A stretch of 64,000 nucleotides of DNA from Candidatus Sumerlaeota bacterium. Its GTDB lineage: Bacteria > Sumerlaeota > Sumerlaeia > SLMS01 > JAHLLQ01. Location: assembly GCA_030156535.1 (NCBI GenBank), contig JASGMJ010000011.1, positions 62,001 to 126,000 of the forward strand. The letters run 5' to 3'. The translations under genes were made by a program, and so were the position numbers. Every line of letters begins with the position of its first letter. The first letter of the stretch is position 1. Under the pieces are notes generated by a model that saw nothing but the letters and a program-made list of their open reading frames with translations, was not told the DNA's origin and did not search any database. Of this stretch, positions 1-64,000 are shown piece by piece.

Positions 1-518
1 GCAAGAAGATCAACAGCTCGATCTTCCCGGGCCTGCAGGGTGGCCCGCTCATGCACCAGGTCGCGGCCAAGGCCGTCGCTTTCGGCGAGGCGCTCAAGCC
101 CTCGTTCCGCGACTACGCGCGCCAGGTCATCGCCAACGCCAAGGTGCTCGGCGAAGTGCTCGTCGAGAACGGCATGAGACTGGTCGCCGGTGGCACGGAC
201 ACGCACCTGGTTCTCGTTGATCTGACCCCGGTGGGCGTCACTGGCAAGGCGGCCAGCGATGCGCTTGAGGACGCCGGCATCACCATCAACATGAACATGA
301 TCCCCTTTGACACCCGCAAGCCGACCGAATGCAGCGGCATCCGTATCGGAACACCAGTGCTGACGAGCCGCGGCATGAAGGAAGCAGAAATCCGCACCAT
401 CGCTGCCTGGATCGCCGAAGTCGTCAAGAACGTCGAGGATCAGGCCACGATCAAGCGCGTCCGCGCCCAGGTCGAGGAACTCGCCTCCGCCTTCCCCATG
501 CGTGCGAACGAAGGCTGA
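1..518 (+). CDS. glyA: Serine hydroxymethyltransferase, 5' end cut off
   Basis: Interconverts serine and glycine with tetrahydrofolate, a PLP enzyme of the cytoplasm that feeds one-carbon units. Reading starts in frame at base 3, before the ORF-track ATG, with KKINSSIFPGLQGGPLMH. That is the conserved stretch of the family just downstream of the PLP-lysine region. The rest (AAKAVAFGEAL, GGTDTHLVLVDL, SGIRIGTP) matches the C-terminal part of GlyA closely. About 172 residues of the usual 415-430 are present, so the start and the PLP lysine lie outside the window. The next gene follows after about 40 bases on the same strand. Identification is firm; only the truncation limits it. Confidence 0.95.
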   Translation, partial: KKINSSIFPGLQGGPLMHQVAAKAVAFGEALKPSFRDYARQVIANAKVLGEVLVENGMRLVAGGTDTHLVLVDLTPVGVTGKAASDALEDAGITINMNMIPFDTRKPTECSGIRIGTPVLTSRGMKEAEIRTIAAWIAEVVKNVEDQATIKRVRAQVEELASAFPMRANEG

Positions 519-558
519 CAACTCGCCCGGCGTGTCACGCCCGCCTCAGGAGAAAGCC

Positions 559-1557
559 ATGAAAGCCATCATTCCGGTTGCCGGATTCGGGACAAGAATG
601 CGTCCCCACACATGGAACGTCCCGAAGGTCCTGATGAACGTCGCGGGCAAGCCGATGCTCGATCACATCATGGACGACCTGATCGAGGCGGGCGTCACGG
701 GCGTCACCTTCATTGTCGGATTTCTCGGCGATGAAATCGAGAAGCATATCCGCGCCACCTATCCGAAGATCGAGACGAACTTCGTCGTGCAGAAAGAGAT
801 GCTCGGCCTGGGGCACGCCATCAGCCTTGGCAAGAAGTACCACCAGAAGGACAAGGACCTGCTCATCATCCTGGGCGACACGATTGTGCGCGCGGATTTC
901 AAGAAGCTCTTCAAGTCGAAGCACACCGAACTCGGTGTGCGCGAAGTCGAGGACCCGCGCCGCTTTGGCGTGGTGAAGCTCGATGCGAAGGGCAACATCA
1001 GCGGCATGGTCGAGAAGCCCAAGGACCCGCCGACCAATCTCGCCATCGTCGGAGTTTACAAGATCAACGATCCCGCCCTGCTGTTCAAGGGGCTCGATCA
1101 CATCATCAAGAAGGACATCCGCACGGCGAAGGAAATCCAGCTCACCGATGCGCTGGCCTGGATGCTGGAGAAGGGGCACGTTATGCGCCCCTTCGCGATC
1201 GATGGCTGGCTCGATTGCGGCAAGCCCGAAACGCTGTTCGAGACCAACGCCGCCATTCTCGCCGAGAGCCCCAAGGCCGTGCAGGCCGGATACCGGAAAC
1301 GCTATCGCGAGGCCGTGATCATCCCCCCCGTCTTTATTGGGGACGGAGTCGAACTCGCTGGCGCCGTTATTGGCCCCAATGCTGTTCTGGGAAAGGGAAC
1401 AAAGGTGAGCAACGCCGTCGTGCGCGACAGCATCATTGGCGAGAACGCCACCATTGCGAACGCGGTGCTGAAGGACTCGCTCGTCGGCGACGACGCCGTT
1501 GTCGAAGGCACCGCGGCCTCCCTCAACGTCACTTCAACGAGCGTCTGCAAATACTGA
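559..1557 (+). CDS. Sugar-1-phosphate nucleotidyltransferase with left-handed beta-helix tail
   Basis: Likely transfers a nucleotide from NTP to a sugar 1-phosphate to make an activated sugar. The N terminus MKAIIPVAGFGTRMRPHT carries the G-x-G-T-R-x-R-P signature of the NTP_transferase fold, with EKPKDPP near residue 155. From about residue 255 a hexapeptide-repeat pattern (IGDGVEL, IGPNAVLGKG, ENATIANAVL) forms a left-handed beta-helix as in RmlA2/GlmU-like proteins. The ORF-track start (502) overlaps glyA. The ATG at 559 has an AGGAGA site just upstream and begins exactly at the conserved motif, giving 332 aa. Whether the substrate is glucose, mannose or another sugar cannot be told. The end abuts a 12-bp hairpin. 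Confidence 0.85.
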   Translation: MKAIIPVAGFGTRMRPHTWNVPKVLMNVAGKPMLDHIMDDLIEAGVTGVTFIVGFLGDEIEKHIRATYPKIETNFVVQKEMLGLGHAISLGKKYHQKDKDLLIILGDTIVRADFKKLFKSKHTELGVREVEDPRRFGVVKLDAKGNISGMVEKPKDPPTNLAIVGVYKINDPALLFKGLDHIIKKDIRTAKEIQLTDALAWMLEKGHVMRPFAIDGWLDCGKPETLFETNAAILAESPKAVQAGYRKRYREAVIIPPVFIGDGVELAGAVIGPNAVLGKGTKVSNAVVRDSIIGENATIANAVLKDSLVGDDAVVEGTAASLNVTSTSVCKY

Positions 1558-1564
1558 GTGCTTT

Positions 1565-1591
1565 CTCCGGCTTGCGCAACGCAAGCCGGAG
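1565..1591. terminator. Perfect 12-bp hairpin between convergent genes
   Basis: CTCCGGCTTGCG and CGCAAGCCGGAG pair perfectly around a CAA loop in the 35-base gap between the nucleotidyltransferase and the histidine kinase. There is no strong T tract on either side. It may stop transcription in both directions, but this is inferred from position and stem strength only. Confidence 0.55.
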
Positions 1592-1592
1592 C

Positions 1593-3080
1593 TCATCGGC
1601 TGCAAGTCGCCACAGGGTAGATCAGGGTGAAGCGCGAACCCTGGCCCATGCCGCTTGAGACCCTGATCTCGCCACGCGTGGCCTGGACGAGAATACGGGT
1701 CACGGCCAGACCGAGTCCAAGCCCCTCGTGCGAGCGCGTCAGGCTGTTGTCGACCTGGTAAAATTCCTCGAAGATTTGCTGCATCTTGTCCGGTGGAATC
1801 CCCTCGCCGTGGTCCGTGATCGAGATCGCCAGCGTGTGGTCGGACTGGCGTTCGAACTCGACCACGACATGATCGTGAGTCGGGGAAAACTTCACGGCGT
1901 TGTCCAGCAGGTGAAAATAAATGCGCTCGAGTGCCTGAACATCGCAGAGGATGTTTGGAACGGTGCCCTCGAAATGCGGTTCGATTTCGATGCGTTTGTC
2001 GCGGCGTCGGAACTCGAGCTTGGGCAGCGTGGAGAAGAGCGTTTCGAGCGGATCGACGGCGATGAGGTGGACGTCGCTGATGCCTTCGGCCTTGATCTCC
2101 GCGATTTCGATCAGATCGGTCACCATGTTGCTCAGGTGCCCGGTGTTCTTTGCCACGCGCGTCAGCAGGCTGCGGTGCGTTTCCGTGACGTCGCCCACCT
2201 TGCCGTTCAGGATCAATTCGACGAAGCCGCTGATCGCCGTCAGTGGCGTGCGCAGTTCGTGCGAGATGACGGACAGGAAGTTCGACTTGAGTTGATCAAC
2301 CGCCTTCAGCTCCTCGTAGGTCTTCTCGAGGTCGCGGATAAGCTCGGAGTTCTGCAGGGCGAGTGCCCCCTGCGTGGCAAACCAGTCGAGCGATTCCGCG
2401 TCATCGGGCGTGAGGGGTTCGCGCGTCAGATGCTTGTCGAGAAAGATGAGTGCCCGCAGCCCTCTCTTGGTGCGAATGGGCACGAGGGCGAACTGGTGGG
2501 GGAGAATATCCGCGAGCTCGGCGGGTACCCGGATCGCCTCTTTCTGCAGATCGAAGATACGCGGTCCCTGGATCGTTCGGGCACGAACGAAGAGCGGGAA
2601 AAGTGGGGACGGAGTGTCCTCCTCCTCGAAGAGGTAGCGCAGGCGCTCGACGGTGCTGCTCTCCGGGCTGTCTGTTCCCAGGCGCTGAAAGACAGTAACC
2701 CACTGGCTGCCGAGTTCCAGGGTGCGCAGTTCGTCGGCCGCCTTGTCGTCGCGCTCGGCGAGAGCCATCAGGTCGGCGCGGCGCTTTTCGAGGAAGGCGT
2801 TTTCCGCTCCCAGTTCCTCGCGGAGTTCCTCGCGCTCCTCGATCGAACGAAAGCCGATGGAGAACTTGCCGACGAGTTCATCGCCGCCCGAAGAGACCTC
2901 GAAGAGAATCGCCCGCGAGTAGCCAAGACCGAGAGGGGAAATCAGTCCGGAGATCAGGACGGAGTAGACGTCCTCCGTATCCACGACAGAGCTCAGCTCC
3001 ACGGAGATGCGCGTGACCAGACGCACCTGTTTGACGAGGTGCTCGATGCGCGGCGTCGTGACGGAATCAGTGTTGGACAC
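1593..3080 (-). CDS. Soluble sensor histidine kinase with GAF-like domain
   Basis: Autophosphorylating histidine kinase, probably cytoplasmic since no membrane segment is visible. The N-terminal ~240 residues look like a GAF-type sensor domain (RISVELSSVVDTEDVYSVL; FATQGALALQNSELI), followed by a short coiled coil. The dimerisation box SVISHELRTPLTA holds the phospho-acceptor His near residue 274. The HATPase part shows the N box (LLDNAVKFSP), DHGEGIPP and GLGLGLAV. There is no receiver domain and no response regulator next door. A GTG at 3080 has GGGGAG six bases upstream and is preferred over the GTG at 3116, giving 495 aa. It lies last in a run with the RsbW-, RsbV- and RsbU-like genes, so it may feed into that switch. 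Confidence 0.88.
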   Translation of the reverse strand: MSNTDSVTTPRIEHLVKQVRLVTRISVELSSVVDTEDVYSVLISGLISPLGLGYSRAILFEVSSGGDELVGKFSIGFRSIEEREELREELGAENAFLEKRRADLMALAERDDKAADELRTLELGSQWVTVFQRLGTDSPESSTVERLRYLFEEEDTPSPLFPLFVRARTIQGPRIFDLQKEAIRVPAELADILPHQFALVPIRTKRGLRALIFLDKHLTREPLTPDDAESLDWFATQGALALQNSELIRDLEKTYEELKAVDQLKSNFLSVISHELRTPLTAISGFVELILNGKVGDVTETHRSLLTRVAKNTGHLSNMVTDLIEIAEIKAEGISDVHLIAVDPLETLFSTLPKLEFRRRDKRIEIEPHFEGTVPNILCDVQALERIYFHLLDNAVKFSPTHDHVVVEFERQSDHTLAISITDHGEGIPPDKMQQIFEEFYQVDNSLTRSHEGLGLGLAVTRILVQATRGEIRVSSGMGQGSRFTLIYPVATCSR

Positions 3081-3170
3081 AGGGCGCTCCCCGAAGCTTT
3101 CGGCCGGTTGGGTCACAGAGTTCCGGCCCTCTGCAAGTGAAACCCATCCCGCTGGGGGCGTAAAGGGCGT

Positions 3171-3749
3171 TCAGGCGGATTCCGACGGTTTGTTGTACTT
3201 GGTCATCGTCAGGACGGTTCCCTTGCCCTCCGGGAACTCAAAGGTCACTTCATCCATGAAGCTGCGGATGATGTAGATGCCAAGCCCCCCCTTGGCCCCC
3301 TTCTCGATGAACTCTTCGATGCTGTTGACGCCCTCGGGGGTCTGGTTCGCCCCGATGCCGTGGTCGATGATCTGGAATTGAACCCAACCATCGCCGAGCG
3401 AAACGCGCATTTTGATAACGCACTCGGGCGAGTCTCCGGACTGCTGTGCCTTGTCGTCGGCGAAATGGGGGAGGCGGGGAATGACACGGCGTTCAGCCGG
3501 ATCGAGGTCCGGCGAAACTCCGACGTGCTTGTAGGCGTGACGGACGACGTTCGCGCAGGCCTCATCCACGGCCATCTCGATCTGGTCGATTGCTTCTTCG
3601 GTGAAGCCCGCCTCCTGAGCCAGTGTCTTGGACACGCTGCGCAGCAACGAGAGGATCCGCGGCTCAACCGGGCAACGCAACTCGATGTCGAGTGCGTTCG
3701 GTTGCACTGTTTGAGAATCGCTTCCGGGAATCACGGCCTGAGCCTCCAT
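3171..3749 (-). CDS. Anti-sigma factor serine kinase, RsbW/SpoIIAB-like
   Basis: Expected to bind a sigma factor or other target and to phosphorylate the STAS antagonist encoded just upstream. The HATPase_c_2 fold is visible: QIEMAVDEACANVVRHAY holds the Asn of the N box, then QIIDHGIGAN, then GGLGIYIIRSFMDEV. The ORF can start at 3797 overlapping the STAS stop (TGATG), but the ATG at 3749 has AAGGA at good spacing; 192 aa from there. No sigma factor gene is visible nearby, so the regulated partner is unknown. Confidence 0.87.
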   Translation of the reverse strand: MEAQAVIPGSDSQTVQPNALDIELRCPVEPRILSLLRSVSKTLAQEAGFTEEAIDQIEMAVDEACANVVRHAYKHVGVSPDLDPAERRVIPRLPHFADDKAQQSGDSPECVIKMRVSLGDGWVQFQIIDHGIGANQTPEGVNSIEEFIEKGAKGGLGIYIIRSFMDEVTFEFPEGKGTVLTMTKYNKPSESA

Positions 3750-3796
3750 GACAATCCTTGTCGAGGGTCTGATGCCGGGTGTCTCCGGTGCATGCA

Positions 3797-4156
3797 TCAG
3801 CTTGAGAACGATCGCTGGATCCCAGCGTCATCCTCCGCGATCGTAAAGATATTGGTGAAGCCAAGCGTGCGGAAAACCCGGAAGACTTTCTCCGTGGGCT
3901 TGAGGAGAACGACGTCTCCTCCCCTCTTGCGCAGGCGGTGGGTCAACCCCATCAGGGCGCTGATACCCGCAGACGAAATGTAGTTCAACTGCGACAAGTC
4001 GATCAGCAAGCGATCCGAGTTGGACTTGTCCAGCAGCTCCGTCAGGCTCTTCTCAAAGCTCACGACCGTGTGACTGTCCAGGCATCCAATCACGTCCACC
4101 CGCTGAATGCCGTGCGTCTCCTGTGCCTCGTGAATTTTGATGTCATAGCTTTTCAT
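3797..4156 (-). CDS. Anti-sigma factor antagonist, STAS domain (RsbV/SpoIIAA-like)
   Basis: Small single-domain STAS protein, about 119 aa, whose unphosphorylated form should capture the anti-sigma kinase. The phosphorylation loop reads LNYISSAGISALMGL, with a serine at the family's conserved position. The ATG at 4156 has GAGGAG upstream and starts at MKSYDIKI, the natural beginning of the domain; the 4174 start adds six unlikely residues. It sits between the phosphatase gene and the kinase gene, the usual partner-switching order, with short gaps or overlap on both sides. Confidence 0.9.
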   Translation of the reverse strand: MKSYDIKIHEAQETHGIQRVDVIGCLDSHTVVSFEKSLTELLDKSNSDRLLIDLSQLNYISSAGISALMGLTHRLRKRGGDVVLLKPTEKVFRVFRTLGFTNIFTIAEDDAGIQRSFSS

Positions 4157-4180
4157 CCTGACGGCACTCCTCATTCCATC

Positions 4181-5659
4181 TCAACCGACTTTGGCTGAAT
4201 CCAGCTCTGTCTCGTACTGAGATTCGCCCACCCAGCGGATCACGACAAGTGTAATGTCGTCGTGCTGGGGGATCCCTTCAGTAAAAACACCGATGTCTTC
4301 CATTACGGTTCGCACCAGTTCTCCGGGCGCCGTTTGTCCGTGCTTGCGCAGCATTTCCTTGAAGCGTGGAACCCCGTATTCCTCCTGCTGGGGATTCATG
4401 GCTTCCGGCACGCCATCGGTGTACAGAACGGCTGTTCCAGAATTCCGCAGGTTCACCTCGCCCTCTTCCATCATGTCGAAGACTTCGCCCTCGATCATGC
4501 CGAGCACGATGCCCGATGGCTCGTAGCTTGTGATTTCGCAACCCTCCGCACAGCAGAAGAGGGGCTCGTGTCCGGCGCGCGCAAAGCGGAAGAGCCCACT
4601 GCGCAGATCCAGAATGCCGTAGGTGGCGGAAATGAAAACACTTTCCTTGGTGTCGCGCATGACCTGCGAGTTTACTTTCTTGAGCACGGCACGGGGCGAG
4701 TACTTGCCAGGTGCCTCGGCCCTCAACGTCGCGCGCAGCGTGGCCATCACGAGGGCTCCCGGGATGCCCTTGCCGGAAACGTCGCCCACCACGATCCCCA
4801 GATGGTGCTCGTCCACTTCGATGAAATCGAAGTAGTCGCCGCCCACTTCGAGGGCAGGTTGGCTCATGCCGAAGATTTCGATTTGGGGGTACTCCGGCAT
4901 CTTGCTGGGAAGCAGCGCCGCCTGGAACTCGTGGGCGATCTGCAGCTCCTGCTCCAGGCGCTGCTTCTCGCTCAGCTCCTCGTAGAGCCGCACGATGTCG
5001 AGTGTCACGGACGCCTGATCCGCCAGCGCGGTGACCAGGCTCAGGTCCTGGCCGTCGAACGTCGCGCCCGGCTTCGAGTCGTCCTTCTTGTTGATCAGCA
5101 CCAGAACACCGAGCACGTCGCCGCGCACCGCCAGCGGCGCCAGAATCAGATCCACCAGCGGGACGAGATCGTTGGCCGAGCGCGGGACGCGGCCGTCCTC
5201 GCGGGCATTGGGGATCAGAATCGACTCGCCGTACTTCGCGACGTGCCCGATGATTCCCTCGCCGACCTGAATGCGCTCCTTCTTGACGTAGTCGGTCAGG
5301 AACTTGCGCTTGGAGATCAGCTTCTCCGAGGTGACTTCGTGGAGTGGCGGGAAGAGGCCCTGGACGACGCGCGCGTGCAGCGTTTTCGAATCGCCCTTGT
5401 CCTTCAGGAAAATCGCCCCCGCCTCCGCACGCGTCGCATTACAGCAAAACTCCACGACCATTTCCAGAGTCTGGTCCAAGTCGAGGCGTTTCGTGATGCG
5501 CGAGCCAATCTCGTTGAGGAAACTGAAAACGGTGGCCCGTTCGTGGTCGCGCAGGTGAAGAAGGTAATTGGCTTCCCACAGCAACTTGCGCGAGCGCACC
5601 CAGCTGTAGGCCAGCCAGCAGCAGGAGCCAAAGAGCAGGAGTATGAGAATCCACTTCAT
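4181..5659 (-). CDS. RsbU/SpoIIE-type PP2C phosphatase with membrane anchor and GAF domain
   Basis: Should dephosphorylate the STAS protein encoded 24 bases downstream and so switch the module on. From the ATG at 5659 the protein begins MKWILILLLFGSCC, a single N-terminal membrane segment. A GAF domain follows at about 45-200 (EAGAIFLKDK, LVPLVDLILAPLAVRGDVLGVLVL). A linker coiled coil (LYEELSEKQRLEQELQIAHEFQAALLP) leads to the phosphatase with metal-binding motifs GGDYFDF, VVGDVSGKGIPGA, LYTDGVPEA and HDDITLVV. The longer ORF start at 5818 overlaps the divergent gene and lacks a signal. Length is 492 aa. Confidence 0.9.
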   Translation of the reverse strand: MKWILILLLFGSCCWLAYSWVRSRKLLWEANYLLHLRDHERATVFSFLNEIGSRITKRLDLDQTLEMVVEFCCNATRAEAGAIFLKDKGDSKTLHARVVQGLFPPLHEVTSEKLISKRKFLTDYVKKERIQVGEGIIGHVAKYGESILIPNAREDGRVPRSANDLVPLVDLILAPLAVRGDVLGVLVLINKKDDSKPGATFDGQDLSLVTALADQASVTLDIVRLYEELSEKQRLEQELQIAHEFQAALLPSKMPEYPQIEIFGMSQPALEVGGDYFDFIEVDEHHLGIVVGDVSGKGIPGALVMATLRATLRAEAPGKYSPRAVLKKVNSQVMRDTKESVFISATYGILDLRSGLFRFARAGHEPLFCCAEGCEITSYEPSGIVLGMIEGEVFDMMEEGEVNLRNSGTAVLYTDGVPEAMNPQQEEYGVPRFKEMLRKHGQTAPGELVRTVMEDIGVFTEGIPQHDDITLVVIRWVGESQYETELDSAKVG

Positions 5660-5799
5660 CGACAGGCTACCTGAAGACCTGCTGCCATCGCAGGACATTG
5701 AGAATTCATCTGGCCCCTTTTCGCGATGGAAGCAACTGCAATCCCAGTGCCTGTGAAGCAGGTGGGGAACGGGCCCGGCGAAAGGATCGCGAAACGCAC
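5660..5799. promoter_or_regulatory. Divergent intergenic region, phosphatase and glycosyltransferase
   Basis: About 140 bases separate the start of the phosphatase gene from the start of the GT39-like gene, so both promoters should lie here. I could not pick out a convincing -35/-10 pair. Confidence 0.4.
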
Positions 5800-7893
5800 A
5801 TGGCGGAGAATCAAACACAACGTGGCAGCGGCGTTGGTACCTTTGTGGGTTGGGCGGCGCTCGTCTGGGCCGTGCTGATTCTTCTCCTCTGGCGCCGTGA
5901 TGCCTGGAACATCGGTTACAATCCGCCGATTTATCCCGAAGGTCTGCCCTGGGAGTTTCCCGCTGCCCAACTCCGCGCTGCCGCCAGTTTCCTGCTGCTC
6001 ACTCTCTTCGGCCTGGGGTGGGGGGCATGGGCGGGCAGGCTGCTGGGCGTTCTGCCCACGCGCGCCGGAGTGGCGCGTCTGGCCGTTCTGGTGCTGCTCG
6101 GGCACGCCGTCATGGCCCTGCTTGTTTTCGCGGTGGGGATTGCCGGTCTATTTCCGTGGGGCTTGCTCATTCTGGTAGTGGGACTGGGTGGCTTTCGGAG
6201 CGAAATCGCCGCCTGGCGTGGCTCGAGCCCGCAGGCCTGCCGTCTGTCGCGTGGTCAGGCGCTCTGGGTGGCGGTTGGCGTGCTGTCCGTGCTGTTCGCC
6301 TTTGTGCTGGCGCTGGCACCGGTGGTCGAGAGCGACGGGCTGCGCTACCACGTCACCGGCCCCCAGGAGTTCCTCAAGGCTGGCGGCATCGTTCATCTTC
6401 CCTATCAGGCATTCACGAATCTTCCCTTCCAGACGCACATGCTCTTCACTGCGGCGATGGCCTTTGCGAACGAGCGGGCCGCGCAGCTTGTTCACTGGGC
6501 CTATCTGCCGCTGGCCGCCGTGTTCCTTGGCCTGCTGACGAGACAGTTGCTGCGGGCCTTTCTGGCGGCACGGCGCGAGCCACACGACCCAGAGGCAGTC
6601 CGTTTTTGGTCCATTGCGGGCGGAGTTCTCGGCGCCTGCACGCCGGTCGCGCTGGTCATCGCCTCGTGGCCCAACGTCGATCTGAGCACGCTGGCCTTCA
6701 TGAGCGCCTCGCTCTGGGCGCTGTGCCCGGGGAGTCTCCGGCGTTTGGACAAGCGCCTTCTCCTCTCCGGCATCTTCACGGGTTGTGCGATTGGGACGAA
6801 GCTCACCGCCGTCATTGGCGGCGGCTTCACCGGACTCGTGGTGTTGGCACTTCTGCTGCCGCGCCCGCGCAAGGCGGCGCGCCTTGCACTGTTCGTCCTG
6901 CCCATCATCCTCGTCAGTGCCCCGTGGCCAGCCAAGAACCTCGCCTACCACGGCAACCCCGCCTATCCGGCTGGCTGGTCGGTGTTCGGTGGCGACGAGT
7001 GGACGGAAGATGCCGACCAGCTCTACAAGCGCCAGGTGGCCACCAAGGGGCGCGACAAGACCCCGGTGAATCTTCTGCTCTCGCCGCTGGATTCCACGTT
7101 CTATTGGCCCGACTACGAGTCGCACAATCCCGGCCCCGGTTTCCTCGCCCTTCTTCCGTTTGCGTTGGGCGGGCTTGGCTGGGGCCTGCTGCGCCGCCGT
7201 CACTCGCCGGTCGTTTGGCTCTTTGCCTTGCACGTGCTGGCCGGATGGATCGCGTGGTTTTACACGTACCAGAGTGTGCGCTTTCTCCTGCCGCAACTTG
7301 GCCTCGGTGTTGTCGCGGGCACTGCCGCCATCGCCTTCATAGCGCGCAGACGCCGCATCTTCCGTGTCGTCGCCGTGCCCATTGTTTTCCTGCTGGCCGT
7401 TGCGGCCATCGCGTGGCATGTCTCCTACTCGCTCGCCATGAACTACAAGCGCCCTCTGGCCGGTGCGCTGGGCATCGTGCCGGGTGAAATCTTTTTGTCG
7501 AACAACCTCAATTTCTACGATGCCGTTGAGTGGCTGAATCTGGAAGTCGAAGACGGTGAGAGCGTCTTCTACATTGGCGAGCATCGCGGGCTCTACGCCA
7601 GGTATCCTGCTGTCTACTCGGACTGGTTCGACGTTCCCCGGCTGCTCGTTGACATTCGCGCAACCGACACAAACGACGAGTTGCTCCGCTACTGGCGTGA
7701 ACTTGGCGTGCGCTATGTTTTGTGGAACTACGACGAACTGGGGCGCTACGAGTGGAACGCCTTCGAGCCGCGGTTCACACGCAAGGAATGGCAGCGCTTC
7801 CTCGATCTGCGCCAGCGCCTGCTGGCCCGCCGTGCCATCGTCATCAGTCCCCGCAAGGATGTCTTCGTCATCGATCTCACACTCGTTCCCTAG
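5800..7893 (+). CDS. GT39-like polytopic membrane glycosyltransferase
   Basis: A protein of about 697 aa with many hydrophobic helices (AALVWAVLILLLW, LLLTLFGLGWGAWAG, LAVLVLLGHAVMALLVF and others) and a soluble C-terminal part. The first large loop contains PVVESDGLRYHVTGPQEF, where the acidic pair sits as in ArnT/PMT-type enzymes that use lipid-linked sugars. The ATG at 5800 is preferred because the upstream extension is polar and overlaps the divergent gene. It probably glycosylates an envelope molecule, but donor and acceptor are unknown. The aldo/keto reductase gene follows after 35 bases. Confidence 0.7.
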   Translation: MAENQTQRGSGVGTFVGWAALVWAVLILLLWRRDAWNIGYNPPIYPEGLPWEFPAAQLRAAASFLLLTLFGLGWGAWAGRLLGVLPTRAGVARLAVLVLLGHAVMALLVFAVGIAGLFPWGLLILVVGLGGFRSEIAAWRGSSPQACRLSRGQALWVAVGVLSVLFAFVLALAPVVESDGLRYHVTGPQEFLKAGGIVHLPYQAFTNLPFQTHMLFTAAMAFANERAAQLVHWAYLPLAAVFLGLLTRQLLRAFLAARREPHDPEAVRFWSIAGGVLGACTPVALVIASWPNVDLSTLAFMSASLWALCPGSLRRLDKRLLLSGIFTGCAIGTKLTAVIGGGFTGLVVLALLLPRPRKAARLALFVLPIILVSAPWPAKNLAYHGNPAYPAGWSVFGGDEWTEDADQLYKRQVATKGRDKTPVNLLLSPLDSTFYWPDYESHNPGPGFLALLPFALGGLGWGLLRRRHSPVVWLFALHVLAGWIAWFYTYQSVRFLLPQLGLGVVAGTAAIAFIARRRRIFRVVAVPIVFLLAVAAIAWHVSYSLAMNYKRPLAGALGIVPGEIFLSNNLNFYDAVEWLNLEVEDGESVFYIGEHRGLYARYPAVYSDWFDVPRLLVDIRATDTNDELLRYWRELGVRYVLWNYDELGRYEWNAFEPRFTRKEWQRFLDLRQRLLARRAIVISPRKDVFVIDLTLVP

Positions 7894-7928
7894 ACCGCTT
7901 TCCCATCCCACACACCAAGAGGCATGGC

Positions 7929-8909
7929 ATGAAACTCAACCGTATCGGCAACTCTGAAATTCGCGTCTCGGAAATCAGTCTTGGCTGTTGGACCATGGGT
8001 GGCTTGAACTGGGTGAATGGCACCCCCAACGGATGGGCGAACGTTGACGAGGACGAAGTCGTGCGCGCCATCAAGGCCGCCATCGACGCCGGAGTGAATC
8101 ACTTCGACAACGCCGACGTCTATGGCAACGGCAAGGCCGAGCGCATGCTGGCGCGCGCCTTCAGGAAACTCGGGCTCCGCAGCACCGACTACGTCGTCTC
8201 CACGAAAGTCGGGCACTTCCCGGGCACGGCCGAGCACGCCTACGAACCTGCCCACATCCGCCACCAGTGCGAGCAGTCCCTCATCAACCTCCAGCGCGAC
8301 TACATCGACATCTACTACCTTCACCACGGCAACTTCGGCGAGAACGACCGCTATCTCGAAGGCGCGGCGGAGACGCTGGACGCGCTTGTTGCCGAAGGCA
8401 AAATCCGCGTGAAAGGCCAGTCTGCCTACAGCGCCGCCGATTTCGCCAAGACCATTCCCGTCGTGCGTCCCGAAGTTCTGCAAAGCTGGTCGCATGCCAT
8501 GGACCCGCAGTTCATCCTGCCCGATTCACCGGTCGGCAAGCTCATGGCCGAACACAATCTCTCGTTTGTTGCCTTCAGTCCGCTCAATCAGGGGCTGCTG
8601 CTCGACAAGTTTGATCCCGAGAATCCGCCCACTTTCGACGAAGGCGATCATCGCAGAAACGCGAAGAAATTCACCCGCGAATCCCTGCTCGAAGTGCGTG
8701 CGAAAATGGCCCGCATCAAGGAACGTTTTGGCGGCGAAACGGAAACACTTGCGGGCGTGGCGCTGCGCTACGTGCTCGCCCATCCGCACGTTGCCTGCGT
8801 CATTCCCGGATTTCGCAACGAGAAGCAGGTGGCCTGCAACCTCTCGGCCGCAGGCTACGATCTCAGCGCCGAAGACGTTCGCTTCATCGCGGCGGTCTTT
8901 GCGGCCTGA
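7929..8909 (+). CDS. Aldo/keto reductase
   Basis: NADPH-dependent oxidoreductase of the AKR superfamily, 326 aa, a (beta/alpha)8 barrel. The catalytic Asp and Tyr are in FDNADVYGNG, the Lys in STKVG and the His in YYLHHG; the cofactor region near the end reads HPHVACVIPGFRNEKQV. The ATG at 7929 follows an AGAGG site, and the ORF-track start is 69 codons too early. The middle lies close to the YghZ/YhdN type of AKR. It is co-directional with the glycosyltransferase and ends three bases before the convergent mannosidase. Substrate unknown. Confidence 0.88.
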   Translation: MKLNRIGNSEIRVSEISLGCWTMGGLNWVNGTPNGWANVDEDEVVRAIKAAIDAGVNHFDNADVYGNGKAERMLARAFRKLGLRSTDYVVSTKVGHFPGTAEHAYEPAHIRHQCEQSLINLQRDYIDIYYLHHGNFGENDRYLEGAAETLDALVAEGKIRVKGQSAYSAADFAKTIPVVRPEVLQSWSHAMDPQFILPDSPVGKLMAEHNLSFVAFSPLNQGLLLDKFDPENPPTFDEGDHRRNAKKFTRESLLEVRAKMARIKERFGGETETLAGVALRYVLAHPHVACVIPGFRNEKQVACNLSAAGYDLSAEDVRFIAAVFAA

Positions 8910-8911
8910 AC

Positions 8912-11386
8912 TCAGTCGTAAGTGTCCACCAGGCTCCCGAGGCGCAGTCCGTTTTTGAACGCGGCGAGCGTCATGGGAGCCTGCGGCTCAACGCGAATCG
9001 TTGTCGTACGTCCGGGCCTCAGCGGCACGAAGTTCTCCGAACAACGGATGTCCACGCTTTCGTGGGTCAGCCACGCGAAAAGCAGCGGCTTCTTCGTTCT
9101 GATGCTCACCTCGAATGCCCCGTCCTTTGCCTGCCGCACGGTGGTGCGCGCAGCCGATGCCGTCGCCGCGAAGTTCATGTGTTTTGGCCGGGCAAACGTT
9201 CCGAAGTTCGTCGAGACAACCGCTCCCTCTCTCTCGAGTTCCAGGAACACGATCACTTCACGTTGGCCATGCTCTTTGAGCAGCTTTGCGAGTTGCAGCG
9301 TCTTGAGACGGCGCGAGCCACCTGCCGGCAGACGGAGGGGCTGTGCTTCCTCAAGCAACGTCTTTCCCGCGAGGTTCGTCACGATCCAGCGCGCCAGCGC
9401 GGCTCCCTTCTCTGTGGAGTCCGCCGTCACATGAACTTCCACCGTTCCCTTTGCCTCGTCCATCACGGGGCTGATCAGAGCCGGCGCGAAGAAGCGTTTG
9501 GCCATGTAATGCAGGGCCTTCCAGCGCCCATGCCCATCGATGGATGCCCAGCTTGCGACCGGCCAACAATCGTTGAGCTGCCAGTAGAGGGCGCCCATCG
9601 ACTGCGGCTGGTTGCGGCGCAGCTGCTCCACCAACATGCGGACGGCCACTCCCTGAAGAATCTGGGAAAGCCACAAGGTTGATTCAAAGTTCTTTGGCAG
9701 GCGGAAGTAGTCCAGCATGTAGAGCATGATGAGCGAGTTGCCCGTCCGTCCCGCCCGCTGATGCAGCTCCATCACGTAGCTGGTGATGTTGCGGTCCTCC
9801 TCGATCGTATAGCCTTCCACGGTGCGCGGATGCGGAAACGACTGGAAGCCGAATTCGCTGACGAAACGATGGCGGCAGCCATAGTACCACTCGAACGGTT
9901 TGCGGCCGTGCCACACATCCCACAGGTGCGCGTCGCCACTTGCCTGATCGTTGAAGGCGCGCCGGTCGCCAACGGGTGTGTGGGGGCTGCCGGGCCAGTA
10001 CGGGCGCTGCGGATCGAGCTCCGAGACCAGGGACGGAAGCAGCGTGTCGAACAGCCTGCCGTAGTCCTTCCAGCTCATTGCCGTGTCCGTCCACTCGTCA
10101 TCGACGAGCCCCTGTTCCAATTCGTTGTTACCGCACCACAGTGCCAGGCAGGCGTGATGACGCAGACGCCGGATGTTGTCGCGGGCCTCCGCCTCCACGT
10201 TCTTCATGAATCCCTTGTCGTACGTCGGGTACGTTGCGCAGGCGAACATGAAGTCCTGCCAGACGCACAGCCCGCGTTCGTCGCAGAGATCGTAGAAGGC
10301 ATCGTCTTCGTAGAATCCGCCAGCCCACACGCGCACCATGTTCATGTTGGCTGCGGCAGCATCGTCGAGAAGCCGCGCATAGTCCTCGCGCGTCACGCGC
10401 GTCGCGAACGTATCCGCCGGAATCCAGTTGGCGCCCTTGGCGAAGAACGGAATCCCGTTGGCAACAAAGGTGAAAGACTGCCCCCACTTGTCCTTCTCCT
10501 GCTTCAGTTCGAGCACCCGCAGGCCAACGCGCCGCTCCCAGCCGTCGAGGCATTCCCCCTTCTCGTTCGTCAGCGTCACGCTTACGTTGTACAGTGGCTG
10601 TTCGCCCATTCCGGCGGGCCACCAGAGTTTCGGGCTCTTCAGCGCCAGCAAAGCGACTCCGTCCCTCTTTTTGGAGAGCGTGATCTCCCCGCGCGCGGCA
10701 ACGTTTCCCGCCAGCGAGACTTCCACCTGCGCTTTCAGACGTGTTCCCTTCGCGGCGCTTGCGGCAACGCGAACCCCCAGGTCCACGCGCCCCTTGGCGT
10801 GGTGCTGGAGGACGTGAACGTCCTTCAGGGCCGTGCCGTCATGGGCCACGATCCGAATACCCCGCCAGATGCCACACGTCACCAGCGTCGGACCCCAGTC
10901 CCATCCAAAGTTGCAGTACTCCTTGCGGATGTAGCCGCCACCGGGGAACCACCACGTCGGCAGCGGGCGCTGCTTCGTCCGTTCGCGCATCATCGGCAGG
11001 GGAGAGGTGAAGCGGATCTCGATCGTATTGCGACCCGGGCGCAGGTGCTGCTTTGCGTCGAACTTCCACGCGCGGAACATGTTGTCCGTCCGGGCGAGCT
11101 CGCGGCCGTTGATGCTGATCGACGCCAACGTGTCGAGGCCGTCGCACTCCAGCAGGACGCACGGTTGCTCCAGCACTTCGGCGGGCACGGTGAATTCGCG
11201 GGCATAGGTCCAGTCCGCTTCCCCGATCCACTGCATCGCCGTCTCGTTATCCCGGTAATACGGGTCGCGAATCACGCGACTCGCGAGGAGATCGGTGTGA
11301 ACACAACCGGGAATTCGTGCGGGAAGTGGGCGCTCAAGCGCCGCTCCCGAGAGAGTCCATTTCCCCGCGAGGTCGATCGTGTGCAT
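8912..11386 (-). CDS. Beta-mannosidase, glycoside hydrolase family 2
   Basis: Releases beta-mannose from the ends of mannan or N-glycan-like chains. Domain order is typical of GH2: a sugar-binding jelly roll first (MHTIDLAGKWTLSG; RIPGCVHTDLLA), an immunoglobulin-like domain, then the catalytic barrel. The general acid/base Glu is in WCGNNELEQG near residue 415 and the nucleophile Glu in SEFGFQSFP near residue 510. The shared RIPGCVHTDL and DWTYAREF motifs favour mannosidase over galactosidase. The ATG at 11386 starts at the domain edge, giving 824 aa. No signal peptide is visible, so it may work inside the cell on imported oligosaccharides. Confidence 0.9.
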   Translation of the reverse strand: MHTIDLAGKWTLSGAALERPLPARIPGCVHTDLLASRVIRDPYYRDNETAMQWIGEADWTYAREFTVPAEVLEQPCVLLECDGLDTLASISINGRELARTDNMFRAWKFDAKQHLRPGRNTIEIRFTSPLPMMRERTKQRPLPTWWFPGGGYIRKEYCNFGWDWGPTLVTCGIWRGIRIVAHDGTALKDVHVLQHHAKGRVDLGVRVAASAAKGTRLKAQVEVSLAGNVAARGEITLSKKRDGVALLALKSPKLWWPAGMGEQPLYNVSVTLTNEKGECLDGWERRVGLRVLELKQEKDKWGQSFTFVANGIPFFAKGANWIPADTFATRVTREDYARLLDDAAAANMNMVRVWAGGFYEDDAFYDLCDERGLCVWQDFMFACATYPTYDKGFMKNVEAEARDNIRRLRHHACLALWCGNNELEQGLVDDEWTDTAMSWKDYGRLFDTLLPSLVSELDPQRPYWPGSPHTPVGDRRAFNDQASGDAHLWDVWHGRKPFEWYYGCRHRFVSEFGFQSFPHPRTVEGYTIEEDRNITSYVMELHQRAGRTGNSLIMLYMLDYFRLPKNFESTLWLSQILQGVAVRMLVEQLRRNQPQSMGALYWQLNDCWPVASWASIDGHGRWKALHYMAKRFFAPALISPVMDEAKGTVEVHVTADSTEKGAALARWIVTNLAGKTLLEEAQPLRLPAGGSRRLKTLQLAKLLKEHGQREVIVFLELEREGAVVSTNFGTFARPKHMNFAATASAARTTVRQAKDGAFEVSIRTKKPLLFAWLTHESVDIRCSENFVPLRPGRTTTIRVEPQAPMTLAAFKNGLRLGSLVDTYD

Positions 11387-11699
11387 GGCTCGCCACTTTC
11401 TGCTGAGAGTGAGGGGGTCCGCAGGCTGCTGCGGAGTCTTCCCGCTGCAAGGTTTCGTGGGGTGCTGGAGCATTGGCCTTGCAGCGTCAAGGCACGAGTT
11501 GGAGTACTGCGTATCCGGTTACGCTTTTCCCGGGTGTATCGGGAAAGCAAACCCGCCCCCTCCCCCGGGAGGTCAGATTCCATGCGGAAAGACGTTCCGG
11601 ACTCTCCTTGTCACGCCAACGGGCCTTGCGCCAGCCTACGGCTTGCAGGCTGCGGTGAAGCCCGGCCCAACACGATCCATATCAGAAAGCATCAAACCG
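11387..11699. promoter_or_regulatory. Divergent intergenic region with two hairpins
   Basis: This 313-base gap lies between the divergent mannosidase and TPR genes. It holds a TCCGCAG-GCTG-CTGCGGA hairpin at 11418-11435 and a GCTTTTCCCG/CGGGAAAGC hairpin with one bulge at about 11523-11548. Neither is followed by a T tract. No clear promoter or gene could be found. Confidence 0.45.
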
Positions 11700-13136
11700 A
11701 TGAAACTGGCTCGCCGCCCCTCGCTTCTCCTGATTCCCGTGCTCTGGGCGGCGACGCTCAATGCCCAGGAGCCCGCATCCGTCACCGTCATCCAGCCGGG
11801 CGAGTCTGTCTCGGCCAACGACGTCAGCACCACTTCGGCCCTCACCGCCCAACCCACCGAGGAACAGGCCATCGACGAGGCCATGGCGCTCATCAAGGCC
11901 GATGATCTCGACCTCGACGCCCGTATTGATGCCGTCCGCACCATCGTGGAACGTTATCCGCACCGCGGCGAGGCCTGGGCGGCCCTTGGGGAACTGCGCG
12001 TTGAGGCAGGCTCGGATGCTCCGGCCCTCATGGCCTTCGAGCGCGCCGTCGAACGCAACCCACGCCTGCACACGGCGTGGCACTGGATCGGCATTCTGAA
12101 GAAGCGCCAGAAGACCGATCTCCCCGGCGCCCTGGACGCCTTCCGCAAGGCACGCGACAATGGCGGGCCCGCCGACGTCGAACTCAACGAGATGGCCGTC
12201 ACGCTTGCCCAAATGGGCCGCCTCAAGGACGCCTACGCCGCATGGGTCGAGGCGATCACCCTCGATCCCGACTGGGGAGTCCTCCACGCCAACGCTCTCA
12301 AGGCCGCCGCGGCTCTCGGTGACGAGCGGGCCGTCGAACGTCATTTCGCCGGTGGCATGGCCGCCGAGCGATTCGAGGAACAAACCGTCCTCATCTACGG
12401 CGATTACCTCATGAAGAAGGGGAAGGAAGACGAGGCTTTCGTGGCCTACGAAGCCGGCATCAATCGCGATCCCGACAGCTACCGCCTTCGCTACTACTAC
12501 GCCAACGCCTTGCAGCAGGAGGGCGAGAAGGAGAGCGCCCTCGAACAATACAAGGCCGCTCTTCTTGGCGCCGAGAAAGCCGCCGACCGCGACACGGCAT
12601 CCGTCGTACGCAAGAGCATCTTCGCCATCGAGTACCCCAGGGATTTGAGGAACCTGGTGGAAGCGGAAAAGCTCGTCTACGAAATCGGCAACGATCCTGA
12701 GAAGGGAAGGAAGAAGCTCGAAAAGGCCGTCAAGATTCTCAATCCGTTCATTGAGAAGCACCCCGACCTTTGGGAAGCCCTGCTCCTGCGCGGCATGGCC
12801 CGTCGTTATCTCGGCGAGACCACGCAGGCGCGCTTCGACTTCGAGAAGGTGCTTGAGTACGTTCCCGACCAGCCCAACGCGCTCATCAATCTCGCGCTCG
12901 TCTTCCGCGATCAAAGGAACTACTACTTCTCGGTCGAATACGCGCGCCGTGCAGCCGAAGCAGCCCCACGCGATCCGATGATTCTCGCCAACGCGGGCTT
13001 CGTTCTGCTCGATTCAGACCGCTGCGACGAGGCCAGCGAGATGCTCGCCCGCGCCGACGCACTCATCCCCGACGACGTCGAGGGCGACCCGCTCGGCCCG
13101 CTTGCCGAGGAAATCGCCACACGCTGCAATCGATAG
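11700..13136 (+). CDS. Secreted tetratricopeptide-repeat protein
   Basis: 478 aa. The start MKLARRPSLLLIPVLWAATLNAQ is a classical signal peptide with cleavage after the last A of the ALNAQ-like end. TPR helices follow (AWAALGELRVEAGSDAPALMAFERAV; YYYANALQQEGEKESALEQYKAAL; NALINLALVFRDQRNYYFSVEYARRA), with a second block after a charged linker at about 290. TPR arrays bind partner proteins, here probably in the periplasm. The ORF-track start at 11379 is far upstream and would bury the signal peptide. Specific role unknown. Confidence 0.82.
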   Translation: MKLARRPSLLLIPVLWAATLNAQEPASVTVIQPGESVSANDVSTTSALTAQPTEEQAIDEAMALIKADDLDLDARIDAVRTIVERYPHRGEAWAALGELRVEAGSDAPALMAFERAVERNPRLHTAWHWIGILKKRQKTDLPGALDAFRKARDNGGPADVELNEMAVTLAQMGRLKDAYAAWVEAITLDPDWGVLHANALKAAAALGDERAVERHFAGGMAAERFEEQTVLIYGDYLMKKGKEDEAFVAYEAGINRDPDSYRLRYYYANALQQEGEKESALEQYKAALLGAEKAADRDTASVVRKSIFAIEYPRDLRNLVEAEKLVYEIGNDPEKGRKKLEKAVKILNPFIEKHPDLWEALLLRGMARRYLGETTQARFDFEKVLEYVPDQPNALINLALVFRDQRNYYFSVEYARRAAEAAPRDPMILANAGFVLLDSDRCDEASEMLARADALIPDDVEGDPLGPLAEEIATRCNR

Positions 13137-13184
13137 GAACGCCGTCCACGCAGCAGTCAGCCGGAAGACACTTGTTTTCCCCTC

Positions 13185-15602
13185 TTACGCGTTCGCTGAC
13201 GGCCGGTTCCGTGTGGCTGCCTTGCGTCCACGTTTTTTTGTCGAGGGGGGAGCCGGCTTCTTCTTGGCCTTTCCCTGATCTGTCGTCAGGGCCAGCGCAA
13301 AGACCTCGCTCAGCCATTCCACCGGGTGGAAGCGCAGCGCGCGCCGCACCTCGACGGAAATCTCCTCGATGTCGTCGAGGTTCTCCTTTGGGATGATGAT
13401 GTCGCGGATGCGGCGGCGATGTGCGGCGAGGGCCTTTTCCTTCAGCCCACCGATCTTCAGCACCCGTCCGCGCAACGTCACCTCGCCCGTCATCGCAATG
13501 TCCTGGCGCACGGGGACAGCGGCCAGCGCAGAGGCCAGCGCCGTCGCCATCGTGATGCCCGCGCTCGGGCCGTCCTTCGGAATCGCACCCTCGGGCACGT
13601 GGATGTGAATGTCGATGGTCGAGACTGCATCCGGGTCGATGCCCAGTTCCCCGGCATGGGAGCGCACATAGGACAGCGCTGTCTTGGCCGATTCCTGCAT
13701 CACCTCGCCCAGCTTGCCCGTCAGCAACAGCGCGCCCTTCCCCTTGATCAGCGTCGCCTCCACGGGCAACAGCTCGCCGCCCGCCTCCGTCCAGGCCAGC
13801 CCGACCGCTGTGCCGACTTCCGGCTTCCGTTCGAGCATGTTGTCGCGGTACTTCTCCGGGCCAAGCAGCTCGCGCACTCTCTCCGGCGCGATCGGGCCCG
13901 CCGCCACGGTGCCCTTCTCCACGAACTCCACGGCAACCTTGCGGCACACCGTTGCCAGCGTGCGCTCCAATTCGCGCACTCCGGCCTCGCGCGTGTACGC
14001 CGTAATGATTTTCATCAGGCTCGTCTTCGGCAACTTCACCTGCGAGGTCTTCAGCCCATGCTGCTTGCGCTGGCGGGGGAGAAGATGGCGGCTGGCGATG
14101 TGGAACTTCTCGTCCTCCGTATAGCCCGGCAGGCGGATCAGCTCCATGCGGTCGAGCAACGGATGCGGAATCCCTTCCGTCGTATTCGCCGTCGTCAGGA
14201 ACATCACGCTGGAAAGATCGTAGTCCACTTCCAGATAGTGGTCGTTGAACGTCTTGTTCTGCTCGGGATCGAGCACCTCCAGCAGCGCCGACGCGGGATC
14301 GCCGCGGAAGTCCGACGACATCTTGTCGATTTCGTCGAGCAGGAACACCGGGTTCACCGTGCCCGCGCGCTTCATCGACTGGATGATCTTGCCCGGCATG
14401 GCGCCCACATACGTCCGGCGATGACCGCGAATTTCCGCTTCGTCGCGAATACCGCCCAGGCTGATGCGCACGAAATCGCGCCCCATGCACGCCGCGATCG
14501 AACGCCCCAGCGACGTCTTGCCCACGCCTGGAGGACCAACGAAGCACAGAATCTGCCCCTTGCCCTGCCCGGCCAGCTTCACCACCGCCAGGTGCTCGAT
14601 GATGCGCTGCTTGATCTTGTCCAGCCCATAGTGGTCCGCGTTCAGAATGCGGCGCGCCGTGGTCAGATCGATTTCCTCCGCCGAGACGTTGTGCCACGGC
14701 ACTTCCGTCAGCCACTCGATGTACGTGCGCGTCACCACGGCCTCGGGCGACATGGGCGCCATGCGGGCCAGGCGTCCCAGTTCCTTCTCCGCCTTTTCCC
14801 GCGCCTCGTCGGACATCCCGCACGTATCGATGGCGGTGGCCAGCTCGCGCAGGTCCGGATCCTCGTCCGCGCCCAGGCCGAGTTCGCGCTCGATCACCTT
14901 GAGCTGCTCGCTCAGGTAATACTCCCGCTGACTCTTGCCGATCTGGTCTTTCACCTTGCCGGCGATCTGGCTTTCCAGCTCCAGAATCTGATTCTCGGCT
15001 TCAAGGTACCCGTTCAGCAGGTGAAACTTCTCTTCGAGGTTGTTGGCCTCCAGAACTTCCTGCTTCTCCTCGACCTTGAGCGTCGAGTAATGCGAGACCG
15101 CGTAGAGGAAGCGCAGCGGATCGCTCGTTCCCTTGATCGTTGCAAACAGGTCAGGCGGAATCTTCTCGCTCAGTTCGGCGAACGCGTCGAACAGGCGCAG
15201 CGTCGTGCGCATGTGGGCCTTCAACGTCTTCGACTCCGAGTCGCTCACGTGGTTCACCACGACGAACGCGCTCAGATATCCCTCGCGCATGCTGACTTCA
15301 ATGGCGCGTGCCGGATAGGCGCCCTCGACGAGCACCTTCACCGTGCCGTCGGGAGCGCGCAGAACCTGAAGAATCTCGGCCACCGTGCCGACGGTGTAGA
15401 GGTCGTCCTTCCCCGGATCGTCGATCAACGGGTTGATCTGGCAGGCGAGCAGGACACGCTTGTCCTTGGCCAGGGCAGCTTCCAGTGCCGCCATCGATAG
15501 CTCGCGGACGACGAAGAGCGGCGTGACCGCCCCCGGGAAGACGACGAGTTCCTTCAGCGGCAGGACGGGCACGTAATCCGATTCAAAGCGCTGGTCGTTC
15601 AT
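13185..15602 (-). CDS. lon: ATP-dependent protease Lon
   Basis: Cytoplasmic AAA+ serine protease that degrades misfolded and regulatory proteins. The N-terminal substrate domain begins [14 protein letters not shown]. The Walker A box [11 protein letters not shown] lies near residue 355 and Walker B LLDEIDKM near 420. The proteolytic dyad is Ser in [13 protein letters not shown] and Lys in [12 protein letters not shown]. The 805-aa length is normal. The start codon has a strong GGAAGGAGT site. The tail ends in a basic stretch ([20 protein letters not shown]), longer and more basic than usual. The TPR gene is convergent. Confidence 0.97.
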
Positions 15603-15897
15603 GGGTGGGACTCCTTCCCGGATAAAGAAACGGCCTCCCTGCGTGCCAGGGCGGCGCCTTGTTCCCTTTGCCCGCCCACCGTGTTGCCGCTCCGGTACAC
15701 TGTCCAGAGAAAGATGGATTCTCCGGAAGACAGGGGCATCTCAGGTCTGTATTCGGCCTGAGAAAAAGGTGGAGAGGTGTTGCACTGCAGTGAACGTCTT
15801 TCCAGAGCGCGGATTTTTTAGTCCCGAAGGGCCGAATCCGGGTAGCCTTGGGGCGAGCGCATAGCGGCGTGTGTTCTGTTGCGCCCTTGCGGGGCAC
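15603..15897. promoter_or_regulatory. lon upstream region
   Basis: About 290 bases without a supported gene separate lon from the apt terminator and should carry the lon promoter on the minus strand. I see a perfect 10-bp palindrome CACTGCAGTG at 15783-15792 and a CTCAGG/CCTGAG inverted repeat at about 15740-15762. There is no CIRCE element and no convincing -35/-10 pair. Confidence 0.4.
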
Positions 15898-15940
15898 AAA
15901 AAAACGCTCCCTCCGGCCCAGCCGCGAAGGAGCGTTTTGT
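15898..15940 (-). terminator. Rho-independent terminator after apt
   Basis: On the minus strand AAAACGCTCC and GGGAGCGTTTT form a stem and loop followed by an uninterrupted run of eight T, 25 bases after the apt stop codon. This is a textbook intrinsic terminator. Confidence 0.9.
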
Positions 15941-15964
15941 GTCTCAAATCGGTGGGGGGGGGCG

Positions 15965-16486
15965 TTATTCGCCCGGAATGACGATCTCCGAATGGATCGC
16001 GTAATTCTTCAACTTTTCGCGCCCGGGCAGGAAGCCCAGTTCCATCAGCACCCAGATCTCGTGCACGGTTCCGCCCGCGCGTTCAATCAGGCGCGCCGAA
16101 GCCTCAAGCGTCCCACCCGTCGCCAGCAGATCGTCCACGATCAGCACCTTGTCGCGCCCCTCGATTGCGTCGGTGTGTATCTCGATTTCCGCCGCGCCGT
16201 ACTCGAGTTCGTAGGACTCCTTCAGTGTCGCCGCCGGAAGTTTGCCCGCCTTGCGGATCGGCACGAACCCGAGCCCGAGGGCATAGGCCAGCGCGCTGCC
16301 AAAAATGAAGCCACGCGATTCCACACCGACGACTTTCGTAATCCCCGCGTTCCCATATCGATCAATCATGCCGTCGATCGTGGCGCCGAACGCCTTGCGA
16401 TCCTTCAGCAGTGTCGTTATGTCCTTGAACTGAATCCCGGGTTTGGGGAAGTCCGGCACGTTTCGAATGCGAGAAAGCAAATCCAT
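15965..16486 (-). CDS. apt: Adenine phosphoribosyltransferase
   Basis: Salvages adenine to AMP using PRPP in the cytoplasm. The family signature VLIVDDLLATGGT is the PRPP-binding loop, and the N terminus SRIRNVPDFPKPGIQFKDIT is the conserved Apt opening. The ATG at 16486 (MDLLSRIRN) has GGAG nine bases upstream and yields 173 aa, the usual length. The ATG at 16501 and the longer ORF start at 16561 lack a site. It is the last gene of a minus-strand run before its own terminator. Confidence 0.95.
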   Translation of the reverse strand: MDLLSRIRNVPDFPKPGIQFKDITTLLKDRKAFGATIDGMIDRYGNAGITKVVGVESRGFIFGSALAYALGLGFVPIRKAGKLPAATLKESYELEYGAAEIEIHTDAIEGRDKVLIVDDLLATGGTLEASARLIERAGGTVHEIWVLMELGFLPGREKLKNYAIHSEIVIPGE

Positions 16487-16564
16487 CTCTGAGAACTCCA
16501 TGCAAGATACGGCAGGGAGTGAAGCCTTTGTTTCTCGCGCGGCGCAAGGGTGGAATGGCACACC

Positions 16565-16846
16565 CTACAGCCATTGCTCATCCACCCCTGCAATCACCAC
16601 GTCGAAACGCTTTTCAATCTCGTCCTGAACCCGTCGGCTCGTCTCCTCCGTGCGCCGCCGCAGGTTGCTCACCGTCACCACGGCGATGGTTCCTGCCTGC
16701 CACTTGTCATGGTTGTCCACCTCCGCCACGGTCACGTTGTGGCGCGTGCGCAAGTGGTCGATGATGCTTTTGAGCGACGAGCGCTTTTCCTTCAGCGATT
16801 GCGACGCCGGGAATCCCAGATCGATCTGGATCAGCAGAATGTGCAC
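16565..16846 (-). CDS. DUF503 family protein (YlxP-like)
   Basis: Small protein of about 93 aa. The pattern LKEKRSSLKSIIDHLRTRHNVTVAEVDNHDKWQ is the conserved core of DUF503/YlxP, a ferredoxin-like fold often found near infB-rbfA and linked to ribosome biogenesis, with no proven activity. The GTG at 16846 has GGGAG six bases before it, better than the TTG at 16852. It lies between the membrane protease and apt on the same strand with short gaps, not in an infB operon. Confidence 0.87.
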   Translation of the reverse strand: MHILLIQIDLGFPASQSLKEKRSSLKSIIDHLRTRHNVTVAEVDNHDKWQAGTIAVVTVSNLRRRTEETSRRVQDEIEKRFDVVIAGVDEQWL

Positions 16847-16861
16847 GGCCAACTCCCGTTC

Positions 16862-17851
16862 TCAGGGGTCTTCGGGGGCTTCCCCCTCCATCCGCATGGC
16901 AAGCACGGAGTCGCGCGCCTCGCGCGCCACGCGGCGCTCGTACCACAGGGGGGCCCGGAACTCGGCCCGCCGCAACACCATCACGGCGAGCACCAGTATT
17001 GCCGGCGCCAGCGAAGCCAAGGCGATCAGGCCGGCTTCCGGCCCGAACTTCCCCCCAGTCCAAAGCAGCGGTCCCGAAATCTTTGCCTCCAGCAGCCGCA
17101 CCGATTCCAGCCCGGAGACCGGCAGGCCCAGCACCACGCCCTCCATGAAGTTCCACGCCCAGTGCGCCGCGATCGGCGCCCACAGCGACCGCGTGTACGC
17201 GTACAGCAGCCCCAGCAACGTGCCGCCGACTCCGCCAATCAATAGAGCCGCCTGCCAGGACGCTTCGGGGTTCATCAAGTGCGCCACGCCGAACAGCAGG
17301 CCACTGACCACGATTGCGGGCACCGTGCCCAGCCCTTCCTCCAGAATCCGCTGGAGAATTCCCCGGAACAGCACTTCCTCGCCAACCGCCACCACCAGCA
17401 GCAGAACGAACGTCCCGCCCAGCAGGCCCGCAAATGGCAGCGGTTGTCCCGTGACTGCGACCCCGAGCACCCGGTACCAGCCCAGCGCCCACATGCTCCC
17501 CACCATGAGCAGCACGAGCGCCGTTCCCCCCGCGAATCCCGCCCCCAAGTCCGCCAGCCAGTCCTCGGGATCGAAGCCGATTTCGGACAGCAGCTTGCGC
17601 TCGACCCCGAGGCCAATCGTCAGATGCACGATCAGGGCGACCACGCAGTAAGCTCCGATCGCGATAAGGTGAAACAGCAGACCACGCCCTTCGGCAAGAG
17701 TGGGGGCTTCCTCGCCGAACCCCATCCATCTCGACACAAAAGCGAGGAAGAAGAAGAGGGGGACCGCCAGCACGCAGTAGAGCATGGCCACGAGAAGCAG
17801 CCGGACAATCGCCGAGCAGCGCAGCTTTTCCAGCAGACTCATTTCACTCAC
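16862..17851 (-). CDS. CPBP-family intramembrane metalloprotease (CAAX/Abi type)
   Basis: Polytopic membrane protein of about 330 aa with at least seven hydrophobic helices. The catalytic glutamates are in GEEVLFRGILQRI, followed by the helix SGLLFGVAHLM with the metal-binding His and by AAHWAWNFMEG. This is the EExxxR...H...HxxxN set of the CPBP family, which processes prenylated or bacteriocin-related membrane substrates in some members. The GTG at 17851 has GGAGG nine bases upstream; the ATG at 17842 is the alternative. Substrate unknown. Confidence 0.85.
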   Translation of the reverse strand: MSEMSLLEKLRCSAIVRLLLVAMLYCVLAVPLFFFLAFVSRWMGFGEEAPTLAEGRGLLFHLIAIGAYCVVALIVHLTIGLGVERKLLSEIGFDPEDWLADLGAGFAGGTALVLLMVGSMWALGWYRVLGVAVTGQPLPFAGLLGGTFVLLLVVAVGEEVLFRGILQRILEEGLGTVPAIVVSGLLFGVAHLMNPEASWQAALLIGGVGGTLLGLLYAYTRSLWAPIAAHWAWNFMEGVVLGLPVSGLESVRLLEAKISGPLLWTGGKFGPEAGLIALASLAPAILVLAVMVLRRAEFRAPLWYERRVAREARDSVLAMRMEGEAPEDP

Positions 17852-17870
17852 CGTTTCGTCCCTCCACGGC

Positions 17871-17912
17871 AAAAAAAAGAACCCGCCGAAGAGTGCTTCG
17901 GCGGGCGATTGG
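17871..17912 (-). terminator. Rho-independent terminator after rpoC
   Basis: On the minus strand CCCGCCGAAG-CACT-CTTCGGCGGG is followed by TTCTTTTTTTT, starting about 27 bases after the rpoC stop. It closes the long secE-rpoC transcription unit. Confidence 0.92.
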
Positions 17913-17938
17913 TGTCGAGGGTTGGTGTGATGGCGCGC

Positions 17939-22312
<4,374 letters not shown>

Positions 22313-22377
22313 CGATTGATCCCTTTCGCGTCGTCGGTCGAAGGTTTACTCATTCCGGCAGGGCGCCGGAGTCGCAC

Positions 22378-26682
<4,305 letters not shown>

Positions 26683-27023
26683 CGATAAAAGCTCCTGAAA
26701 AGTTTGGAGGGACACGCGGAGACACGGCTCTCACCGTGCCTGGAAACACAAAAACCCCACTTCCCGGAGGAACGCCGTCCTGCCGGAGAGTAGGTCAAAA
26801 CCTTGCGGTATCGTCACCTGCTGGTTGGGGCCGGGCGAGGGACAATGACAACCCTTCGATCTTGTTTGGGAACTCCCGTGACGCCAAGGATCAATCGCAA
26901 TGCTTGAACATCGCCGTCATCGGGTGTCAAGTGTAAACAGCAGCAAATAACATTCCAGAGTAAGCGGGAAAGGTGCCGGGGGGCGAAAAACTCCCCGGCA
27001 CCCCTGCATCTGTAGGGTCCGTC
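26683..27023 (-). promoter_or_regulatory. rplL-rpoB intergenic leader
   Basis: This gap of about 340 bases is the largest within the ribosomal protein-polymerase block. It contains the hairpin listed separately and no supported gene. In other bacteria this spacing sets the ratio of ribosomal proteins to polymerase by partial termination. I see no clear internal promoter. Confidence 0.55.
26970..27004 (-). terminator. Hairpin after rplL, probable partial terminator
   Basis: On the minus strand GGTGCCGGGGAG pairs with CCCCCCGGCACC across a short T-rich loop, followed by TTTCCC, about 20 bases after the rplL stop. The weak T tract fits an attenuator that lets part of the transcription continue into rpoB. 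Confidence 0.7.
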
Positions 27024-27398
27024 CTACTTGACTTCGACGACGGCACCAGCATCTTCAAGCTGCTTCTTGACCTTCTCGGCCTCGTCCTTCGCGACGTCCT
27101 TGACGACTTCCGCCGGGGCGCTCTCGACGAGGTCCTTCGCTTCCTTCAGACCAAGGCTGGTGATCGCGCGCACTTCCTTGATCACCTTGATCTTCTCCTT
27201 GCCCGCGTCCTTGAGAACGACCGTGAACTCGGTCTTCTCTTCGGCCGGGGCGGCGGCACCGGCAGGGCCGGCAACCGCGACGGCTGCCGGGGCAGCCGAA
27301 ACGCCGAACTCTTCCTCGAACATCTTGACGAGTTCCGCGACTTCCATGAGAGGCTTCTGCTTGATTGCCTCAATGATTTCCTGGTTGGAAAGAGCCAT
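27024..27398 (-). CDS. rplL: 50S ribosomal protein L7/L12
   Basis: Stalk protein that recruits translation GTPases, 124 aa. The N-terminal dimerisation part ([27 protein letters not shown]), the Ala/Pro/Gly hinge ([20 protein letters not shown]) and the C-terminal domain ([27 protein letters not shown]) are in canonical order. The ATG at 27398 (MALSNQ) has GGAG nine bases upstream. It sits between rplJ and the rpoB leader. Confidence 0.97.
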
Positions 27399-27482
27399 TT
27401 CTGAGGTCTCCATGATTCGTGTATGGTGCTGAAAAGGCGAGGGTTGACGGTTTCTTCTTCAAGTGCCGGAGCAGTGTGGGCA

Positions 27483-28052
27483 TCAGCCCTCCTGTTCCTC
27501 CAGCTTTGCCTTGTGCGCCGACAGGGCCCAAGCGAACTGCGAGACGCAGGCGTTGAGCGCGTAGGCCATGTTCTGAGCGGGGGCAAGCATGCTCCCGAGC
27601 ATCCGGGAGATCAGCTCCTCGCGGCCCGGCAGCGTTGCCAGCTCCTGAACCTTGGCAACGTCCAGGAACTTCTTCTCCAGCAAGCCGCCCTTGATTTCGA
27701 GTCTTTCCCCGTGGTTCTTGATGAACTCTGCGGCCCCCTTGGCGGGGGAGACAGGGTCCTGCATTCCGACCGCCACCATTGTGGGGCCGACGAGGATCTT
27801 GTCGACGTCGTCCGTGGGGTAGCCCGCGTTCTTCAGCGCAATGCGGATCAGGGTGTTCTTCGCGATCTTGACCGCCACCTTGTTTTCGCGCATCTTCGAG
27901 CGAAGTTCGGTGGCCTCCGCGACGGTCAACCCCTTGTTGTTCATCAGCACGATGCCGTCGCCTTCGGCGAACAACTGCTCAAGTTCCTGAACAGTGGTCA
28001 CCTTGTAGGTACGGCCACGACGCTTTGTCGGGATTTTGCCGAGTTTTGCCAT
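27483..28052 (-). CDS. rplJ: 50S ribosomal protein L10
   Basis: Base of the ribosomal stalk, binding L7/L12 dimers and 23S rRNA; 189 aa from the ATG at 28052, which follows a perfect AGGAGGTGA site. Recognisable blocks are EGDGIVLMNNKGLTVAEATELRSKMREN and VGPTMVAVG. The leader RNA upstream is expected to be bound by L10 itself to limit synthesis. Confidence 0.96.
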   Translation of the reverse strand: MAKLGKIPTKRRGRTYKVTTVQELEQLFAEGDGIVLMNNKGLTVAEATELRSKMRENKVAVKIAKNTLIRIALKNAGYPTDDVDKILVGPTMVAVGMQDPVSPAKGAAEFIKNHGERLEIKGGLLEKKFLDVAKVQELATLPGREELISRMLGSMLAPAQNMAYALNACVSQFAWALSAHKAKLEEQEG

Positions 28053-28059
28053 GTTTGAT

Positions 28060-28234
28060 TTCACCTCCTTTCGTTCCACCCGGGGGTCCAGAAACCGCCC
28101 GGGCAGCCTTGTGCCTCAATGGCACGAAGGAGGTGCTTCCGGGCCTCGGCAGGATGGGCTGTCTCCCGTTTAGGAACGCCCCGAGGGGGTTCTCCTGCTT
28201 TCTGCGGCCAACCGTGGCTAGGTCTTGTCAGGAT
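28060..28234 (-). promoter_or_regulatory. Ribosomal protein L10 leader RNA
   Basis: The minus-strand RNA between rplA and rplJ shows the conserved landmarks of the L10 leader family: CCGCAGAAAGCAGG, then AAACGGGAGACAGCCC, CCTGCCGAGG, and two later helices including GTGCC-ATTGA-GGCAC just before the rplJ Shine-Dalgarno site. In known members L10 with L7/L12 binds a kink-turn here and represses translation. Recognition is by pattern; no covariance search was possible. Confidence 0.8.
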
Positions 28235-28259
28235 CGAAGGCGGGACCAGCCCGCCTTCG
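28235..28259 (-). terminator. Hairpin between rplA and the L10 leader
   Basis: CGAAGGCGGG and CCCGCCTTCG form a 10-bp stem around a short loop about 27 bases after the rplA stop. No T tract follows, so it may protect an RNA end or act as a processing or weak stop site. Confidence 0.5.
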
Positions 28260-28285
28260 CCCGTGAATCCGAAACTCCCTGCCGC

Positions 28286-28996
28286 CTACGCGGCGGCGTT
28301 TTGCACGCGCGCCTCGGCCACATCCAAGCGAAGGCCAGGGCTCATCGTGGAGCTCAGCGCGATCGACTTGATGTAGACGCCCTTGGCGGCGGCGGGCTTG
28401 GCCTTGATGATCGCCTCAAGCATGGCGCGGATGTTCTCCACCAGCGCCTCGTCCTTGAACGACATCTTGCCCACGAGCACGTGAATGATGGCGAAGCGGT
28501 CGAGACGGTACTCAACCTGTCCGCCCTTCAGGGCCTCAATCGCGCCCGCAACGTCCATCGTCACCGTTCCCACCTTCGGGTTCGGCATCATGCCGCGGGG
28601 GCCGAGAACCTTGCCCAGGCGGCCGACGAAGCGCATCATGTCGGGCGTGGCGACGCAGGCGTCGAAATCCAGAAAACCTTCGGTGACCTTCTTGACGAGG
28701 TCCTCGCCGCCGGCAACGTCGGCGCCGGCCTCTTCGGCCTCGCGCAGCTTGTCGCCCTGCGCGAAGACGGCCACGCGCACCTTCTTGCCCGTTCCGTTGG
28801 GAAGGGCCACGGTGCCGCGCACCTGCTGGTCGGCGTTACGCGGATCGACGCCGAGGCGAATGTTCAACTGCACGGATTCGTCGAACTTGGCGTAGGACAG
28901 CTTGCGCAGCAGCCCAACGGCCTCTTCGACATTGTAGCGCTTCTCGCGGTCAACGAGAGCGGCAACCTGCTTGTACTTCTTCCCATGCTTTGGCAT
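28286..28996 (-). CDS. rplA: 50S ribosomal protein L1
   Basis: L1 stalk protein controlling tRNA exit, 236 aa from the ATG at 28996, which has GGAGGTT upstream. The start MPKHGKKYK and the signature [21 protein letters not shown] are diagnostic. It follows rplK in the usual order. Confidence 0.97.
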
Positions 28997-29077
28997 GTGC
29001 AACCTCCAGTGGTTCGAGCGGCGGGCGCCAGGCCCGCCTCCCACAAGATAACCGGGTCCCCCAGGGGAACTCCGGGA

Positions 29078-29506
29078 CTAGCCTTCGACGACGATGCCCA
29101 TGCTGCGGGCCGTGCCTTCGACCATGCTCGTCGCGGCTTCGATGCTCGCGGCGTTCAGGTCGACCATCTTGCTCTTTGCGATTTCCACAACCTGCGCGCG
29201 CGTCACCTTCCCAACCTTCGTCTTGTTGGGAACGCCCGAACCCTTCTTGAGGTTGGCGGCCTTGAGCAGCAGCGAGGACGCCGGGGGCGTCTTCAGCTCG
29301 AAGGTGAACGAGCGGTCGGAATAGATGGTGATGACGGCCGGAATGATCTGGCCGGCCTTGTCCTTGGTGCGCGCGTTGTACTGCTTGCAGAATTCCATGA
29401 TGTTGACGCCGTGCTGGCCGAGGGCAGGGCCCACGGGCGGCGCCGGATTGGCCGCGCCGGCGTTGCAGTTCAACCTTACGATCGCTTCGACTTTCTTCTT
29501 CGCCAT
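29078..29506 (-). CDS. rplK: 50S ribosomal protein L11
   Basis: Part of the GTPase-associated centre, 142 aa. The N terminus ([34 protein letters not shown]) and the KSKMVDLNA region are canonical. It lies between nusG and rplA on the minus strand. Start as in the ORF track. Confidence 0.97.
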
Positions 29507-29559
29507 GGTCCGTCAGTCCACACTCTGAATTGGCGGGGTCAAAGACCCCGAAATCGGCT

Positions 29560-30093
29560 TTACGATGCGCTTTCCACCTGCAGAACGTCGAGCTCCACCG
29601 GTGTGCTGCGGCCGAAGATCGACACCATCACGCGCAGCTTCGCCTTGTCGTGGTCGATGGCATCCACCGTCCCCACGAAGTTGGCGAATGGTCCCTCGAT
29701 CACCTTCACCGAATCGCCCAGGCGGTGCTTGATCTCCGCGCGGGGCTTGTCCTTCTTGTCTTCCACGAGTCCGCGAATGTTCGCGACCTCGTCCTCGCTC
29801 AACGGAATGCGGGCATTGCCGGCACCCACGAATCCCGAAACTCCCTTCAGCTCCTCGATCAGCTTGAACAGCTCATCGTCCTCTTCCAACTGCACGAAGA
29901 CATAACCCGGCATGATGTTCTTCGTGTGTTCCTTCTTCTTGCTGTCCTTGATCTCGACAACCTTCTCCTCGGGCACAATCACCTCACCGAGCTTGTCGCG
30001 GAGTCCTTCCACGGAAGCACGGTGTTCGATGTCCTTCTTTACGGACCGCTCGAACCCGGAGTAGGTATGGACTGCGTACCAGTTCTTCGACAC
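29560..30093 (-). CDS. nusG: Transcription elongation/antitermination factor NusG
   Basis: Binds RNA polymerase and links transcription with Rho or the ribosome. The N-terminal NGN domain begins SKNWYAVHTYSGFE and contains MPGYVFVQ. The C-terminal KOW domain shows GDSVKVIEGPFANFVGTVDAID. The GTG at 30093 has GAGG eight bases upstream and gives the standard 177 aa; the GTG at 30123 would overlap secE by four bases and add ten atypical residues. Confidence 0.95.
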   Translation of the reverse strand: MSKNWYAVHTYSGFERSVKKDIEHRASVEGLRDKLGEVIVPEEKVVEIKDSKKKEHTKNIMPGYVFVQLEEDDELFKLIEELKGVSGFVGAGNARIPLSEDEVANIRGLVEDKKDKPRAEIKHRLGDSVKVIEGPFANFVGTVDAIDHDKAKLRVMVSIFGRSTPVELDVLQVESAS

Positions 30094-30119
30094 AGCAAAC
30101 GCCTCTGTTGGCGGAATAA

Positions 30120-30341
30120 TCACGAAACGCCGATTTTAAGAATCTCGGCAAGCGCCTTTGACAGCGCGTAATCCCACACAGCGATCAGCGTACCGACAAT
30201 AATCGTCGCCACAATCACAACCGTTGCGTAGTTCTTGCACTCTTCCTTCGTCGGCCAGGAGACCTTGGACATCTCTGTCCGCACCTGATGGAAGAAGGTC
30301 ATGGTTTTTTCCCATGCACCCACGGACACTTTCTCGGCCAT
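30120..30341 (-). CDS. secE: Preprotein translocase subunit SecE
   Basis: Small single-span partner of SecY in the Sec channel, 73 aa from the ATG at 30341. The conserved amphipathic part FHQVRTEMSKVSWPTKEE precedes one membrane helix (ATVVIVATIIVGTLIAVWDYAL), the minimal type found in most bacteria. It lies between tRNA-Trp and nusG, as in many genomes. Confidence 0.94.
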   Translation of the reverse strand: MAEKVSVGAWEKTMTFFHQVRTEMSKVSWPTKEECKNYATVVIVATIIVGTLIAVWDYALSKALAEILKIGVS

Positions 30342-30403
30342 TCTGCCTGCCCTATCCACTTTCGCTGGTGCGCCGAAGGGGCGCCCTTGAGTTCGTCAAA
30401 TTT

Positions 30404-30479
<76 letters not shown>

Positions 30480-30733
30480 GCAAAATCAATCTTTTGCGAG
30501 TCCAGCGGGACGAAAGGCACACTTCGCCCCTCCGAAAGAGCGAGTAGCGGTATTCTCCTTCCCCCCCGCTGCGCAAGCGAAATTTCCGCCGTTTTTTTCC
30601 TTCCCGCCATCCGCACCGTTTCTCCATTTCTCATCCCTTCGCGTTGACACCCACACCACTCGCTTCCATCCCTAGCCCATCCCTGCACACCCGGCCTCCC
30701 GGGGTGCCCGCTTCGCCCAAGGCTTCTCCGCCC
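30480..30733. promoter_or_regulatory. Divergent region, tRNA-Trp and TPR gene
   Basis: These 254 bases should hold the promoter of the tRNA-Trp/secE unit on the minus strand and that of the TPR gene on the plus strand. The bases next to the tRNA are AT-rich (CAAAATCAATCTTTTGCG). No motif was clear enough to name. Confidence 0.35.
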
Positions 30734-33163
30734 ATGGAATTCGGTTCCCGCTTCAAAGGCCTCTTCCGCCGCTCTTTTCAGGCCGGTTTGGAAAACGAGG
30801 AGACCCGGGAGGAAACTCTGGATGCTATCTGCGCCCAGATGGCCGAATTGCGTCAAGCCAACCCCGACAAGCCGGAGGTCTGGCAGAAGCCCCTTCAGGA
30901 AGCTCTGGAAGTTCTCGGCTCCACTGGCGACGGCGCCGTTCTCGCCTGGCGCAAGGCCACCCGGGCCTTTCCCGACGAACCCTCGTTTCGCCGCGAACTC
31001 ATCCAGCTTCAGCTCCCCAAGGCCCACTTTCCCCCGGAAGACATCCCCCTGCTCCGGGACGAGGCCATCGCCCAGTCTCGCAACATCAGCCTCTGGCAGC
31101 GTCTTCTCGAAGAAGCACGCTATCTCCAGGACGATCAACTCCTCGCGGCCTCCAACGAGACGCTGGTCCTCACCCTTTCGCGCTACTTTCCCCCCGGCGG
31201 CGAGAGCACGTGGTACGATGTCGAGACCGAGGCACAGGCGCGTTCGATGTTCTTCAACCGCCTCGACGACTGCACCGACCGGATCGTTTCCTCGCAGCGC
31301 GACGACGAGCGCGCCCTCGAACTCTTCGAGATCGCCTATGCGCATTTCCCCAACCGCGCCGAAATTGCCGTCCGCCTTGCTCACTTTCATCGCCTGCGGG
31401 GAGCCAGCGCCCCCCACAGCCTCGGCCTGATTCTCCAGGCACTGCTCTTCGCCCCCGACGACCAGGACTTGCAGCGCACGGCTGCCCGCCTTCTTGTCAA
31501 CCGGCCTGGACACGAGCAGGAAGGCCTGGATCTTATGCTTCAGGTTTATGAGGCCAACCCAAACGATGCCAGTCTGATAGAAGACCTGACGCACTGCCTC
31601 TCCAAAGTCGGCACGTTGCAGGAACAGCACGTCGAAATCGTCCAGGCGCGTTTTCGCCAAAGCCCGGATGACCCCGCCGCCGTTGCTCTTCTGGCCGGTT
31701 TTTACTCCAGGTGCGAAGATGTCTCGGACGAAGCGCACGATGTTCTGGCGAAAGCCACGGAGCTTTTCCCGGAAGAGACCCGTTACGCCCTCGCTCTGGC
31801 CAAACAGCACCTGCGCCGCGAGCAGTGGCAGGAAGCCTCCCGGGTACTCGAAGAAATCGACCGCCGCGAAGGTGCCAACCCCGATTTGCTGGAGGCGCTG
31901 GCGATCTGCTACTCGAAACTGGGCGATTTTGGTGAACGGGCCGTCGAGGTCATCAAGGCAGCCATTGCCACCGGACTCGACAACGAGTCCGTCCACGATG
32001 CCTTCTGCGGGTACCTCTTTCACACCTCCCCCGACGCCCCGGAGTCCATCGAACAGTTTCGCGAAACCCACCGGCGCTTTCCCCAGGCGAGCTGGGCAAC
32101 GCTCGGCCTGGTCCGGCACATGGTCCAGTTCGAAGACTTCGACCGCGCCCAGGAAAAGCTCTTCGCCTTCCTCCAGGGCGGCCCCGTTGTTGCCGAGGCA
32201 GCCAGCCTGGCCGCCCGGATCGTTTCAGCCGACCCCAAGCGCCAGCGCATCCGCCAGTACTTGACGCTCCCCCCGGAAACTGCCAAGCCGATCTTCGAGG
32301 AAGCCGCTCAACTTGCTCCCGAGTCGCTGCTGATTCTGACAGCGCTGGCGCGCTACCGCCTTAATGCCGGTTTGCGCGACGCCCGCACGGCGGAACTGCT
32401 CACAGAAATTTGCAAGCGCGATCAAAGCGACATGGAAATGCGCCTGTACAGGGCGGATATTCTGTTCGAGATCGGCGAAATAGACGCGGCGTTGGACTTG
32501 TACCGGGACATTCTGGCACGCAGCAGGGAGGCCAGTGGCTCTGTTGGCTCCAGCGGGACCCAGCTTCTGCCCGACCAGCACGCCCACGTCCATTCCCGCC
32601 TTGCAGCCAGCCTGCTTGCTTCGCCGGAACGGATCGAGCAAACCGATTACGTCAATATCCTCGAAGCCGCCATGAGTCCCGGTGCCGAACGCGATCTGGT
32701 CGTTCACGCCGCCCTCTGGGTCGTTCAGGTCGAACTCATCCATCCGCTGGCCCAGCCCGTCGTCGAGCTTGCCCTGGCCATCCAGTCCGACAACGAGGAA
32801 CTGGAGCTCGGGCTCGCCAAGCTCAAGCTCCAGCGCGGCAGCGCCCGCTCCGCCCTGCATCTTGTCCTCAAGCGCGTTGAGTTGCTGCGGTTCGAGAAAC
32901 CCATTCTCGACCTGCTTGAGCGCGTTGTCGAGACGGTGCAGCCCGATCTCATCAACGAGGAACTCACCCGCCGCATCTTGCAGTTCAACGAGCGCCGCCG
33001 CTACCTTCCCGACCGCGTGGCGTTTCTGATCGCCCGCCTTCTCGTGGCCAGTGGCCGGGATGACCTCCGCTTCCTCCCCGTCCTGGAGCGCGCCGCCTCC
33101 CTCAAGAGCCCGCCTCCGGATGTGCTGCTCGCTCTGGACCGGTGCAGACGCCAGCAACGATGA
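30734..33163 (+). CDS. Large tetratricopeptide-like repeat protein
   Basis: 809 aa, helical repeats almost throughout. TPR-like units are seen in ALELFEIAYAHFPNRAEIAVRLAHFHRL, DEAHDVLAKATELFPEETRYALALAKQHL and EWQEASRVLEEIDRREGANPDLLEALAICYSKLGDF-type stretches. Neither signal peptide nor membrane segment is visible from the ATG at 30734; the ORF-track start adds a proline-rich, unlikely extension. Probably a cytoplasmic scaffold. I recognise no catalytic domain and cannot assign a function. Confidence 0.75.
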   Translation: MEFGSRFKGLFRRSFQAGLENEETREETLDAICAQMAELRQANPDKPEVWQKPLQEALEVLGSTGDGAVLAWRKATRAFPDEPSFRRELIQLQLPKAHFPPEDIPLLRDEAIAQSRNISLWQRLLEEARYLQDDQLLAASNETLVLTLSRYFPPGGESTWYDVETEAQARSMFFNRLDDCTDRIVSSQRDDERALELFEIAYAHFPNRAEIAVRLAHFHRLRGASAPHSLGLILQALLFAPDDQDLQRTAARLLVNRPGHEQEGLDLMLQVYEANPNDASLIEDLTHCLSKVGTLQEQHVEIVQARFRQSPDDPAAVALLAGFYSRCEDVSDEAHDVLAKATELFPEETRYALALAKQHLRREQWQEASRVLEEIDRREGANPDLLEALAICYSKLGDFGERAVEVIKAAIATGLDNESVHDAFCGYLFHTSPDAPESIEQFRETHRRFPQASWATLGLVRHMVQFEDFDRAQEKLFAFLQGGPVVAEAASLAARIVSADPKRQRIRQYLTLPPETAKPIFEEAAQLAPESLLILTALARYRLNAGLRDARTAELLTEICKRDQSDMEMRLYRADILFEIGEIDAALDLYRDILARSREASGSVGSSGTQLLPDQHAHVHSRLAASLLASPERIEQTDYVNILEAAMSPGAERDLVVHAALWVVQVELIHPLAQPVVELALAIQSDNEELELGLAKLKLQRGSARSALHLVLKRVELLRFEKPILDLLERVVETVQPDLINEELTRRILQFNERRRYLPDRVAFLIARLLVASGRDDLRFLPVLERAASLKSPPPDVLLALDRCRRQQR

Positions 33164-33197
33164 GCCTTGGGAATGTCCGCAGCGGAGCATGGCCTCC

Positions 33198-33235
33198 CAC
33201 ACCTGCCCCCCCCAGGATAAGGGGGACAGGGTGTC
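33198..33235. repeat. Imperfect palindrome, REP-like
   Basis: ACACCTGCCCCC and GGGGGACAGGGTGT pair with one bulge and one G-T type mismatch around a short CAGGATAA loop, 35 bases after the TPR stop codon. The GGGGACAG core resembles repeats linked to REP-associated tyrosine transposases. It could also simply end transcription. Only one copy was seen in the window. Confidence 0.45.
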
Positions 33236-33354
33236 TGCTTCGTCTTGGTCGCAGCCAATAGAGGACGAGGCCAAAAGACGGGAATTGAGAACCTTTCCGT
33301 TTTCCGTGTCCTGAACTCTTGACACTCATCCGTTGGCAGTGCGTGACCTACGCC

Positions 33355-34350
33355 ATGAAGAACATCCGCGTCATTGCCGTGTTTGCCTGGGGTGCGTTCG
33401 CGCCACTGCTGCTCACGTCCTGCTCGCTTTTCTGCGGCTGCCCTGAGCCCTGCCCGGTAGCGGAAGTTCCCGCCGATGTCCCTCCGGAAGAATCGGTTAC
33501 TCCCGCGGTGCCAAAGCCGCGGGTACCCGAGAAGAGTCCCTCCCGTTCTGCATGGCCACGGCTCTTTCTCGAATCCAAGGACGCAGGTGCCGCTCCCCCC
33601 GCCGTTGTTGCCGGTGGTCTTGTTGCCACCGAGGAGGAGGTCGCTCTTGCACTGCGGGCGTCCGGAGCGGAATCGCGCGCTGATGTCGTCAACAATCTGC
33701 GTCAGGAACTGCTGATCCTCGATTATCTGCGCGAGAGTGGCCTCGACGACGATCCCGAGTTCGAGGCACGGGCGCGTCATCTGCTCCGTTCGCAACTCGT
33801 TCAACTCGTCATTGCAGAGGCCATCGAGGATGAAGCCCTCGTTTCCGAGGACGAAGTGCGCGCCGTTTACAACGAGCGGCGCGCGCAATACACCCAGCCC
33901 GCCCGCGTCAGCATTCGGCTGATTCTCGTCTCCACCGAAGCAGAAGCAGCTGCCGTGATGGAGCGCCTTCAGGAGGGCGAGGACTTCGGCGCTCTGGCGT
34001 CGGAATTCAGCCAGCATTCCAGCCGCCGCGTCGGTGGCGTGCTCGAACCGTTCAGCCGTGGCACGTACAGCACCGAACTGGAAGACCTCGCCTTCTCCCT
34101 GCGCTCTGGCGAAGTGGGCTCCGTCCCCACCACGCGTGGTGTCTTCATTGTCGAAAAGCAGGCGGATAGCCGCGAGAGCATCACGCCCTACGAAACCGTT
34201 GCTCCCGGGATTCGTGCCGAGTTGGAGCAGCGCAAGCGCGCCGAAGCAGAGCGGCGCTTTCTTGAAGCCCTGGCCGCCGATCCCGAAGGCATGGCCAGCG
34301 GTCGTGGTGGGCAGGGGGCCGGGGGCGGGCAGGACTCAGGGGTTGAATAA
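33355..34350 (+). CDS. Parvulin-type peptidyl-prolyl isomerase, probable lipoprotein
   Basis: Envelope folding factor of about 331 aa. The start MKNIRVIAVFAWGAFAPLLLTSCS is a lipoprotein signal with lipobox LTSC. A proline-rich linker leads to a SurA-N-like helical part (NNLRQELLILDYLRESGLDDDPEFE), then a rotamase domain at about 170-275: ARVSIRLILVSTEAEAAAVMERLQEGEDFGALASEFS, GGVLEPFSRG and SVPTTRGVFIVEK. The ORF overlaps the next, convergent isomerase gene by 15 bases. The tail is Gly-rich. Confidence 0.83.
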   Translation: MKNIRVIAVFAWGAFAPLLLTSCSLFCGCPEPCPVAEVPADVPPEESVTPAVPKPRVPEKSPSRSAWPRLFLESKDAGAAPPAVVAGGLVATEEEVALALRASGAESRADVVNNLRQELLILDYLRESGLDDDPEFEARARHLLRSQLVQLVIAEAIEDEALVSEDEVRAVYNERRAQYTQPARVSIRLILVSTEAEAAAVMERLQEGEDFGALASEFSQHSSRRVGGVLEPFSRGTYSTELEDLAFSLRSGEVGSVPTTRGVFIVEKQADSRESITPYETVAPGIRAELEQRKRAEAERRFLEALAADPEGMASGRGGQGAGGGQDSGVE

Positions 34351-35427
34351 CCCCTCGTACTCTTCCTTTTCTTCCCGTTCGCGCCCCGCAATCTTTTCCC
34401 AGATCGTCGCCTGATCCGGTTCGATCTCCAGCTCCCGCATGACTCCCTCATAGCGCTCGGCGAGCTGAACATCGCTTTCCGTGCGAAGACGCGCGAGCAG
34501 TTGATCGCGTGTCGCCCTCAACGCATCGAGGCGTTCTTCGCGCAGCGGCGTCTCGAAATCCACGAGGCGAAGGACGTGGTACGCCCCCGGTCCCCGCACG
34601 GGAGCCGAGACCTTGCCGGGTTCGAGCTCGCGCAGGGCCTCCAGAATATCCGGCGCCAAAACTTCCTGCTCCACCCACCCGACCATGCCGCCGCGCGAGG
34701 CGGTCGCAAGATCGTCAGAGAAGACGATCGCGGCCTTCTCGAAGGGCAGACCTCTCTCAATATCGACGTAGATGCGCAGTGCCCGCTGCTTGGCCTCCAG
34801 CCAGCCCTCCTCGCCCGGTACGCGCGGCTCCACGACGATCTGGGCCACAAGAAAGCGCTGGGCGTTGCTGGGATCGTCACCAGCCTGCTCGAAGAGTGCG
34901 GGGTCGAGTGATTCCGTCAGGGCCCGGTTGATCGTCATCGAGCGCCGGGCACGATCGGTCAGCCAGCCACGGACGTCCTCCGGCCGCAGCCCGGCCCCCG
35001 CAATCATCTGGTTCAGCCGCTCTTCCGAACCTGCGCGTCCCACATAGTCGCGCCAGGCATTCTCGGCCGTCTTGTTCAGCGACTCGGGAGCGGGCTCGGT
35101 GGCATCCACCGAGAAGTGGCGGTAGAGCAGGTACTCATCAACGACCGAGGGGACGGCCTCGCGGGCGAGTTCGGAATCCGGAATCGCTTCGAGGGACGGA
35201 TCGTAGAGCCGCAATTCAAAGAGGTAGAACTGGATGTCGCGCTCGGTGATCAGATCGCCGCCGACGCTGGCGGCAACGAGATCGAGTTGGGCCCTTGCAG
35301 CCAGCGGCATGGTGAACAGCAGCAGGCTGGCGAGAAAAAGAAAACCGCGGCCCTTGGCGTACAAAGGCCCTGAGCCGCGGAAAGCAACGCTGGTGTTGGG
35401 AAGAATCGGCACGATGGCTCGCTTCAC
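34336..35427 (-). CDS. SurA-like periplasmic peptidyl-prolyl isomerase
   Basis: 363 aa with a long signal peptide ending MPLAARA-QLD. After cleavage come LVAASVGGDLITERDIQFYLFELRL, the typical SurA N-terminal start, and a parvulin domain with FLVAQIVVEPR, ARGGMVGWVEQEVLAPDILEALRELEPGKVS and GAYHVLRLVDFE. Probably assists outer-membrane or secreted protein folding. The GTG start overlaps the stop of the preceding small gene (GTGA), so the two are translationally coupled. The end overlaps the other isomerase gene on the opposite strand. Confidence 0.83.
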   Translation of the reverse strand: MKRAIVPILPNTSVAFRGSGPLYAKGRGFLFLASLLLFTMPLAARAQLDLVAASVGGDLITERDIQFYLFELRLYDPSLEAIPDSELAREAVPSVVDEYLLYRHFSVDATEPAPESLNKTAENAWRDYVGRAGSEERLNQMIAGAGLRPEDVRGWLTDRARRSMTINRALTESLDPALFEQAGDDPSNAQRFLVAQIVVEPRVPGEEGWLEAKQRALRIYVDIERGLPFEKAAIVFSDDLATASRGGMVGWVEQEVLAPDILEALRELEPGKVSAPVRGPGAYHVLRLVDFETPLREERLDALRATRDQLLARLRTESDVQLAERYEGVMRELEIEPDQATIWEKIAGREREEKEEYEGLFNP

Positions 35428-35735
35428 CCGTTGAAATGGCCACTCACGTAGACATCCTGCCCGGGGAGAAGGTTCACAGGACCACTGTGGTACTTGCGAA
35501 CGAACTCAGCGACGGCTTCGTCGCTTTCCCAGGCCATCGTGATAAAGAACGTGCGCTCGGGGTCTTCGATCTGAAAACCGTCGACGGCCTCGGGGGCACA
35601 GTCTTCGGGGCTGAAGTAGCTGGCCCAGAGATGACCGGGTGACTTGCGTGCTGCGGCGATCCATTTGTCGAGCGTGCGGCGGGCCGCTTCCGCCTGGCCG
35701 TGCTTCACAACCGTTTTGATGACTTCGACGTACAT
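35424..35735 (-). CDS. Small protein, possibly ABM-like alpha/beta barrel
   Basis: 103 aa from the ATG at 35735, which has AGGA upstream; the longer ORF start adds an unlikely stretch. MYVEVIKTVVKHGQAEAARRTL and ERTFFITMAWESDEAVAEFVRKY resemble the strand-helix pattern of antibiotic-biosynthesis-monooxygenase-like dimeric barrels, but no active residue can be named. It overlaps the SurA-like gene by four bases and is probably its upstream operon partner. Function unknown. Confidence 0.6.
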   Translation of the reverse strand: MYVEVIKTVVKHGQAEAARRTLDKWIAAARKSPGHLWASYFSPEDCAPEAVDGFQIEDPERTFFITMAWESDEAVAEFVRKYHSGPVNLLPGQDVYVSGHFNG

Positions 35736-36000
35736 GCGCGGAGTCCTGCCTGTGTACGGGGGTTTCGCGAGGAATTGCAGCGCTTGTGGCCGCAAAGCGG
35801 TCGCCCGCGCTTTCCCTCGCGGCGCTTGGTCTATTTACCGGCTCGCGCCGTCCCTTTGGGCGAAAGAAGGGCAAAACCTGTGCCCCATTTCGCCCGGGGC
35901 GCGGGTTTCTAGGGCAGTATCCCGTGGAAAATCAATCCTTACCTTTTCCCGGGCCCCTCTCTTTTCGTAGATTGCCCGCTCCCCAAGGGGAAAATCACGG

Positions 36001-36846
36001 TTATCGCGTTGCCGGATCATCGACTGCCGGACGGCGAAAAACGAGCTGATTCCACTCGCGCTCCAGCGCTTCGGCCGCCGAACGCGGCAACCCTACTGTC
36101 AGGTCCATCCGCAGCAACGACAACGAGACGGCTCCTGCGTCCACCGCAGCGTCATCCGCAAAAGCGGGCTCTGCGGACTCCTTCAGCGACTCGCCGATGT
36201 TCAGGTAGTAGTCCGTCTCACCCTCCGAGCGACTGACCCGGAAGTTGTCCACGTAAAACGATGTTCCCTGACGCGTGAAGCGAATCCCCTCGTACTGCTC
36301 GAAGGGTCTGTTCGGCGCGTTCATGTTCCAGAAGGTGCGCGACTCCCACGTCTGCGCCAGCAGCCACGGAATCAGATGGCGGGTTGCGCGGGCGGCCGCC
36401 TCGAAGTTCAGAACCTTCGGATCCCATTCGTGTGCGAGCGACACCGCCATGGCTCGCCGGCCCAGCAGCGTCGCCTCCATCGCGCCGGCAACGGTTCCCG
36501 AGTACCACACCGAATTGCCGTAGTTGCTGCCGCGATTGATGCCGCTCAGCACCAGGTCGGGGCGGTAGCCATTGAGCGCCTTCAGCGCGAACTTCACGCA
36601 GTCCGCTGGCGTTCCATCCACGGCATACCCCCACACGCGGCCCTGTGCGTCCGTGCGCTGCTGGACGGCGATCTCCGAGCCCACGGAGAGCCCGCAACTC
36701 GATCCCGAGCGTTCCGACATGGGAGCGACGACGAGCAGGTCGCAGAGCCCGCCGATCTCGCGGCGCAGCGTCTGAAGCCCCTCCGCATCGATCCCATCGT
36801 CGTTGGTCAGGAGAATCCGGGCGTTCTTGAGGGAGGCTGCGGTCAC
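36001..36846 (-). CDS. surE: 5'-nucleotidase SurE
   Basis: Divalent-metal-dependent phosphatase of nucleoside monophosphates. The N-terminal signature ARILLTNDDGIDAEGLQTL holds the metal-binding Asp pair. The second and third motifs are PMSERSGSSCGLS and SGINRGSNYGNSVWYSGTVAGAMEA. Length 281 aa from a GTG start, slightly over the 250-270 usual. A gap of about 265 bases upstream of the 35424 gene separates them, with no gene recognised there. Confidence 0.95.
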   Translation of the reverse strand: MTAASLKNARILLTNDDGIDAEGLQTLRREIGGLCDLLVVAPMSERSGSSCGLSVGSEIAVQQRTDAQGRVWGYAVDGTPADCVKFALKALNGYRPDLVLSGINRGSNYGNSVWYSGTVAGAMEATLLGRRAMAVSLAHEWDPKVLNFEAAARATRHLIPWLLAQTWESRTFWNMNAPNRPFEQYEGIRFTRQGTSFYVDNFRVSRSEGETDYYLNIGESLKESAEPAFADDAAVDAGAVSLSLLRMDLTVGLPRSAAEALEREWNQLVFRRPAVDDPATR

Positions 36847-36940
36847 GGCGAGTCAGTCCGGTGGGGGAGTTGGGAGGGCGCGCAGAGTGCCCGGCCACCG
36901 AAGTGGGTTCAAGAGAAGAACCTGCGGAGACGCGGCACGT

Positions 36941-37411
36941 CTACTGGACGAGCTGGGGGATCAGCACGGCCAACGCCACCAGAGTCGAAAGGCCGCCCAG
37001 CACGATGGCCACTCCACCCGTGATCGCGCCAACAAGGGCCTGCGTCCGGTCTCGCGAGGGAATGCCCTGCGATTGCCGCAGTGAGCGCACACCGAGGAAC
37101 ACCGCGCCTCCCCCTGCCAGAGACCCCACGCAGCCGCACAACAGTGCCAGAGCGAGCGAGGCGATCCCCAGGATCATGGCGGTGCGCGCCGTACCGGCGT
37201 TTTCCGCAGAGGGAGCAGGCGCATTGGTGGGGAGGAGGTTCAGGAGCTGGGGCAGGTCGGAGACGAGAAGACGTTCTCCCGTCTTGTCGTCGATCAGCGT
37301 GGCATCAGTCCGCAGAAGGCCCTTCTGTGCGAAACGAACCAGCTCCTCCCAGGCGTGGGGGCCGGTGCGCTTGCGGTTGGGCAACTGGACAAGGTAGCGG
37401 CGGTCCTGCAT
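36941..37411 (-). CDS. GYF-like domain plus DUF4190-like membrane protein
   Basis: 156 aa from the ATG at 37411. The first 55 residues (RYLVQLPNRKRTGPHAWEELVRFAQKGLL) look like a GYF_2 domain, usually a peptide-binding module. Two hydrophobic segments follow (ILGIASLALALLCGCVGSLAG and VGAITGGVAIVLGGLSTLVALAVLI), with the Ala-Ile-Leu-Gly style of DUF4190. Probably membrane-bound with the GYF part in the cytoplasm. Role unknown. It is divergent from htpG. Confidence 0.7.
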   Translation of the reverse strand: MQDRRYLVQLPNRKRTGPHAWEELVRFAQKGLLRTDATLIDDKTGERLLVSDLPQLLNLLPTNAPAPSAENAGTARTAMILGIASLALALLCGCVGSLAGGGAVFLGVRSLRQSQGIPSRDRTQALVGAITGGVAIVLGGLSTLVALAVLIPQLVQ

Positions 37412-37566
37412 GATGCCTGAGACAGTGGGAAGATGCGGTGGTGACAGCGCGGAGCTTTCTCGCGGAATTACCGGGTCGCAAGCGCCAAGATTCCCGGCTG
37501 GTCCCGTCATTGCAATTCATTGCTCCACCAGCCTGAACGCTTTTGAAGCGAGGAGAACCGAACCAG
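37412..37566. promoter_or_regulatory. htpG upstream region with inverted repeat
   Basis: Divergent region of 155 bases. GGCTGGT at 37496-37502 and ACCAGCC at 37527-37533 form an inverted repeat enclosing two direct CATTGC copies. No CIRCE heat-shock element is present. AGGAG lies 11 bases before the htpG start. Confidence 0.45.
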
Positions 37567-39438
37567 ATGACCCAGGAAAGCCTTCAGACCCCCGCTCCCG
37601 AGACACACGAGTTCCGCGCGGAAATCCGCCAGTTGCTCGACATCGTCATTCACTCGCTCTACACCCACCGCGAGATTTTCGTCCGCGAGCTTGTTTCCAA
37701 CGCCGCCGACGCCCTTGAGAAGTTCCGGCATGAAGCCCTCGTAAATCCAGAGATCCCAGAGCGCGACCGCGAGCTGCACATTGCCATCAGCACTGACGAG
37801 GAGGCCAAGTCCCTCACGATTGCCGACAACGGCATTGGCATGACCCGCGACGATCTTGCCGAGAATCTGGGCACCATTGCCCACTCGGGAACGAAGAAGT
37901 TTCTCGCCCAGGCCGCCGAGGCAGGCAAAGGCGACGTCAACCTGATCGGGCAGTTTGGTGTGGGCTTTTACAGCGCCTTCATGGTGGCGAAGAAGGTGAC
38001 AGTGGAAACCCGGTCGTATCATTCCGACTCACAGGGATGGCGATGGGAGTCCGACGGCACGGGGAGCTACTCCATCGCTCCGGCTCCCGATGCGCCACGC
38101 GGCACGCGCATCACCCTCGAACTCAAGGAAGACGCCGAGGAGTTCGCCAAGGATTCCGAGATCAAGTCGATCATCCAGCGGTTCTCGAACTTCGTGGCTT
38201 TCCCGATCAACGTCGCCGGCGAGAAGGTGAACACCGTCCAGGCCATCTGGGCCCGCAGCAAGAATGGCGTCTCGGACGAAGAATACACCGAGTTCTACAA
38301 GTTCGTCGCCAACGCGCACGACGAGCCGCACTACCACCTGCACTTCACGGCCGACGCGCCGCTGGCCATCAACTCGCTGCTGTTCATTCCCAAGGACAAC
38401 GTCGAACGCATGGGCTTTGGCCGCACGCGCCCCGGCGTCGATCTCTACTGCCGCAAGGTGCTCATCATGAAGCACCCCGAGGAGCTGCTCCCCGAGTGGA
38501 TGCGCTTCGTGCGCGGCGTGATCGACAGCGAGGACCTGCCCCTCAACATCTCGCGCGAGACGTTGCAGGACAACCGCCTCGTGCGCAAACTCTCCAGCGT
38601 CATCACGGGCAAGCTGCTCAGCTTCCTCGATGATCAGGCGAAGGCCGATCCCAAAAAATACAACGAGTTCTACAAGGTTCATGCTTCCTTCCTGAAGGAA
38701 GGCGCCGTTCAGGACTTCGCCCACCGCGATAAACTCGCGAAGCTCCTCCGCTTCGAATCCTCGAACACCGAGCCGGGCCAGACGATTTCCCTGTCCGAGT
38801 ACGTCGCCCGCATGGCTGACGAACAGAAGGACATCTACTACATCAACGGCTCCTCGCGTCAGGCCATCGAAGCGGGTCCGTACCTCGAAGCCTTCAAGGC
38901 GCGCGGCATCGAAGTGCTCTTCACCTTCGAGCCCATCGATGACTTCGTGATGACGAACCTGATGACCTTCGAGGAGAAGCGCCTCGTCTCCGCCGACCAG
39001 GGCGATCTTGATCTCCCCGGCGAGGAAAAGACTGGCGAGGGCGAGCCTCTCACCTCCGAGGAAGTCGAAGCGCTCTGCAAGTGGGTCAAGGAAACGCTCG
39101 GCGACCGCGTGCAGGAAGTGAAGGCTTCCAAGCGCCTGGTCGAGAGCCCGGCCGTTGCCACGACGGCCGCCGGAATGACCAGCGCCATGCAGCGCCTGAT
39201 GATGTCGATGAACAAGGAAGGCAGCTCGATGTCCTTCACGACGCTCGAATTGAACCCGCATCATCCGCTCGTGCATCGCCTGAACGAGCTGCGCAAGGAC
39301 GAGGGTGCCAGCGAACTCGCCGGTGAACTGACCGGGCAGCTCTATGACAACGCCCTGCTCGCGGCGGGCCTGCTCCTCGACCCCCGCAACATGGTGGAGC
39401 GGATGAACCGCCTGCTGGCAAAGGCAGCGGGTCTCTAA
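37567..39438 (+). CDS. htpG: Chaperone HtpG (bacterial Hsp90)
   Basis: Cytoplasmic ATP-dependent chaperone, 623 aa. The GHKL ATP pocket is visible in IVIHSLYTHREIFVRELVSNAADALEK, IADNGIGMTRDDL and GQFGVGFYSAFMVA. The middle domain contains FIPKDN and ISRETLQDN, and the C-terminal dimerisation part PHHPLVHRLNEL. The ATG at 37567 starts eight codons after the ORF-track start. A strong hairpin terminator follows. Confidence 0.97.
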   Translation: MTQESLQTPAPETHEFRAEIRQLLDIVIHSLYTHREIFVRELVSNAADALEKFRHEALVNPEIPERDRELHIAISTDEEAKSLTIADNGIGMTRDDLAENLGTIAHSGTKKFLAQAAEAGKGDVNLIGQFGVGFYSAFMVAKKVTVETRSYHSDSQGWRWESDGTGSYSIAPAPDAPRGTRITLELKEDAEEFAKDSEIKSIIQRFSNFVAFPINVAGEKVNTVQAIWARSKNGVSDEEYTEFYKFVANAHDEPHYHLHFTADAPLAINSLLFIPKDNVERMGFGRTRPGVDLYCRKVLIMKHPEELLPEWMRFVRGVIDSEDLPLNISRETLQDNRLVRKLSSVITGKLLSFLDDQAKADPKKYNEFYKVHASFLKEGAVQDFAHRDKLAKLLRFESSNTEPGQTISLSEYVARMADEQKDIYYINGSSRQAIEAGPYLEAFKARGIEVLFTFEPIDDFVMTNLMTFEEKRLVSADQGDLDLPGEEKTGEGEPLTSEEVEALCKWVKETLGDRVQEVKASKRLVESPAVATTAAGMTSAMQRLMMSMNKEGSSMSFTTLELNPHHPLVHRLNELRKDEGASELAGELTGQLYDNALLAAGLLLDPRNMVERMNRLLAKAAGL

Positions 39439-39460
39439 TCCGAAGCGGTGCTTCAAACGA

Positions 39461-39500
39461 AAAACGGGCGGCCTTCACGGGCCGCCCGTTTTTCGTTTTG
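39461..39500. terminator. Bidirectional terminator between htpG and trpB
   Basis: AAAAACGGGCGGCC and GGCCGCCCGTTTTT form a strong stem with a TTCAC loop, with A and T runs on either side, in the gap between two convergent genes. It can stop both transcripts. Confidence 0.9.
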
Positions 39501-39547
39501 TGAGTCACTTCGTTGCACCATTCTCCCGCTGCGCAGGAAGCCAAGAC

Positions 39548-40762
39548 CTACTCTTCGAACTGAATGTGCTTCTGCAGGCTGAAGACGTCCTTGTCGCCAC
39601 GTCCGCTGAAGCAGACGAGGAGGATCGCGTCGTCCTTCACTTCCGGGGCCATGCGGATGACCTGCGCGATCGCGTGTGCCGTTTCCAGCGCCGGAATGAT
39701 GCCCTCGGTTTCCGACATCTGCCGGAGGGCTTGCAGCGCCAGTTCGTCCGTCACGGGAAGGTAGTGCGCGCGCCCGGAATCCGCGTAGAAACTGTGCTCC
39801 GGCCCCGTGCCCGGATAGTCGAGCCCGGCGCTGATCGAATGCGCGGGGGTGATCTGGCCGTCGTTCGTTTGCAGCACGTAACTCATCGAGCCCTGGAACA
39901 CGCCCACTTCGCCCGCCGTGATCGTTGCCGCGTGCAGGCCCGTTGCCATGCCGCTTCCCTCGGCCTCCACGCCCCAGAACTCCACGTCCGCATCCTCGTA
40001 GAAGGGATGGAACAGGCCGATCGAGTTCGAGCCTCCGCCCACACACGCCACCAGGTGATCGGGCAGACGTCCCTCGGCCTTCAGGATCTGTTCGCGTGCC
40101 TCGCGGCCGATGACGGACTGGAAGTCGCGCACCATCATCGGGAAAGGATGCGGACCGACGACCGAGCCGATGATGTAGTGCGTGTCGTCGCAGTTGGCCA
40201 GCCAGTCGCGCAGCGCCTCGTTTGTCGCGTCCTTCAGCGTGCAGCTCCCGCTCGTGACTTTGCGCACCTCGGCGCCGAGCAGCCGCATGCGGAACACGTT
40301 GAGCTGCTGGCGCTCCATGTCTTCCGCGCCCATGTAAACAATGCACCCGAGGCCGAGGAGTGCGCAGGCCGTGGCCGTGGCCACGCCGTGCTGGCCCGCT
40401 CCGGTCTCCGCGATGATGCGCTTCTTGCCGAGGCGCCGCGCGAGCAGTGCCTGCCCCAGCGTATTGTTGATCTTGTGCGCACCCGTGTGCAGCAGATCCT
40501 CGCGCTTGAGCCACACCTGAAAGCGTCCGCCGAGGGATTCCTCGAAGCGGCGCGCGCGCCACAGCGGCGTCGGCCGGCCGGCGTAATCGCTCAGCAGAAA
40601 GTCCAGCTCGCGATGGAAGGCGGGGTCGGCGCTGACCTTCTTGTACTCGGCTTCGAGATCGACGAGCGTCTGCATCAACGTTTCGGGGACGAAGCGCCCG
40701 CCGTAGCACCCATAGCGTCCCGTCGCGTCAGGGCGGGGGAGTGTGGCATCAACCGTTGGCAT
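39548..40762 (-). CDS. trpB: Tryptophan synthase beta chain
   Basis: PLP enzyme joining indole and serine to make tryptophan, 404 aa. The PLP lysine is in [16 protein letters not shown] and the phosphate-binding loop in VGGGSNSIG, with the [10 protein letters not shown] loop typical of the TrpB1 type. The ATG at 40762 follows AAAGGA. No trpA or other trp gene is next to it, which is unusual for a protein that normally works as an alpha2-beta2 complex. Confidence 0.96.
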
Positions 40763-40886
40763 GGAGGGGTCCTTTCCTCGCTTGTTCCCGGCGGCCGTGC
40801 GGTGAAGACTCGGTGCGCCGGAAGGGCGAAACGGTTTCGCACACCGGCCCGTGCTGTCAACTCGGACACAGGACGAAAGCCCTCTT

Positions 40887-41666
40887 ATGATCCAGGAAAT
40901 CCGCCTCCCCGTCTCCGCAGCGGACGCCACCCCCTCGCATCTGCTCCTCCGCCTTGCCGAGCCGGCCACGCGCCGCGCGCCGGACCTGTGCCTCGTTTTC
41001 CTTCACGGCTTCGCCTCCGTACAGGAAGGGACCAAGGCCCGGACGTTCCGCGAAAACGCGCTCTCCGACGGGCTCAGCCTCTGCACCTTCGACTTCCAGG
41101 GGCACGGCGAATCCGGCGGCACGATGCGCGATCTCACGATCACGCGCAACCTGGCGGACATCGACGCCGTTCTCGATTTTCTGCGTGGACGCGGCTACCG
41201 CCGTTTCGTTCTCATCGGCTCCTCAATGGGAGGCTACACGGGTCTGTGGTATGCGGCGCGCCATCCGGACGCGATTGCCGCAGGCTGCCACATCGCTCCC
41301 GGCTTCGACATGGCAAAGGGGTTTCTTCTATGGCTCGGTGCGGAGGAAGCCGCACGCTGGGAGCGCGAAGGCGTGCATTGCTTCACGAGCGAGGAGTTCA
41401 GCGTCGAACTCGGGTGGCAGTGGATCGAAGACCTGCGCACCTACGACGACGAATGGTTGCTGGAGAACTACGCGACGCCGACGCTGCTCTTTCACGGGCG
41501 CCGTGACGACACGATTCCCTGGCGGGCGACAGCGAAGTTTGCCATGCATTGCCGCAGCGGCTGCGTTGACGCGCACCTGTTCGGCGACGGTGATCATCGC
41601 CTCACCGATCAATGCGACGAAATCTGGCGCCTGATCCTTGAATTCCTGAAGGCAAAGGGCATTTAG
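40887..41666 (+). CDS. Alpha/beta hydrolase (serine hydrolase)
   Basis: 259 aa, cytoplasmic. The oxyanion HG lies in [15 protein letters not shown], the nucleophile elbow in [12 protein letters not shown], the acid in [11 protein letters not shown] and the His in GDGDHRLTD, a complete triad. The closest style is the BAAT/lysophospholipase or YqiA-like esterase group. The ATG at 40887 is preferred. Its stop overlaps the stop of the convergent glycosylase gene by four bases. Substrate unknown. Confidence 0.83.
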
Positions 41667-42406
41667 ACCGCGATCCCCTGCGCTCGCAGTTCCTCTTCGG
41701 CCTGCCCTGCCCAACCTCGATTTGCAAGGGGACTCGCCGGGCTGGGATGCAGAATCCGCCCGATTCGCATGGCGGGAAAGCGCTCGGCACATACGCTCTG
41801 CAACCGCATCTCCGCGAAGGCGCCGACACCGACGCAAAATTGGGGACGGAGATATTCGATGGCCGTGGCAAGATGCACGTCACAGGCTGCTTCAAGTGGC
41901 GCGCGTTCCGCCTTTGACAACTTGTCCGGCGTCAGATTCGCCACTGCCTTTTCGCTACTGGCCGCGAGAAACAGAAGCGGGCAGTAGTTCAGCACGAAGA
42001 AGCGCTGGAAGAAGGCCTCGGGCGTTCCAAAGCGTTCCCGCGCCCAGCCCCACAGGCGCGCTCCACTGACCTCGCTGCGCGGCGAATCGAAGCCCAGCAC
42101 GGGGCGGGCCGGGTGCTCGCCAGAGGGGCGCCGCACGGGCGCCTCCACGCCGAGCCAGTCGCGCGCGGCGGCCACTTCCCCAAACGGCACGCCCGTTTGC
42201 GCCATGCCCCACGGGCCCGGATTCATCCCCACGAACAGAACTTCCTTCGGCGCATTCGCGTACTTTTTGCAATAGAGTCCGTAGGGCTTTAGCGCGTAGA
42301 CGAACGGATTGTAGACATGCGTGACGGGCGCGCTGAACGTCATGCGTTCAAGCGTCCTGGAGAGCCGCCCTGCCGCTGCAAGCAGCGGGTGCTCAGCGCG
42401 TGCCAT
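41663..42406 (-). CDS. SMUG1-type uracil-DNA glycosylase
   Basis: Base-excision repair enzyme removing uracil and related bases. GMNPGPWGMAQTGVPFGEV is motif 1 of the SMUG1 family and HPSPASP is motif 2; VYNPFVYALKPYGLYCKKY matches its entry. Length 247 aa. Most bacteria use Ung or Mug instead, and SMUG1 is scattered among them. The gene overlaps the beta-lactamase-fold gene by 14 bases; a shorter start at 42343 is possible. Confidence 0.9.
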   Translation of the reverse strand: MARAEHPLLAAAGRLSRTLERMTFSAPVTHVYNPFVYALKPYGLYCKKYANAPKEVLFVGMNPGPWGMAQTGVPFGEVAAARDWLGVEAPVRRPSGEHPARPVLGFDSPRSEVSGARLWGWARERFGTPEAFFQRFFVLNYCPLLFLAASSEKAVANLTPDKLSKAERAPLEAACDVHLATAIEYLRPQFCVGVGAFAEMRLQSVCAERFPAMRIGRILHPSPASPLANRGWAGQAEEELRAQGIAV

Positions 42407-43220
42407 AGCGCTTCTGGAAAGCGTCGTAGGTGATCTTGCTGACCTTGGCGATCCCCTTCGTTCCTTCGTTTTCGCAGTTGTAGATCGTGTCCTTCAGCCT
42501 GCGCGTGAAGACGGAAATCACATACCGCCCCGCGGGTGAAGTAACGATTCCCGCGTCGTTGCGGGCACCGGTGATGGAGCCCGTCTTGTGGGCGATGGAG
42601 AACACGGGGCCCTCCTTGTCCCATGGCAGAAGGCGGGGGAGTGCCGTGTCGAGACGCTGGCAGGAAAGAATGCGTTCCATCTCCTTGTCGTAACGGGCGC
42701 CGAGCATCTTGCGCCGGGCAATCCGTGCGAGCAGGTCGCCCGTTTCCTGCGGCGTCGTGTCGGCAAGAGTGATGGTGGAGCAGATCGCCGGATCGCACGT
42801 GAGCTTGCGGTTGAGCACGGTCTTCTCATAGCCCCACGAGCGGATGCTCTCGTTGATCGCCTCGACGCCGAGCGCATCAATCACCATGTTCGTCGCCGTG
42901 TTGTCCGACACGATAATCATCAGCATGCACAGGTCGCGCAGGCGCATCTCGACGCCGGGCTTGAGAAAACGCAGCACGCCCGAGCCCTCAACGATGTCCT
43001 TGCGGCGCAGGCGCACCTTGCGGTCGAGGCTGAAGCGCTTGTTGTTCTTTGCGCGTTCGAACAACGCCACCATGATCTGCGTCTTGATGACGCTTGCCGT
43101 GGGGAAAATCTGGTTCTGGCGCAGTCCCCATGTCTCGCCTGTGTCGAGCCATTCGACCCAGATTCCGTACTTGCCGTTTAGCTTCTTGTCGAGTTCGTGG
43201 AACTTCTTCTCAAGGTTCAT
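42393..43220 (-). CDS. Class A beta-lactamase-fold serine hydrolase, no deacylation Glu
   Basis: 275 aa. The catalytic set is present: SVIK (Ser43, Lys46), SDN (105-107) and HKTG (KTG 212-214). The omega-loop motif ExxLN is replaced by KTVLN, so the Glu that deacylates beta-lactams is Lys133 here. There is no signal peptide or lipobox from the ATG at 43220. It may therefore be a cytoplasmic peptidase or esterase rather than an antibiotic-resistance enzyme. It lies between bshC and the SMUG1 gene on the same strand. Confidence 0.82.
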   Translation of the reverse strand: MNLEKKFHELDKKLNGKYGIWVEWLDTGETWGLRQNQIFPTASVIKTQIMVALFERAKNNKRFSLDRKVRLRRKDIVEGSGVLRFLKPGVEMRLRDLCMLMIIVSDNTATNMVIDALGVEAINESIRSWGYEKTVLNRKLTCDPAICSTITLADTTPQETGDLLARIARRKMLGARYDKEMERILSCQRLDTALPRLLPWDKEGPVFSIAHKTGSITGARNDAGIVTSPAGRYVISVFTRRLKDTIYNCENEGTKGIAKVSKITYDAFQKRYGTR

Positions 43221-43246
43221 GGGAGGAGCCTGAAGCGGGGATTGTG

Positions 43247-44923
43247 TTACGAATCGGTGGCGTTGGGGGATTCCCTGAGGCGCGCGGCATCAATGACCTG
43301 CAACACCGTGGCGTGGTGGTCCAGCAAATCCAGCAGGCGCATGGGCGATTCGGGGCCACCGGTGCGCAGAAGCGGGGACAGGGCGCCGGTGGCGCGCTCC
43401 TGCGGGGAGCCACCGGGCCAGATTCCGGCCGCGATGCGGTCGGCCTGCGCGGTGATGTCGCCGTGGCGGCGCTCCAGGAAAGCGTCGGTGCGTTGCGCCA
43501 GCGTACTGCTTCCCTTCTCGAAACCCTGGTGCAGTTTCTCGGCGGCGGAGCGCAGGCCCGTGTCTCCCGTTGCCTCGGTGATGGTCGCTTCGAGTTGGCG
43601 GATGGCCTCGGCGGCGCGCGCGATGTCGGCCTGGATGCGTTCGCGCAGGCCGGAGGAATCGGCGCGCCGGGCAGCGTCGCGGCGGAGTTGATCCGGGCCG
43701 CCTGCCAGACATTCATCGAGTCCGATGCCCACCTTCTCCAGAAGTCTGGCGATGCGTGTCTCCAGCAGCAGGGCGCGCGGGCGCGGCAGGACCGCGGGGC
43801 GGAAGACTTCGAACGCCTCGTACAGCGGGCCGATCTGCGCGTGATAAATCAGCTCGGCGGGTCCGCCGATGTAGGCAACATTGGGGAGCACGGCGTCCTG
43901 CACGAGGGGACGCAGCGCCGCGTTGGGGCTGAAGACGCCCGGCGAATCGGCGAGCAAACCGGCAAGCTCCTCACGCGTGAACGTGCGCACGGTCTCGCCC
44001 GTCGAGGGATGCCGCGCGGCGAGGCGCTCGTTCTCCCAGACGACTTTGAGGCGCACGCCATCGAGACGCAGGAAGAAGTTCGCCTCGTCGCCGTTGCGAT
44101 GCAGAACACCGCTCTCCGCGCCAAGATCGCGCAGGCGGGCACCCGCATCGATGAGGGCGCGCGACGTGGCCGTGCCATGCTCGATCTCGCGTTGCATGAT
44201 CGGAGCCGCGCGGCGGCGGAGCCATTCCAGCCGGGGCACCACGGGAACGAGTCCCGCCCCGCCAAGCCAGCGCAGCAGCAGGCGCACGAATTGCGCCTCC
44301 CACCCCAGGGAATTCGGCGCGCGAAGCTCTTCGAGGGCACTTGTCAATTCGTCGACAAATTCACCGGGGGGAACGGAGGCCCGGAAATCGGCGATAAAGG
44401 CGTCGATCTGTTCGGGCGAGAGGCGGCGTTCCGCGACGGGAGCGCCCTCCAGTCCTGCCTCGTCCCGGCCCGTCCATCGCCGGAGCTCGCCCGCGCCATC
44501 GAGCCAGGCGTGCGTGGCGACTTCCTCGAAATCGTGATCGTCCGATGCCACCCAGAAGACCGGAACGACCTCCGTCCCCAATTTTTCCTTCAGTTCCCGG
44601 GCCCACAGAATCGCGCCCGCCGCCTTGTAGAGCGTATACATCGGCCCGCCGAACAGACCGGCCTGCTGCCCCGTGACGACGGTCAGCGTTCCGCTTCGGC
44701 CGAGGCGCGCGGCGTTCTCGAGCACCGCCGGGGGAGCCGCGTGCGCCTCCAGCCACGCGCTCCACTCCTCGACTTCTTCCGTGCGCAGCGGAGCCGGCGC
44801 GTGCTCGCTCCGGCGGCTGGCGTGTCCGGCAACGCCCTGGAGGGTGCACGGATACCAGGAGGCGGCTTCCGCATCCCCCCCTGCGTAGCGTTCGATCCAT
44901 TCAAGCGTGAAATTGGAAGACAA
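43247..44923 (-). CDS. bshC: Bacillithiol biosynthesis cysteine-adding enzyme BshC
   Basis: Probably adds cysteine to glucosaminyl-malate in the last step of bacillithiol synthesis. TVVTGQQAGLFGGPMYTLYKAAGAI and FWVASDDHDFEEV are signature stretches, and LVPVVPRLEWLRRRAAPIM with NVAYIGGPAELIYHAQI follows. Length 558 aa is normal. The start is TTG at 44923 with AAGGA seven bases upstream. bshA and bshB are not in the window, so the pathway is inferred from this gene only. Confidence 0.9.
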   Translation of the reverse strand: MSSNFTLEWIERYAGGDAEAASWYPCTLQGVAGHASRRSEHAPAPLRTEEVEEWSAWLEAHAAPPAVLENAARLGRSGTLTVVTGQQAGLFGGPMYTLYKAAGAILWARELKEKLGTEVVPVFWVASDDHDFEEVATHAWLDGAGELRRWTGRDEAGLEGAPVAERRLSPEQIDAFIADFRASVPPGEFVDELTSALEELRAPNSLGWEAQFVRLLLRWLGGAGLVPVVPRLEWLRRRAAPIMQREIEHGTATSRALIDAGARLRDLGAESGVLHRNGDEANFFLRLDGVRLKVVWENERLAARHPSTGETVRTFTREELAGLLADSPGVFSPNAALRPLVQDAVLPNVAYIGGPAELIYHAQIGPLYEAFEVFRPAVLPRPRALLLETRIARLLEKVGIGLDECLAGGPDQLRRDAARRADSSGLRERIQADIARAAEAIRQLEATITEATGDTGLRSAAEKLHQGFEKGSSTLAQRTDAFLERRHGDITAQADRIAAGIWPGGSPQERATGALSPLLRTGGPESPMRLLDLLDHHATVLQVIDAARLRESPNATDS

Positions 44924-44953
44924 ACGTTTGTCCTTGTGTGGGCGTTGTTGCGC

Positions 44954-46747
44954 TTACTCGTCGATGGGGTCGGGCTCGGGAGCTTCGAGCAGTTGCACGC
45001 CCTCGATGCCGCCGCGAACGATCATCGGCTCTGTTCCGTGTTCGCGGTCGCTGCTGACGGCTTGCAGGATGAACGTCCCTTCGGGAACCCGCTCGAACCG
45101 GAAGCGTCCGCCTGCTTCGATCTTCGCCTCCGGATGATAGACCTCTGTTCCGTTCCAGTCTCTCAGGTAAACCGTTCCGTCGATGAAGGGCGTTCCATCT
45201 GCGCGGAGCGCTTCGCCGCTGATTTCCTGCGGCTCGGCGAGCGTGAGGTTTGCAATCATTGTGCCCGTAATCGCGGGCGTGCGAACCGTGATCTGCCCCG
45301 GGGCAACGGCGAGCGTTGACGGCTCGATCTCCTCCCGCAGCTCCCATTCGCCGTGCAGCCCCTGACCCCGGCGCACCATCATGGTCATCTTGAACTTGCC
45401 GGTTTGTTGCATCCCCGGAATTTCGAGAGTTCCCTCAATGGTGCCCGTTTCCTCCGTGAACGTTCCCGTGTAACGAACCTCGCCGGGAAAGCCACCAGGG
45501 CCTTCATCACGGCGCGTCATTGTGATGGCGTCCGCGTTGCGCCGAATGTCGAAGGTACTGCTGAAGCCCTTGGGCCACAGCTCCACGAACCCGGTCAGCT
45601 CGTTGGGGTCGTTGCGCTTTGGCTGGGTGATCAGGTCGGCGATGCCCCACGATCCTTCCATGGCGGGGGGAAGCACGGTGAACGTGATTTCCTCGCTCGT
45701 GGGAAAGGGCCCCAGTTTCCAGTTCCCCTCGGCGTCGGCCACCGAGCGCGGGCTTCCCGCGTGATGCGTCCGCCCGGCCGTGACTTCCGCACCGGCCGCC
45801 GCCGTTCCCGACGGCAGAGCGACCTTCCCCTTGATGAAAACGCCCGAGTCGATGACGACGCGAACTTCCTGCTTTTCGCGTTCGTCTTCCGTGAATTCGT
45901 GAATCGTGGGCAGATAGCCGGGTGCCATCACTTCGATGAAGACGTCGCTCAGGTCCTCCGGGACTCCCTTGAAAACGAAGCGTCCGTCCTTGTCCGCCGA
46001 TTGGCGCTGGTAAGAGCCGGGTGCCTGCAGCATCACGACGGCGAAGGGCACCGGCGCGTCGCTCCAGTCCACCACGTTGCCGCTCAGAAGGCGCGCACTT
46101 TCGAGCATCACCTCGATTCCCTCGACCACCTGGGGCGTGTTGGTCCGTACGGGCAGAAAGAAATCCGCGTAGCCTTCCTTGCGAAAGCGCACTTCGGCAA
46201 AGGGCGGAAGGCCGAAGACTTCCCAGTTCCCTTCGCTGTCGGACTCCTGGGTGCGAATGCCCGTTCCCGTGATGGAAACGCCGCCGAGCGGGTTGCCCTC
46301 CTCGTCGGTCACGGTGCCTTGGGCCACCGTTCCCGGGGTGACATCGAGGTCGATCGTCAGCGGCAGTTCCGCCCGCCGCGCCGTGACAATCCGCAATGTT
46401 TCGATGAAGCGGCGCGAGACCGTGTTGAACTGGAGTCCGTACTCCGGCAGATCGTGGGCGCGCAGGTCGAACGTGAAGTGCCCTTCCGTGTCGGTCTTCG
46501 TTTCGAGGAACGCCACTTGGCGGCGGATGCGCATGTCGCTCAGTTCCAGCAGGACCCTGACGCCCTCTGCGGGGCCGCCGGGCCCGCGCACGGTGCCTTC
46601 CACGCGCAGGGGATTGCCGTCGTCGGGCAGTCCTTCATTCTCCACGATTGGCACCGTCTGGGCGGCCAGAAGCAGGGGCAGCATCGCACACAGCGTCATC
46701 GCCCACAGGCGTGCGAACTCGAACATGATGCCGCGTTTTCCCCTCAT
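44954..46747 (-). CDS. Secreted protein with carboxypeptidase regulatory-like domains
   Basis: 597 aa. The start MRGKRGIMFEFARLWAMTLCAMLPLLLAA is a signal peptide. At least four repeated beta-sandwich units follow, each of the type RVEGTVRGPGGPAEGVRVLLE, VAQGTVTDEEGNPLGGVSITG, LLSGNVVDWSDAPVPFAVVM and FIKGKVALPSGTAAAGAEV. Such domains are found in adhesins and surface proteins and carry no catalytic residues. The ATG at 46747 has GGAG nearby; the ORF-track start is 18 codons longer. Role unknown. Confidence 0.75.
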   Translation of the reverse strand: MRGKRGIMFEFARLWAMTLCAMLPLLLAAQTVPIVENEGLPDDGNPLRVEGTVRGPGGPAEGVRVLLELSDMRIRRQVAFLETKTDTEGHFTFDLRAHDLPEYGLQFNTVSRRFIETLRIVTARRAELPLTIDLDVTPGTVAQGTVTDEEGNPLGGVSITGTGIRTQESDSEGNWEVFGLPPFAEVRFRKEGYADFFLPVRTNTPQVVEGIEVMLESARLLSGNVVDWSDAPVPFAVVMLQAPGSYQRQSADKDGRFVFKGVPEDLSDVFIEVMAPGYLPTIHEFTEDEREKQEVRVVIDSGVFIKGKVALPSGTAAAGAEVTAGRTHHAGSPRSVADAEGNWKLGPFPTSEEITFTVLPPAMEGSWGIADLITQPKRNDPNELTGFVELWPKGFSSTFDIRRNADAITMTRRDEGPGGFPGEVRYTGTFTEETGTIEGTLEIPGMQQTGKFKMTMMVRRGQGLHGEWELREEIEPSTLAVAPGQITVRTPAITGTMIANLTLAEPQEISGEALRADGTPFIDGTVYLRDWNGTEVYHPEAKIEAGGRFRFERVPEGTFILQAVSSDREHGTEPMIVRGGIEGVQLLEAPEPDPIDE

Positions 46748-46857
46748 CGCGGTTGCCTTCTCCGGGGGCTCGCCCCTAGCTCGGGGCCAGCCTCGCTCCA
46801 ATCATGCGGGGTGCCCCGCCCTGAGCAACCGGAAACCATAAGGACCCTCACCCGACG

Positions 46858-48276
46858 ATGAGATCGATCCACCTGGCCGACTTTATGGCCGAACTCCTGC
46901 GCGAAACCCGCCATGGCAACTTCCCGAGCGACCGCATCCTGCGCCGTTTCGTCCACAAGCGCCGCCAGCTTGGCTCGCGCGAGCGTGTCCTGCTGGGCGA
47001 CACGTACTACCACCTGCTCCGCCATCTATTGCGCATCGACGAGGCCATTCGCGCCGGGTTCGATTCCGTGCCGTTGGTGGCTTACACGCAGGACAGCTCC
47101 GGCTTTCCCGTTGGCGATGCGCTCGGCGCTCCCGCCTGGGCCACGCCCGCCGACCTCAAGGACGTCCCCTGGCCGCGCCTCGACCGCTGGCTCGATCAGG
47201 TGCGTGGCGCCCTGGCCGCCGAGGAACTCAAGCCTGGCCTGCTGGAGGAAGTCATCCCCGAGTTGGTGAGGCATTGGCCCGCCCGCGTGGAGGAGATCAG
47301 CGAGGGCCGTCTGCGCCGCCACCTGATCCGCTCCGGCGAGATCGCCGCCCAGTTCGCCGCCGAGACAAAGCCCGTTCGTTTTCCGATCAAGCACTCGCTC
47401 CCCGAATGGCTTTGGGCTCAGATCGGCTTCGGCCTGCCGCCCCGTGAACTCGACGAGGCGATGGCCGCTCTCAACAAGAGTGGCTCGGCCTGCGTGCGCG
47501 TCAACACGCTGCTCGCCACGGTCGAAGACGTGATGAAGCAATGCGCCGCCTCCAACGTGGAAGTGCGCCGCGGCGAGATCGCCTCGAACTGCCTGATTGC
47601 CGACAAGCGCATTCCGCAGGGCCGGGTTCCCGCGCTCGACGACGGCAAGGCGACCTTTCAGGACGAGGGGGCGCAGCTTCTCTCCGAGATCGTGGCCCCT
47701 GCGCCAGGCCAGACCGTCGTCGATGCCTGCGCCGGCGCCGGCGGCAAGACGCTCCACATGGGCGCCCTGATGGAGAACCGCGGACGCCTGCTGGTGTACG
47801 ACGTTTCGGCGAATCGTTTCGCCAACCTCTTCGACCGCGCAAAGTCCGCGGGCGTCACCATTGTCGAGCGTCTGGAGGAATGCCCGCGCCAGCCCGCCGC
47901 CGCCGACCTCGTCGTCCTCGACGTGCCGTGCAGCGGCACCGGCACCATCCGACGCAGCCCGGAACTCAAGTGGCGGCTCACGCGCGAAATCCTGCTGGAG
48001 CGCCTCTCCGTGCAGCGCCGCCTTCTCGACGAATGGTCCGTGCATGTGCGTCCCGGAGGACGCCTCGCCTACATGACGTGCAGTTTGCTCGCCGACGAAA
48101 ACGGCGCGCAGATCGACGCCTTCCTCGAGCGCTGCCCCGAGTTCGCCCGCGTGCCTCTCGACGAATCGCCCGCCGTCCGCCGCGACATGCTCACTCGCTT
48201 GGGCGACGTGCAGCTCTATCCCCATCGCCATGGAACGGACGGGTTCTTTCTCGCGGTGCTGGCACGATCAGGCTGA
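46858..48276 (+). CDS. RsmB-like rRNA (cytosine-C5) methyltransferase
   Basis: 472 aa. The SAM-binding motif is VDACAGAGGKTLHMGALM, the catalytic cysteine motif VLDVPCSGTGTIRRSPE, and the second conserved cysteine TCSLLADENG. This is the NOL1/NOP2/Sun family, which methylates C967 of 16S rRNA or similar. The N-terminal 180 residues (AELLRETRHGNFPSDRILRRFV) form a helical NusB-like part as in RsmB. It begins 110 bases from the divergent secreted-protein gene and ends seven bases before the convergent hydrolase gene. RsmF or another family member is possible. Confidence 0.85.
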   Translation: MRSIHLADFMAELLRETRHGNFPSDRILRRFVHKRRQLGSRERVLLGDTYYHLLRHLLRIDEAIRAGFDSVPLVAYTQDSSGFPVGDALGAPAWATPADLKDVPWPRLDRWLDQVRGALAAEELKPGLLEEVIPELVRHWPARVEEISEGRLRRHLIRSGEIAAQFAAETKPVRFPIKHSLPEWLWAQIGFGLPPRELDEAMAALNKSGSACVRVNTLLATVEDVMKQCAASNVEVRRGEIASNCLIADKRIPQGRVPALDDGKATFQDEGAQLLSEIVAPAPGQTVVDACAGAGGKTLHMGALMENRGRLLVYDVSANRFANLFDRAKSAGVTIVERLEECPRQPAAADLVVLDVPCSGTGTIRRSPELKWRLTREILLERLSVQRRLLDEWSVHVRPGGRLAYMTCSLLADENGAQIDAFLERCPEFARVPLDESPAVRRDMLTRLGDVQLYPHRHGTDGFFLAVLARSG

Positions 48277-48283
48277 GGAAGCC

Positions 48284-50005
48284 TCAGTACAGAACCCACG
48301 CCTCGGGAGTGGGAGGCGACGGAGCGCCGAGCACATCGACTTCCTTGAGAATCGTGGCCACATAAGCGGGTGCCGCACCGTCGAGATCATCGTCGGGGTC
48401 CGTGAGGGGATCCCAGCGGTCGACAAAGAAAGCGTCGAGGTTGGAGACGGGATACCAGGCGATCTCCAGGTGGGTCACGCTGCTGGCCACATGAGTGGCT
48501 CCTGATTCGGGCAGCACCCGGACCAGTGAAACGGCCGTCGTGCCGCCACTCGATTGACCATAGGCGCCGGAAGTCAGATCACTCTCCAGCAACAGGCCGT
48601 TCACGTGGACATCGAAGGACTGGAACGCCCGGTTGCCGCTGCTGCCATCGTGCCCTGCGAAGCTGCGGATCTCCGTGATGTCCACGGGTTGCGCGAAGTC
48701 CCACCGGACTCTGAGCGACGGCTGCGCGTAATCGATCAGCACCAGTGTCACGCCACTTGAATCGAAGACGCCGTTTGTGATGGCCGCCAGCGTGCCCACG
48801 CTCGCATCGTGAAATCCACCATCCACGAGCGTCGGAGTCAGCCCGGCAACGAGGTCGTCGTTTCGCACTTGGTAGGGGAGCGAGGCGTCGCTTGTTGCAT
48901 CCCACACCGGCTGAGCTTCGCCCGGACCGGGGGTGAGGTCGGGCGGCTCGGGGCCGTGGTCCGTCAGGTTGAGAAACGCCGCGTACGAGGGCTTTTGGCG
49001 CGTTCGCCCGTCCGTGTACAGGCCCCAGCGGTCCACGTCGCTGAAGTCCTCGTACTGAAACCAGAAGTAGCGCTCGACATAGGGCGGATCACCCGGGTTG
49101 GCGGTGTCCACCAGATCGTCGATGATCTCGAAGGACGAGGTCAGGTAGCTTGCCTGGGCGGACTCGGAGACGAAGTAGCTGCTCCAGCCCATCTCCGTCA
49201 GCCAGACCTTCTTGAATCGGTCGTTGTTTGCGTTCATCACGGACTTGACGTGTGTCTGCAAAACATTCTTCAGACCCGGGTCCGGATTGGAGTAGTTCTC
49301 CGGGTACGGATGAACCGCGACGACATCGAAGGGGTAATGGCCATTCGCGGTGTGGTAGTCCTGCAGGGCCTGCGTGGCATAGAGATCGGAGAGATAATTT
49401 TCGCCGTAGTACAACCCCTTGGGCGAGATGCCGCCGAGCACCACGGTCGCCTCCGGATCGAGTTCCTTGATGGCATCGTGCGCCTGAATCAGCAGCAGGG
49501 CGTAGGGCTGCGGCTCGATGCGCACGTTGAAGTTTGTTTCCTGAATATCCTGCTCGTTCCAGATTTCCCAATGCTTGATCGGATGCTCGCGGTCGCGGAA
49601 GTGCGTGACGAGTTCGCGCACCCGCGCCTCGAACGTATCGCGGAATGTCTGCGTCGCCCAGTCCGAGCGATTCTGCCACTTCACCGATGAGTAGTCGATC
49701 AGTCCCAGAATACCGATGCCGCGTTCCCCCGCACGATCGACAATGTAGTCATACGCTTCGTAGTTCAGGCTGTTGGTGTCGTCCCCGCTGCCGATGAATT
49801 CCATCCGGATCATTGCGGGGTTCAGATAGGCAACATCGTCGGCGACGGTGCGCGTGAAGAGAATCCCGGCGCCGGGGTAGTACATCGGCACGCTGAGACA
49901 CTTGACCTCGGGGCGGTCGAGTTTTGCCTGAGCGGATGCAGCCAGGCCCGTCAGCAGGATCAGGGCGAGCATGGGGGAAAGAACGAGGCGGTGGGCAGGT
50001 TGCAA
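48284..50005 (-). CDS. Secreted clan-A glycoside hydrolase with discoidin-like C-terminal domain
   Basis: 573 aa. The start codon appears to be TTG at 50005, with GGAG seven bases upstream, giving MQPAHRLVLSPMLALILLTGLAASAQA, a signal peptide. The TIM barrel shows acid/base Glu in HWEIWNEQDIQ and nucleophile Glu in KVWLTEMGWSS, the arrangement of GH39/GH5-like enzymes acting on plant-type polysaccharide. A beta-sandwich follows from about residue 360 (FHDASVGTLAAITNGVFDSSG), like an F5/8 or discoidin module. The C terminus ends AWVLY. Exact family and substrate are uncertain. Confidence 0.75.
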   Translation of the reverse strand: MQPAHRLVLSPMLALILLTGLAASAQAKLDRPEVKCLSVPMYYPGAGILFTRTVADDVAYLNPAMIRMEFIGSGDDTNSLNYEAYDYIVDRAGERGIGILGLIDYSSVKWQNRSDWATQTFRDTFEARVRELVTHFRDREHPIKHWEIWNEQDIQETNFNVRIEPQPYALLLIQAHDAIKELDPEATVVLGGISPKGLYYGENYLSDLYATQALQDYHTANGHYPFDVVAVHPYPENYSNPDPGLKNVLQTHVKSVMNANNDRFKKVWLTEMGWSSYFVSESAQASYLTSSFEIIDDLVDTANPGDPPYVERYFWFQYEDFSDVDRWGLYTDGRTRQKPSYAAFLNLTDHGPEPPDLTPGPGEAQPVWDATSDASLPYQVRNDDLVAGLTPTLVDGGFHDASVGTLAAITNGVFDSSGVTLVLIDYAQPSLRVRWDFAQPVDITEIRSFAGHDGSSGNRAFQSFDVHVNGLLLESDLTSGAYGQSSGGTTAVSLVRVLPESGATHVASSVTHLEIAWYPVSNLDAFFVDRWDPLTDPDDDLDGAAPAYVATILKEVDVLGAPSPPTPEAWVLY

Positions 50006-50250
50006 GATAAGGACTCCGCAGGCGATTGCAGGGTTGGCGAACGCAGCGCCAGAAAGGTGATAAGGGCAGCAGTGGAAGCAGCCCTTCTTCTGCCCGCCCT
50101 GTAACGCCCCCGACCCTGTTCTGCAATCGTTTACATGTGCTCCGCTGTCTTTTCTCCACAACCCGGTTGCGGCGCTCCGCCCGCTCGATCAGCATCCACC
50201 CGTGGCCTCGAGCTGCCACGCACAGTCCCCCCTCCCGGAAGGCCCTTCCC
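50006..50250. promoter_or_regulatory. Divergent region upstream of hldD
   Basis: These 245 bases separate the hydrolase start from hldD and must carry both promoters. GGAAGG sits about nine bases before the hldD ATG. No further signal could be named. Confidence 0.35.
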
Positions 50251-51234
50251 ATGATTGTCGTCACCGGCGGCGCAGGCTTCATCGGCAGCGCGCTCGTTCA
50301 TCGCCTGAACCAATTGGGCGCCGAAGACATTCTCATCGTCGATGTCCTGGGCACCGACGACAAATGGCGCAATCTCAACGGCCTCGTCTTCGAGGACTAC
50401 ATGGAGCGCGACGAGTTCCGCGAACTCGTCCTGCGCGGCAACGCCTTCGACGACATCAATGTGGATTGGGTCGCCCATCTCGGCGCGTGCTCCGCCACCA
50501 CCGAGCGCGACGCCGCCTATCTGATGGACAACAACTACGCCTTCAGCCAGGAAATCGCCGAGTGGGCGCTGGCCCGCGAGGCGCGTTTCGTCTACGCCAG
50601 CAGCGCCGCCACCTACGGCGCCGGCGAGCACGGCTACAGCGACGTTGGCCCCATCAGTCAGCTTCGCCCGCTCAACGGCTACGCATTCTCCAAGCAGCTC
50701 TTTGATATCTGGGCCATGCGCACCGGAGCGCTCGATCAATGCGCCGGAATCAAGTACTTCAACGTCTTCGGCCCCAACGAAGCACACAAGGAAGACATGC
50801 GCAGCGTCGTCTGCAAAGGCTTCGAGCAGATTCGCGACACCGGCCGCATCCGCCTCTTCAAATCCGACCGCCCGGAATTTGGGGACGGAGAACAAATGCG
50901 CGACTTCCTCTACGTGCGTGACGCCGTTGCGATGACGATCTTCCTGCTCGAAAACACCACGGCCAATGGACTCTTCAATGCTGGCGGGGGAGTGGCACGC
51001 ACGTGGAATGACCTCGCCCGCGCGATCTTTGCCGCTTTGGACAAGGAACCCGTGATCGAGTACATCGACATGCCCGAGAACCTGCGTGGCAAGTACCAGT
51101 ACCACACCCAGGCCGAAATCGGCAAGATTCGTCTGGCAGGCTATACCGCACCGATCACGACGCTCGAAGACGCCGTGCGCGACTACGTTCAGAACTACCT
51201 CGTTCCCGACCTGCGACTCGGCGAGGCCGGATAG
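50251..51234 (+). CDS. hldD: ADP-L-glycero-D-manno-heptose 6-epimerase
   Basis: Makes the heptose of the lipopolysaccharide inner core, an SDR enzyme binding NADP. The start MIVVTGGAGFIGSALVHRLN is the Rossmann motif. ILIVDVLGTDDKWRNLNGLVFEDYMERDEF matches the HldD pattern, and the catalytic Tyr-Lys pair is in NGYAFSKQLFD. FNVFGPNE and DGEQMRDFLYVRD are also family hallmarks. Length 327 aa from the ATG at 50251. No hldE or waa gene is nearby. Its presence supports a Gram-negative envelope. Confidence 0.93.
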   Translation: MIVVTGGAGFIGSALVHRLNQLGAEDILIVDVLGTDDKWRNLNGLVFEDYMERDEFRELVLRGNAFDDINVDWVAHLGACSATTERDAAYLMDNNYAFSQEIAEWALAREARFVYASSAATYGAGEHGYSDVGPISQLRPLNGYAFSKQLFDIWAMRTGALDQCAGIKYFNVFGPNEAHKEDMRSVVCKGFEQIRDTGRIRLFKSDRPEFGDGEQMRDFLYVRDAVAMTIFLLENTTANGLFNAGGGVARTWNDLARAIFAALDKEPVIEYIDMPENLRGKYQYHTQAEIGKIRLAGYTAPITTLEDAVRDYVQNYLVPDLRLGEAG

Positions 51235-51728
51235 TGGCCGCGCCGGTCCGCCCCACGTCGATCATCATGGTCCTGCCCACACTGGAGGCCATTCCGCCTC
51301 TTGTGCTGCCTGACGGTTTTGCTTTGCGCTGGCACCAACCGGGGGACGAGGCGGCCTGGCTGGCGATCCAGCGCGTTTCCGATTTGATCAACGACTTCCC
51401 GGACGACGCCTTCGCGCGGCACTTCGGCACGGACGCGGTCGAGCACGGCCGCCGCATCGTCTATCTGGAGCACGACGGCCGCCCGATCGGGACGTCGGCG
51501 GCGTGGTGGTCATCGCCTCCGTTCGGCCCCGAAGCCGGGCGCATTCATTGGGTTGCCGTGCTGCCCGGATATCAGGGGCGCGGCCTCGGCAAGGCGCTGC
51601 TCAGTGCCACGCTGCTGCGCCTGCGTACGTTCGGCAACACATCCGCCTACCTCCAGACCGACACGCGCCGCCCCGTTGCCATTGGCCTCTACCAGCGGTT
51701 TGGGTTTGAAATTGTGGGTTCCCCTTGA
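51234..51728 (+). CDS. GNAT-family acetyltransferase
   Basis: 164 aa. The acetyl-CoA loop VAVLPGYQGRGLGKALLSATL and the C-terminal AIGLYQRFGFEIVG are typical GNAT motifs. The GTG at 51234 overlaps the last base of the hldD stop and has GAGG at seven bases; an ATG at 51267 is the alternative. Tight coupling to hldD suggests one transcript, but the substrate cannot be predicted. Confidence 0.82.
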   Translation: MAAPVRPTSIIMVLPTLEAIPPLVLPDGFALRWHQPGDEAAWLAIQRVSDLINDFPDDAFARHFGTDAVEHGRRIVYLEHDGRPIGTSAAWWSSPPFGPEAGRIHWVAVLPGYQGRGLGKALLSATLLRLRTFGNTSAYLQTDTRRPVAIGLYQRFGFEIVGSP

Positions 51729-51862
51729 GTGCGGGCCCTGCAGTGGCTCTTTCCCTGAGCGGCGGGGTGATTAAAGATACTTTTAGCCTTGACCTGTCTG
51801 ACCGGCGAACAACCCTCGGATCCAGCAATTGTCGTCCCACTCATCAGACCGAAGGTGCCTGC
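51729..51862 (+). promoter_or_regulatory. Upstream region of the catabolic cassette
   Basis: The 134-base gap before the epimerase gene is AT-richer than its surroundings and contains TAAAGATACTTTTA, a short near-palindrome at about 51772-51785, suggesting an operator or -10 region. This would be the promoter of the four-gene cassette. No certain -35 was seen. Confidence 0.4.
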
Positions 51863-52885
51863 ATGGAAGAGGCGGAACTGGATCTCATTCTCTCCCAACC
51901 AGACCCCGAGACGGTTGCCGCTGTCGGCAGGTTCGAGGGGCCGCTGATAATCCTGGGGGCAGGGGGCAAGATGGGGCCCAGTATGGCGCGCATGGCGCGC
52001 CGGGCAGCCCTCGCCGCCGGCCGGCCGGACTTGGAGGTCATCGCGGTTTCCCGCTTCTCCGATCCCGCCCAGGCAAACCGGTTGCGGGAATGGGGAGTGC
52101 GCGTGGTGGTGGCAGACCTGTCGGACCCGCAGGCCGTGGATTCCCTGCCTGACGCGTCGGATGTGATGTTCCTTGCAGGTCGCAAGTTCGGCGTCAGCGG
52201 AACGGAAGGCGCCACCTGGGTGATGAACACGGTGGTTCCCGGGAACGTGGCCAGACGATTTGAAAAATCCAGAATCGTCGCGTTTTCCACCGGTTGCGTG
52301 TATCCGCTGTGCGAGCGCGGGGAGCCCGGGTGCACGGAGGACTGCCCGCCGCAACCCGTGGGTGAGTACGCTGCTTCCTGCCTTGGACGCGAGCGCCTGT
52401 TCGAACACTACTCAAGGGAGTCGGGCACCAAGGTTCTCTTGCTGCGCCTGAACTACGCCATCGCGCTGCGCTACGGCGTGCTGACGGATCTGGCCCTTCA
52501 GATTCACCGCGGCGGACTGGTGGAGACAGGTGTCCCCGAAGTGAATTTGATCTGGCAGGGCGACGCGAACAACATCGCCCTGCGGGCGCTGGAGCTGGCC
52601 GCCTCGCCTCCTGCCGTGCTGAACGTAACGGGAGTGGAGACGCTTGCGGTGGAGGACCTGGCAAGGCAACTGGCTGAGCGCATGGGCCGCGTTGTTGAGA
52701 TCCAACCGCCGGGGACGACGCGGGGCTATGTGGCGGACGCCGCGCACTGTGCCCGTCTGATGGGGCCGCCCCGGGTTTCGACTTCCCGGATGCTGGACTG
52801 GACCGCGCAGTGGGTGGGTTCCGGAATGCCGACACTCGGCAAGCCAACGAGGTTCGAGGTGACTGATGGCAAGTTCCTTGGCTGA
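51863..52885 (+). CDS. NAD-dependent epimerase/dehydratase (extended SDR)
   Basis: 340 aa from the ATG at 51863, which follows AAGGTG. The Rossmann loop is LIILGAGGKMGPSMARMARR, followed by the strand VIAVSRF and VVVADLSD. The usual YxxxK triad position is best matched by VGEYAASCLGRERLFEHY, where the catalytic residue set looks altered; I could not confirm it. It begins a four-gene run with overlapping stops and starts, so the products probably work on the same compound. Confidence 0.78.
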   Translation: MEEAELDLILSQPDPETVAAVGRFEGPLIILGAGGKMGPSMARMARRAALAAGRPDLEVIAVSRFSDPAQANRLREWGVRVVVADLSDPQAVDSLPDASDVMFLAGRKFGVSGTEGATWVMNTVVPGNVARRFEKSRIVAFSTGCVYPLCERGEPGCTEDCPPQPVGEYAASCLGRERLFEHYSRESGTKVLLLRLNYAIALRYGVLTDLALQIHRGGLVETGVPEVNLIWQGDANNIALRALELAASPPAVLNVTGVETLAVEDLARQLAERMGRVVEIQPPGTTRGYVADAAHCARLMGPPRVSTSRMLDWTAQWVGSGMPTLGKPTRFEVTDGKFLG

Positions 52886-53945
52886 TTCGCACGGCCGGGC
52901 AGCCCTTCTGCACAACGGCCTGATGATTCCGGCGGCGCCCCTGGCACTCACGGCTGAGGGAGCTTTTTCGCCCCGCCACCAACGTGCCCTGATGCGCTAC
53001 TACGCGGCGGCGGGTTGTGGCGGAGTCGCCGTGGGCGTGCACACCACCCAGTTTGCAATCCGCGATGAGAAGGTTGGCCTGCTTCGTCCGGTGCTGGAAG
53101 TGTGTGCCCAGGAGCTTGCGGCATGTGAAGCCCGCCACGGGCGGCCGATTCTTCGCGTGGCTGGCGTCTGCGGCCTGACTCCTCAAGCGGTCGAGGAAGC
53201 CCGATTGGCGGCTTCCCTGGGCTATGACGCCGTGCTCCTGAGTCTGGGGGCATGGCACAGCGCGGAGGAGCCCGACATGCTGGAGCACTGCCGGACCATC
53301 GCCGCCATTCTGCCCCTGATCGGCTTCTATTTGCAGCCTGCGGTGGGAGGGCGGGTGCTCTCCGCCGCCTTCTGGCGCGAGTTCGCCGGCATCGACAACG
53401 TCGTGGCCATCAAGATCGCGCCGTTCAACCGCTACCAGACAATCGACGTGGTACGGGGTGTGGCTCTGGCGGGGGCGCAAGACCGCGTCACTCTTTACAC
53501 GGGCAACGACGACAACATCATTGCCGACATGCTCACGCCGTTTCCTGTACACGTGCCTGGCACCGGGCCCGTGGAGATGCGCATCCGAGGCGGCCTGCTC
53601 GGTCAGTTCAGCGTCCATGCCCGCACGTTTGTGCGTCTCATGGAGACGATTCGTGAATTGTGCCAAGGGGATGTCGTGCCTGCGGAATTGCTGAGGCGAA
53701 ACGTGGAGTTGACCGAAGCAAACGCCGTGCTCTTCGATGCAGCCAACGGTTTCCGTGGCTGTATTCCGGGCATCAACGAGGTCCTGCGGCGACGCGGGTT
53801 GCTGCCGAGCAACCGGTGCCTCGACCCCACAGAGGTTCTCTCGCCTGGACAGGCGGAGGAACTGACCAGGGTTGAACAGGATTATCCCTGGCTGTCCGAC
53901 GCTCCCTTCATCCGGGAGCACCTTCAGGAGTGGCTCGACGAGTGA
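52866..53945 (+). CDS. DHDPS-family (DapA-like) aldolase/dehydratase
   Basis: 359 aa, a TIM barrel with PLP-independent Schiff-base chemistry. The Lys is in VVAIKIAPFNRYQ and the Tyr-bearing loop in IGFYLQPAVGG; GGVAVGVHTTQF is the phosphate-type loop of the family. In catabolic clusters such proteins act on 2-keto-3-deoxy sugar acids, N-acetylneuraminate or related compounds rather than lysine synthesis. It is longer than the 290-aa average, with a C-terminal extension. It overlaps the epimerase gene by 20 bases and the next gene by one. Confidence 0.83.
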   Translation: MASSLADSHGRAALLHNGLMIPAAPLALTAEGAFSPRHQRALMRYYAAAGCGGVAVGVHTTQFAIRDEKVGLLRPVLEVCAQELAACEARHGRPILRVAGVCGLTPQAVEEARLAASLGYDAVLLSLGAWHSAEEPDMLEHCRTIAAILPLIGFYLQPAVGGRVLSAAFWREFAGIDNVVAIKIAPFNRYQTIDVVRGVALAGAQDRVTLYTGNDDNIIADMLTPFPVHVPGTGPVEMRIRGGLLGQFSVHARTFVRLMETIRELCQGDVVPAELLRRNVELTEANAVLFDAANGFRGCIPGINEVLRRRGLLPSNRCLDPTEVLSPGQAEELTRVEQDYPWLSDAPFIREHLQEWLDE

Positions 53946-54973
53946 TGGATGTGCTTATGCCTGACGGAACGGGCGGGGTCTGCCTGCAAGCAGCAGAGCA
54001 ACCGCCGCGCCCTCCGGGATTCCTGCGTGTTCGAACGCTCCGCTCGCTGGTCAGCCCGGGGACGGAGATGTCGATGCTGGCGGGAACGAAGGACGCCGAC
54101 CCGCAGGCGCTCAGGAACGCGGGCTTCCGTCTGGGATACAACGCCTGCGGCTTCGTCGAGGAGTCATGTCCCACGGTCCCCGGGATTGGCGCTGGGGATT
54201 TGGTCGCCTGCTACGGGGGGCCCTACGTGGAACACGCCTCCGTGCTGGCTGTGCCGCACCGCCTGGCGCATCCCGTGCCTGCCGGTCTGGATGGCGCGGA
54301 GGCCTGCTTCATGGGTCTGGGTGCCATCGCGCTTCACGGAATGCGATGCGGACAGGTGGCCCTTGGCGAGTCCGTTCTGGTGATCGGTGCCGGTGTGATC
54401 GGGCAGTTGGTGGCGCAACTTGCCTGCCTGGCAGGATGCCGCGTGCTTGTGACAGATCCGTTGCAGGAACGTCTGGATTTGTTTGCCGCCCACACATGCA
54501 GGGATTGGCCGGTGTCCGTGGCCGGGGCGGAGGAAGTCGCCGCGAAACTGCCCGCCGCCGGGGCGGACGTGGTGCTTGTCGCGGCGGCATCGTCCAGCAG
54601 CGAACCCGTGGCACGCGCATTCGAGTGGGTCGCCCGCAGGGGGCGCATCGTGCTTCTGGGCGCGGTACCCATCGAAGCCTCGCGCTCGCTGGCCTTCGAG
54701 AAGGAAGCCACTCTGGTGGCCACTCTCGCGGCAGGCCCGGGGCGCTACGACCCCGTCTTCGAGCGCGACGGCATTGACTACCCACAGGCCCACGTTCGTT
54801 GGACAGAGCAGCGCAACTGCCGGGAGGTGCTGGCCCTGATCGCCGAAGGACGCCTGCGCGTGCGCCATCTGATCTCGCGCACTGTCCCCGTTGCCGAGGC
54901 TCCTGCCGCCTATTCGGAGATTGCCCGGGGCTCCATCGCCGGCACCGTGCTCCTCCGCTGGGGGGACACGTGA
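53945..54973 (+). CDS. Medium-chain dehydrogenase without zinc ligands
   Basis: 342 aa from the ATG at 53945, overlapping the preceding stop (TGATG). The N-terminal catalytic domain has SLVSPGTEMSMLAG, where zinc-dependent members have the metal-binding Cys; the four-Cys structural zinc loop is also absent. The Rossmann part reads VLVIGAGVIGQLVAQLACLAG. The SPGTE form occurs in BchC-like and related NAD(P)-dependent sugar or polyol dehydrogenases. Its role is probably oxidation of a sugar-derived alcohol, not confirmed. Confidence 0.82.
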   Translation: MDVLMPDGTGGVCLQAAEQPPRPPGFLRVRTLRSLVSPGTEMSMLAGTKDADPQALRNAGFRLGYNACGFVEESCPTVPGIGAGDLVACYGGPYVEHASVLAVPHRLAHPVPAGLDGAEACFMGLGAIALHGMRCGQVALGESVLVIGAGVIGQLVAQLACLAGCRVLVTDPLQERLDLFAAHTCRDWPVSVAGAEEVAAKLPAAGADVVLVAAASSSSEPVARAFEWVARRGRIVLLGAVPIEASRSLAFEKEATLVATLAAGPGRYDPVFERDGIDYPQAHVRWTEQRNCREVLALIAEGRLRVRHLISRTVPVAEAPAAYSEIARGSIAGTVLLRWGDT

Positions 54974-55860
54974 CCAAGGTCGCACTCATCGGGTCGCAGA
55001 GCACCCATGCCTGGAGCTTTGTGCGGCTCTTCAATGTTGAAGGCGTCGTGCCGGGCTTGCGGATCTCGGCGCTGTGCCCCGAATGCCCGGAGCAGGATCG
55101 CGAACTCTGCTCCCTTGGCGCCATCACCCGCACCGTCAACGATCCCGCCGAGTTGACCGATTGCCAGGCGGCGCTCGTGCTGCATCGCGACGCGGCCTTC
55201 CATGCAGACGCCGCGCGGCCATTCCTCCACGCCCGCGTGCCCGTGTTCGTGGACAAGCCACTGACCCCCACTGTTGGGGAAGGAAGCAGGCTCCTTGCTT
55301 TGGCAGCCACCCACGGAGCTCCCATCACCTCCTTCTCCGTGATGACGATGCAGCAGTCTTGGACTCGTCACGTTCTGCCCGCAATCAAGTCACTCGGCCC
55401 ATTGCGCCATCTCCAGATCGATGCCCCCGGAGATTCAAACAGCCCATGGGGTGGAATCCTGTTCTATGGAATCCACGCTGCCGAGTTGCTGCATGCCGCT
55501 GCCCCCGGGATGTGCCATTCCGTGCAGGCATACGTGGAAGGGAACGAGGGCGGTGCCCGCCTGGAGTACGAGGGGGGCACGGGCTCATTCCGGGCCACCG
55601 TCCGTCTCTTTTCCGAGCACGCTCACGGCTATCACGTCGAGGCAGCCGGCTCCGCAGGGGCGTTGGCCACAACGCTGGACATGGACCAGGATCCCTACCT
55701 CACGGCAGCCCTGGAGTTGGGCATGTTCCTCAAGCGCCAGAAACCCGGGCGCCCCGCCGCTGATATCCTTGGAGCCCTGGCACTCATCGAGGCCGCGCGC
55801 AGCAGTTTGGAAAACGGGTGCCGTGTTCCCGTGCACAGTCCCGGCATGCAGGCCGGTTGA
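54970..55860 (+). CDS. Gfo/Idh/MocA-family oxidoreductase
   Basis: 296 aa. The GTG at 54970 overlaps the preceding stop by four bases (GTGA) and begins MTKVALIGSQSTHAWSF. The dinucleotide loop IGSQSTHAW departs from GxGxxG, as in some members of this family. VPVFVDKPLTP is the E/D-K-P motif with the catalytic Lys. The C-terminal half forms the substrate domain (GGILFYGIHAAELLH). It ends the coupled cassette and likely oxidises or reduces a cyclic sugar derivative. Confidence 0.82.
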   Translation: MTKVALIGSQSTHAWSFVRLFNVEGVVPGLRISALCPECPEQDRELCSLGAITRTVNDPAELTDCQAALVLHRDAAFHADAARPFLHARVPVFVDKPLTPTVGEGSRLLALAATHGAPITSFSVMTMQQSWTRHVLPAIKSLGPLRHLQIDAPGDSNSPWGGILFYGIHAAELLHAAAPGMCHSVQAYVEGNEGGARLEYEGGTGSFRATVRLFSEHAHGYHVEAAGSAGALATTLDMDQDPYLTAALELGMFLKRQKPGRPAADILGALALIEAARSSLENGCRVPVHSPGMQAG

Positions 55861-55919
55861 CCCTCGGACTATCATCAGATGCACGGTGCAGGTCGAGCAG
55901 GCTGTCGAGGCCGGCTTCC

Positions 55920-57233
55920 TCAGATCAAATCTTCCACGGCGACGTGGTGGCTGTGGAAGATGTGGCTGTAGACGATGGCTGCGGTTCCAAGCACGGCGAG
56001 ACGCGCGTTGGGCTCGCTGGGGATGATCTCGGCACGCTTGAAGGCGCCCGGCAGCGCGTGGTGCTTGGCGCTGCGCCGGGTGGCCTCCAGATAGAGGTCG
56101 TTTGCCCGGCTGAGACGGCCGCTCAGCACCACGGCTTCCACGCTGTAGAGGTTCAGGATCGTGGCGACAACCCGGCCGACAACCTCGCCGAAACGATCAA
56201 AGACTTCCAGGGCACCTTTGTGCCCGGAGCGGGCCAGCTCGGCCAGCTCCGAGACCCCGCGCACTTTGATGCCAGCCGCCCGCGCCATTCGCTCCACCCC
56301 CCAGCCGCAGGCAACAGTATCCAGACACCCGGTCGACCCACAGTAGCACGGCGCATCCGGTTCGCCCATGGGCATGTGTCCGAACTCCATGTCGCGCCCG
56401 AAGGCACCGCGCACGAGCGTCTTGTTCAGCACGATGCCAACGCCCAGACTGACGCCAAGCTTGATGACGGCGAAGTTCTGGAAGCGGCGCCCGGCGCCGA
56501 ACCATAGTGTGCCCAGCGCCATCAGCTGTGCGTCCGTGTCCACCAGCACCTCGACGTCGAAGTCCTTCTGCAACTCCTCCGCGATGCCCTTTGCGGTGGT
56601 CTCCTTGTCGAACAGGCGGTTGCGGCCACCGCGCTCAAGCACGTTCGGGATGCCCACGCCGATCCCACACAACGGAGGAAAGTCCGCTACGGTTTCCTGC
56701 ACGGTCGTACGGCCAACCTCGGCGGCCCACTCGGCAAAGCGCTGGGGACGGTTGATGGGAGGGGTAGCGAGTTCCAGCTCGCGGATCAGCCCCCCACCCA
56801 GATCCATCAGGCGTCCGACGGTCCGCTCGCGTCCGATGTCGATCCCCATCACCATGGCTGCACGGCGGTTGAGCGAGAGTGGTATGGGCGGGCGCCCCCG
56901 CCGGGACTCCGTCGAGACCGACTCCAGCAGCAGGCCTTCCTCCACCAACTCGTCGACAGTCATGGTGGTGGTGCGCTGGTTGAAACCTGTGGCCTTGGAT
57001 ATCTCAGCCCGGGACAGGCTGCCCTGCTCGCGGATGACGTTCAGGATCGCGTGCTTTCGGATCCTGTGCTTGTCGTCCGAGCGGTCGGCAGGCGTGCTGG
57101 AGTTCAGGATAAGCAGCAAATTCCGCCGGAAGGTCAGCCCCCCATCCAGCGGGATGTCCGAGCCGGGAGACTGCGCGGCAAGTCTCACCCTTCTGTTACG
57201 CCTTGAAGAACCTGCGCCCGACTGTGATCGCAT
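55920..57233 (-). CDS. ROK-family transcriptional repressor
   Basis: About 437 aa. A winged helix (HAILNVIREQGSLSRAEISKATGFNQRTTTMTVDEL) precedes the ROK sugar-kinase-like part: MGIDIGRERTVGRLMDLGG, CGIGVGIPN and the zinc motif CYCGSTGCLDTVACGWG. This is the NagC/XylR architecture, in which a sugar releases the repressor. The start is uncertain; the ATG at 57233 has AAGGCG, and the 57350 start is the longer option. The gene is convergent with the cassette and divergent from the secreted-protein gene, so it probably controls either or both. Confidence 0.86.
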   Translation of the reverse strand: MRSQSGAGSSRRNRRVRLAAQSPGSDIPLDGGLTFRRNLLLILNSSTPADRSDDKHRIRKHAILNVIREQGSLSRAEISKATGFNQRTTTMTVDELVEEGLLLESVSTESRRGRPPIPLSLNRRAAMVMGIDIGRERTVGRLMDLGGGLIRELELATPPINRPQRFAEWAAEVGRTTVQETVADFPPLCGIGVGIPNVLERGGRNRLFDKETTAKGIAEELQKDFDVEVLVDTDAQLMALGTLWFGAGRRFQNFAVIKLGVSLGVGIVLNKTLVRGAFGRDMEFGHMPMGEPDAPCYCGSTGCLDTVACGWGVERMARAAGIKVRGVSELAELARSGHKGALEVFDRFGEVVGRVVATILNLYSVEAVVLSGRLSRANDLYLEATRRSAKHHALPGAFKRAEIIPSEPNARLAVLGTAAIVYSHIFHSHHVAVEDLI

Positions 57234-57732
57234 CGTAAAGAACGCCTTGCCGTCTTTCGCTGTCGGCTCACACCAAGCCGCGAGCCCCAGTGAACTCTTC
57301 CACCATGGGCTCTGCCCCGAAACATCCACAATGTTTGGCCTCCGGGACAATCAAAAGCTTTCGCTTTATGAATAAGACTACTCCTATTGCACGGTTTTGC
57401 GTTTGCCCTTGCGAAAGGACGACCGAGGCGTAGGGAACAACTGCTCTTGAAAAACAGCCTGTTTGACTTGTTTGGGCCAGAAAGCCGGGACTGCCAACTG
57501 GCTTGCGGCCCTCCTTTTCTTCTTTTGGCTATTATTAATGCTACTATTAGTGTTTGTGGCTTGACTTAGCATCAGTGGATCGGATATCTCTTCTCATAAG
57601 AACCTCATTTTCTCAGATTGAAAGGGGCGGAGCGGTCTTGGGGGCCTGACCAGCCATCAGAGCACCAATGGAACTGCCGTGCCGTCTGGCCACAGGAGGC
57701 GCGGATCCCAACACAGATCAAGGAGTACAGCC
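57234..57732. promoter_or_regulatory. AT-rich divergent region
   Basis: About 500 bases between the ROK gene and the secreted-protein gene, clearly richer in A and T than the rest. A possible promoter reads TTGACT (57561-57566) with GATATC about 16 bases on. AAGGAG lies seven bases before the GTG start of the next gene. ORFs in the track here are short and unsupported. Confidence 0.45.
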
Positions 57733-58770
57733 GTGTTCAAAAACTACTGCCTTGTTGCTGCGGTGGCCGCCCTTGCCGCCACCGCCTCCGCCCAGTGGAC
57801 CTACGAGAAGCACATTGATCTGAGCGGACAGATCAACGGAAGCCTCCTGTCCATCGCTTCGGACAGCAATGGCGACCTCTACCTCACGACCTACTTCGGA
57901 ACCGGCGACCGGCCGGTCTACAAGGTGTCCGACCCTCTTGGCGCTACTCCCGTCCTCAGCGACTTCGCCACACCTGGATACACCTCGTCCAACGGCTCCG
58001 ACCTGTCCGTGGACTCCAGCGACAACGTCTGGCTCTGCCACGACACCAACAGCGAAGCCACTTCCTTCATCAAGAAAATGACGCCCGCCGGTACCCTTGA
58101 CGCCGCCTTCGCGAGCGCAGGCACGGTCAGCCCCGTCGTCTTCAACGTCGCCGGAACTCCGACGAACCGCCGCCCCCGCTCCATCACCTACGTTGAAGGT
58201 GGCAAACTTCTGGTCTTCAGTTGGGGCAACCCGATGCTCCTCCAGGTGCTCGATGCCTCCACCGGCGCTCCCATTGGCGATGCGATCGACGTCGGTGTCG
58301 GCACAGGTATCAGCGACTCCATGCATGACATGGTCTATGACGCGTCAACGAACGCCATCACCGGCAGCCTCCGCGGGAACCTCTTCCAGATCACCAGTTC
58401 CAACGCCTCCGCAACCCTTGCCAATCTCCCGGACTACTCAATCTTCACCAAGCTGGCTGGCGACGACTTCCCGGCAGGCAACTCGAACTCCGGCGGCACT
58501 TGGGATCCCACGGAGAACCTGTACGCCTTCACGAGCTCCAAGACCGTTCCCGGCTCCGTCACCGTTGTGGATCTCGATGACACCGGCAACCAGACGGTCA
58601 TCGGTCCGGCCGTGTCGGAGAGTGGCCATCTTGGCAACGCCGGCGATTGCACCTTCTTCCGCAGCGGCGGGGAGCTCTACCTCGCCATCAACTGCGAGAC
58701 GTTGGGCGATATCGCCATCTACAGCTTCAACGCTCAGGCCTCGGTTACTGACTGGGTTCTGTATCAGTAA
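57733..58770 (+). CDS. Secreted beta-propeller-like protein
   Basis: 345 aa from a GTG with a near-perfect AAGGAG site. MFKNYCLVAAVAALAATASAQ is a clear signal peptide. The mature part has repeated strands such as LLSIASDSNGDLYLTTY and SDLSVDSSDNVWLCHD, reminiscent of NHL or SMP-30-like propellers that bind or act on sugars, but no catalytic motif is evident. The C terminus is TDWVLYQ. It lies next to a ROK repressor and a polysaccharide-lyase set. Function unknown. Confidence 0.7.
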   Translation: MFKNYCLVAAVAALAATASAQWTYEKHIDLSGQINGSLLSIASDSNGDLYLTTYFGTGDRPVYKVSDPLGATPVLSDFATPGYTSSNGSDLSVDSSDNVWLCHDTNSEATSFIKKMTPAGTLDAAFASAGTVSPVVFNVAGTPTNRRPRSITYVEGGKLLVFSWGNPMLLQVLDASTGAPIGDAIDVGVGTGISDSMHDMVYDASTNAITGSLRGNLFQITSSNASATLANLPDYSIFTKLAGDDFPAGNSNSGGTWDPTENLYAFTSSKTVPGSVTVVDLDDTGNQTVIGPAVSESGHLGNAGDCTFFRSGGELYLAINCETLGDIAIYSFNAQASVTDWVLYQ

Positions 58771-58789
58771 CGAACGAATCGTTTCATGT

Positions 58790-58824
58790 GGTGTCCTCCC
58801 GCCAGTTTCCACAGGGAGGACACC
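58790..58824. repeat. Inverted repeat after the secreted-protein gene
   Basis: GGTGTCCTCCC (58790-58800) and GGGAGGACACC (58814-58824) pair perfectly over 11 bp around a 13-base loop, 20 bases after the stop codon. No T tract follows. The right arm doubles as a Shine-Dalgarno-like GGAGG directly before an ATG at 58825. Confidence 0.6.
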
Positions 58825-59181
58825 ATGAATACTCGCCCACAACACAGGCACTCGCACGCGCTCACATCCGAAGTTCCCGTTTCAGGAACTTGCGCTCACT
58901 GTGCCGTGCGATTCGAGTTGGATGAAGGGCAGACGCAGGAAGCTGCTTTCTGCCCTTTCCCGTCTACACCCCGGATGCCTTTGTTGCATTGCTTCGGAAG
59001 GTCGTCATGTCCATGGCCGAACCGGTGGCCCGTGCTTCTTCGGCCGCGAAGGCGAGCAGGTGCCCTTCCACTGCGATCGCCAGTGAACGCGCAGCCGACG
59101 CGCGGTCTCCACGACGCACCAGGTCCACGAAGTGCCGCGCCACTCCCGTGTCGCCGCCAGAGTGCCCTCCGGCTTCAATGA
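58825..59181 (+). CDS. Possible small ORF with a CxxC motif
   Basis: About 118 codons beginning MNTRPQHRHS behind GGAGG. The first half includes CAHCAVRFELDEG, a possible metal-binding knuckle. The second half overlaps the opposite-strand oxidoreductase by over 200 bases and looks like shadow sequence. It may be a short leader or a chance ORF; support is weak. Confidence 0.2.
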   Translation: MNTRPQHRHSHALTSEVPVSGTCAHCAVRFELDEGQTQEAAFCPFPSTPRMPLLHCFGRSSCPWPNRWPVLLRPRRRAGALPLRSPVNAQPTRGLHDAPGPRSAAPLPCRRQSALRLQ

Positions 59182-60253
59182 AAGGACGGTGCACTTCCAC
59201 GCGGTACTCCTCCTCCGGGATGCCTGCCGTAAAGCGCCGCACCGTGATCTCGTTGCGCTCCAGGTGCCCGGCCAGCTCGCCCTCCGATCCCGCGATGCGG
59301 ATCGTGCGATAGCAGTCGTGGGAGTTGGCGCGCACCGTGAAGTCCAGCACGGCGCCGCCACGGAACCGCGCCGAGACGCTCTGGTGGTCCGCCACGTCAT
59401 TGTCGCAGTGGTACACGCAGCGGCCATACGGGCCCTGCTCCAGCGCCCGGCGGCGCGCTTCGAGCGACGAGTCGGTGCTGATCACGCTGACGGGCCAGCC
59501 CGTGCGTGCGCCCAGGTACATGCGCGGCGCGAAGAACGCGCAGGTTTCCTCTGCCGGGCACCCGTCCAGACAACGCGCGGGCGCGCCCGCCGGTGCATTC
59601 TCCTCGCGGAAGTGGATTCGCCCCCCCAGCGAAACGACGCTCTCCACCTCGTCGTCCGCCAGCCACGCCGCGATGTCCATGTCGTGGCAGCACTTCGTCA
59701 GGATCAACGGCCCGCTCTCATCCTGCCGCCGCCAGTTGCCGCGCACGTAGCTGTGCGAGTAGTGCCAGTAGCCGACGCTCTCCGTCATCGACAACGAGCG
59801 AATCGCGCCGATGCGCCCCTGCCCGAGCAGTTCCTTCACGCGCATGTAGAAGGGCGTGTAGCGCAGCGGGTGGCAGATCTGCAGGATGCGACCCGTGGCC
59901 TCGGCGGTGGCCTGGAGTTGGAGGACCTTCTCCGGCGACTCGGCCATCGGCTTTTCGAGGAAGACATCGTACCCCAATTCCATCGCGCGGGTGCCGGGTT
60001 CGACATGGTCGCGGTCGAGCGTCTCGATGAAGCACAGCGGTGCCAGACGCCCCTGCGCCAACAGCTCCGTCCCCGTGGCGAAGCATCGCTCCGGCGGGAT
60101 GCCATGCCAGGCGGCGAAACGTTCGCGCCGGGCGGCGTCGGGTTCGGCCACGGCCGTAAACTTCAGGTCCTGCGGATGGGCGAGCGCGAACGCCCCCACG
60201 CCGAAAGTGCCTCTCTCGCCCGCCCCGATCAGGACGGCTTCCAATGGTGCCAT
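58964..60253 (-). CDS. Gfo/Idh/MocA-family oxidoreductase
   Basis: 429 aa. The Rossmann motif is VLIGAGERGTFGVGAFA and the catalytic motif YDVFLEKPMAESP; the substrate-side His-Asp pair is in TKCCHDMDIAAWL. A Cys-rich stretch (CLDGCPAEETCAFF) in the middle is found in several carbohydrate-acting members. It is the third gene of a minus-strand set after the symporter and lyase, so it probably oxidises the imported product. The start as given begins at the family's natural N terminus. Confidence 0.85.
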   Translation of the reverse strand: MAPLEAVLIGAGERGTFGVGAFALAHPQDLKFTAVAEPDAARRERFAAWHGIPPERCFATGTELLAQGRLAPLCFIETLDRDHVEPGTRAMELGYDVFLEKPMAESPEKVLQLQATAEATGRILQICHPLRYTPFYMRVKELLGQGRIGAIRSLSMTESVGYWHYSHSYVRGNWRRQDESGPLILTKCCHDMDIAAWLADDEVESVVSLGGRIHFREENAPAGAPARCLDGCPAEETCAFFAPRMYLGARTGWPVSVISTDSSLEARRRALEQGPYGRCVYHCDNDVADHQSVSARFRGGAVLDFTVRANSHDCYRTIRIAGSEGELAGHLERNEITVRRFTAGIPEEEYRVEVHRPFIEAGGHSGGDTGVARHFVDLVRRGDRASAARSLAIAVEGHLLAFAAEEARATGSAMDMTTFRSNATKASGV

Positions 60254-60286
60254 GATGTTTCCTCCGTGCCGGTCTTCCGCCGACGG

Positions 60287-62518
60287 CTAGTTCTTTTGTC
60301 CCGTCGCCCACCACTTGGCTTCGAGCTGCGGCTTCCACTCGTCTACCGGTGCGTTGGTGCGAAGTTCCAAGTGGTACTGCTCAGGGTACTGGGACTCCTT
60401 GCCGGCGGGGCGGTTGGGCGGAACCGGGAAGGTGTCTGTCAGGATTGCAGTGAATGGGATGTCCGAGATGAAACGTGCCTCAAGCATGTGGTCCCGGCCG
60501 CGGATTTTCAATGCCCCAACACCCGAATCGTAGATGATCGGATGGGCGCTGTGCAGCAGGAAGGAGATGACGCCCGGTTCCTTGAGACGGATCGTGTCCG
60601 CAAGGCGGAGAGTGCGGTTCTCTTCATCGTAGTCGATTGAACGCACGAAGGTCTCGACACGGCCATCGTACAGGAGGGGCTCGGAGGCGTCGCCGGTCAC
60701 CGACAGGGAGCGGCCCTCTGTCTGGAAGTCGGTGATGTGGGCGTTGAGGCCGGCGACCTGGACAAGTTGCCCGACGCCATCCACGAGGATCGTGTTATGC
60801 GCGGCGCTCTGGCGAGAGTACTCCTTGTTGTGAGGCGTCAGGTAGCCATCATAGTATCCGGCATCCCATAGGAGCTTGTCGCTTCCGGCGGTCAGGACGA
60901 AACTGTTCTGGTCCGCGTGGAGGTGTCCGAATCCCCGCCCTGCGAACGGCCCGGCGCGGAAGGCAAAGATCGTCTGGCGCCGGACGTCGAAGGGGTCGGA
61001 GTTGCTGACCACCCACCCCATGTCCTTGTGGAACACGGCAAAGGGCAGGCCCGTCTCGGTTTCCGGCGGGGGAGGATCGTCGTCGCCCCACAGCAGGGAG
61101 TACTGAAGGTCGCGCGTGTACGTCAGCTTCACATCGATCGCGTTGACGTATTGCCAGAGCACCGGGTCGTCAAAGCGCGAGGCGAGGCGCATCATCACCA
61201 CCTTGTCAAACCCGTTGGGGGGATGCTGCTTGCTGTTCGAGAAGGGAACGTGGGCGCCGACTGGTGGGTGTGCCATCACCTTGAACCTTCCCGTGGCGCG
61301 CAGCCACGGGTGCTCCAGCAGATCAATCCCCGTGGCGACGTTCAGGGCGTCGGTGAATTGAAAGACGAAGTACAGCATGTAGGACCAATAGTCGTTCCCC
61401 TCGTGCCAGCCCCCCTGCGAGTCGCCGCGGGGCAGGAACACTCCGCGGTACATCTGGGTGGCGAAGCAGGCCCACTCCTCGGCTCGCGGATCGTCCGGGC
61501 CCAGAGCCAGGGCTCCCAGCCCCAGCGCCGTGTTGCAAAACCACGGGTGATTGTTGTCGGGGTCGTTCATTGCGCCCGCACTGCTGGTCTTTGAGACAAA
61601 GGGGTTCAGGAACGCGTACATGTCTTCGCACCGCGCCGCGATGGCAAGGCGCACCTTTGCGCGTTCCTCCTCAGTCATCCTGTCGGCGAGGTGTCCATAC
61701 GCCAGCGAGAGGGATCGCAGCACCGCGTGGGCGGAATGGTCATTCTCCCACACACCCGTGGCTCCAGTCGGTGCCCAATCCGCCAGGATCAGGGCGAGAC
61801 GCTGTGCCTCGCTGGCAAATGCTTCCTCGCCCGTGATCTCCCAGGCCAGTATCTGCTCGGCAATCCGATCCTGTACGCTGGACGCCAGTGTGTTGTTTTT
61901 GCTCCAGACAGAGTAGTCCCACACCCCATCGGGATAACGTTCCGGCTCAGTGGGGGACTGCGCTCCTTGAAACGCCTGCTTGCGGGCGGCCTCGAGGAGC
62001 TGCTCGCGTGTGGGGAGCATGGCACCCTGCGCGCCCGCGATGGCCTCGATTTGCTGTGGGCTCCAACCGACGGCGGCGCCCGGCCGCAGTGCCAGGGCGT
62101 TCAGGTCGACATTCAGGCCGTCGGGTTCCCGGTCGATGCTGAAGGCTGAGGTGGCGGGGGAGGAGAGGACGTCGCCCTCGGAATCGAGAGCTTCGATGGT
62201 AAGTGAATACTGGCCCGGCGCCAGTCCCTCGGCGGGCATCGCGAAGTTCCAGGTCGTACGGTGGGTCCACTCAAACTCCTCGCCCAACACAGTGATCGAG
62301 TAGAGCGTGGCACCGGGAAGATGCTGCCAATGCAGGAAGGGCGGATTGGAAACGGAAACCGCCTCGGGCAGGATCACGGTCAGCGGCTCGGGGGAGAAGC
62401 TGGCCCAGCACGCCGGAAACTCATCACAATCCGACTCCGGCGTGACTCCTGGCAAACTTCGAACAAGTAGCATCAGGGCGGTCAGTAGAATCAGGCTTAT
62501 TCCTGGTTGGGGGCGCAC
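60287..62518 (-). CDS. Heparinase II/III-type polysaccharide lyase, secreted
   Basis: About 743 aa. The GTG at 62518 has GGAG eight bases upstream and overlaps the symporter gene by 22 bases. MRPQPGISLILLTALMLLVRSLPG is the signal peptide. A fibronectin-like domain (residues ~50-130) precedes an alpha/alpha-toroid (HSAHAVLRSLSLAYGHLADRM) and the heparinase II/III C-terminal sandwich with GHLHADQNSFVL and DAGYYDGY. Such enzymes cleave uronate-containing chains such as heparin-like, alginate or chondroitin-type polymers by beta-elimination. The exact polymer cannot be said. Confidence 0.83.
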   Translation of the reverse strand: MRPQPGISLILLTALMLLVRSLPGVTPESDCDEFPACWASFSPEPLTVILPEAVSVSNPPFLHWQHLPGATLYSITVLGEEFEWTHRTTWNFAMPAEGLAPGQYSLTIEALDSEGDVLSSPATSAFSIDREPDGLNVDLNALALRPGAAVGWSPQQIEAIAGAQGAMLPTREQLLEAARKQAFQGAQSPTEPERYPDGVWDYSVWSKNNTLASSVQDRIAEQILAWEITGEEAFASEAQRLALILADWAPTGATGVWENDHSAHAVLRSLSLAYGHLADRMTEEERAKVRLAIAARCEDMYAFLNPFVSKTSSAGAMNDPDNNHPWFCNTALGLGALALGPDDPRAEEWACFATQMYRGVFLPRGDSQGGWHEGNDYWSYMLYFVFQFTDALNVATGIDLLEHPWLRATGRFKVMAHPPVGAHVPFSNSKQHPPNGFDKVVMMRLASRFDDPVLWQYVNAIDVKLTYTRDLQYSLLWGDDDPPPPETETGLPFAVFHKDMGWVVSNSDPFDVRRQTIFAFRAGPFAGRGFGHLHADQNSFVLTAGSDKLLWDAGYYDGYLTPHNKEYSRQSAAHNTILVDGVGQLVQVAGLNAHITDFQTEGRSLSVTGDASEPLLYDGRVETFVRSIDYDEENRTLRLADTIRLKEPGVISFLLHSAHPIIYDSGVGALKIRGRDHMLEARFISDIPFTAILTDTFPVPPNRPAGKESQYPEQYHLELRTNAPVDEWKPQLEAKWWATGQKN

Positions 62519-64000
62519 GGGGGCAGCTCCTTTCCGTCTTGATGATGAGCATCGGCAGCCTGGGCTTGGGGGCAATCGCTCCCGCCGGATGCCCGCCGGG
62601 AAGCGAACACCATCACGCAGCCGAAGGCGAAGACACAAAGCGACACAATGGCGATCTGGAAGCGTCCAGCCAACGGATTCGGCACAGCAATCAGCAGGAA
62701 CAGAAACCCACCGATCACGCAGGCAAGCCGCCCGATCAATCGCAGCTGCGCGGAATCGTTGCAGGAGCCCACCTCGGCCTCGAAGTCCACTGGGGTTCGC
62801 ATCTTCTCGTGGAACTCCGCCACCTTTCGCTGATACTCAGGCGGCGTGCGTCCCCAGAAGGGCATGGTGGCAAGGTACCCGGCGGTGCTGGTGCCCGTGA
62901 CCGAGAATACCGTGGCGGCGTAGCCGAACTCCATTGTGTAAGCCAGCAGCGAGGCTGCCAGACCCGCGCATACCGAGGCCACGGCCGACCATGGTGGAGT
63001 GCGCCGGATGAACAAGACCAGAAACAGCGGAACCACCATTGGTGTTCCCAGCAGGCTGCCGAACAGCAGCATCGAATCGAACAGCGCGCCGCCCGAACGT
63101 CTCGACAGATGCACCGCCATCGCAACGATGGCCGCTCCCACCACCACTGTCGCCACGCGGCCGGCAACGAACAACTCCCGCTCCGACGCCTTGGGCCTCA
63201 GGAAAGGCTTGTACACGTCCTGGGTCATGATTCCCGCGAACTGATTGAAGATCGTGCTCAGCGAGCTCATCGTGGCGGCGAACATCGCCACCACAATCAT
63301 CCCGGTCATTCCCGCAGGCAGCAAACGCATCGCCACCACGGCGTAGGCAGCTTCCGCCGGCTTGGTCAGCGGTTGAGCATCCACGAACTCGGAGAAGCGC
63401 AAACGCGCGACCATCGGGGGAATGATCCACAGCACCGAGCCCAGCAGCATCAGCACGGCCGCCAACGCCGAAGCACGCGAGGCCTCGCGCCCATCCTTGC
63501 AGGAAAAGAACTTCACGGAGGAGCCGATCGAGTTGTAGCTGATCACCACAAACACGAGGAATGCAGAAGCCCAGACCGGCGTGTAGGTGGCCTCGGGGCC
63601 GCGGTCGAACAATTGCAGCATTTCCGGGTGGCCCTGCGCACCGATCTCCGAGATCAAGCCGTCGATTCCCCCCACTGCCCCCAGACTCAGCACCGCCACC
63701 AGCACCGTCATCGGCACCAGGATCAGCGCCTGGAGAAAATCCGTCGCCATCACCGCCCAAAGCCCGCCCACCACCGAATACACGAGAACCACGACGCCCA
63801 CGCCCACGATCAGCATCGTCTGGTCGAGACCAAACACCGCCGAGGTGAACAGGGCAACGCCCCACAGGGTCAGGCTTGCCATCAGAATGCCCGGAAGAAT
63901 CCCGACGTAGATGTAGAACTGCTGCGTCCACGTGCCGAACCGCGCCCGGACGACTTCCGGATACGTCGTCGCCCTCAACTGACGGAACCACCGCGCCGTC
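62497..64000 (-). CDS. Sodium/solute symporter (SSS family), start outside window
   Basis: Inner-membrane permease of the SSF group with at least ten membrane helices (VGILPGILMASLTLWGVALF, MLIVGVGVVVLVYSVVGGLWAVM, GMTGMIVVAMFAATMSSLSTIFN). The reading frame continues past the TTG at 63978 to the window end (ARWFRQLRATTYPE), so the N terminus is missing. In such loci the symporter often takes up the monomer or dimer released by the lyase. The MATDFLQALI stretch is family-typical. The 3' end overlaps the lyase gene. Confidence 0.88.
   Translation of the reverse strand, partial: TARWFRQLRATTYPEVVRARFGTWTQQFYIYVGILPGILMASLTLWGVALFTSAVFGLDQTMLIVGVGVVVLVYSVVGGLWAVMATDFLQALILVPMTVLVAVLSLGAVGGIDGLISEIGAQGHPEMLQLFDRGPEATYTPVWASAFLVFVVISYNSIGSSVKFFSCKDGREASRASALAAVLMLLGSVLWIIPPMVARLRFSEFVDAQPLTKPAEAAYAVVAMRLLPAGMTGMIVVAMFAATMSSLSTIFNQFAGIMTQDVYKPFLRPKASERELFVAGRVATVVVGAAIVAMAVHLSRRSGGALFDSMLLFGSLLGTPMVVPLFLVLFIRRTPPWSAVASVCAGLAASLLAYTMEFGYAATVFSVTGTSTAGYLATMPFWGRTPPEYQRKVAEFHEKMRTPVDFEAEVGSCNDSAQLRLIGRLACVIGGFLFLLIAVPNPLAGRFQIAIVSLCVFAFGCVMVFASRRASGGSDCPQAQAADAHHQDGKELPPCAPNQE

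Follow-up and report, generated by a model that had tools for sequence, protein, structure and literature searches.

The four-gene cassette at the centre of this analysis was interpreted, with a probability of about one half, as the cytoplasmic portion of a locus of eight genes that serves the use of an acidic (uronate-containing) glycan. The four genes by themselves are not the natural unit: a core of two genes, encoding an atypical SDR and a DHDPS-superfamily protein, is universal, and the full set comprises eight genes. The dehydrogenase and the short Gfo/Idh protein are more variable partners. This interpretation was adopted because the core pair stays together in all loci collected, the same eight families occur in the window and in a genome of the same taxonomic order, and a PL15-like lyase accompanies the pair within the phylum. 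It was further favoured because the catalytic positions of this lyase are kept, transporters and regulators recur at the loci, fused MDR-Gfo proteins adjoin HepII/III lyases in other bacteria, and Lys183 of the DHDPS protein is invariant. Counted against it were the occurrence of the pair without a nearby lyase in most other phyla, the dispersal of the genes in one closed genome, and the loss of the SDR lysine and of two of the three DHDPS hallmarks.

According to this interpretation, the lyase would be secreted and would cleave glycan oligomers by beta-elimination, as its fold and retained catalytic residues suggest, and an SSS symporter would, judging from its family, import the products. 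NAD(P)-dependent redox reactions at sugar carbons may be carried out by the zinc-less MDR dehydrogenase and two Gfo/Idh proteins. The atypical SDR and the DHDPS protein would act together in a late two-protein stage, in which the latter might form a Schiff base via Lys183 and then split or dehydrate a keto sugar acid. A ROK protein would presumably repress the locus.

The window, i.e. the whole analysed stretch of 64,000 nucleotides, is part of a 4.3-Mb assembly (G000) that is 94% complete, so that the absence of a single gene is weak evidence. Comparisons within the phylum were made with 40 genomes, one of which is closed (G035, 3.3 Mb). The four open reading frames lie on the forward strand and overlap by 20, 1 and 4 bases, as the sequence-only reading had reported. 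They encode an atypical SDR annotated as 'NAD-dependent epimerase' and lacking the YxxxK lysine (P0001, 51863..52885; Pfam Epimerase, 5e-12), a DHDPS-superfamily protein (P0002, 52866..53945; DHDPS, 7e-07), a zinc-less MDR dehydrogenase with an ATG start (P0003, 53945..54973; ADH_zinc_N, 5e-09) and a short Gfo/Idh protein with a GTG start and a degenerate glycine loop (P0004, 54970..55860; GFO_IDH_MocA, 5e-08). In an NCBIfam search, all four remained far below any equivalog cut-off. The GC content by codon position was similar and of coding type across the four genes (about 0.70/0.50/0.76). The frames are unlikely to have arisen by chance, since each has full-length or near-full-length homologues elsewhere. 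The overlaps had been taken as a sign that the genes work as one unit. Their exact lengths are not conserved in relatives, and the 20-base overlap was rejected as a conserved coupling signal because the spacing differs; adjacency alone was retained.

Each of the 28 loci examined, which come from at least six phyla, encodes both the atypical SDR and the DHDPS protein. These loci were gathered by searching with P0002, and the count therefore states how often P0001 accompanies P0002. They were found in the window's phylum, Acidobacteriota, Planctomycetota, Bacillota, Actinomycetota and Alphaproteobacteria. The two genes are mostly direct neighbours; at some loci (Tistrella, Sulfitobacter, Nitratireductor) a GNAT or TetR gene lies between them, and their order is reversed in Rhodococcus and Glaciihabitans. 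Among the 40 genomes of the phylum, P0002 was detected in 15; all of these also have P0001, which is additionally present in G011 (Fisher test, 4e-10, uncorrected for relatedness; such values overstate independence because genomes of one phylum are kin). Distances within one family are correlated with those within the other (r 0.70, 0 of 5000 permutations), a result that shared ancestry alone could also give. The claim that the genes act as one unit was supported by this pairing and by the joint presence of all four families at single loci: in the window, in G023 and, with wider spacing, on a Mesobacillus plasmid. The unit is not the four genes, since P0003 and the short Gfo/Idh protein are missing from most loci with the pair.

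Several observations were made beside the pair. The P0001 homologue of G011 (G011:C3:20392-21384) contains one in-frame TGA and is possibly a decaying copy; no P0002 was found in that genome. Three haloarchaeal plasmids carry an atypical SDR (45-47% identical; L052:11962-13008, L053:11962-13008 and L054:11968-13008) near Gfo/Idh, DegT or sulfatase genes and without any match to a DHDPS partner. A two-domain GNAT acetyltransferase family recurs beside the SDR or between the SDR and the DHDPS protein in Planctomycetota and Alphaproteobacteria, and also near the SDR of a haloarchaeon (L033:6819-7646, L035:8005-8829, L040:8091-8951, L041 about 8090-8930, L053:6268-7128). Membership of the window's GNAT gene (51234-51728) in the double-GNAT partner family known from Aquisphaera, Tistrella and Sulfitobacter was rejected, as only a short local similarity was found. 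In Bacillota, the surroundings of the pair repeatedly encode large secreted proteins of the beta-propeller, Kelch or carbohydrate-binding type (L017:3-2699, L038:3770-5746, L051:10471-13752), none of which was assigned to a lyase family.

Both active sites of the pair are altered. In an alignment of 30 P0001 sequences, the tyrosine of YxxxK was present in all, the lysine at Y+4 in none, and cysteine occupied this position in 25. The Rossmann glycine loop is present (LGxGGKxG, with G32, G35 and G38 invariant), and K36 and K108 are invariant. The predicted model (pLDDT 78) was closest to TerB and GalE-like SDRs. The family thus shares the Rossmann fold of the extended SDR epimerases and of TerB, its closest solved structure, but differs in the lost lysine and in having K36 and K108 as invariant residues instead. 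The predicted P0002 model (pLDDT 78.5) had a (beta/alpha)8 fold, and its best PDB matches were all DHDPS, NAL or HOGA. Both models were built on four sequences each and were used for fold only. In 28 P0002 sequences, K183 was invariant and aligned with the Schiff-base lysine (AIK motif). Fold and lysine are common to the DHDPS/NAL superfamily, which includes DapA, NanA, KDG aldolase and L-2-keto-3-deoxyarabonate dehydratase. P0002 departs from this superfamily: it is about 60 residues longer, it always occurs with the SDR partner, and it lacks two hallmarks. The position of Tyr133 of E. coli DapA is taken by A/L/M or others without a conserved tyrosine, and the carboxylate-binding loop GxTGE is replaced by GVHTTQF, in which H59, T61, Q62 and F63 are invariant. 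Ordinary aldolase chemistry should not be assumed, because P0001 lacks the YxxxK lysine and P0002 two of the three active-site hallmarks. For the same reason, the proposed conversion of a sugar acid through a keto intermediate followed by cleavage was not supported in the form given.

PDB sequence searches for a named pathway returned only remote matches to DHDPS/NAL and to SDR/TerB/GalE proteins. An SDR and a DHDPS-family enzyme also act on sugar acids in the uronate dehydrogenase/keto-deoxy-galactarate dehydratase pathway. The enzymes of that pathway were not matched by P0001 or P0002 in PDB searches at 0.001, and P0001 differs by the missing SDR lysine. Literature searches on the SDR-DHDPS pair found no published description, in agreement with the sequence-only reading, which could not match the route to a known named pathway.

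In most other phyla, the pair occurs without a nearby lyase; its neighbours there include carbohydrate ABC transporters, 2-hydroxyacid dehydrogenases, TIM-barrel isomerases or an enolase-superfamily protein. Because of these varied neighbours and the missing lyase, the pair itself probably acts on a substrate that several routes share, and the lyase cannot define this substrate. A role in the catabolism of sugars or sugar acids, as had been suggested, agrees with the repeated presence of a symporter or of carbohydrate ABC transporters, with the regulators and with the PL15-like lyase. Tentatively, and with a probability clearly below that of the glycan locus, the atypical SDR and the DHDPS protein may form one two-component enzyme with a reaction new to both superfamilies. 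It would catalyse a late step shared by many sugar and sugar-acid pathways across bacteria; fed by the lyase in this phylum, it would constitute a new acidic-glycan catabolic pathway. With its wide distribution, its annotation as no more than 'NAD-dependent epimerase' and 'dihydrodipicolinate synthase family protein', and two altered active sites, the pair probably marks an unassigned metabolic step. Confirmation would put right a misannotation now made routinely and might add a carbon route from acidic glycans. Cultured carriers of the pair (Paenibacillus, Mesobacillus, Streptomyces and Sulfitobacter) make testing possible.

The best clue to the substrate is provided by the lyase, a second Gfo/Idh protein and the symporter on the reverse strand, which the sequence-only reading had missed. 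Downstream of the cassette, this strand encodes a predicted DNA-binding regulator of the ROK family (NagC-like, with ROK and HTH domains; 55920..57257), a full-length Gfo/Idh/MocA oxidoreductase (GFO2, 58964..60253), the secreted PL15-like lyase (60287..62518; DUF4962 and Hepar_II_III_C) and a putative SSS-family Na+/solute symporter, which was named from sequence (62497..64000, running past the window end). The lyase frame is open to 62638, and the GTG at 62518 precedes a signal-peptide-like stretch. Between the regulator and GFO2, the forward strand encodes a secreted protein of a family without a name (57679..58770; cluster c8, no Pfam match), relatives of which flank the lyase in G025, an association only.

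In G023, a member of the same order, the symporter, epimerase, DHDPS protein, dehydrogenase, PL15-like lyase, Gfo/Idh protein, short Gfo/Idh protein and ROK protein were found as one run with one contig break. Contig C160 carries the symporter gene, P0001, P0002, P0003 and the start of the lyase gene; contig C207 carries the rest of the lyase gene, GFO2, P0004 and the convergent ROK gene. The contig ends have 19 bases in common and the lyase match continues across them, and we infer that the contigs join. GFO2 of the window is 60% identical to its orthologue between the lyase and P0004 in G023, and the regulator is 54% identical to the orthologue at the cluster end. In the window, the same eight genes occupy two strands (51863-57257 and 58964 to past 64000) in a different order. 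In six genomes (G000, G014, G015, G016, G023 and G025), P0003 is the next gene after P0002, and in four of these the lyase gene lies directly after P0003. The same succession was seen in G026 and G039 on separate contigs, whose joining was rejected as no end overlap was found. The symporter (cluster c4) adjoins the pair in G015, G023, G025 and G039, and a symporter or carbohydrate ABC transporters and regulators recur at loci of the pair. It is very unlikely that the four genes were brought together by chance through local operon shuffling and that only the pair has a joint function. Chance shuffling would agree with the gene order differing between the window and G023, with the positions of the MDR and lyase genes far from the pair in G030, and with the closed genome G035, in which the pair, P0003 and the lyase gene are far apart. 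It is contradicted by the gathering of all eight families both in G023 and in the window, by orthologues of the lyase, the MDR and P0004 that track the pair across the phylum, and by the presence of all four families in one Mesobacillus locus.

The lyase of the window matched the oligo-alginate lyase Atu3025 at 1e-28, and its His, Tyr and His residues aligned with His311, Tyr365 and His531. Catalytic roles have been described for His311 and Tyr365 of Atu3025 and for the third His in the heparinase subfamily PL15_2 (PMC11921355). Domain layout and catalytic positions are those of the PL15 lyases (Atu3025, the heparinase BIexoHep and VBAly15A), but identity is low and the window lyase has a signal-peptide-like N-terminus. 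Strong orthologues were present in 10 of the 15 pair-bearing genomes and in none of the 25 others (Fisher test, 3.5e-6, 40 related genomes). The corresponding numbers for P0003 were 11/15 and 1/25.

P0003 was confirmed by sequence as a zinc-less dehydrogenase: SPGTE replaces the catalytic-Cys motif, and GHE is missing. In the P0004 family, the GxGxxG dinucleotide loop is absent and GxxxxxH stands in its place. The EKP-type lysine is kept (DKP in all nine sequences), as is YGxH (YGGH in one). On the Mesobacillus plasmid, P0001, P0002 and a distant relative of P0004 are consecutive, and a P0003 homologue follows after about 5 kb, beyond the record start. Fusions of a P0003-like domain with Gfo/Idh immediately precede HepII/III-type lyases in three other phyla (Sphingobium, Parabacteroides and Streptomyces KN37); this was not the case in Thalassospira and Streptomyces HUAS 15-9. 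In the zbdP-hepP operon of P. aeruginosa, a dehydrogenase-Gfo fusion lies beside a heparinase, and the role of ZbdP was left open (PMC5732420). These systems and the 'bi-domain-containing oxidoreductase' clusters with HepII/III lyases resemble the window in placing MDR and Gfo/Idh proteins beside a heparinase-type lyase. They differ in having one fused MDR-Gfo protein and a lyase of another subfamily, and the SDR-DHDPS pair was absent among the neighbouring genes listed. Three families of the window are thereby linked to acidic polysaccharides independently of the pair.

The same clusters bear on the possibility that the locus serves to remodel an acidic polysaccharide on the cell's own surface instead of feeding on a foreign glycan. 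In Sphingobium and Parabacteroides, the fusion and the HepII/III lyase have WecB, WecC and glycosyltransferases as neighbours; in Streptomyces KN37 they lie with glycosyltransferases and a nucleotide-sugar dehydrogenase, and loss of HepP altered pellicle and biofilm formation in P. aeruginosa (PMC5732420). Remodelling is nevertheless rather unlikely for the window locus, which combines an SSS importer, a ROK regulator and a DHDPS protein, has no glycosyltransferase among its eight genes, and encodes a PL15/DUF4962-like lyase rather than the Hepar_II_III_N type of those clusters.

For the use of a foreign acidic glycan, the fate of the monomers was considered. In the window genome, KduI (PF04962) gave no match, GH88 was absent, and NanE was represented only by a sub-threshold match to PF04131. 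A GH88 route was rejected, and the usual route for pectin or glycosaminoglycan monomers appears incomplete because KduI, GH88 and a convincing NanE are missing from this 94% complete assembly. A KDPG aldolase (PF01081) is encoded at G000:C3:85032-85622, and an alginate-type route through Eda is possible in this genome. In an ordinary uronate route, the MDR or a Gfo/Idh protein would reduce the lyase product, and P0002 might then substitute for 2-keto-3-deoxygluconate aldolase. The missing KduI and GH88 would suit such a substitution, as would the 9 of 15 pair-bearing genomes in which no KDPG aldolase was seen. We consider it unlikely, as the enzyme is present in the window genome itself and is not significantly rarer in pair-bearing genomes than in others (a replacement of KDPG aldolase by P0002 was rejected on co-occurrence), the tyrosine and the GxTGE loop are missing from P0002, and the obligatory SDR partner is left unexplained.

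Also improbable is an amino-sugar or nonulosonate route. Here the DHDPS protein would act like N-acetylneuraminate lyase on an unusual sialic-like acid prepared by the SDR and Gfo/Idh proteins, releasing pyruvate and an N-acetylhexosamine. In favour of this route, the P0002 profile and model fit NAL and DHDPS structures equally well, the Mesobacillus locus contains NanE and a ROK kinase, and a GH20 protein is encoded right after the pair at a Eubacteriales locus. This has to be set against the absence of a convincing NanE from the window genome, the lack in P0002 of the tyrosine and GxTGE loop used by NAL, and the absence of amino-sugar genes from most loci.

Near the locus, a large secreted protein (48284-50161, reverse strand) appeared by eye to consist of a glycoside-hydrolase-type (beta/alpha) barrel and, after it, a discoidin-like domain. 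It is one of three secreted-looking proteins within about 20 kb that share a WVLY end (WVLY* twice, WVLYQ* once); the others are encoded at 57679-58770 (forward strand) and, beyond the window, at G000:C14:130792-130806. The tails are not a genome-wide sorting signal, since only one more WVLY* match was found elsewhere in the genome. They are encoded by the same 11 bases, TGGGTTCTGTA, for which the chance expectation in the window is 0.01.
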